This document shows, one piece after another, positions 1 through 34,206 of a stretch of DNA of 34,206 nt. This DNA is from Gammaproteobacteria bacterium (GTDB lineage: Bacteria; Pseudomonadota; Gammaproteobacteria; GCA-001735895): assembly GCA_024225395.1 (NCBI GenBank), contig JAAEMR010000155.1, positions 1-34,206 on the forward strand. The letters run 5' to 3'. A program made the position numbers and the translations under genes. How positions within the stretch are numbered: position 1 is the first letter of the stretch; every line of letters begins with the position of its first letter. The notes under the pieces are model-generated. The model made no database searches. It had not been told where the DNA came from and saw only the letters and a program-made list of their open reading frames with translations.

Positions 1-251
1 CCACGAACACGATCATAAGCAAAACGAATATCGTCTTTCATCTGCTGTGAAACCTGGGCCTCCGCCGCTAGTATTTCATCCGGGGTGACCACTATGTTTC
101 CAGTATAGTTATCCAGCTTTGCGGTATACTCAATCGCCTTTTCCTCACCACCCGCTTCAATTTCCGAAAGCATCTCCGATACAATTTTACGGGTATTGTC
201 TTCTCCAGTAGCGGCTGATTTTTCAGCTTTTTTCAAGTATTCAATAGTCAT
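1..251 (-). CDS. hpsN: HpsN-like sulfopropanediol/histidinol dehydrogenase family protein, N-terminal part (cut by window edge)
   Basis: Only the first 83 codons are present; the gene runs off the left edge. The reading frame starts at the ATG complementary to 249-251 and begins MTIEYLKKAEKSA. It continues with the acidic helices, a GGEEKAIEYTAKLDNY segment and a TPDEI...QQMKDDIRFAY segment that open histidinol-dehydrogenase-fold enzymes. Known for the family: HpsN oxidises (R)-2,3-dihydroxypropane-1-sulfonate to (R)-3-sulfolactate with NAD+ and is a HisD homologue. The assignment to HpsN rather than true HisD rests on context: it is the last visible gene of an operon with sulfolactate sulfo-lyase and a TRAP transporter, and no histidine biosynthesis genes are nearby. 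The catalytic residues lie outside the window, so another HisD-like dehydrogenase remains possible. Confidence 0.7.
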   Translation of the reverse strand, partial: MTIEYLKKAEKSAATGEDNTRKIVSEMLSEIEAGGEEKAIEYTAKLDNYTGNIVVTPDEILAAEAQVSQQMKDDIRFAYDRVR

Positions 252-293
252 AGGTAAATCTCTTAGTTTGGTTGGTTAAAGATAGTTTTTTAT

Positions 294-1604
294 TTATTGT
301 ATTGCCCAAAGTGACAGTTCTGGTATGAAAGCCAGCATCAATACCACACAGGCCATGGCAAATACGTAGGGCACTGCTTTAGCTGCCACTTTTAAAATAG
401 GTTCCCCGGTCAATCCTGAAACCACAAACAGGTTCAGACCCAGTGGAGGCGTGATAAAACCAACACCCAATGAGGTCACCATCATGATACAGAAGTGAAT
501 TTCGTTCATACCGATTTCCTGTGCCAGAGGAAGCATGATTGGCGCAAGAATTACAATATTAGGTGTTGTTTCCATAACACACCCGGCAAGAATAAGGATA
601 CCTATCATCATTAGAATTATGATGGATTCATTCTCCGTAATGGAGGTCATCGCAAATACGAAACCCTGAGGGATTTCCAGAGCTGCCAATGTCTGGGCCA
701 ACGGCAGCGAGAAAGCAATAATTGGTACTATGACCCCATTAACCTTAGCCGAACTTGCCAGCATCTTGGGGAAATCTGATATCGTGATGCTGCCAATAAA
801 CAGGCCAATAATAATGGTAGTTATTACCGCCACTGCTGCGGCTTCGGTAGGTGTAAATATACCGCTGTAAATCCCACCCATGATAATAAAGGGTACCAGT
901 AGTGCGAAACGGGCATCGTAGACCGCTTCCCATAAACGCTTGAATGAAAACTTCTGACCGGCATTTTCGTAACCCATGATGCGATTCATGACGATATTTG
1001 TGATCATGATTGTCACAATAATTAACAGTCCGGGAATGACTGCAGCAAGAAACAGGGTCGATGCTGATATGCCCAGAATAAGACCGATTATGATGTAGGC
1101 AATTGAAGGCGGGATAAGAATACCGGTACAGGCACCAGCAGCAACCAGTGCGCAGGCGTAGGGCTTTGGATAACCCTGTTGCACCAGGCGATCTATCGTC
1201 ATGCGGCCAACACCGGCTGCACCGGCTGCATCAGATCCTGAAATACAGGCGAAGAAACCGCACACAATTACCGTCGCAGTACCAAAGCCTGATCTAAAAC
1301 CGCCGACCAGTGCTTCAGCGACGTTCAGCAGTTTATTAGAGAGTCCGGTTCGCACCAGCACATCACCAGTGAGAATAAACAAAGGTACGGCGATCAAGGC
1401 AAATGCGTCAATGCCATCAAATAATGCTTCACCCACCAATCCCAGCGGTAACACCTCAGAAAAATAAAGCATCGAAATAGATGTAAGGCCTAATACGGCC
1501 CAAATAGGCACTGCTAAAGCGATCATAACCAGTGCGAACAACAGGGGAACATAGAATTCCCAGCCCAGTACTAGCTCAAAAGTATCTTGTTGTAGAAATT
1601 CCAT
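294..1604 (-). CDS. dctM: TRAP transporter large permease subunit (DctM), probable DHPS/sulfolactate uptake
   Basis: The 436-residue protein is almost entirely hydrophobic, with about 12 predicted membrane spans and the small-residue-rich segments typical of DctM (for example GFFACISGSDAAGAAGVG and GILIPPSIAYIIIG). Length matches the family. DctM forms the sodium-driven translocation channel of tripartite TRAP transporters in the inner membrane. Its ATG overlaps the stop of the upstream small subunit as TAATG, indicating translational coupling. Known from marine bacteria: hpsKLM-type TRAP systems import DHPS and sit next to hpsN and suyAB, as here. The substrate is inferred from the operon, not visible in this subunit. 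Confidence 0.9.
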   Translation of the reverse strand: MEFLQQDTFELVLGWEFYVPLLFALVMIALAVPIWAVLGLTSISMLYFSEVLPLGLVGEALFDGIDAFALIAVPLFILTGDVLVRTGLSNKLLNVAEALVGGFRSGFGTATVIVCGFFACISGSDAAGAAGVGRMTIDRLVQQGYPKPYACALVAAGACTGILIPPSIAYIIIGLILGISASTLFLAAVIPGLLIIVTIMITNIVMNRIMGYENAGQKFSFKRLWEAVYDARFALLVPFIIMGGIYSGIFTPTEAAAVAVITTIIIGLFIGSITISDFPKMLASSAKVNGVIVPIIAFSLPLAQTLAALEIPQGFVFAMTSITENESIIILMMIGILILAGCVMETTPNIVILAPIMLPLAQEIGMNEIHFCIMMVTSLGVGFITPPLGLNLFVVSGLTGEPILKVAAKAVPYVFAMACVVLMLAFIPELSLWAIQ

Positions 1605-2119
1605 TAGTCAAATAACCTCACACCTTCATATACATCGCGCCCGTTCCGGAGATCACTGAAGTCGCGCCAGATAGACTGGAAAAGCCTGAAACAGACCAGG
1701 CAAAAACCGAACGGAACCGCTGCCAGCGCCCAGGCCTGTTGAATACCCAGACCATGCGTTACTGATCCAAACTTCATTGAAACGGATAGTGTTTCGTAGG
1801 AGAAATACAGCGCAAGGATGGCGACGAATAGCATGATAAAATCACCCAAAAGGTAGATAAAGGCTTTAGCACGATTACCCAGAAACCCAAGAATAACGTC
1901 AATGCGAATGTGCCCTCGGTCACGTACCGCAGCTGCTACCCCAATCCATACCAGATAGATAAAAGCATATCGTGCAACTTCTTCTGCCCATGTTGAGGAA
2001 TAAGAAAGTGCAAAACGACGAATAACTTCTGTACCGATGGTGACTACAATCATGGAATAGAATGTTAAAAGTAACCAACGCTCACCATGCTGGTTGATAA
2101 CTGAAAGAATTTTACGCAT
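1604..2119 (-). CDS. dctQ: TRAP transporter small permease subunit (DctQ)
   Basis: The 171-residue protein has four hydrophobic spans (roughly residues 13-33, 48-66, 87-110 and 128-148) and the DctQ pattern of a conserved tryptophan/glutamate stretch (TWAEEVARYAFIYLVWIG) followed by the charged loop VRDRGHIRID. A clear Shine-Dalgarno AGGAG precedes the ATG at 2119. It lies between the binding protein and the large permease, the standard order, and would stabilise DctM in the inner membrane. The gene belongs to the sulfonate operon. Confidence 0.88.
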   Translation of the reverse strand: MRKILSVINQHGERWLLLTFYSMIVVTIGTEVIRRFALSYSSTWAEEVARYAFIYLVWIGVAAAVRDRGHIRIDVILGFLGNRAKAFIYLLGDFIMLFVAILALYFSYETLSVSMKFGSVTHGLGIQQAWALAAVPFGFCLVCFRLFQSIWRDFSDLRNGRDVYEGVRLFD

Positions 2120-2203
2120 GAATCAGCTCCTGAATATCTGTTCGAAACTAAGGCAAAAGAATATTGGCCTCTTCTGTGAAGAAGAGGCCAGACTAATCAC
2201 TGT

Positions 2204-3355
2204 TTACGCGTCATGAACGTAATATTTTCCCCGAGTATTGGCAGCTTCCAGTAGCTTATCGAATTTAGCCATCGATCCAGCCAGATCCTTTTTATAGGTA
2301 TCCCACTCAGCATTTTGATGTCCACCTTTCTTCACCCACTGAGCCAGCTCATCACTGGTAGGGGTATAGAATTGAACCCCTGTTTTACTCATTTCAGCCA
2401 TCGCGTAGGCTCGAGCAGCAGGTACTTTTGATAGATTCTGGTGTGACGTTACCTCACTCGCATATTCAATACCTTCTCGAATCGCTAATGGCAGACTGTT
2501 AAACCATTCCAGGTTGCAGGAATAAACCTGTGAATCAGGAACTGCTTTTGTAAAAGTAACCCAGGAAAGGATGTCCTTAAATCCAAACACATTTAATGCA
2601 CCAACTGAAGGATCAAGTGCATCTGCAACCCCCTGTTTTATTGCCGAAGGTGTTTCTCCCCATGCCACGGGAGTTGGGTTGGCACCAATCGAACGATAAT
2701 ACTGCTGTAACATTTTGGAACCCGGCACCCTGAACTTGATACCCGCAAGATCATCAGGTGTTTTGATCGGTCCATTACCACCTTTACGTAGCGCAACCAC
2801 TCGAGGGTCGATCACTGTATACCACAGGGGTTTAAAACCTTTGGCTTCAACCAGAGGGTGGACTGTATTGCGCCAGGTATCAGAATTGACCAGGTTAACG
2901 AAGTTTTGATTTGCGCCGCAAAAATAAGGCAGATTGATCAAATCAATCGCAGAAGCGAAAGGTGCAAAATTGGAAAGAGAATGCTGCGCCGCCTGGATAG
3001 TACCCTGCTGCACTTTTTGAACCAGCGCACCACCGGCACCCAGTTGACCACCCGGAGCCAGTTTTACATAGACCTGACCATTGGTCATATTCTGGATGTT
3101 TTCTTTAAAATCCAGCTGCATAATGGGATAACTACGTGTAGCTCCTAAAACATAGGCAGTCGCAATCGTCATTTTATATTTTGCTGCTTTCGCACGTGAA
3201 CGTTCTTCTTTGGCAGTTGCTGCAGCAGCTTCTTCACTAAACAGTAAACTACCAGCAGCGCCTGCTACTACTGCTGCGGTAAATCCATACTTCGCACTGA
3301 TTTCAAAAAACCGACGACGTTCGATATTACTTGGTGTATCTGAATCATGTTTCAT
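2204..3355 (-). CDS. dctP: TRAP transporter substrate-binding protein (DctP family) with Tat signal, probable DHPS/sulfolactate binder
   Basis: The frame is open to 3451, but the start is placed at the ATG ending at 3355: it has a good GAGGAG ribosome site and gives a 383-residue protein with an export signal. Residues 12-17 read ERRRFF, a twin-arginine motif, followed by a hydrophobic alanine/glycine stretch and a cleavage region near residue 47. The mature part has DctP features: the GGQLGAGGALVQKVQQGTIQAA segment, IKTPDDLAGIKFRVPGSKM, and the region GETPSAIKQGVADALD. The protein captures substrate in the periplasm and delivers it to the DctQM pair encoded downstream. The substrate is inferred from suyAB and the hpsN-like gene. 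Confidence 0.85.
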   Translation of the reverse strand: MKHDSDTPSNIERRRFFEISAKYGFTAAVVAGAAGSLLFSEEAAAATAKEERSRAKAAKYKMTIATAYVLGATRSYPIMQLDFKENIQNMTNGQVYVKLAPGGQLGAGGALVQKVQQGTIQAAQHSLSNFAPFASAIDLINLPYFCGANQNFVNLVNSDTWRNTVHPLVEAKGFKPLWYTVIDPRVVALRKGGNGPIKTPDDLAGIKFRVPGSKMLQQYYRSIGANPTPVAWGETPSAIKQGVADALDPSVGALNVFGFKDILSWVTFTKAVPDSQVYSCNLEWFNSLPLAIREGIEYASEVTSHQNLSKVPAARAYAMAEMSKTGVQFYTPTSDELAQWVKKGGHQNAEWDTYKKDLAGSMAKFDKLLEAANTRGKYYVHDA

Positions 3356-3402
3356 TTTTCTACTCCTCTGCTTGGTTAGCACGTTAATAAAAATATTATT
3401 TT

Positions 3403-3615
3403 TTAATTTTCCAGTAGCGATTCTCGTATCAGCATGGTTATGACAAAACAAACTACTGCTGCAAGTAGAACCATGAACTCCCCTACATCACCTAAAGAAA
3501 ATAGCGGTTTCTTATCTGATAGCAGGGCTAACTTTCCAATAGCAACATTGAGGCAGTAAAAGCCAAATAACAGACCGCTACTGATTAACCAACCATTACC
3601 TGCTTTTTTACTCAT
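3403..3615 (-). CDS. Small two-span membrane protein of unknown function in the sulfonate operon
   Basis: This 70-residue protein starts at an ATG with a strong GGAGG ribosome site eight bases upstream, so it is probably real. It has two hydrophobic segments, about residues 9-28 and 46-64, separated by a short loop with lysines and DVGEF, and ends with charged residues. I do not recognise the family. It sits between suyB (80 bases upstream) and the TRAP binding protein (47 bases downstream). It resembles neither DctQ, which has four spans, nor a known sulfite exporter in length. A perfect Fur-type palindrome lies 16 bases upstream of its start codon. A role as a transporter accessory or in product export is only a guess. 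Confidence 0.65.
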   Translation of the reverse strand: MSKKAGNGWLISSGLLFGFYCLNVAIGKLALLSDKKPLFSLGDVGEFMVLLAAVVCFVITMLIRESLLEN

Positions 3616-3630
3616 ACGTCCTCCAGTTAT

Positions 3631-3645
3631 TGATAATAATTATCA
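3631..3645. promoter_or_regulatory. Fur-box-like palindrome inside the sulfonate operon
   Basis: The 15 bases TGATAATAATTATCA form a perfect 7-1-7 palindrome and match the published 7-1-7 Fur consensus TGATAATnATTATCA at every fixed position. The site lies 16 bases upstream of the start of the 70-residue gene and 50 bases downstream of suyB, directly before its ribosome binding site. No convincing -35/-10 pair was found around it, so it could act on an internal promoter or be a chance AT-rich palindrome. Confidence 0.45.
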
Positions 3646-3695
3646 TTTTGCGGGTCACAATGTAGGCCCGAGTCACAATTTTGCTTTATTCGATT

Positions 3696-4871
3696 TTATG
3701 CACTCTCATACAATCGGGTTAGTACAAACTCCCGGTGTCCAAGGGCTTCAGCCGAAGTCAATCGGCCATTGACCGTCCTAAATAATGACTCGAGCAGCAT
3801 ATCACCCGCTTCATCAGGTGAAATTTCTCTTCTTAACAGACCTGACACATCCACATCAACGTGTTCACTCATGGTACGAACGGTACGTGGATTTGCGCAG
3901 ATTTTAATTATGGGCATGATCGGATTACCAATAATGTTGCCCTGCCCCGTAGGGAAAAAATGCGCCACGTAACCGGCTGCTGCAGCCAGGGTACACATTT
4001 CTGCTGCAGCGGAAGATGAATCCATGAACCACAGGCCCGGACCAGTAGGTGCTTCAGCTTTATCCAGTACGCCATCAACAACACACTCTTTACCAATCTT
4101 CTGTATGTTGCCAAGTGCTTTTTCTTCGATGGTGGTTAAACCGCCTTCGATATTGCCTTTGGTTGGCTGGGAGTCAGAAAGATCAGAGGTTTTAAAACGA
4201 TTGATCATGTCCTGATAACGATCAAACATAAACATAAAACGATCTCGAACTTCATCATTGCGGCAACGCTGAGCAACCAGGTGCTCACCACCCGTAATCT
4301 CCGAAGTCTCACCAAACAACAGGGTTGATCCATGCGGATACAACTTGTCAAATGCATTACCTACCGTTGGGTTAGCACCGCATCCAGAGGTGGTATCCGA
4401 CTCACCACATTTAGTTGATACCCAAAGATCACCAACCGGCGCTTCTTCACGCTGTAATTCAGAGGCCCACTGAACATATTCTTTGGCCACTTTAGACGCT
4501 TCCATAATGGTTTCATGGTCACCATGTTGTTCAATACCAAAACCAACCACCGGCTTACCGGTAGCTGCGATACCTTCAACTATTTTTTGTGTCCATCCAT
4601 CTTCAATACCAATAACAACAACAGCAGCAACATTAGGGTTAGCGCCGGTACCGATCAGGGTACGAAAATGCAGTTCCAGATCTTCACCAAACTGTAGTCT
4701 TCCATAGGGGTGAGGCAGTGCCATGGTGCCGGTAATATTATTTGCCACCGCTTCACAGGCAGCATTTGCCAGATCATCTACCGGCAGGATAATGACGTAG
4801 TTACGTACACCAACACGACCATTTTCGCGTCGATAACCTAAAAATGTAGCGTTACTTAAATCTTGAGACAT
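3696..4871 (-). CDS. suyB: (2R)-3-sulfolactate sulfo-lyase, large subunit
   Basis: The 391-residue cytoplasmic protein belongs to the UxaA/altronate dehydratase C-terminal superfamily. It opens with the signature [13 protein letters not shown] and has the conserved cysteines in [15 protein letters not shown], the glutamate in [14 protein letters not shown] and the FFPTGQGN...[14 protein letters not shown] segment. With SuyA it cleaves 3-sulfolactate into pyruvate and sulfite in an iron-dependent lyase reaction. The split into a 93-residue and a 391-residue subunit matches SuyA and SuyB rather than the single-chain altronate or galactarate dehydratases. The start has a GGAGA ribosome site and lies 51 bases after suyA. 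A two-subunit sugar-acid dehydratase is the main alternative; the HisD-like neighbour favours the sulfonate role. Confidence 0.85.
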
Positions 4872-4922
4872 GTGTGTTCTCCATAAAGGGGTTAAGGTTT
4901 TAGTGAAATGATTTGCTGATGA

Positions 4923-5204
4923 TTACCAACGCTTAGTCTTGATATTGTGGACATGAGAATGCTCACCAATACCAATATCTGCAACGACCTTTCCAATATC
5001 CGTACCGTACTTAATCACAGTGTCACCTTTCTTCAATGCCTTTATAGCCAACTTATGACCGATCGGGATATCACTCGTCGCTTTGAATTTAATATCAACA
5101 TTTTGATCCATTACCCAGCCGCTGATCTCATCTCCGGCTTTTACACCCTCAACGACAATTACACCGACACTGTCCCCTTCATCGTGCACCACAAAATCTA
5201 TCAT
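4923..5204 (-). CDS. suyA: (2R)-3-sulfolactate sulfo-lyase, small subunit (SAF domain)
   Basis: The 93-residue protein is a stand-alone SAF domain, seen in the pattern DSVGVIVVEGVKAGDEISG followed by IPIGHKLAIKALKKGD and IKYGTDIG. It ends with the family's GEHSHVHNIKTKRW, where the histidines are probable metal or substrate ligands. It pairs with SuyB to split sulfolactate into pyruvate and sulfite. It is the first gene of the operon; the ATG at 5204 has a GGAG ribosome site. The promoter and the GntR-type operator upstream are described separately. Confidence 0.87.
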   Translation of the reverse strand: MIDFVVHDEGDSVGVIVVEGVKAGDEISGWVMDQNVDIKFKATSDIPIGHKLAIKALKKGDTVIKYGTDIGKVVADIGIGEHSHVHNIKTKRW

Positions 5205-5272
5205 TTGAATCTCCAGGTATTCTTAAAAAATGAAATCGAAAAAACTCGATGAGTAGAGACTAACTCTATCAA

Positions 5273-5282
5273 ACTATATAGT
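5273..5282. promoter_or_regulatory. Accessory palindrome in the suyA leader
   Basis: ACTATATAGT is a perfect 10-base palindrome six bases from the main operator and downstream of the predicted suyA -10. It shares the TATA core of the two larger palindromes and could be a weaker half of the same regulator array. It is short and AT-rich, so chance is possible. Confidence 0.25.
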
Positions 5283-5287
5283 CAAGC

Positions 5288-5303
5288 AGTCTTATATAAG
5301 ACT
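5288..5303. promoter_or_regulatory. Operator for the divergent GntR regulator at the suyA promoter
   Basis: AGTCTTATATAAGACT is a perfect 16-base palindrome. Its 12-base core TCTTATATAAGA recurs exactly in front of the divergent regulator gene (5416-5427). It covers the predicted suyA -10 box, as expected for a repressor site. GntR-family regulators commonly bind such palindromes in the intergenic region next to their own gene. The remaining bases of the 318-base gap (5205-5522) are AT-rich with no other structure seen. Confidence 0.6.
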
Positions 5304-5319
5304 ATATAATAAATTTCAA
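5291..5319 (-). promoter_or_regulatory. Sigma70-type promoter for the suyA operon
   Basis: On the minus strand a -35 box TTGAAA (5314-5319) is followed after exactly 17 bases by TATAAG (5291-5296), which lies inside the 16-base operator palindrome. Transcription would begin around 5284 and read into suyA at 5204. The overlap of -10 and operator predicts repression until the inducer, probably DHPS, sulfolactate or a related compound, is present. Confidence 0.5.
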
Positions 5320-5415
5320 TTAAATGCCCGTAAGTTACTGTAATATATAAAGTAATTTTGATTAATATTTTCTAATTAATATTTTTTGATGACTGCAATA
5401 ATTTTTTTGTTATAG

Positions 5416-5427
5416 TCTTATATAAGA
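5416..5427. promoter_or_regulatory. Second copy of the operator, upstream of the GntR regulator gene
   Basis: TCTTATATAAGA repeats the core of the suyA operator base for base, in flanks AGTC... and ...TG. It lies 95 bases upstream of the regulator start codon and overlaps a TATAGT sequence (5411-5416) that could be its -10 box. Autoregulation is likely. The two palindrome centres are 126 bases apart. Confidence 0.5.
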
Positions 5428-5522
5428 TGTACAATGTTTTATCATTAGATTTTTGGAGATAGCGGGCCAATTGTTTTTATCTATTTCAGTAGAATTTACA
5501 ACTTATGGAAACAAGGTGTTTT

Positions 5523-6251
5523 ATGTTTACTCATAAAAATGGCGCAATCCCACTTTATATACAGATTAGAGAATTTCTTGTTGCAAGGATTAGCAAAGGA
5601 GAATGGTTGCCAGGTGATATCATTCCCAGTGAAATGCAACTTGCGCAGGAACTCGACGTAAGTCAGGGAACAGTTCGAAAGGCTATTACGGAACTGGTTG
5701 AAAAAAATGTTTTAACACGTAGGCAAGGTCGTGGAACATTTATTGCTAACCATGATATCAGGAGGGCCCTTTTTCATTTCTTTCACATTTCTGATAAAGC
5801 AGGTCATAAGGTTCTGCCTGATAGTAAAGCTTTATATTGCCGGAGAAAAAAAGCCACTCAAAAAGAAATATCGAAACTTCAGCTAGCGCCCGGATCGAAG
5901 GTAATAAGAATTGAACGTATACGTTTTTTAACAGATAAACCCACCATACTCGAAACAATTTCCTTACCTGAACATTTTTTCAATGAATTTGGTAAAGTGA
6001 ATGATTGTAGTTTACCTAATATGCTGTATGAACTGTATGAGCAACAATTTGGAATTACAATCCATAGTGCTAATGAAGAACTACGCGCAATAGCCGCTTC
6101 AGAGCATGATGCTGCACTGCTGAACCTTGAAGCCGGTACGCCATTACTTGAAATTGAGAGGATTGCACTGACTCTAGAAAAAACCCCGGTTGAACTTCGA
6201 ATAAGTCGCTGCAATACTAAAAATCATCATTATCAAAATACTATTTTTTAA
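5523..6251 (+). CDS. GntR-family (HutC subfamily) transcriptional regulator of the sulfonate operon
   Basis: The 242-residue protein has an N-terminal winged helix (PLYIQIREFLVARI, IPSEMQLAQELDVSQGTVR, and the wing RRQGRGTFIA) and a C-terminal UTRA effector domain with the typical IRIERIRFL and ILETISLPEHFF strands. The start is placed at the second ATG of the frame (5523), preceded by AAGG at proper spacing; the upstream ATG at 5505 would add six residues without a ribosome site. It is divergent from suyA, with identical palindromes near both promoters. It is therefore the likely local repressor and corresponds by position to SuyR/HpsR-type regulators. Confidence 0.85.
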   Translation: MFTHKNGAIPLYIQIREFLVARISKGEWLPGDIIPSEMQLAQELDVSQGTVRKAITELVEKNVLTRRQGRGTFIANHDIRRALFHFFHISDKAGHKVLPDSKALYCRRKKATQKEISKLQLAPGSKVIRIERIRFLTDKPTILETISLPEHFFNEFGKVNDCSLPNMLYELYEQQFGITIHSANEELRAIAASEHDAALLNLEAGTPLLEIERIALTLEKTPVELRISRCNTKNHHYQNTIF

Positions 6252-6427
6252 CCTGTTATTGTTAAAATTTTATATGTCTGGAAATTATCTACTGTCATCA
6301 CATCTTAAGCTAAGATTTGGCATATCCGCAATATAGTCTAAATATGACATCAATTTCCATTCATGTTTATCCGCGATAGCGTAAAAAAGCTCTAGATCCT
6401 GCTATAGTCTAGGGAGGAGTGAATATA

Positions 6428-7228
6428 ATGTTACGCTATTTCTGTATATTAATCGTATTTTACCTATCGGTATCTAAAGCAATTCTTGCCGAAGAAATTG
6501 AGGTGGTAATATGGGTTAATGATTCTCATCCACCCTATACCTACGAAAAAGATGGGAAGGCCATGGGAATTTATATTGAAGTCATGGAGAAAATCTCCCA
6601 GCGTATGAACGGGTATACAATGAAATTTAATCCGGCACCCTGGCAGCGTGTGAAGAAAGAGATCAAACGTGGGAATGCCTTTGCATTTATGCCTCCTTAT
6701 TACCATGGTCATGATTGGGAGTATATTTGGCCATATTCGCTACCTATCATGGAGGAGAAGGTTGTACTAGTTTGCAGGAATGAAATATTAGAAACCCCTC
6801 GTCCTAATTGGCCAGATGATTACCTGGGATTATTGATTGGAAATAATACAGGGTACGACGGTTTTGGAGGTCCTAGATTTAGACAATATGTCAGTGAAGG
6901 AAAAATGGCGCTTCAAGAACTAAAAACAACTGAACAGAATATCTTGACCCTAGTTAAGGGGCGCTCTGACTGTTACATGGTCAATCATTTCTCATTTATC
7001 ATGGAGAAAAAGCAATTGATTGAATCTGGTAGGGTCAATGCAGATGCAATGCAAAAAATCAAGCTAGGCCCGGTGATTTCTGCTGACGCTGTATACATGG
7101 GATTTACCGATAGAGACAACGGGAAATTCGATTTCAAGAAAGACTTCCATCAAAAAATTAACAATGAACTCTATAAGATGCAAAAGAGTGATGAGATTAG
7201 GAAAATAGCAGACCAGTTTTTAAAATAG
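6428..7228 (+). CDS. Periplasmic solute-binding protein, family 3, without a transporter
   Basis: The start is placed at ATG 6428, eight bases after a strong GGGAGGAG; the GTG at 6419 overlaps that site. The 266-residue product has a Sec signal peptide (about residues 1-21, ending ILA) and then the SBP_bac_3 fold: VIWVNDSHPPYTYEKDGKAM with the family's early proline/tyrosine region, a GNNTGYDG hinge segment and a C-terminal MQKSDEIRKIADQFL. Such proteins bind amino acids or similar small polar molecules in the periplasm. No ABC permease or ATPase is adjacent. The following gene is a membrane GGDEF-EAL protein, so a sensing role is possible but unproven. Ligand unknown. Confidence 0.75.
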   Translation: MLRYFCILIVFYLSVSKAILAEEIEVVIWVNDSHPPYTYEKDGKAMGIYIEVMEKISQRMNGYTMKFNPAPWQRVKKEIKRGNAFAFMPPYYHGHDWEYIWPYSLPIMEEKVVLVCRNEILETPRPNWPDDYLGLLIGNNTGYDGFGGPRFRQYVSEGKMALQELKTTEQNILTLVKGRSDCYMVNHFSFIMEKKQLIESGRVNADAMQKIKLGPVISADAVYMGFTDRDNGKFDFKKDFHQKINNELYKMQKSDEIRKIADQFLK

Positions 7229-7290
7229 AATGCCAATCGGATTATTCGATTATTTGCGCTGGATAAGAAAATTGTTTTATCTTATCAGCA

Positions 7291-7325
7291 AAAGTGGCTG
7301 TAACTAATACAACCACTTTATTATT
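7291..7325 (+). terminator. Possible terminator of the solute-binding protein gene
   Basis: AAAGTGG (7291-7297) pairs with CCACTTT (7313-7319), with one mismatch and an inner TGT/ACA extension, followed by the T-rich TTATTATTG. The tail is interrupted by adenines, so termination may be weak. Confidence 0.35.
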
Positions 7326-7363
7326 GAATAACTAAAAGAATAGATCTATTTCAGGATATTTTA

Positions 7364-9754
7364 ATGATCTCCAGTAAGAAGAATAGAGAATACTCGTCAA
7401 TATCAAGGCGACTAATCCTATACATTGTACTTTGCAGCTCAGCCTTAACACTCCTCCTTACGGCATTTCAACTTTATCGTGATTATCAAACAGATATCGA
7501 CCAAATAGAAGAGGCCTTCGATAGTATAGAAAGGGTTCATATTGCTACTGTATCAGAAAGTTTATGGGGTTCGGATTTAGATAATTTGGAAACAATTGTT
7601 CGAGGGATGTCGAACCTGCGAGACTTGAGTTACATTGAAATTATGGAGGAGGATGACATTCTGATTAAGTTTGGTAGGCTGCCAAAAAATGAGAGTAAGT
7701 CAAAAACTTTCCCTCTTTTATATGATCAACTCGGAAACACAAAGGAAATCGGAAAATTGAAAGTTGTTTTTGACCTCAGTACAGTCAATCAACGTCTATT
7801 GGATCGTATATTTATTATTTTAGGAAGTAATACCTTAAAAACTGGATTGGTTATAATATTTACTATTCTGATCTTTCGTCAACTAATAGCTAGACATTTA
7901 GACCAAATCTCCGAATACCTGCTACGTCTAAAAGTTGGGAAGAAAAATAAACTCTTAGCACTAAATCGCCAGTTTACCAAACCTACCGACAAGGATGAAC
8001 TGGATTTGGTAGTAGATTCTATAAACAAGTTCTTAGGTTACAACGAGGACTATGTAATCGAGCTTGAACAAAAGCATCGAGAATTGTTTACCCAGGGTCA
8101 AATTATTTCAAATATGCTGGAAGGTGCATGTCTAATTCGGGCGAGTGACGCCACGATTCTGTACACCAACCCTGCTTTTGACAATATGTTTGGATATCAG
8201 GAAGGAGAGTTGATTGGAAAGCAGGTTTCAATTCTAAATGCCCCAACTGATATTAGTCCATTTGAACTATCAGACAGCATTCACAAAGATCTTCAGGCTC
8301 ATGGGTTTTGGAAAAATGATATCTGCAATATTAAAAAAGATGGAACTAAATTTTGGTGCTCACTACATATATCTGAGTTCAGCCATCTTGTTTATGGAAA
8401 AGTATGGGTTTCTATCAATACTGACATTACTGATAGAAAAAAAATGGACGCAAAGCTCAGCTATCAGGCAAGCCACGATGCCTTAACGGGGCTTATCAGT
8501 CGCTATGAGTTTGAACTGCGCGTAACACGATTACTTTCCCACCTTTCGAAAGAGCAATCTATACATGCAATGTGCTTCCTCGATCTTGACCAGTTCAAGG
8601 TGATCAATGATACCTGTGGTCATGCAGCAGGCGACGAATTGTTACGTCAATTAGGCAGATTATTACAAAAGACGATTAGGAAACGAGATACACTGGCCCG
8701 GCTCGGTGGTGATGAATTTGGTGTATTGATGGAACATTGTACCCTTGAGCAAGCACATCGCGTTGCCGATGATATTCTTAAGGCAGTTATGGACTATCAA
8801 TTTTCCTGGGACGGTAGTGTATTTCGTATAGGTGTCAGTATAGGTCTGGTAGCGATTACGCAAACCAGTGGCAATTTTACGGATTTGCTCAAGCAGGCTG
8901 ATGCAGCTTGTTATCTTGCCAAGGATCTGGGGAGAAATCGTATTCATACGTATCACCCGGATGATACCGAACTGGCAGTTCGACATGGGGAAATGCAGTG
9001 GGTAGGACGTATTAATCAGGCTTTAGATGAGAATTGGTTATGCCTGTATGCTCAGCCCATCATATCACTCAATGGTGGTGGTCGCAGGCATTATGAATTG
9101 TTGCTCAGGATGCTGGATAAAAATGGGAATATTATCCCGCCCGGCGCATTTTTACCCGCCGCTGAAAGATATAACCTTATTGAGAAGCTGGATGCCTGGG
9201 TGGTTAGTCATGCTTGTACATCACTGGCGGAACACCCTGCTTTTATTGATCAGATAGACTTTATTTCGGTCAATTTGTCCGGTCCTTCACTCACCAATCA
9301 GGATTTTTTGGAATCCATATTGCTTATTTTCAAGGAAACCGGCGTCTCACCAGAGAAAATTTGCTTTGAGGTAACCGAAACAGTAGCAGTTTCGAACCTT
9401 AATCCGGCTATCAGCTTCATGAAAAATCTAAAAGAAATCGGCTGTCAATTTGCACTTGATGATTTCGGGAGTGGGATATCATCCTTTGGATATCTTAAGA
9501 ATTTGCCTGTTGACTACCTAAAGATTGATGGAATGTTCGTTAAAGACATCGTAGATGACCCTATAGATCTCGCTATGGTTAAGTCGATTAACGAAATTGG
9601 TCAAGTAATGGGTATGAAAACCATAGCTGAATTTGTCGAAAATGATGATATCAAGATGATGCTTAAAGCCATTGGAGTTAACTATGGTCAAGGCTATGGT
9701 TTGGGTAAGCCTGAACCACTTATAGGTTTAATCACTCAATTCAATGAAACTTAA
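7364..9754 (+). CDS. Membrane-bound PAS-GGDEF-EAL cyclic-di-GMP enzyme
   Basis: The 796-residue protein has a membrane span at about 17-37, a periplasmic sensor of about 115 residues with the ESLWGSDLDNLETIV pattern of CHASE-like domains, a second span at about 152-172, a PAS domain (about 245-358, ending ITDRKK), a GGDEF domain and an EAL domain. The GGDEF motif (448-452) is intact and preceded by an RxxD inhibitory site (439-442), suggesting product-inhibited diguanylate cyclase activity. The EAL motif is ELL (578-580) but the metal and catalytic positions look kept: SVNLSG, EVTET, LDDFGSG, LKIDG, AEFVEN and GQGYGLGKP. Either or both activities may be live. The ATG follows an AGGA ribosome site. 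Confidence 0.9.
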   Translation: MISSKKNREYSSISRRLILYIVLCSSALTLLLTAFQLYRDYQTDIDQIEEAFDSIERVHIATVSESLWGSDLDNLETIVRGMSNLRDLSYIEIMEEDDILIKFGRLPKNESKSKTFPLLYDQLGNTKEIGKLKVVFDLSTVNQRLLDRIFIILGSNTLKTGLVIIFTILIFRQLIARHLDQISEYLLRLKVGKKNKLLALNRQFTKPTDKDELDLVVDSINKFLGYNEDYVIELEQKHRELFTQGQIISNMLEGACLIRASDATILYTNPAFDNMFGYQEGELIGKQVSILNAPTDISPFELSDSIHKDLQAHGFWKNDICNIKKDGTKFWCSLHISEFSHLVYGKVWVSINTDITDRKKMDAKLSYQASHDALTGLISRYEFELRVTRLLSHLSKEQSIHAMCFLDLDQFKVINDTCGHAAGDELLRQLGRLLQKTIRKRDTLARLGGDEFGVLMEHCTLEQAHRVADDILKAVMDYQFSWDGSVFRIGVSIGLVAITQTSGNFTDLLKQADAACYLAKDLGRNRIHTYHPDDTELAVRHGEMQWVGRINQALDENWLCLYAQPIISLNGGGRRHYELLLRMLDKNGNIIPPGAFLPAAERYNLIEKLDAWVVSHACTSLAEHPAFIDQIDFISVNLSGPSLTNQDFLESILLIFKETGVSPEKICFEVTETVAVSNLNPAISFMKNLKEIGCQFALDDFGSGISSFGYLKNLPVDYLKIDGMFVKDIVDDPIDLAMVKSINEIGQVMGMKTIAEFVENDDIKMMLKAIGVNYGQGYGLGKPEPLIGLITQFNET

Positions 9755-9911
9755 CTACTGTAAATGCCAGGTTCACGCACATAACCAGGATTAGAGAAGG
9801 TAATTGGATTCATATGAGATAAAGGTCAGCGTCCCCCTCTATCCGCAGTGCCTGATAAATGAGCGGCAATTCTTATTGATGCTTTTACCAACAGTCCATC
9901 CCATGTACTAA

Positions 9912-9928
9912 ATTGATTATAAATCAAT
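9912..9928. promoter_or_regulatory. Inverted repeat upstream of the second GGDEF-EAL gene
   Basis: ATTGATT and AATCAAT flank ATA, giving a 17-base inverted repeat 60 bases before the start at 9988. It may be an operator; a TATACT sequence at 9947-9952 could be the -10. No -35 at normal spacing was found. Confidence 0.3.
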
Positions 9929-9987
9929 GTCTGTCGGGATTTTGTCTATACTAAGAGTATTAAATCATCCTAAATTTAAAGTTTGTA

Positions 9988-11943
9988 ATGCCCGAAATTA
10001 TTTCCTCTAATAATGACGACAGGAAGTTACCAGAAAGAATTTTCGTGGAACGCTTAAAGCTCTATTACCAGTCTCTTAAACAATCTGTTCTGGCGGTTCT
10101 GGTTAACAGCACCATTTTGCTGGGACTCCTGTGGAATGACATTGAGAGAAGCCATCTTCTAGGCTGGTATTCTTTTGCACTTATAGTCACCATTTACCGC
10201 ATTATTGTCTGGTGGCAGTTTAACCGGATAGAAAAATCTCGCTACGAAGAGCGTCAATGGTACCTGCATATGCTGATTGGAAGCATATTATCCGGTTTAA
10301 TCTGGGGGGGGGCCGGCTATTTTCTATTCTCAGATAACATCTTCTATCAGGCTTTGCTGGCTTTCATCATTGCTGGTATGAGTGCTGGTGGTATTATAAA
10401 TCTATCTTCTTTTCTGGAATCTTCCCTATCATTTCTGGTACTGGTCATCCTGCCATTTTTGATCAGGCTGTTACAGGAGGGAAGCACAGAGGCTCTGCAA
10501 ATGGGTTTCATGGTATTTCTTTATTTGTTATTAATTTCAGTTTCAGCCCGTCGCGTTCATCAAACGGTGCTGAATGGCTTAACAATGAAATTTATGTATC
10601 AAAGGGCAGAAAGTAAAATCAAGGAACAAGCGTTATATGATGAATTAACGCAGCTTCCGAATCGAAGATTACTTAAAGACCGCATGCTCCATGCTCTGGC
10701 CAGAGCACAAAGATCAAATATTAAAGGAGCTTTACTATTCCTTGACCTGGATAACTTTAAAAGAATCAACGATACCCTGGGGCATATATTTGGAGATGGC
10801 TTGTTACAACAGGTCGCGACACGGTTGAATCAGCATATACGTACAGGAGACACTGCAGCAAGACTTGGAGGTGACGAATTTGTTGTTTTGCTGACTGACT
10901 TGAGTGGTAGTTCAGCCGAAATCGCACAGAATGTTCAGTTAATCGCTGATAAAATCCGTCAGGCCTTAGAGGTACCTTTTAAAGTTCAGAACCATGAATT
11001 GCATGTCACCTCGAGCATTGGGGTATCACTTTTCCCAGATGACAGTCATAGTGTGGATGATTTGTTAAAACATGCAGATACTGCGATGTATCAAGCCAAA
11101 AATTTGGGCAAAAATGCAGTACACTTTTTCCTTAAAGATATGCAGGACTCACTCAACAAACGACTAGAACTGGAAAAAGCTTTACATAAAGCGATAAAAA
11201 ATGAAGAGTTTAGGTTGTATTTCCAACCCCTGGTCGAACTGAATGGAACTATTTTTGGTGGAGAGGCACTTATACGCTGGTTTAAGGATGATGAACAGAT
11301 GGTACCTCCAGACGAATTTATTCCGATAGCTGAGGAAACTGGCCTGATTTATCTGATTGGAGACTGGGTATTGAACCAGACATGCCATTGCATGAGTGAG
11401 ATATCCAAACTTAACCTGCCGAATGACTTCAAATATCTTTCTATGAATGTTAGCCCTCAAGAATTTAACCAGAAAGATTTTGCTATTCGGATTGAACAGG
11501 CATTGAAAAAAAATGCTTTGTCGGGTAGATACCTGGAAATAGAGGTTACAGAAAATCTGCTATTGGATGACGTCTCTGGCACCGTTCAAAAAATGGAAAA
11601 ATTACGCGAAATGGGTATCAGTTTTTCTATTGATGATTTTGGCACAGGATATTCTTCGTTGGCTTATTTGAAAAAATTGCCTGTGGACTCTCTGAAGATT
11701 GATCGTTCATTTGTCCAGGATGTATTATCGGATAATAACGATGCAACCATCGTCAAAACGATCCTTTCCATGTCCCATATGCTGGGATTGAAAGTCATAG
11801 CGGAAGGAGTAGAAAATAAGGATACGTGGAGATTTCTGGAGCAACATGGCTGTCAGTTTTTCCAGGGATACTTAATTGGCAAGCCTATGCCCTTTGAAGA
11901 ATTTATGATTAAGTTAAAAAATGGTTCAGTATTTGAACCTTAA
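9988..11943 (+). CDS. Six-span membrane GGDEF-EAL cyclic-di-GMP enzyme
   Basis: The 651-residue protein begins with a membrane sensor of about six spans (roughly residues 33-50, 58-76, 92-114, 118-141, 147-162 and 170-186), resembling the MASE-type integral sensors. The GGDEF motif at 294-298 is intact with an RxxD site at 285-288. The EAL motif is intact (426-428), with MNVSP, EVTEN, IDDFGTGYSS, LKIDRSFV, AEGVEN and FFQGYLIGKP following. Both synthesis and breakdown of cyclic-di-GMP are plausible. It follows another GGDEF-EAL gene after 233 bases, so it is probably transcribed separately. A run of nine guanines (10304-10312) lies in the sensor-coding part. Confidence 0.9.
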   Translation: MPEIISSNNDDRKLPERIFVERLKLYYQSLKQSVLAVLVNSTILLGLLWNDIERSHLLGWYSFALIVTIYRIIVWWQFNRIEKSRYEERQWYLHMLIGSILSGLIWGGAGYFLFSDNIFYQALLAFIIAGMSAGGIINLSSFLESSLSFLVLVILPFLIRLLQEGSTEALQMGFMVFLYLLLISVSARRVHQTVLNGLTMKFMYQRAESKIKEQALYDELTQLPNRRLLKDRMLHALARAQRSNIKGALLFLDLDNFKRINDTLGHIFGDGLLQQVATRLNQHIRTGDTAARLGGDEFVVLLTDLSGSSAEIAQNVQLIADKIRQALEVPFKVQNHELHVTSSIGVSLFPDDSHSVDDLLKHADTAMYQAKNLGKNAVHFFLKDMQDSLNKRLELEKALHKAIKNEEFRLYFQPLVELNGTIFGGEALIRWFKDDEQMVPPDEFIPIAEETGLIYLIGDWVLNQTCHCMSEISKLNLPNDFKYLSMNVSPQEFNQKDFAIRIEQALKKNALSGRYLEIEVTENLLLDDVSGTVQKMEKLREMGISFSIDDFGTGYSSLAYLKKLPVDSLKIDRSFVQDVLSDNNDATIVKTILSMSHMLGLKVIAEGVENKDTWRFLEQHGCQFFQGYLIGKPMPFEEFMIKLKNGSVFEP

Positions 11944-11956
11944 ATAGCCGGAACAT

Positions 11957-11991
11957 ACTTATTTAAAACTGACAAGATTGAATAAGTTTTT
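11957..11991 (+). terminator. Possible terminator after the second GGDEF-EAL gene
   Basis: ACTTATT (11957-11963) pairs with AATAAGT (11981-11987), followed directly by further thymines to 11991. The loop is long (17 bases) and the stem AT-rich, so this is moderate at best. Confidence 0.35.
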
Positions 11992-12036
11992 ACAGAGCAT
12001 TTCAAAAGTCCGCTAACACCACAGACCTGCCGAAGC

Positions 12037-12310
12037 CTACAACCTGCCAGGAATAGCTGTTGAGGGTCGACCGACTAAATATCTCTCGCGGTAACCTGTG
12101 CCTGTCTCGGGATCAACCTCTTCCTTAAAAAAGGATGCATTCTGCAAATTGCAATGCTGACTGCTCACTAGCAATCCAGTACCTGTTGTATCTCAACTTC
12201 CTCAGCCGTTAGTATCAGGGAATGAGTACCGCCCTGGTGCATTAAGAAGAGCCATCCTTGATGGCATCATATACCAGACGTCTGAGGTTGTAGTTCATGT
12301 AAAAACCATC
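12037..12310 (-). pseudogene. Decayed coding relics of unknown origin
   Basis: The 390-base stretch 11944-12333 contains no intact gene, but two minus-strand fragments look protein-like. One ends at a stop at 12037-12039 and reads FFKEEVDPETGTGYRERYLV then GRPSTAIPGRL. A possible frameshift links it to an upstream piece reading LTAEEVEIQQVLDC. The other, at 12242-12310, reads FYMNYNLRRLVYDAIKDGSS and resembles a transposase C-terminus. I cannot name either family with confidence. They lie just downstream of dld. Confidence 0.3.
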
Positions 12311-12333
12311 CATCTTACCAGTATTTACTTCCT

Positions 12334-14052
12334 TTAAGCATAATCTCTAATCTTTGATAATTTTCCTATCCCCGGATTCATACTATTCGTAGGATCCAGC
12401 TCTTTATAAAATCCAGCCAGATCGGGCTTAGCATGGTATAAATGACCAACATTATGTTCAGCAGGGTACTCAGCACCACGCTGATCAAGTATTTCAAGCA
12501 TCGCTCGTTTTAAAGCTTTGATATCAACTCCTTTTTTAACGATGTAATCCTGGTGCAACACATGACACAGAAAATGTCCATAATAGAGTTTGCTTAGCAA
12601 TTGACTTTCAATCTCTGCGGGCAACTGCTCAAACCAATTCGCATCATTTCGTTTTAGGGCAATATCAAGCGCAAGAATGTCCTCCACCTCATTACAATGT
12701 ACAGCCTGGTATCGTATTGCAGCACCTGCAGCTGCGAAGCGATGTAACCCCGCTATTTTTGATTCTCTTTCATCACACTCAAAATAGCTGCCGGTTTGAT
12801 GTTTAAAGGTTTTATCCAAATAAACCTGAGCTTCCTGGATTCCATCGTCATGCACCTTAAGTATCAAGTGATGCTCATATTTATGTCGCCATTCACGCAT
12901 TCTTGCTGGCAATAAATCTGGCCAGAGTTTACCGGCAATCTGTAGTAAATGGTCAACCATATTTTTTGGAAGCCAGGATATTTTATTTAGTCTTGCGTCA
13001 ATAGCTCCTTTTAATGCAAACATCTTTGGTAGTTGATCAGTACCTAGTTTATCTATCATTAGTACCGTATCCTTACCGTACTTGTCAGCGATATCAAAAA
13101 TATCTCGATGCAAATATTCTGCACTTACCGGTAACGAACTGAATTGGCTTAGGATATCCCTACGAAGTTGTGTCAACTCCCGGGCATCATTAGTGCCTAT
13201 ATAAAAAACTTTCTCCTGTTGATTCAGACTATAGGTATCCAGTCTTACTGCAAAAACTGCCAGCTTCCCCGCACAACCAGCTGATTCATATAAACGAAAC
13301 TTATCGGCGTTAAATCGCGCCGGTGTATCGGCATCAATATCTCTGACCCGCTTTTTGTAACCGGTATCTGACGCTTTATATTTATCATTTCTGACATCAT
13401 CAACGGCATAATCGCTACCCTGTAACCGGGTTAATATTTCTTCAGGTGTAGCACCCAGCTCGATGCCCAGGTGGTTGACCAGTTCCAGCTTACCTTCAAC
13501 CGTAATTTGTGCGAATAAAGATAACTCTGTATAAGAGGGTCCTCGCTCAACCAGTGAACCACCAGAATTATTACATACGCCGCCAACAATCGAAGCCCCG
13601 ATACAGGAGGAACCAATAACCGAGTGAGGTTGTCTCCCCAGTGGTGATAATATTTTTTCAAGCTTGTACAGTGTAGCACCTGGAAAACTAACAATTTGTT
13701 TCCCTTCCTGCAGAACCTGAATCTGATCCATACGCATGGTATTAATCAATACTACCTTACGATCATAAACGCCACTAGGCGTCGAGCCTTCTGTAAGACC
13801 TGTATTCGCCGCTTGCATAATGACCACTTTATCAGCTTCCACACAAGCCTGTAACACTTGCCATAGCTGCAATAGAGTCAAAGGTTGTACTACTGCTAAG
13901 GCATCTCCCTTCCCTGATCGAAAGCCCTTTCGAAATCGTTCAGTTTTACTTAATAGCGTCAACACATGACGCCTGCCGACAATAGTTCTTAAATGCCGAA
14001 CCAGATTTTTATCATCATTTTGCAGCACAGAAGAACTCTGATTAATTTCCAT
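12334..14052 (-). CDS. dld: Quinone-dependent D-lactate dehydrogenase
   Basis: The 572-residue protein matches E. coli Dld (571 residues) closely by eye along its length: RKGFRSGKGDALAVVQP, IMQAANTGLTEGSTPSG, PHSVIGSSCIGASIVGGVC (FAD-binding PCMH domain), RVRDIDADTPARFNADK, then the Dld-specific membrane-binding region and the C-terminal HRFAAAGAAIRYQAVH, KLYYGHFLCHVLHQDYI and DPTNSMNPGIGK. It is a peripheral inner-membrane flavoprotein oxidising D-lactate to pyruvate with electrons passing to quinone. Its ATG overlaps the end of the TRAP large subunit by 11 bases, so uptake and oxidation are coupled. It is the last gene of the leftward lactate operon. Confidence 0.96.
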   Translation of the reverse strand: MEINQSSSVLQNDDKNLVRHLRTIVGRRHVLTLLSKTERFRKGFRSGKGDALAVVQPLTLLQLWQVLQACVEADKVVIMQAANTGLTEGSTPSGVYDRKVVLINTMRMDQIQVLQEGKQIVSFPGATLYKLEKILSPLGRQPHSVIGSSCIGASIVGGVCNNSGGSLVERGPSYTELSLFAQITVEGKLELVNHLGIELGATPEEILTRLQGSDYAVDDVRNDKYKASDTGYKKRVRDIDADTPARFNADKFRLYESAGCAGKLAVFAVRLDTYSLNQQEKVFYIGTNDARELTQLRRDILSQFSSLPVSAEYLHRDIFDIADKYGKDTVLMIDKLGTDQLPKMFALKGAIDARLNKISWLPKNMVDHLLQIAGKLWPDLLPARMREWRHKYEHHLILKVHDDGIQEAQVYLDKTFKHQTGSYFECDERESKIAGLHRFAAAGAAIRYQAVHCNEVEDILALDIALKRNDANWFEQLPAEIESQLLSKLYYGHFLCHVLHQDYIVKKGVDIKALKRAMLEILDQRGAEYPAEHNVGHLYHAKPDLAGFYKELDPTNSMNPGIGKLSKIRDYA

Positions 14053-15436
14053 AAGCCATAGCCGGTAGCCAGGTCACGAGAGAGGGAAATGCAAACACCA
14101 GGCCCAGACCAATCAGCTGAAGTACGATAAATGGCATTACCCCACGATAAATTTCAGTAAGCTTTACTCCCGGAGGGCAAACCCCTTTCAAATAAAACAG
14201 GGCAAAGCCAACTGGTGGTGTTAAAAACGAGGTTTGCAGGGTTACCGCAACCAGTAGCGCAAACCAGACCAGATTGGGGTTATCCACTTCACCGTAGCCA
14301 TTGACATCAAGATCAAGACCACCAATAACCGGGCCCAGTAAAGGCAGTATAATCAGACTGATTTCAATCCAGTCAAGAAAGAAGCCGAGCAGAAATACCA
14401 CGCCGAGTACAAACAGGATTAACCCATAAGGGCCAAAACCCAGTCCGGTTAATACAGATTCTATTAATTCATCACCACCACATTCGCGCAATACCAGCGC
14501 GAATACCGTCGCACCTACAAAAATAGCGAAGATATATGCCGAGGTATTCATGGTGTTCAGCACCACTTCCCTGAGCACGCTAAAATTAAGCTTTCTATAA
14601 GCTACCGCGAGCACAATCGAACCCAGGGCTCCCACACCCGATGCCTCGGTAACCGTGGCAATACCCATAAAGATCGACCCCAGCACAGCCAGTATCAATA
14701 ATGCAGGAGGCACGATGTCGAGCATCACCTGGGTAACGTCTTTCAGGGTGATATTCTCATGACCTGCGGCAAGCGGTGCGTTTTCCGGTTTAATCAGACC
14801 GTAGATCAGGATGTAGGACAGATACAGGATACCCAGGATCACGCCCGGGAAGACCGCACCCATAAATAGATCTCCCACCGATACGCCGAGCTGGTCACCC
14901 ATGATGACGAGCATGATAGATGGGGGTATCAGAATCCCCAGGCAACCTGATGCCGCAACCGTACCCAGCGCTAATGGTTTACTATAGTTCTGACGCATCA
15001 TGACCGGTAGACTCATCACACCCAGCAACACCACCGAGGCACCGATGATGCCAGTCGAGGCAGCCAGAATGATGCCAATCAGAGTTACGGTAATCGCCAG
15101 GCCACCCTTAACATTGCCAAATAGCTTTTGCATCGAATGCATCATGCGTTCGGCAACACCGGATTTGTCCAGCATCAGGCCCATGAAGATAAACATCGGC
15201 AACGCAACCAGAACCCAGTTGTTCATGATGTCGAAGATACGTCCAACCAGCAGACCCAGCGAGTTGTAGTCGAGACCGGTGGCTGTTTCCCAGTAGTTAT
15301 CCGTCAGGTAAGCAACCCCGCCGAATAGTATCCCGGTACCGGCCAGTACCCAGGCCACAGGGTAACCCGTCATCAATAAGGTAATGAAGGTAACAAACAT
15401 ACCAATCACCAGCCAGTTTTCTGGTTCAAGCATCAT
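14042..15436 (-). CDS. dctM: TRAP transporter large permease subunit (DctM), probable lactate uptake
   Basis: The 464-residue protein has about 12-13 membrane spans and DctM hallmarks (MFIFMGLMLDKSGVAERMM, GIIGASVVLLGVMSLPVMM, CLGILIPPSIMLVIMGDQLG). It is slightly longer than the sulfonate-operon DctM and of the type associated with keto-acid and lactate binding proteins. Its start overlaps the small subunit's end by four bases and its end overlaps dld by 11 bases. Lactate as substrate is inferred from this coupling to dld and from the binding protein. Confidence 0.9.
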   Translation of the reverse strand: MMLEPENWLVIGMFVTFITLLMTGYPVAWVLAGTGILFGGVAYLTDNYWETATGLDYNSLGLLVGRIFDIMNNWVLVALPMFIFMGLMLDKSGVAERMMHSMQKLFGNVKGGLAITVTLIGIILAASTGIIGASVVLLGVMSLPVMMRQNYSKPLALGTVAASGCLGILIPPSIMLVIMGDQLGVSVGDLFMGAVFPGVILGILYLSYILIYGLIKPENAPLAAGHENITLKDVTQVMLDIVPPALLILAVLGSIFMGIATVTEASGVGALGSIVLAVAYRKLNFSVLREVVLNTMNTSAYIFAIFVGATVFALVLRECGGDELIESVLTGLGFGPYGLILFVLGVVFLLGFFLDWIEISLIILPLLGPVIGGLDLDVNGYGEVDNPNLVWFALLVAVTLQTSFLTPPVGFALFYLKGVCPPGVKLTEIYRGVMPFIVLQLIGLGLVFAFPSLVTWLPAMAYGN

Positions 15437-16116
15437 GACTTATCCCCTTCTTTATTGTTTGTATGGTTTGATGTATTGGCAGCCTCCTCTTCGGCGACCG
15501 GTTCCCGATACATCTCGTTTACGTGTACATTGAATAAGTGCTTGATCATACTGACCCGGACCGGATCAGTCGGTACTGGTTCACTATCGCCGTGCAATAA
15601 CAGCAGTACTTCCTGAATCAGGCGAGCAATTGCCGCGATTCCCATCAACAAGAAGCTGATCGGTAAAGCAGATTTAATGATCCAGCGATGAGGTAGACCA
15701 GTTGGTGCCGAGGAGTGTTCGTCGACCCGGTAAGAGTCATAAACCCATGACAGACTGTGATCGAAGATAATCCACAGAAACGGTAATAGCAGAAACAAGA
15801 TGCCGAGTATTTCAATAATATGTTGTTTTCTTTGTGACAGATTCATGTGGATAATATCAACCCGCACATGAGAATCGACGGTGATGTCGTAGGCCATGCC
15901 AAACATAAAGGCCACAGCGTAGATATGCCAGATGAACTCTTCGAGTTCAACCAGGGCATTGTGAAAACCATAACGCCAAACGACAGAAGTAATGATGGTT
16001 GCAATCAGTAACACGTTAAGCCAGGCGGTGAATCCCGCGATCTTACGCACAATATTGTTGAGAAAATCAACGATCGGAATGCGGTAGCGATGCTGATTCA
16101 ATGATGCTGAAGACAT
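15433..16116 (-). CDS. dctQ: TRAP transporter small permease subunit (DctQ)
   Basis: The 227-residue protein has four membrane spans (about residues 27-49, 62-80, 100-121 and 145-168), the conserved ELEEFIWHIYAVAFMFGMAY and HVRVDI loop, and a long charged cytoplasmic tail (about 180-227) that is longer than in typical DctQ proteins. A TAAGGAG ribosome site precedes the ATG. It lies 125 bases after the binding protein gene and overlaps the large permease by four bases. Confidence 0.88.
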   Translation of the reverse strand: MSSASLNQHRYRIPIVDFLNNIVRKIAGFTAWLNVLLIATIITSVVWRYGFHNALVELEEFIWHIYAVAFMFGMAYDITVDSHVRVDIIHMNLSQRKQHIIEILGILFLLLPFLWIIFDHSLSWVYDSYRVDEHSSAPTGLPHRWIIKSALPISFLLMGIAAIARLIQEVLLLLHGDSEPVPTDPVRVSMIKHLFNVHVNEMYREPVAEEEAANTSNHTNNKEGDKS

Positions 16117-16241
16117 GGGGCTTACTCCTTAAAATCGCGGCGTTAAAAAATAGACACATCCCTGTGCGAATAATCCTTTCAGACGATTGGCCTACCCGGC
16201 TTAGAAATTCACTCACCGGGTTGGCACCATGGTCTGTGTTG

Positions 16242-17321
16242 TTACTTACGAACCGTTCCAGGACGTGGTAGGAATGCCCAGGAGTTCCATAGCTTATAAT
16301 CTGCGCGGAAAGCTGAAAGATTGTCGTAGATGCGCTTGAAATCAGGATCCTTTGCACCTTCTTCGGCGACCACTTCATCCCACTTGGCACTGAACTGACC
16401 GAGCATTTCATCAGACCAGTAACGGTTTTGAACGCCTTTTTCCAGGTTCTTTTTCATTTCCGGGAATTGAATCGCTTCGCCCAGGGCCAGACCATCAAGC
16501 ATCGCAGCTTTACAACCGAGTTCCATCATGGACTGTTGTGAGGAAGACATCTTATTGTTCCAGAAGTCCTTATTGATCAGCACTTCAAACGTGGTCGCAG
16601 GTTGGTGCCAGCCAGGGTAGTAGTTGAATTTCAGGATCTTGTAGAAACCGAGTAACTTGTCGATCGCCGGCATGGAGAACTCTGTTGCATCGATCGCACC
16701 TTTTTCCAGCGCAGGAAAGATTTCCTTAGAGGACAGAAGTGAGGTGGAAACACCCATTTTTTCCATCACCAGTGCACCTAAACCAAAGAAGCGCATACGC
16801 AGGCCTTCCAGGTCAGCAGGCTTGTCGATAGGCTTGGAGAACCAGCCAGAAGTTTCCGGTGCGATAATGCCACAGGGAATTGAGTGTACGTTGTAACCCG
16901 CTTTGTCGTACATTTCCTGCCACAACTTGCGGCCTTCACCGTAATAAATCCAGGCCAGAAATTCCGGTGCATCCGGACCAAATGGCACGGCGGAGAAAAT
17001 GCCACCCTTGTTACCCACCTTGCCGGTGTTGTAACCCGGGGTGGTATAGCCCGCATTGATTTGACCCTTGGAAATCGAATCCAGCATTTCCTTCGGGGGA
17101 ATCAGTTTACCGGGCTCATATATTTTAATCTTCAAAGACCCACCAGATGCTGCATTGACATTTTCGGCCAACCATTTCGGAGTAGATCCCAGACCAGTTA
17201 AATGGGTTCCAAACCAGACGGGTAATTTAAGTAGTACCTTCTTCTCGGCAATAGCCGGAGATACAGTCAGTGCCAGCGTTAACGCTGCAACACTACCTAT
17301 GGTTAATATCGTTTTTTTCAT
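16242..17321 (-). CDS. dctP: TRAP transporter substrate-binding protein (DctP family), probable lactate/2-hydroxy acid binder
   Basis: The frame is open to 17393, but the ATG at 17321 is chosen: it has GAGGA at the right spacing and yields a clean Sec signal peptide (MKKTILTIGSVAALTLALTV, cleavage after AIA near residue 25) in a 359-residue protein. The mature part has the DctP signatures PKEMLDSISKGQINAGY, PADLEGLRMRFFGLGALVMEKMG, EIFPALEKGAIDATEFSMP and a YYPGWHQP segment. By eye these are closest to the lactate/alpha-keto-acid binding branch (TakP and calcium-lactate binder type). It is the first gene of the lactate TRAP-dld operon. Confidence 0.85.
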   Translation of the reverse strand: MKKTILTIGSVAALTLALTVSPAIAEKKVLLKLPVWFGTHLTGLGSTPKWLAENVNAASGGSLKIKIYEPGKLIPPKEMLDSISKGQINAGYTTPGYNTGKVGNKGGIFSAVPFGPDAPEFLAWIYYGEGRKLWQEMYDKAGYNVHSIPCGIIAPETSGWFSKPIDKPADLEGLRMRFFGLGALVMEKMGVSTSLLSSKEIFPALEKGAIDATEFSMPAIDKLLGFYKILKFNYYPGWHQPATTFEVLINKDFWNNKMSSSQQSMMELGCKAAMLDGLALGEAIQFPEMKKNLEKGVQNRYWSDEMLGQFSAKWDEVVAEEGAKDPDFKRIYDNLSAFRADYKLWNSWAFLPRPGTVRK

Positions 17322-17379
17322 AGCTATCCTCGTAGACATAATTTTAATAATTATTACCATTACATGCACCAATTGGTTA

Positions 17380-17394
17380 ATTGGTATGTCCAAT
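17380..17394. promoter_or_regulatory. LldR/PdhR-type operator at the lactate TRAP promoter
   Basis: ATTGGTATGTCCAAT matches the ATTGGT-N3-ACCAAT class of FadR-subfamily operators with a single mismatch in the right arm. It lies immediately downstream of the predicted -10 for dctP. A second overlapping palindrome, ACCAATTGGT (17368-17377), follows toward the gene and may add a binding site. Confidence 0.6.
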
Positions 17395-17395
17395 A

Positions 17396-17424
17396 ATATT
17401 ATGAAGCTATTTTTTATTTGTCAA
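17396..17424 (-). promoter_or_regulatory. Sigma70-type promoter for the lactate TRAP-dld operon
   Basis: On the minus strand the consensus -35 TTGACA (17419-17424) is followed after 17 bases by TAATAT (17396-17401). The operator at 17380-17394 then covers the expected transcription start. The rest of the 353-base gap between dctP and the regulator (17322-17674) is very AT-rich and shows no gene. Confidence 0.55.
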
Positions 17425-17634
17425 GGAAAAGATCCTTTAAAACTATTTTATACTTACTTCCAGGTTTAATTAATCAATGATAATGTGAAATTAATTCTAT
17501 TTAAATACATTTAAAATCAATTAGTTATAGATTTTTAGCAGATAACTTAAAGCAATCTATTTAGTCTCAATTATTTTTCCTGTTTTTTTTAATAATTTCA
17601 GACTTGAAATTAAAATATCTAGGGGTACAATAAC

Positions 17635-17653
17635 TATAATTGGTATGACCAAT
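17635..17653 (+). promoter_or_regulatory. LldR/PdhR-type operator and -10 box at the regulator-lut promoter
   Basis: ATTGGTATGACCAAT (17639-17653) is a perfect ATTGGT-N3-ACCAAT site, the pattern known for PdhR and LldR. It begins inside a consensus -10 box TATAAT (17635-17640). No -35 at normal spacing is visible. It is 21 bases before the regulator start codon, so repression and autoregulation are expected. Confidence 0.65.
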
Positions 17654-17674
17654 AAAATTAAGGCATTATAAATT

Positions 17675-18430
17675 ATGATTAAGAAGACACTATCAGAACA
17701 GATCGCTTCCCAGCTTGAGGCTATGATTGCAGATGGTAGCTTACAGCCAGGTGAACAACTACCAGCCGAACGCATTCTATCAGAACGCCTTGGTGTATCA
17801 CGTCCATCTTTACGCGAAGCCATAAAAAAACTAGCCAGCAAGGGCTTGCTAATGTCTCGCCAGGGAGGAGGTACCTATGTGCAGCAATCACTCGATCAGG
17901 GCATGATTGACCCTCTAATGAACATATTGCAGCAACAACCCGAATCACGCTTTGATGTACTCGAAGTCCGTCACGCGCTTGATGGTCATGCCGCATATTA
18001 TGCAGCACTCAGGGCAACTGATGAAGACCGCTATCATATACAGTGCGCTTTTGAGCGCATGATAGATTTACATCAGAACACCGACAACCCTCTCGACGAA
18101 GCCAGGGCAGATGCAGAATTTCATATATCAATCACCGAGGCCTCACACAATGTAGTTCTACTGCATGTTACACGAAGTCTTTTTGCCGTATTGCAAAACA
18201 CAATCAAACACAATCTGGACAAACTTTATACCATACCACGTGTATTCGAACCACTTTCACAGCAACACGAAGCCCTGATGCAAGCCGTGGTAAAGGGCGA
18301 CCCAGAAGCTGCACGCCTTGCAGCACAGGAACACCTCGTATTTGTTGAGGAATCTCTGCAAGGCATTGATAAGCAACAGGCTCAGCACGAACGCTTTTTA
18401 CGCCAGGCTTCCATTCTTAAAACCGACTGA
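17675..18430 (+). CDS. lldR: GntR/FadR-family regulator of lactate utilisation (LldR-like)
   Basis: The 251-residue protein has an N-terminal winged helix (LSEQIASQLEAMIADG, LPAERILSERLGVSRPSLRE, LMSRQGGGTYV) and an all-helical FCD domain. Probable metal/ligand residues are visible in ADAEFHISITEASHN, the histidine in QQHEALMQAV and AAQEHLVF. This layout is that of LldR, PdhR and FadR, which respond to lactate, pyruvate or acyl-CoA. Its own promoter and the divergent TRAP promoter both carry ATTGGT-type palindromes. The lut genes start six bases after its stop codon, so it is the first gene of their operon. Confidence 0.85.
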   Translation: MIKKTLSEQIASQLEAMIADGSLQPGEQLPAERILSERLGVSRPSLREAIKKLASKGLLMSRQGGGTYVQQSLDQGMIDPLMNILQQQPESRFDVLEVRHALDGHAAYYAALRATDEDRYHIQCAFERMIDLHQNTDNPLDEARADAEFHISITEASHNVVLLHVTRSLFAVLQNTIKHNLDKLYTIPRVFEPLSQQHEALMQAVVKGDPEAARLAAQEHLVFVEESLQGIDKQQAQHERFLRQASILKTD

Positions 18431-18436
18431 GATATC

Positions 18437-19180
18437 ATGCAAAAACCTGACACCGTATATTTTTTTGGCACCTGCCTGATCGACTTGCTCTATCCCAATG
18501 CCGGGTTGGCAGGTATGCAGTTAATCCGCTCAGCAGGAGTAAAGGTTATTTTTCCTGAGAATCAAACCTGTTGTGGACAACCCGCATTCAATTCAGGTTA
18601 CAGGGAAGAAGCCCTGCAAGTCGCTCGACAACTGATGACATGTTTCCCAGGGAATATCCCCATAATTGTTCCATCCGGGTCTTGTGGAGGCATGATAAAG
18701 CAACATTGGCCCGAATTATTCAAAGACCAATCCGATTATGATGAAGCCTGCTCTATCGCTGAACGCACTTATGAGCTGACCCAGTTTCTGGTAGAAACCC
18801 TGGACATACAACTCACTGACCTTGGGCAGCCCGTTAAAATCGCCATCCATACCTCCTGCGCTGCGCGTCGAGAAATGGGCGTAGCAGAGCATATCGAATC
18901 ATTGATAGGACAATTATCACAGGTCGAGACACTTGAACAGGAAAGAAAACCAGAATGCTGTGGCTTTGGTGGCACCTTCGCCCTTAAACAGGCTGATCTT
19001 TCAGGCGCTATGGTAACTGACAAAACAAAGGCCATACGCGCCACCGGTGCCAGTAAAGTCATCAGTCAGGATTGTGGTTGCCTGATGAATATTGGCGGAG
19101 CACTCGACAAGCAAAAAGCGGGTATTGAGAGCCAACACATCGCAGAATTTCTATGGGAGCGTAGTCATGCAACAGACTGA
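18437..19180 (+). CDS. lutA: L-lactate utilisation protein LutA/LldE, CCG-domain iron-sulfur oxidoreductase subunit
   Basis: The 247-residue protein carries two cysteine-rich CCG domains, seen as NQTCCGQPAFNSGY plus PSGSCGG in the first half and PECCGFGGTFAL plus DCGC in the second. It begins VYFFGTCLIDLLYP as in LldE. With LutB and LutC it forms the cytoplasmic iron-sulfur complex that oxidises L-lactate to pyruvate. It lies six bases after the regulator and overlaps lutB by 14 bases. It contains no LUD domain, which excludes LutC. Confidence 0.93.
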   Translation: MQKPDTVYFFGTCLIDLLYPNAGLAGMQLIRSAGVKVIFPENQTCCGQPAFNSGYREEALQVARQLMTCFPGNIPIIVPSGSCGGMIKQHWPELFKDQSDYDEACSIAERTYELTQFLVETLDIQLTDLGQPVKIAIHTSCAARREMGVAEHIESLIGQLSQVETLEQERKPECCGFGGTFALKQADLSGAMVTDKTKAIRATGASKVISQDCGCLMNIGGALDKQKAGIESQHIAEFLWERSHATD

Positions 19181-20588
19181 GTCTTTCAAAAAACGCATTG
19201 ATAAAGCCCTGCATAACGAGCAGGCACGTATCAATTTTCGCTCAGGTATGAGTGGTCTCATGACCAAACGAGCCACTCAATTCAACGATGATCAGGAATT
19301 GCAAAACATGCGTGATCACGCACGAGCAATCCGCAGTTATTCGCTATCCCATTTACCGGAGTTACTGGAACAACTTGAGCAGAAGCTAGTCTCAAATGGC
19401 ATTCAGGTTCACTGGGCCGAAAATTCGAAACAGGCCAATGAAATTATTTACCAGATACTAAAAAAAGCCGATGCCAAAACCGTGGTTAAAGGAAAATCGA
19501 TGGTATCCGAGGAAACCGGATTAAACGAATATTTAGAACACAAAGATATTGAAATTCTGGAATCAGATCTTGGCGAATTTATTATTCAACTTGCCAAAGA
19601 AATGCCCTCACATATTGTCATGCCCGCTATCCACAAGAACTGTAAGGAGGTAGCTGAACTCTTCAAAAAACATTTTCCTGATCTACCCTATACCGAAAAT
19701 ATTGAAGAGCTGACACTAATGGCCAGAAATATTTTAAGGGATAAATTTGTCAAGGCCGATGCAGGTATCTCCGGCGTTAACTTTGCTGTTGCTGAAACCG
19801 GAACCTTATGCCTGGTTGAAAATGAAGGCAATGGACGAATGAGTACCACCACTCCCAATCTCCATATTGCCATTACCGGCATTGAGAAAGTGGTTGCACG
19901 ACTTTCTGATGTACCCCCCCTTTTCAGTATCCTGACAAAATCAGCACTGGGGCAGCCCATTACTGCTTATTTCAATATGATCAGTCGGCCACGTCCGGCT
20001 AATGAAAAAGATGGTCCGCAACATGTCCATCTGGTCTTACTGGATAATCGTCGCTCTCAAATCCGTATGGATGATGAATTACTCGACACACTTCGCTGCA
20101 TACGCTGCGGGAGCTGTATTAATCACTGTCCAGTATATGTACAGCTCGGTGGTCACGCCTATGGAACCGTCTATCCCGGGCCGATTGGAAGTGTACTGGA
20201 ACCGCAACGCCTGGGGCTGGATAAAATTGGCGCCCTTACCTCAGCATGTACCCTGTGCGGTGCTTGTGGTGAAGTCTGCCCCGTACAAATTCCTTTGCCC
20301 AAACTCATCAACCGATTACGTGCAGAGTCAGTAAATTCGCAGCGCTCTGAGGCACAAATTAGTGGCAAAGGTAGTTTGCGAAAAATGCTCGAAGCAAATA
20401 CCTGGGTGCTATGGAAATGGATCTATGCCAATCCCGGTTTGTATCGAGTATTTCGTTGGGCAGCCAGGCGTTTTCGAAAATTATCTCCAAATCGACTAGG
20501 AGGCTGGACACAATATCGAACTGCACCAGTACCAGCTGCAAAAAGCCTGCAACAATTAGCACGTGAAGAGGGATTTTCAAATGAATAA
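19167..20588 (+). CDS. lutB: L-lactate utilisation protein LutB/LldF, LUD plus 4Fe-4S subunit
   Basis: The start is placed at ATG 19167 (MQQTESFKKR), 14 bases before the end of lutA, with GGGAGCG upstream; the frame's earlier start at 19092 would lengthen the overlap and is unlikely. The 473-residue protein has an N-terminal LUD domain with KGKSMVSEETGLN and AVAETGTLCLVENEGN, and two ferredoxin-like clusters CIRCGSCINHCP (311-322) and CTLCGACGEVCP (361-372). It is the electron-transferring core of the lactate oxidation complex. The C-terminal tail (about 400-473) is basic and tryptophan-rich, as in homologues. Confidence 0.94.
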   Translation: MQQTESFKKRIDKALHNEQARINFRSGMSGLMTKRATQFNDDQELQNMRDHARAIRSYSLSHLPELLEQLEQKLVSNGIQVHWAENSKQANEIIYQILKKADAKTVVKGKSMVSEETGLNEYLEHKDIEILESDLGEFIIQLAKEMPSHIVMPAIHKNCKEVAELFKKHFPDLPYTENIEELTLMARNILRDKFVKADAGISGVNFAVAETGTLCLVENEGNGRMSTTTPNLHIAITGIEKVVARLSDVPPLFSILTKSALGQPITAYFNMISRPRPANEKDGPQHVHLVLLDNRRSQIRMDDELLDTLRCIRCGSCINHCPVYVQLGGHAYGTVYPGPIGSVLEPQRLGLDKIGALTSACTLCGACGEVCPVQIPLPKLINRLRAESVNSQRSEAQISGKGSLRKMLEANTWVLWKWIYANPGLYRVFRWAARRFRKLSPNRLGGWTQYRTAPVPAAKSLQQLAREEGFSNE

Positions 20589-21222
20589 TGCCCGTGAGAA
20601 CATTCTGAACCATTTACGTACAAACCGAAAAACCAATACCCCGCTTCCAGAAGCGATTTTTCCAGAAGATAACTGGGAGCGTGAACATAAAATCACCCAG
20701 ATAAGTGAACGCATGCAGGCTGTTCACACCGAGGTACATCGAATCCCTACAGATGGCATGGCCGAGTGGTTTCAGCAACAATTACCACTACGCAAACTCA
20801 ACCGAGTCCTTCTTGGTGACAACGAGCTTGCCAATACAATTGAATCCAGCATGCCACCATCCATACAGGTAACTCGATACCTACGAGACATTGAAGAATG
20901 GAAACAGGAATTATTCCAGGACATTGATGCTGGCATTACCTCAACCTTTGGAGCAATCGCTGAAACGGGTAGCCTGATATTGTGGCCAAACCATGAAGAG
21001 CCACGCTTGATGTCACTGGTACCCCCCATTCATATTGCCGTGCTAAAAGCGGATGATATCTACGTGAGTTTTGCCGAAGCCATCGACAAACAACAATGGG
21101 GCAATTACATGCCAGCCAACGCATTGTTAATTTCAGGCCCATCAAAAACAGCCGATATCGAACAAACACTGGTTTATGGCGTGCATGGTCCTCGCCAGTT
21201 AATTGTGCTAATTCTGGAGTAA
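20581..21222 (+). CDS. lutC: L-lactate utilisation protein LutC/LldG, LUD domain subunit
   Basis: The ATG at 20581 overlaps the end of lutB by eight bases and has GAAGAGGG upstream; a GTG at 20563 is the alternative start. The 213-residue protein is a single LUD domain with the conserved GAIAETGSLILWPNHEEPRLMS and the closing GPSKTADIEQTLVYGVHGPR, which is diagnostic for LutC. It completes the LutABC complex and is the last gene of the rightward lactate operon. Confidence 0.93.
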   Translation: MNNARENILNHLRTNRKTNTPLPEAIFPEDNWEREHKITQISERMQAVHTEVHRIPTDGMAEWFQQQLPLRKLNRVLLGDNELANTIESSMPPSIQVTRYLRDIEEWKQELFQDIDAGITSTFGAIAETGSLILWPNHEEPRLMSLVPPIHIAVLKADDIYVSFAEAIDKQQWGNYMPANALLISGPSKTADIEQTLVYGVHGPRQLIVLILE

Positions 21223-21735
21223 AAACACCCAAAAAAGCTTTATATATCATTGATTTTAAAGATACATAAATTTGGGGAAATGCAAATACGCCTGGGCATT
21301 TTGAGCTACTAAATTTCTTACGATGGCACTCACAACCCAAAATAGTCATTGAACAATTTCACATTTTATCAGCTGTTATCATTCACAGCTGTATTAGGAG
21401 AGATTCACCAAATTTCATTACCCGGGCATCGATCCATATTTCTGCCCAGTTTATAATCAGGCGACCAACAAGATTGTTAAGCTAAGCTGAAAATACTATG
21501 ACCAACACTATTATTAGTATTCACGTTGAGTTATACAGAACGGTTGGTCAAACGTAAGCATCCGGCAATCACATATCTGAGTTTGGTTGCCAATTATAAG
21601 GCAGCAGTTCATCAGCCAGACTGGTGAGGAGTCCATATAAGCAGTTTAGTCCGGGTGGCGTTAGCGGCCTTTCGATGGAGCAGCAACAAATAGTTATAAA
21701 ACGCCAAAAACAGGCATCCGATATTTAAGTATTAT
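21223..21735. other. 513-base gene-free stretch between the lactate and glucan loci
   Basis: No intact gene is seen. It contains an inverted repeat CAGCTGT/ACAGCTG (21370-21376 and 21385-21391) that could form a small hairpin downstream of lutC, without a T-tract. The right part holds the probable IS66-family end described separately. The two operons flanking it converge here. Confidence 0.5.
21554..21652 (-). mobile_element. Relic of an IS66-family insertion sequence end
   Basis: GTAAGCATCCGGCAATC (from 21554) resembles the GTAAGC-starting terminal inverted repeats of IS66 elements. Immediately inside, on the minus strand and ending at a stop at 21569-21571, a short frame reads LLTSLADELLPYNWQPNSDM, like the DELLP-x-NW C-terminus of IS66 transposases. 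Only about 27 codons remain and the rest of the element is absent. The call is by eye only. Confidence 0.45.
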
Positions 21736-22782
21736 TTATTGCAATAAAAGCTTGTGAGTTCGATCAGAAAAATAAACTCCCCAGTTTTTTTCTGCTTTTT
21801 GCATGGGGTTTTTCCCATCAAAACCACCTTTCCATAGTTCATCGAAGGCTGCAAAATAAAACGATACAATGTTTTCATTATTAACCCACCGGTTATATTC
21901 ATCAAAGAATCGTTTCTGCTGTTGTTCGCTGGCTTTACCGATAAGACCACCTTCATGACTGTCGTCATAAACCCTGCTGGTGGGCCATCCAGTCTCCGTA
22001 TAAGCAATCAGATGATCAGGATAAAGTTTCTGGATATCCTGGTAGGTTGATTCAGTCCAGTCCATTGCGACATCCATCGTTTTATTATTCCAGAACGCAT
22101 AAGCGTGTAATCCGATAAAATCAATTTCATCTGCAATATTACTAGCATGCGGTTTATTCCAGAAATTATAATCATCGCACACGGTTATCGGCTGATGTAT
22201 TTTGGAACGTGCCTTTCTGATATAGATGATAACCTGATCCAGGTCTGAAATTTTGTGCCACGACCAGTCAACAAAAATTTCATTACCAATGTTTACTGCG
22301 ACGATGATTTCAGGAAACTCCTTTGCCATCGCTATCACTTTATCGACCTGGGCAGCATTCTGCTGGGGCGAGTAATGCCCTGAAAGCCAGGCTCCCTGCA
22401 TGACCCTGATGGGTAATTTGTTATCTCTAATCACCTCAAGTACTCGCTGACTTTGTTGATCAGCTCCATACAATCTAATTAAATTCCATCTATTAGTGAT
22501 CAATTTCAAGTCTTCAAGAATATTAATCTTTGAAGTGAGACTGTCTTTATCCGGGCTTTCTCCATCACGATAAGGACTGTAGGAAATTCCATTACCAACC
22601 CATTTTCCATTAATTTCCGGGCTAAATTCTCTCTTCAGGAATTGTCCGGGCGGGTTATCGTCGTCATCAGAGGCATTGAGCTGTGTTGTGCTGCAGGCAA
22701 TCAGGCAAAACAATACCGTCAGTTTAATCAATGACAACAATCGATCAACAGAATTTAATTTAATCACCAAATAATAGCTCAT
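21736..22782 (-). CDS. GH17 beta-1,3-glucanase-type lipoprotein
   Basis: The 348-residue protein begins with a lipoprotein signal ending LIAC, with the lipid cysteine at residue 30 followed by serine, which favours outer-membrane sorting. The mature part is a GH17 TIM barrel: NIRLYG-like segment NLIRLYGADQ, the acid/base glutamate E168 in VNIGNE, IGLHAYAFW, and the nucleophile E263 in AYTETGWPT. GH17 enzymes cleave or transglycosylate beta-1,3-glucans; this short form resembles the exo-/endo-beta-1,3-glucanase group COG5309. Its start codon lies 23 bases inside the end of the phosphorylase gene, so the two are translationally linked. It is the last gene of the leftward glucan locus. Confidence 0.85.
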   Translation of the reverse strand: MSYYLVIKLNSVDRLLSLIKLTVLFCLIACSTTQLNASDDDDNPPGQFLKREFSPEINGKWVGNGISYSPYRDGESPDKDSLTSKINILEDLKLITNRWNLIRLYGADQQSQRVLEVIRDNKLPIRVMQGAWLSGHYSPQQNAAQVDKVIAMAKEFPEIIVAVNIGNEIFVDWSWHKISDLDQVIIYIRKARSKIHQPITVCDDYNFWNKPHASNIADEIDFIGLHAYAFWNNKTMDVAMDWTESTYQDIQKLYPDHLIAYTETGWPTSRVYDDSHEGGLIGKASEQQQKRFFDEYNRWVNNENIVSFYFAAFDELWKGGFDGKNPMQKAEKNWGVYFSDRTHKLLLQ

Positions 22783-25700
22783 TATTCAGCGTTAATGTTA
22801 ATTGCCGGATTTGTCCACTACGCTTGAATAGCTCCACACTATATTCGGCTGGTAATATTAAACTGTCAACATTCTGTTGACTGCCGTCTTCCCAGGTAAT
22901 AGATAAACCGGGCTCCATTCCATCTTTCAGTTGATAAACCAGCGGAACCTGGCACCAGCTAAATGCTAAACTTGAGATGGGCAAGGTTAAACTCTGCCAC
23001 TTCCCGAAAACATCTAGATATGTGAATGACCGGGAAAGTTCAATAAATTCCCGCCTACGTAAAAGATATGGTTCAAAACTGACTGCTCCACCATTGACGC
23101 GAATACCCAGTTCTCCAAATCGTGTGAGTATTTCTTCTTTAACCTGGCCTGTCATCCCTGGTTGTCTGGCTCCGGCATGTTTGGGCGTATGTGAGTACGG
23201 ATCAGTAGGAAATGCACCGTATTCTATCGGTTCTTTATTGAAACCTATGCCTTTACGCACCCTGTAGTAGAATTGACCAAGGCGCTTACAAATTGCTTCC
23301 TCCGCATTCTGATCCAATGCATTAAAAAAGTTTTCCTGTACGGCAAGCAATAGCTTTGACACCATATGCCAGTAAATACAACCAAGCCCTTCAAATCCAA
23401 ACATTCCTCCGGATCTTCCGGTAAACTCCTTATGGTTAAATACCTGTTCATATAGAGCATGTATTTCTAGACGTGACTGATCAATATCATCACTGTAAAT
23501 AGCCTTAAGCTTATCCAACCTGACTTCCAACTCATTGCGATTAATTATTTCAGCATTAAAACGATAGTTACCATCGACATCTTGTAACAATATAGATTTA
23601 TCATCATCTGCAAGCAGTTGCGAAAGAAATGGAATAAGTAAAATTTGATTTTCGGGTATACAGTTTTTATCGAGAAAACCAAGTTGCTTTCTATCAGGAT
23701 ACAGCAAAAAACTGTGTTGATCTGGGCGGTACAAATCACTTTTATATAATTCTTCTAGTATCGTCATGGCTTGATTGGGAGCAATAGCACCAGAACTCAA
23801 TACAGCCACCTGCCCTTCAAGCATTGGATACAGATGAGAAAGCTTAATTTCATCTTGTTTTAGGCTCAATAAGTTATAAGCATGATAAAGACCATGATCC
23901 TGCTGGTTATTTTCGATGCTGTGATCAACGGCTACCAAAGCATCCTGTAACAGGTTTTTTATTACATCGATTTTAAGAGGCGTCAAACCTTTGAATGAAT
24001 GTTGACTATAAACTGTCTGGCGGTATCGACTGGCTGCTTCACCAAGCTCAAGCAATACTTTATAACGTTGAGCACCGTTTAGTTTTTGTTCATTCAGAAG
24101 TGGTCTTGCTCGAGCTAAACAGGCTGATGTCTCTTCCAGCCATATAACAACCTCTCTTGATAGTGTTATTGATCCAGAGTCAATTTTCAGTAAATCCAGC
24201 AAAAATTGTATATAACGACGCAGGTAGTAAAGAGTAACCATCGACAATCCCTGACCGACCAGGGCATTATTAGCATCATTCCATTCTGGACGCTGAGTAT
24301 TCAGCCAAATACCACCGTCAATTACAAAATTAGAGAGTTTACTGAGTAATGGGACAAGCAGTTTTTCTAACAGGTTGACCTGATATACCGATCCAGCATC
24401 ATCCAGCAGTAATTTACCATCGGCTCCCATGCTATTGACACGCTTCTCTATTATATCGGCGAGTTCGGCATCATAAGTTACTGTATTCTTGGGATTTTCT
24501 AGCAGTAATTCAAATGAATGAACCCTGTAAGGTACATTGGCATAACAGAAAATCGACTGGTGCAATAATTCATCTAAACGATCAGGATGAAACTTCTTTG
24601 ATAGTTCAAGTAATTTAAGCAGGTAGATGATCTGATGATCCCCCCAATAACCAATATAACTCCAGGGGTCATCTGGGTCTTCAATTTCCCAGTCAATGCC
24701 TTCTTTGGTAACACGATAAGGATTAAATCCATCAATAGTGCTCGCATTAACAAATTTCGCGATAATATTTTCGATAAATTGCGGGTAACTAAGTACCAGA
24801 GCTTCCCAGTTCTGAAATATGTCTCGCCAGTTACCCTGATAAGAAAGTAACGGGTTTCCATTTTCATCTTTTAGCTTAATGGCAAACTCATTCCAGGGTC
24901 TACTGGGATCTCCATGACGCCTTCCGAATGTGATGGGTAAATATTCATAGCAAAGACTTTCTAACCTGACATCATTCACCTTCCTGATCTCGGATAAAAG
25001 ATCCTCATGAGCTATTTGTTCAGGTAACTCAGACAGCATTTGTTGATGCCGGTGAAAAACTGCATGATTAAAATGCGCTAAAGTAGCAGAAAAATCACGC
25101 GTACCGACTAAATACTGATCGTAAAAAATACCACCACGCAAAGTATTAAACAATACATTGGCATAATGATGAAGACTTACATTTTCTTCAGCTGTCGTCT
25201 GAAAACCATCGGCAGATGCTATGATACGTGCCAATGTATCTGAACCTTTATCTATTGACAGTGCAACATCCCTGGCAACTTCATCGGATTGGAGCAATGA
25301 CTGCCTTAACTTTACAATCTGCTCCTGAGTCTGTTCTACATTTGCAACAAATTGCCATTTTTTTTGAGCGAGTGGTGCCATTTCAAAATTCTCATGAATT
25401 AAGTAAGCACCACGGATACCCCGCTTATTTTCCTCCTGCTGAACAGGCTCACCAAGGCGAAAATCTTCAAGTTGCTGTGAGGAAATCAATGTTTTATGGT
25501 CTTTAAGGCCTAAACAGAAAACTGTATTTGCTTTCAGTGACTCACAGGGTTCTGGCCGGTCAGTAATCCCGGAATAAAGAGAGAAAAATGCTATTCCAGA
25601 ATCTTGATCAAGTTCTGACCATTTATAAGCATCTATCAGATTACTTGAGTTAGTTTGAATGAAACGTGGAGTACCTGCAGGAAGTATGTTCTGTAAACCA

Positions 25701-26203
25701 TCAATCATTTCGATTTTTACAGCATTATCCGACTGGTTTTGAAGTTCACATTGACGAATGAATCCATATTTATCGCAACTCATCCAGGTATAACGGAAAA
25801 CCAGATTCAGGTCATGGTTAACCTCTTCAAAACACAACTTGTTTCCATACTGGTTTTTATAAAGATGCCGGTTGATATGAAACCGACCATCACTCTCCAT
25901 GTTAAAAGGCTCCCATTCAAATTCACATCCATCCGCATACACACGTAACAGGGTTTTACTTCCTGTATGAGCAGAACTTTCATGAATCTTATCTACGGTG
26001 ACATATGGAAATAAAGCTGTCTCAGGGGATACTCTTCCCGCTGTCAACCCACCATTAGAAGAAACAAACAGCCAATGATCACTCGCTGAAACGACACTAA
26101 TAAAAAATGGAGTCAGTTTGTCAACATTGTGAATGACATAAAAACGTTCACCCTGGTGATCGATAAATTCACCAGATATTTCATTACTGTTGTTTATTTT
26201 CAT
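22760..26203 (-). CDS. Cytoplasmic beta-1,3-glucan/oligoglucan phosphorylase (GH149 or GH161 type)
   Basis: The start is placed at the ATG ending at 26203 (1147 residues); a TTG at 26251 would add 16 residues. There is no signal peptide. The protein resembles the large GH94-related phosphorylases: an N-terminal beta-sandwich (about 1-290), a linker helix region and an (alpha/alpha)6 barrel. Visible landmarks are FGRRHGDPSRPWNEF, YQGNWRDIFQNWEAL, VNASTIDGFNPYR, IGYWGDHQIIYLLKLLE and RPEWNDANNALVGQG, whose aspartate (about residue 643) corresponds to the catalytic acid of GH94 enzymes. Lengths above 1100 residues and the GH17/GH30 context favour GH149, which converts beta-1,3-oligoglucans and phosphate to glucose-1-phosphate; GH161 is the alternative. 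Confidence 0.75.
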   Translation of the reverse strand: MKINNSNEISGEFIDHQGERFYVIHNVDKLTPFFISVVSASDHWLFVSSNGGLTAGRVSPETALFPYVTVDKIHESSAHTGSKTLLRVYADGCEFEWEPFNMESDGRFHINRHLYKNQYGNKLCFEEVNHDLNLVFRYTWMSCDKYGFIRQCELQNQSDNAVKIEMIDGLQNILPAGTPRFIQTNSSNLIDAYKWSELDQDSGIAFFSLYSGITDRPEPCESLKANTVFCLGLKDHKTLISSQQLEDFRLGEPVQQEENKRGIRGAYLIHENFEMAPLAQKKWQFVANVEQTQEQIVKLRQSLLQSDEVARDVALSIDKGSDTLARIIASADGFQTTAEENVSLHHYANVLFNTLRGGIFYDQYLVGTRDFSATLAHFNHAVFHRHQQMLSELPEQIAHEDLLSEIRKVNDVRLESLCYEYLPITFGRRHGDPSRPWNEFAIKLKDENGNPLLSYQGNWRDIFQNWEALVLSYPQFIENIIAKFVNASTIDGFNPYRVTKEGIDWEIEDPDDPWSYIGYWGDHQIIYLLKLLELSKKFHPDRLDELLHQSIFCYANVPYRVHSFELLLENPKNTVTYDAELADIIEKRVNSMGADGKLLLDDAGSVYQVNLLEKLLVPLLSKLSNFVIDGGIWLNTQRPEWNDANNALVGQGLSMVTLYYLRRYIQFLLDLLKIDSGSITLSREVVIWLEETSACLARARPLLNEQKLNGAQRYKVLLELGEAASRYRQTVYSQHSFKGLTPLKIDVIKNLLQDALVAVDHSIENNQQDHGLYHAYNLLSLKQDEIKLSHLYPMLEGQVAVLSSGAIAPNQAMTILEELYKSDLYRPDQHSFLLYPDRKQLGFLDKNCIPENQILLIPFLSQLLADDDKSILLQDVDGNYRFNAEIINRNELEVRLDKLKAIYSDDIDQSRLEIHALYEQVFNHKEFTGRSGGMFGFEGLGCIYWHMVSKLLLAVQENFFNALDQNAEEAICKRLGQFYYRVRKGIGFNKEPIEYGAFPTDPYSHTPKHAGARQPGMTGQVKEEILTRFGELGIRVNGGAVSFEPYLLRRREFIELSRSFTYLDVFGKWQSLTLPISSLAFSWCQVPLVYQLKDGMEPGLSITWEDGSQQNVDSLILPAEYSVELFKRSGQIRQLTLTLNNELLFGD

Positions 26204-26309
26204 ATCCACAGTTTTCACCAGTTTACTTTCTGCCTTAAGTGCTATAACCAACCTGTAATGAAGCTTTACTGGTTAGTATCCAACCAGAATATCACTATAA
26301 AAAAATCAA

Positions 26310-27014
26310 TTAATTAGGAATTATGTCACCAGTTTCACTTTCGAAGGTATAGCCCCATTCACCTATGGCTTCCAGTGCAGCTAACTCTGATGCAAATAAT
26401 GGGCTGAGAGGAAACTGGGATGTACTGTCTCTTAGAGGATTATCTCCATCACCGTCATCCCATAAGTTATCAACACTTAATAGCCTAACTTTCTTTGGCC
26501 ATAAATACAGCGTGGGTGTAGCAGGTGGCGCGGGATATTTAAAAAACCATACATCATCATAGTAATTATCCAAAACTGAACGGTAAGCCTTTAATGCCTG
26601 TTCTCGTGCTAATTCACTACCGCTTTCAGAATACATACCTTGTAATGCGAGAGCGACATGATATTGATTTTCACCTCTAGGACTCATGGCCTGCGCGGTC
26701 GCCCACATGTAGAAACGTGCCTTCCATGATGGAGCGTCATCACTTAGATCCCATTTGGTAGTATCATTAACAGGTGTTATTGCATAAGGATTTTCAGGAT
26801 CATCCAGAATGCAGGACTCTCCTCCTATACCGGCATCCGGACAATAAAGTGTCAACGCACTATCAGTGGGCAAATTGAAACTATTGACAACTTCGCCATC
26901 ATTTTCATCAACTTCACCACAAGCCATGAGCGTCACCAAAAATACGCTAACAATCATGAATTGCCAGATTCTGGCAACCGGGAAGAGTGTATTATCTGTA
27001 TCTGAATTTCTCAT
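26310..27014 (-). CDS. Lipoprotein of unknown function in the glucan locus
   Basis: The start is placed at the ATG ending at 27014, preceded by GAGGTG; a GTG nine bases upstream overlaps that ribosome site. The 234-residue protein has a hydrophobic signal ending LMAC, so it is probably lipidated on the following mature cysteine. The rest shows an acidic linker, a cysteine pair (YCPDAGIGGESC), a helical region rich in alanine (YHVALALQGMYSESGSELAR) and PAPPATPTLYLWPKK. I do not recognise the family. It lies 27 bases after the glycosidase/beta-barrel gene and 106 bases before the phosphorylase, so it probably works with the surface enzyme. Confidence 0.75.
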   Translation of the reverse strand: MRNSDTDNTLFPVARIWQFMIVSVFLVTLMACGEVDENDGEVVNSFNLPTDSALTLYCPDAGIGGESCILDDPENPYAITPVNDTTKWDLSDDAPSWKARFYMWATAQAMSPRGENQYHVALALQGMYSESGSELAREQALKAYRSVLDNYYDDVWFFKYPAPPATPTLYLWPKKVRLLSVDNLWDDGDGDNPLRDSTSQFPLSPLFASELAALEAIGEWGYTFESETGDIIPN

Positions 27015-27041
27015 AATATTCACCTCGACTTATGCTCAAAA

Positions 27042-30000
27042 TTAGAAGATATATTTGAAATAGGTTTGTATTTCGAACATATGGTCATTTTTACCATCCT
27101 CATACTCAGTTGCTGGAGAGAACTCATCCAGTGTTCTGTAAAACACCTTGATTCCCAGACTGCTTGAATTCTTTTCATTCTTATTCATGTCCAGCAACCT
27201 GGTGTATTCCAGCTTATACTGTTCTGGATAGATTAAATTAAACTGGCGGTAAAAGTCATAGGGACCGAAAGCATCTTTTTTGATATGTCCAGAAAGTATA
27301 TGTCTTGAATCGATAACAGCTTTAGCCTCCAGGCTGGTAAATTCAACACTTTCTTCACCTGGTTTACCGGTTGTCTGCTGTCTACCTCTTTGAAGATCAA
27401 GAATATATTTAACTGAATAACCGGTATTAAAGATCATCTTGCTCTTTATCAAATAAACGTCTTCAGCAGACAGACCACTGCCAAATGCGGCATTCGTGTT
27501 AGCTTCCTCATAGAAAAAGCGATCTGAATCTGTAACCGATTCAAACTCGGAGTAAGTTAACCCAAGATTAAAAGCAAATGGTGCATCTTCTATCACATCC
27601 ACATTCCAGTCATAAAAGTAAGATGCCGGGGTAGGATCATAAGTTAAGATAACTTCAGCCGATTTCACCTCTCTGTTACCCAGTACGGCAAAAGGGTCAT
27701 CATCATAATTTCGAGGAGCAATACCTGGATTAAGCGTTGAACCGGTAGTGACTGGATCGATAAGTGGATTGGCATCGACTATATTTTTGCGAACCAGAAA
27801 ACGTGGATAAATTGTAAAATCGCCTGCCGGTATCAGGATACCGCCTTCTATTTCTTTTTTATTGCCCAAGCCTGAATAAGGTAGTTCAGTCCCGTTTTCT
27901 GTCACAACATCTCCGCTATCGGCAACCAGACCGGCATAGTTTAGTGCCATATAAGCTTTAGAAGATAGTACATCAAAAGTCACTCTGGCTCTTATACCCA
28001 GTGTATCTTTACCCTCTATTTCATCGACGATAATATCATTTCCTTCGACGCGATCGTAAGTCTCACCTACTTTTTCACCACTGCTATACAATCCACCCAG
28101 TTCCAGCAAAACACCTTCAGCTATAGGCGTCTTAGCATATAGAGCTGTCTGACGACTCTGTTTATTAGTCGCTTCGGTCGCAGATGATGAACCTTCCTGT
28201 TGTGCAATATCTTCAGAATGAATAAAGGTTAAATCTATTCCATTGACATCAAAATCATATTTAAACATTGCTTTAGGGTTAGCACCCCAATAAATTTCAG
28301 GGCCAAAGACAATAGTCAATCCGTCCATCGCATTTTTGCCTCTGTATTCCACACCATAAGGTGCTTTAGAATTCCAGATATCCTGACCTTCCATATCGGT
28401 TGTTTCTCTCAACAGGCCAAAGAAATCGCCCTTTTCACCCCAGTGATAACGGGGCACATGATAAAACGTCTCCAGCGTAAATTCGTCAGCATCATAAGTC
28501 GCATTAAAGTCATAAATTTCTATGCGTTCACGACCTTCAAGAACTTGTGAACTTCCTGGTGATGTTACAACATCATCATTATCAAAAACCTTTACGGTAA
28601 CCGGTGCCCCTCTATCCCCATACCTGAATTCAAAGTTACTATCTGGCACATTAGCCTGAAGATTTAAAGTGAACTGACCGTTCAGATTTTTGGTGGGTTG
28701 AAAAGCAAAATCCAGGTCCAGCATCTGGCCATCGCTGAATACCAGTCCATTTTCACCATTTTCAGTCACATCACCTTCAAAGCCTTTTACAAAGTACTCA
28801 CCGGTAAACTTACCACCGGTCATCTTGAATTTATCACTCTCCTTTTTTGCACTCTTAAGACGTTCTATTTCACCCTTCATGGAATAGATTTCCATATTCA
28901 GGTTATTTGCAATCTTACTGTTTCCAGTTGAAGACGTTGCGGAAGTTGAGTACGGATCAATACTCCAAATGTCTCTTAATACGTAGTAAGCCATTCTGGG
29001 CTCGGTCGCATAGACTCCCTGGCCATTTATATCACCCAGTCGGGTGATTCCAAACCACTCTTCATTCATGTTATTTTGCCCTTCAACATGGTCAAATTTA
29101 TAACCACCGTTTTCCCATGAAGCTGTGCGATCATGAATATCCAGATTTTCAGTTTGCTTGTACTTCCACCATTCATCCCGCCATTCAAAGACGAAACCAC
29201 CAATGGAGTTACCCTGCTCTCCCCGTCCATAACTCTTTCTATACATCTCCAACCACTGCCCCTTCAGGTAATGGGCCTGACTTTCCTGATCTTCAACAAA
29301 ATCACGAGCATTGAAAGCATCACTGCCAAATTCCATAAACAGGACAGGCTTATCTAATTTCTTTTTAACATCTTCCCATAGAGATACATTATTATCGGGA
29401 TCTTCAAAACTGATGCCTCGATAGGAATTGACGCCTATAACATCCCAATCTTTTCCATATTCCGCTATCAGGTCAATATACTGAATATCACCATTAACGA
29501 TGGTATACAGATGATCAGGAGCGATTTTTTTAGCTGCTGCTATGGTTTCAGCAAAAAGACTATACAGATATCTGGCCTTACCGGTATTTTGCTCACCTTC
29601 AGGCAGATTCTCGATTTCAAAGCTTGACCAGGACAATCCGTAATTACTCTCATTACCAAGAGCAAACATCAGGACCCCGGGAGTATTCATGTATTTTTCA
29701 ACTATTTCGAGGAATTCCGCCTTGAGTATTTCACGTGTCGTCTCATCCTGATAATTCGTATTGGGCACCCAGACACCATTGATTGTTGCACCATATCGCC
29801 CGAATAACGGGTTGATCAGTGTCATAATGTCGTACTGTTGGTAAATATAAGTTACCCATCTGGTTGGTATGTTACTAAAGGCTCGAACCGCATTGACATT
29901 CGCTTCCTTTAACAGGGTAAATTCCTGATCCAGAACCTTTTTTATTAATTCATCAGGCTGTCCCCATAGATTATAAGAGTAATTTTCTCCCCTGGGAGAG

Positions 30001-30191
30001 TACCCCCATACCATACCTTTGACATAAAAATCCTTACCATTGACTTTTAATTTCCACCCATTCTCATCCTTATAGGTAGTGACTTTATCAACTAGTTGAG
30101 CCTGAACTGTTGAAGCTAAAAAAGTAAACAGTAAGACAGAAAAAATAACACCGAATTTTCTTACCGCAACGATATAACTTAGTTTCGCCAT
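27042..30191 (-). CDS. Secreted clan GH-A glycosidase fused to a C-terminal outer-membrane-type beta-barrel
   Basis: The 1049-residue protein has a Sec signal peptide (about 1-31, ending VQA). Residues about 40-410 form a TIM barrel resembling the GH2 C-terminal catalytic domain: FYVKGMVWGYSPRG, LLKEANVNAVRAFSN, the acid/base E181 in FALGNES, VIGVNSYRG and the nucleophile E287 in VLFMEFGSDAFNAR. A short charged helix (about 428-450, MEIYSMKGEIERLKSAKK) follows. Residues about 455-1049 are rich in amphipathic beta-strands with aromatic ends and acidic turns, and the chain ends FEIQTYFKYIF with a terminal phenylalanine, as in outer-membrane beta-barrels. The enzyme is thus probably anchored in the outer membrane. 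Beta-glucan specificity is inferred from neighbours. A GAGGTGG ribosome site precedes the start. Confidence 0.75.
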   Translation of the reverse strand: MAKLSYIVAVRKFGVIFSVLLFTFLASTVQAQLVDKVTTYKDENGWKLKVNGKDFYVKGMVWGYSPRGENYSYNLWGQPDELIKKVLDQEFTLLKEANVNAVRAFSNIPTRWVTYIYQQYDIMTLINPLFGRYGATINGVWVPNTNYQDETTREILKAEFLEIVEKYMNTPGVLMFALGNESNYGLSWSSFEIENLPEGEQNTGKARYLYSLFAETIAAAKKIAPDHLYTIVNGDIQYIDLIAEYGKDWDVIGVNSYRGISFEDPDNNVSLWEDVKKKLDKPVLFMEFGSDAFNARDFVEDQESQAHYLKGQWLEMYRKSYGRGEQGNSIGGFVFEWRDEWWKYKQTENLDIHDRTASWENGGYKFDHVEGQNNMNEEWFGITRLGDINGQGVYATEPRMAYYVLRDIWSIDPYSTSATSSTGNSKIANNLNMEIYSMKGEIERLKSAKKESDKFKMTGGKFTGEYFVKGFEGDVTENGENGLVFSDGQMLDLDFAFQPTKNLNGQFTLNLQANVPDSNFEFRYGDRGAPVTVKVFDNDDVVTSPGSSQVLEGRERIEIYDFNATYDADEFTLETFYHVPRYHWGEKGDFFGLLRETTDMEGQDIWNSKAPYGVEYRGKNAMDGLTIVFGPEIYWGANPKAMFKYDFDVNGIDLTFIHSEDIAQQEGSSSATEATNKQSRQTALYAKTPIAEGVLLELGGLYSSGEKVGETYDRVEGNDIIVDEIEGKDTLGIRARVTFDVLSSKAYMALNYAGLVADSGDVVTENGTELPYSGLGNKKEIEGGILIPAGDFTIYPRFLVRKNIVDANPLIDPVTTGSTLNPGIAPRNYDDDPFAVLGNREVKSAEVILTYDPTPASYFYDWNVDVIEDAPFAFNLGLTYSEFESVTDSDRFFYEEANTNAAFGSGLSAEDVYLIKSKMIFNTGYSVKYILDLQRGRQQTTGKPGEESVEFTSLEAKAVIDSRHILSGHIKKDAFGPYDFYRQFNLIYPEQYKLEYTRLLDMNKNEKNSSSLGIKVFYRTLDEFSPATEYEDGKNDHMFEIQTYFKYIF

Positions 30192-30709
30192 AATTCCACC
30201 TCTCGTTTAACTTGTTAAATATGGCTTTATTAAAAATGCAAATTTATAACACTTAGCCGGTATTTTATTCGACTGCCTGTTACCAATATGCAACTCCTGG
30301 AGTACTAAAGCTTTTATATTGAAAGAATTGCCGAAAATTTCGGCTAAAAAAATAAATGAAAAATATTTATGAATATTGGGCATATCAATAAAAGTATTTA
30401 CTCGAAGCAAGTCTCACACCCAATGAAACCTGCAAAGCTTCTTGATTAACTAACACCTTTATTTGAGACATTTACATCAACTCACTATGAATAATAGTTT
30501 TTAATAAGCCTGCTGTATTTTTCTACTTCCAGTCTTAACTCTGTTTCATCAGACTAGACTTTTACGCTATATAGCAGTTTGCATAAATTACATTATATTG
30601 TCAACTTAAGAATGTTTTTTAAGGAAGTAATTTAAATTTACCTTTATTAAATGGATCTTTACAAATTTTTCTTCTCATTTATTGATAGAGTTAAGCTCTA
30701 TAGCATTCA
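30192..30709. other. 518-base AT-rich leader region upstream of the glycosidase/beta-barrel gene
   Basis: No gene is seen. A 15-base palindrome GCCGAAAATTTCGGC (30330-30344) lies about 140 bases before the start codon and could be an operator; it has no T-tract on either strand. GCTATATAGC (30566-30575) is another palindrome, and a minus-strand TTGACA (30599-30604) lacks a good -10 at 16-18 bases. An ATAGAG/CTCTAT hairpin (30684-30700) just after the GH30 gene may end that transcript weakly. Confidence 0.4.
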
Positions 30710-32368
30710 TTACGATATTTCACTAAGATCAGCCGGCAGCTGAATTCGTATACTCTGTAAAGAGTTGGCATCGATAGTGACAGCAGCATGTTGATGCCCT
30801 ATCTGCAAGGCATATTCCATAGTCTGTTTTGAGGTGTTCAACACCTGAACAGTTATCTGCTTTTCTGCATTAATCGTTGCGCAGGCATAAATGTCATTCT
30901 GAGCTTCTTCCAGTAAAAACAACTCCGTAAAAACCACTCTGTCTCCGGGACGAATGGTTCGACTAAACTGGGCCAGTACATAAAAAATCGGCGTGTAGTA
31001 AACATAACCGTTTGAAACATCGATCATAATGGGTGCTCCACAATAATTACCGACATGATTGGGACCTCCTCTCCGATCCAGTACAATATTCCAGTCAATC
31101 CAGCCGCAAACCCAGTTATTTAAACTGACAATAATATTACGTGCATATCTATGCACCGGTGCATATAAAGGATGATCATCCACATTGACACCTGGCCATG
31201 GTACGGTATATCCCCAGTCACTGGCATTATCATTCCACCAGAAATCATCATTATCAAACCACCCTGACTCCTTAAATCCTGCAGGATCAAGAACACCCGG
31301 CGGGGCATCATTACCTAAATCATCAATACAGCCTTCGCTATGTATGATTGCGTAATCTGGATACTTTTCATGTACCCGGTTGAATACATCTTCATAGACC
31401 TTGAAAGTACTCTCATACCAGTGTACTGCCGCACCATAAACGTATCTTGCAGTGTCCGCATCGGTGTATATGGTGTCAGCCCAATGTTCAAGCTTATCCC
31501 TGCTATGATCATAGATTAACAACCTGACGTTAGCATTGTCGCTTTGCTGCAACTTTGGCCCCAGGTAGTGCTTGATGAAATCGTTTTGTGATTGAGCAGT
31601 AAAATGCATACTTTCCCACTGCCCGCTATTACCGAGCGGTTCATTAACCGGTGTAATAGCCCAGATATCAATATCCTGTGCTCGATAGGCGTCCAGGTAT
31701 TTGACCAGATATTCCGCAAAAGTTGCCTGGTAGCAGGCTTTGAGAGAGCCACCTGTACCCTGATAATTGTTTGCGGCAGAACCCGGTTGATACCAGTCTT
31801 CTATATCCTTCATCCAAACCGGAGCAGTCCAGGGAGATGCGATGATCCTAAAAGTTTTATCATCCTGTTTGCTCTTTATTTGACAGGCCTGAGTAATCAT
31901 CGGTAGTAGATCAAATGATGGATCCTTTATACCGGGATATTTATTACTGTCAAACCCATCCAGATCCGGTTCAATGCTGAAACACTGTAGGCTCGTATCA
32001 CCAGCAATATGATCTGCATATGTATAGCGCCCTTCAACACAAAAATCACAGGATCCAACAGGAGTTCTCGCGAGAGAGAAATTAGCTCCTTTTTCGGAAA
32101 ATATCTGTTCCATCACTTCAGTTCTTTTATCCACGCTTAAATGGGCCAGAACAAAAGCAGAGGACTCGGTAAATGAAGTCCCTATACCAACAATCGACTG
32201 TTTCAATTTTGCAGGGTCAACATCAATCACATTTCCAGATGCTTCACCTGCAACAAATTTCAGATTAGTGACAGTGGCCAGCCTGTCGCCTTGCTCAGAT
32301 GTTTGCAGAATTTCAATTGAAGAGTCAAGACCATAATTAACCCTTTTATTTCCAAATGATATAGACAT
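30710..32368 (-). CDS. GH30 glycosidase, probably intracellular beta-1,6-glucosidase/glucanase
   Basis: The start is taken as the ATG ending at 32368 (552 residues); a TTG at 32389 is possible, and neither has a good ribosome site. There is no signal peptide. GH30 landmarks are GIGTSFTESSAF near the N-terminus, RIIASPWTAPVWMK, the acid/base E243 in ITPVNEP, the HWYEST segment and the nucleophile E345 in IIHSEGCIDD, followed by NWVCGWIDWNIVLD and a C-terminal beta-domain from about residue 470. GH30 enzymes in marine glucan loci remove beta-1,6-linked glucose branches from laminarin. The cytoplasmic location implies action on imported oligosaccharides. It lies just after the symporter gene, probably one operon. 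Confidence 0.87.
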   Translation of the reverse strand: MSISFGNKRVNYGLDSSIEILQTSEQGDRLATVTNLKFVAGEASGNVIDVDPAKLKQSIVGIGTSFTESSAFVLAHLSVDKRTEVMEQIFSEKGANFSLARTPVGSCDFCVEGRYTYADHIAGDTSLQCFSIEPDLDGFDSNKYPGIKDPSFDLLPMITQACQIKSKQDDKTFRIIASPWTAPVWMKDIEDWYQPGSAANNYQGTGGSLKACYQATFAEYLVKYLDAYRAQDIDIWAITPVNEPLGNSGQWESMHFTAQSQNDFIKHYLGPKLQQSDNANVRLLIYDHSRDKLEHWADTIYTDADTARYVYGAAVHWYESTFKVYEDVFNRVHEKYPDYAIIHSEGCIDDLGNDAPPGVLDPAGFKESGWFDNDDFWWNDNASDWGYTVPWPGVNVDDHPLYAPVHRYARNIIVSLNNWVCGWIDWNIVLDRRGGPNHVGNYCGAPIMIDVSNGYVYYTPIFYVLAQFSRTIRPGDRVVFTELFLLEEAQNDIYACATINAEKQITVQVLNTSKQTMEYALQIGHQHAAVTIDANSLQSIRIQLPADLSEIS

Positions 32369-32396
32369 AGATGCTAATATTAACCTCAATAATTAT

Positions 32397-33929
32397 TTAT
32401 TCAGCCACCGCTTTGCCTCGCCTTTCTTCCAGCTGTCTTCTGACATCATGAGCCATCTCTTCAGTGATTGGAAAAGCGGCAACAGCCCATATCGCTAATG
32501 CGGTTGTTATCATCGGAACCACAACACCAAAGAACCGCATCATAAAGATTGTTTGCTCGGTCTGATTACCATTTAACTCGACATCAAATCCAGTTGAATT
32601 AAGTAAAAAGCCACCGGCGGCCAACGCCAGAGCCATGCCCAGTTTCACCACCCACCAGTAGATCGAACCAAACATTCCTTCACGTCGCTCATTGGTCTGT
32701 AATTCATCTAAATCGCAGACATCCGCAATCATAGATCCCATTAACGTAAATAATCCACCCAGCCCAAATGCCATCAAAGGAGCCGGTAGCAGAAGTAACC
32801 AGGGATAATCGGGGTTATAGCAAACCCATTTCAGCGCATACCCAACCATGGAAACACCCATGGCAATAAAAAATGCTCGTCGTTTACCAAATTTAGTCGA
32901 CATCCAGGTGACCAGAGCAATGACCATAAAGGTCGACACTGCACCCACAGTACCTGACCACCCGGCATACTCGGCGCCGAGTTCGGTATTACCACTAAAT
33001 ACATAATAGATAATGACGTAAAACTGAAAAGACGAAATCAACATAAACCCATTAAATACCAGGAACGTAGCAGCACATAGTTTCATAAAAGGAGCGACCT
33101 TCAGGGTGGTAATGAAACCGTCAAAGAACTCCTTCAAATTCGTTTTTACAACATCCCACATTGACACCTTTTTCTGCCTGGCAGCCTTCTGTTCTTTGGT
33201 CGGTTCCGGGTGAGAAAATCGCTCATGCAAAAATATCGCCGGTAAAATTCCAACACCTATCGCGAGAGCTCCTACTACAATCGCCAGATAAGATGCACCT
33301 TCTACCATATCGGTAAACATCGACGCTTGCATAATAAGTAAAAACCACGGTGCCACAATATAAGCCAGTTGCCCCATAAAATTCTGCACACCCATTAAAC
33401 GCGTACGCTCATGGTAATCAGGAGTTAACTCATAACCTAACGCCACCCAGGGTGTAGCAAATACAGTATAGGCCAGATAAAAAATGATCGAGCCAATCAG
33501 AAAAAACCAGAAATAATAATTCTCCGACATATCACGGGGTAACTGCCAGAGAAGGGCAAAAATAATACCGGCTGAAATCGCACCGATAAAAATATAAGGC
33601 CGACGTCGGCCCCAGCGTGAATGAGTATTATCCGAAATATAGCCCATCAGTGGATCCGTAATGGCATCGGTTAAACGGGGCAAAGCACCCAGCAAACCCA
33701 CCAGTGCAGGATTCATTCCTAAGCCGAGATTTAGAACAATTGCCATACCGCCTATTGCGGCGGCAAGCAGGTTATTGACAAAGGCGCCAAGTCCATAGAT
33801 GATTTTATGGGTGAGGGAAATACGATCTTCGGGTTTGGTTTCGTAATGCTTATGCGCCGCCTGATCATCGGAGTTCATCGATCTCGACATTGAAACGCTT
33901 GAATTTTCTACTACTTCGGTATTATCCAT
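32397..33929 (-). CDS. MFS/GPH-family sugar:cation symporter (MelB-like)
   Basis: The 510-residue protein has about 12 membrane spans. After an N-terminal hydrophilic stretch of about 35 residues come the GPH-family landmarks KIIYGLGAFVNNLL, the cation-site region RLTDAITDPLMGYISDN, SRWGRRRPYI, and a late MIADVCDLDELQTNERREG motif typical of this family. It would import glucose or short beta-glucosides across the inner membrane with a cation. AGAGG precedes the ATG at 33929. It heads the GH30-symporter pair, and the strong upstream terminator separates it from the preceding gene, so a promoter should lie in 33930-33987. Confidence 0.85.
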   Translation of the reverse strand: MDNTEVVENSSVSMSRSMNSDDQAAHKHYETKPEDRISLTHKIIYGLGAFVNNLLAAAIGGMAIVLNLGLGMNPALVGLLGALPRLTDAITDPLMGYISDNTHSRWGRRRPYIFIGAISAGIIFALLWQLPRDMSENYYFWFFLIGSIIFYLAYTVFATPWVALGYELTPDYHERTRLMGVQNFMGQLAYIVAPWFLLIMQASMFTDMVEGASYLAIVVGALAIGVGILPAIFLHERFSHPEPTKEQKAARQKKVSMWDVVKTNLKEFFDGFITTLKVAPFMKLCAATFLVFNGFMLISSFQFYVIIYYVFSGNTELGAEYAGWSGTVGAVSTFMVIALVTWMSTKFGKRRAFFIAMGVSMVGYALKWVCYNPDYPWLLLLPAPLMAFGLGGLFTLMGSMIADVCDLDELQTNERREGMFGSIYWWVVKLGMALALAAGGFLLNSTGFDVELNGNQTEQTIFMMRFFGVVVPMITTALAIWAVAAFPITEEMAHDVRRQLEERRGKAVAE

Positions 33930-33987
33930 AAATCGACCTCTAGTTAATAAGCGTCATTATTGAAATAAGCTAAAACTCAAACCAGTC

Positions 33988-34027
33988 AAAAAAGCTGCCA
34001 ACCTAAAATTATCGATTAGGTTGGCAG
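33988..34027 (-). terminator. Strong Rho-independent terminator of the upstream gene
   Basis: A perfect 12-base stem, CTGCCAACCTAA (33995-34006) with TTAGGTTGGCAG (34016-34027), encloses a nine-base loop. On the minus strand it is followed after one base by six thymines (33988-33993). It lies 26 bases after the stop codon of the partial gene and would separate it from the symporter transcript. Confidence 0.88.
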
Positions 34028-34053
34028 TGAAATTTTGATCGATTTAGCAATGA

Positions 34054-34206
34054 TTAGTTTCTAGAGATGTCATCGAAGTAATAAACCTCATCGACTGTTG
34101 GGTTTGTGGCAACGTCCCCATCATTTGTGATTCTTGGCGTCATTACCACCACGGTAGCCGCACCTGGAGCACCTGTGACTGTTCCGCTAGCGGTATCAAA
34201 CGTCAG
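34054..34206 (-). CDS. C-terminus of a probable secreted protein with carbohydrate-binding-type ending (partial)
   Basis: The last 50 codons are present, ending in a stop at 34054-34056; the gene runs off the right edge. The peptide is beta-rich, with glycine/threonine/valine repeats (ASGTVTGAPGAATVVVM) and a final VYYFDDISRN. A closing tyrosine/phenylalanine-DDI strand is common at the end of carbohydrate-binding modules and related beta-sandwiches in secreted glycanases. Given the adjacent locus, a GH16-type laminarinase or glucan-binding surface protein would fit, but the family cannot be shown from this fragment. Confidence 0.6.
   Translation of the reverse strand: MTFDTASGTVTGAPGAATVVVMTPRITNDGDVATNPTVDEVYYFDDISRN

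Follow-up and report, generated by a model that had tools for sequence, protein, structure and literature searches.

We propose, with moderate confidence, that a polypeptide joining a clan GH-A glycoside hydrolase to an outer-membrane β-barrel acts as a TonB-independent β-glucan uptake protein, in which a GH158/GH157-like β-1,3-glucanase at the N-terminus would sit at the periplasmic mouth of a 24-strand pore. The gene lies in a gammaproteobacterial contig (JAAEMR010000155.1), analysed here as a window of 34,206 nucleotides, and is on the minus strand, a point on which the initial annotation was silent. The fusion points to a means by which β-glucan, a glycan of algae and fungi, could be imported and cleaved without the usual energised import machinery. 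Its parts are as follows.

27042..30191, minus strand: GH-barrel fusion gene (1049 aa; full-length homologues known)
30096..30191, minus strand: signal peptide, residues 1-32, ending ...STVQAQ (sequence; hydrophobic helix 2-30 in the model)
28947..30083, minus strand: clan GH-A TIM-barrel domain, residues 37-415, GH157/GH158-like (Pfam, profile and structure matches)
29649..29651, minus strand: E181, predicted acid/base (invariant in 60 homologues; GNE motif aligned with that of BuGH158)
29331..29333, minus strand: E287, predicted nucleophile (invariant in 60 homologues; EFG motif aligned with TEWG of BuGH158)
28830..28946, minus strand: two-helix linker, residues 416-454 (model helices 418-429 and 433-448; sequence variable)
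27045..28829, minus strand: predicted 24-strand outer-membrane β-barrel domain, residues 455-1049, with a C-terminal Phe (AlphaFold2 model, structural matches, loop/turn and dyad statistics)
28359..28460, minus strand: conserved loop, residues 578-611 (HVPRYHWGEKGDFFGLLRETTDMEGQDIWNSKAP), predicted to be extracellular or lumenal (mean conservation 0.76)

Domain architecture of the fusion

The initial annotation had described one polypeptide combining a signal peptide, a GH-A glycosidase and an outer-membrane barrel, and this description holds: the open reading frame occupies exactly the coordinates above, homologues are collinear with it, residues 1-32 form a signal peptide and AlphaFold2 returns a barrel fold. 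A chance open frame, a misassembly and a sequencing or annotation fusion are all ruled out by the presence of the collinear fusion in dozens of independent genomes at 36-87% identity. A Pfam scan of the frame (E 0.01) returned GH2_C alone, which passed its cut-off (residues 48-320, E=1.6e-6), and no match in the C-terminal 600 residues, and the frame had neither an NCBIfam nor a PHROGs match. The full-length model reached a pTM of 0.70; since its fold search reported the hydrolase part alone, the barrel was modelled separately. Trimerisation through a coiled coil in the linker was considered and dropped, as the heptad pattern is not conserved.

Judged by sequence and model, the N-terminal domain is a retaining glycoside hydrolase of clan GH-A, with predicted activity. 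All 60 homologues retain both catalytic glutamates named by the initial annotation, E181 (in the GNE motif) and E287 (in the EFG motif), and equally invariant are R103, N180, N183, N233, D235, N255, Y257, R258, D339, W341, W342, N374, E378 and W379. A profile of the domain searched against the PDB ranks BuGH158 (6PAL, 2.4e-10) best, followed by GH158(Pro) (2.6e-9), with both glutamate motifs aligned; in BuGH158, N136, E137 and E220 are essential and E220 is the nucleophile (PMC7157763). By structure the top match is LaGH157 (Z 28.4 over 318 residues, 3.2 Å), followed by β-glucuronidases and GH158(Pro), the last with Z 27.0, such that GH157 and GH2 are as near as GH158. We therefore call the domain GH157/GH158-like and assign it to no single family. 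The GH158 and GH157 comparators are active on, or were solved with, β-1,3-glucan chains; similarity to GH158 does not establish what the enzyme cuts, and β-1,3-glucan is the presumed substrate.

The isolated C-terminal domain (residues 455-1049, 595 residues) was modelled by AlphaFold2 with 60 sequences at a pLDDT of 88.5 and a pTM of 0.83, and the DSSP string of the model contains 24 long strands closed into a barrel, with none of the stacked β-sandwiches that the initial annotation had named as the competing fold. Almost all Foldseek and VIA-align matches are outer-membrane β-barrels, two late VIA rows being mitochondrial outer-membrane barrels, which rules out a β-sandwich or carbohydrate-binding-module reading of the C-terminus. 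The best structural matches, AlgE (Z 16.5) and OprD-type porins (about 16), cover part of the barrel, while the PapC and FimD ushers align in the same direction over barrel residues 1-602 (Z 13-15; PapC 15.0). Searched by sequence, the barrel matched no solved structure up to E=10, and no viral copy of it was confirmed. The strands are amphipathic, as had been claimed from the sequence, with a mean dyad contrast of 2.42 against 1.57 ± 0.24 for strands shuffled internally (2 of 5000 shuffles as high), and the last residue is Phe. Taking the signal peptide, the amphipathic barrel and the C-terminal aromatic residue together, the C-terminal domain is predicted to be an outer-membrane β-barrel; it appears to represent an unannotated family that falls outside SusC, autotransporters, ushers and any porin family.

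The model also bears on which side of the membrane the enzyme would occupy. Long loops follow the odd strands (mean 22 residues) and short turns the even ones (mean 5.5; Mann-Whitney p=0.0002), and in known outer-membrane proteins the short-turn side is periplasmic. An even number of strands places the N- and C-termini of the barrel on one side, that of the short turns. PapC and FimD ushers have a periplasmic N-terminal domain. The alternation of loops and turns, together with the usher alignment, thus predicts a periplasmic enzyme, held at the mouth of the barrel where ushers would have their N-terminal domain. The initial annotation had instead placed the enzyme on the cell surface with the barrel as its anchor, and this part is disfavoured by the topology; surface exposure would arise only if the chain threaded back through its own barrel, i.e. 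by self-secretion. The most conserved barrel loops, residues 578-611, 633-639 (IYWGANP) and 976-986 (GPYDFYRQFNL), are predicted by the model to sit on the far side or to fold into the lumen. The invariant loop motifs of the barrel are HxxRYHWG, GDFFGL and WGANP, and the short WGANP loop has a conservation of 0.90.

Distribution and descent

The same architecture, which the initial annotation had proposed to seek in other genomes, was found at full length in many phyla. Homologues in the same genus and family share 58-87% identity, and a GTDB-based genome scan yielded 229 relatives; most of the best 80 of these are collinear over residues 1-1049, and the remainder are mainly truncated at contig ends. 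At least eight bacterial phyla contain the fusion. Gammaproteobacterial carriers include Woeseiaceae, Thiotrichaceae and Ectothiorhodospiraceae, and others are found in Mariprofundus, Cloacimonadota, Delongbacteria, Geobacteraceae, Zixibacteria, Eisenbacteria, Spirochaetes, Bacteroidota (Flavobacterium among them) and Myxococcota (Myxococcus, Corallococcus and Pyxidicoccus). Thiomicrorhabdus (L050) and Mariprofundus (L021), which are usually regarded as autotrophs, have both the fusion and a glucan locus. The barrel domain occurs in 34 of 395 Bacteroidota genomes sampled, in reading frames nearly always of 1028-1084 codons and hence fused. Within the window's own class only 4 of 369 sampled genomes were positive, so the distribution is scattered.

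Among 30 genomes from many phyla reached through their loci, the barrel is single and fused in 29, the exception being one spirochaete with extra copies. Pairwise distances of the two domains correlate (r=0.90; Mantel test, 0 of 2000 permutations as high), and a quick tree of the family follows the phyla and has two deep halves. In these sequences, both the correlation and the tree are as would be expected from a single old fusion passed on whole.

Spirochaetes contain the parts in other arrangements. One spirochaete encodes, besides the fusion, two free-standing barrels, each with a signal peptide of its own (L126:3908-5797; L125, about 1079-3169). In L140, 1 bp separates a distant barrel (7671-9458) from the GH lipoprotein that comes next as its own gene (9460-10584), and the same pair is found in L141:10915-13052; these separate lipoproteins also match Pfam GH72 (β-1,3-glucanosyltransferase). 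A third arrangement, in L139:5685-8051, has a member of the small lipoprotein family that neighbours many of the fusions (see below; E=4.4e-28 against the profile of that family) fused ahead of a distant barrel, and nearby are genes for a LacI-type regulator and an unfused GH. Because the parts are split and fused in alternative ways in these genomes, there is good evidence from sequence comparison that the hydrolase, the small lipoprotein and the barrel function together as one working unit. The free hydrolases of the two spirochaete genomes are predicted lipoproteins and could be surface-exposed there, which counts against a periplasmic enzyme.

Genomic context

The neighbours of the fusion in the window include candidate genes for β-glucan degradation and sugar transport.

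26310..27023, minus strand: small helical lipoprotein, lipobox LMAC (sequence; neighbour comparison)
22760..26251, minus strand: GH149 β-1,3-glucan phosphorylase, no signal peptide seen (NCBIfam NF058639, 1733 bits)
21736..22782, minus strand: GH17-like lipoprotein (sub-threshold Pfam match)
30710..32389, minus strand: GH30 β-1,6-glucanase/glucosidase-like protein, no signal peptide seen (Pfam GH30, 2.9e-70; below the cut-off of the NCBIfam endo-1,6-beta-glucanase model)
32397..33929, minus strand: GPH-type MFS sugar symporter of the inner membrane (Pfam MFS_2, 4.9e-63)

Positions 294-21222 of the window hold unrelated genes, namely a galactarate/altronate dehydratase, two TRAP transporters, two GGDEF-EAL proteins, a D-lactate dehydrogenase and LutB-type lactate utilisation.

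At least one of GH16, GH149, GH17, GH30 and GH3 is encoded in 63 of 80 loci. The small lipoprotein is present in 49 of the 80 and is the next same-strand gene 3' of the fusion in 45 of 69, with a median gap of 8 bp. GntR/LacI-type regulators are also encoded near the fusion, and Myxococcota loci add GH1 and ABC importers, the importer genes having been recognised by reading the sequences rather than by a family scan. In several relatives the large upstream gene encodes a GH16 lipoprotein with CBM-like domains, a position that in the window lies beyond the contig end. Many gammaproteobacterial loci, those of Woeseiaceae among them, have a second GH-A protein of about 600 aa after the fusion, this one lacking a barrel (L016:13854-15686, L043:13950-15746 and 18 more).

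As the initial annotation had remarked of SusC, no TonB-dependent receptor is found among the window ORFs scanned, nor was SusD found in the locus. The neighbours of the 80 loci gave no phmmer match to three host receptors used as queries, a search of limited sensitivity, and a Pfam tally of 35 large neighbour ORFs included no TonB receptor among the matches listed (25 of 83 families). In human-gut Bacteroides finegoldii (L148:9937-22903) the operon encodes a DUF6377 protein, the fusion, a Big_2 protein, GH16, a fimbrillin-like protein, a hypothetical protein and BglX, with no SusCD; the fusion is annotated there as 'glycoside hydrolase family 2 TIM barrel-domain containing protein'. Although labelled a plasmid, the record includes valS and rpsA and could be part of a chromosome. 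The Big_2-type lipoprotein beside Bacteroidota fusions differs from the small lipoprotein found elsewhere, a point against the scheme proposed below. Metagenomic work on Woeseiaceae, in the part of the text accessible, describes laminarin loci with GH3, GH16, GH17, GH149 and GH158 and a single SusC gene in seven of them, with no mention there of a barrel fusion (PMC12175321). Given this SusC gene, TonB-independence may not be general.

Proposed function and alternatives

Prediction and comparison provide the fusion, the barrel fold, the invariant catalytic pair, the locus context and the variously split and joined parts; for activity, substrate, membrane side, transport and ratchet, we infer the following scheme. 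Surface lipoprotein laminarinases (GH16 with CBMs, GH17) would cleave laminarin or fungal β-1,3(1,6)-glucan, and the resulting oligosaccharides would traverse the barrel, selected by a gate that the conserved aromatic and charged loops would form. On emergence they would be cut by the fused enzyme, which would so remove the incoming chain, maintaining an inward gradient and making diffusion effectively one-way without TonB, i.e. a ratchet. The neighbouring lipoprotein may assemble at the periplasmic side of the barrel, the GPH symporter (in Myxococcota, an ABC importer) would carry the products inward, and cytoplasmic GH149 and GH30 would complete the degradation. Of the suggestions in the initial annotation, that of cleavage coupled to a pore is still the one we favour, except that the cut would follow entry instead of preceding it.

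Self-secretion would give a different picture, with the barrel as an autotransporter-like translocator, the linker helices spanning the pore and the glucanase displayed outside. Strand 1 is indeed preceded by two linker helices that add up to about 28 residues, the barrel is C-terminal with Phe as its last residue, and glucan loci usually include surface endo-glucanases (PMC7157763). We nevertheless regard this as unlikely, since 24 strands in about 595 residues contrast with the 12 strands of an autotransporter domain, Pfam returns no autotransporter match, the linker sequence is variable, barrels without a passenger exist, and GH16 lipoproteins would already cut at the surface in many loci.

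A barrel that holds the enzyme at the outer membrane, without any glucan transport, would answer a usual need, as lipid anchors for enzymes are common in such loci, and transport through the barrel is itself something that we infer. However, 595 residues with invariant loop motifs exceed what an anchor needs, and free barrels are retained in spirochaetes, making a purely anchoring role quite improbable. Least credible to us is the reverse direction, in which the barrel would export a β-1,3-glucan made by the cell while the hydrolase edits it, as in AlgE/AlgL or BcsC/BcsZ. AlgE is among the top structural matches, and the fusion is carried by Thiomicrorhabdus and Mariprofundus, which are mainly autotrophs, but even their loci contain GH16, GH149 and MFS genes. 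No glycosyltransferase was found among the neighbours scanned, and LacI/GntR-type regulators, sugar symporters and phosphorylases indicate use rather than synthesis.

If uptake with cleavage at the periplasmic exit is the function, the fusion could represent a new class of outer-membrane glycan importer that makes uptake one-way by cutting rather than with TonB energy, is spread across eight or more phyla and serves gut Bacteroides in place of SusCD, a wider claim that we put forward tentatively. Laminarin is among the largest carbon pools processed by marine bacteria, and import of large glycans across the outer membrane is generally held to require TonB-dependent SusC-type receptors; an enzyme-pore fusion conserved in glucan loci would be a different solution, which could account for laminarin use by Gammaproteobacteria having few TonB receptors. 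It also defines a barrel family now recorded in databases just as a 'GH2 TIM barrel' protein.

Comparison with known systems

The kinds of component are known, whereas the literature searched gave us no description of the covalent enzyme-barrel architecture, of a putative nutrient pore with 24 strands or of the barrel family, which lacks annotation. Our searches returned nothing on a GH-porin or GH-barrel fusion; they covered subscription papers and preprints poorly, and a description may exist.

BuGH158 (6PAL), GH158(Pro) and LaGH157 share with the fusion a clan GH-A fold, an aligned catalytic pair and a β-1,3-glucan locus, but are 15-21% identical to it and have no membrane barrel. Among barrels, type V autotransporters likewise place an N-terminal domain before a C-terminal barrel in a single chain, although theirs is a 12-strand family and the barrel of the fusion is much larger, with no Pfam match. 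The PapC and FimD ushers resemble it in having 24 strands (predicted here), in the whole-domain alignment and in an N-terminal domain ahead of strand 1; they differ in function, and the fusion has no sequence similarity to them, no Pfam usher match and no pilus genes among the window ORFs scanned. AlgE, OprD-type porins, LamB/ScrY and chitoporin match the barrel partially in structure and pass sugars or organic acids across the outer membrane, but have 16-18 strands and are enzyme-free.

GluM of Corallococcus, an Oar-type protein, is not known to contain a TIM barrel, which would distinguish it from the fusion. It is similar in being an outer-membrane barrel β-1,6-glucanase of myxobacteria (PMC10800785), which also bear the fusion. 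With no susC/susD pair in the ORFs scanned, the window does not contain a canonical SusCD polysaccharide utilisation locus, and the fusion, unlike SusC and other TonB-dependent receptors, has no plug or TonB_dep_Rec match (Pfam, E 0.01). The SusC/SusD importers, as in the 1,3-glucan locus of B. uniformis (PMC7157763), are nevertheless similar in combining an outer-membrane barrel, a glycan-binding lipoprotein, GH16, GH158 and GH3 enzymes and a regulator in one locus, whereas here enzyme and barrel are united in one polypeptide, with 24 predicted strands against the 22 of SusC.
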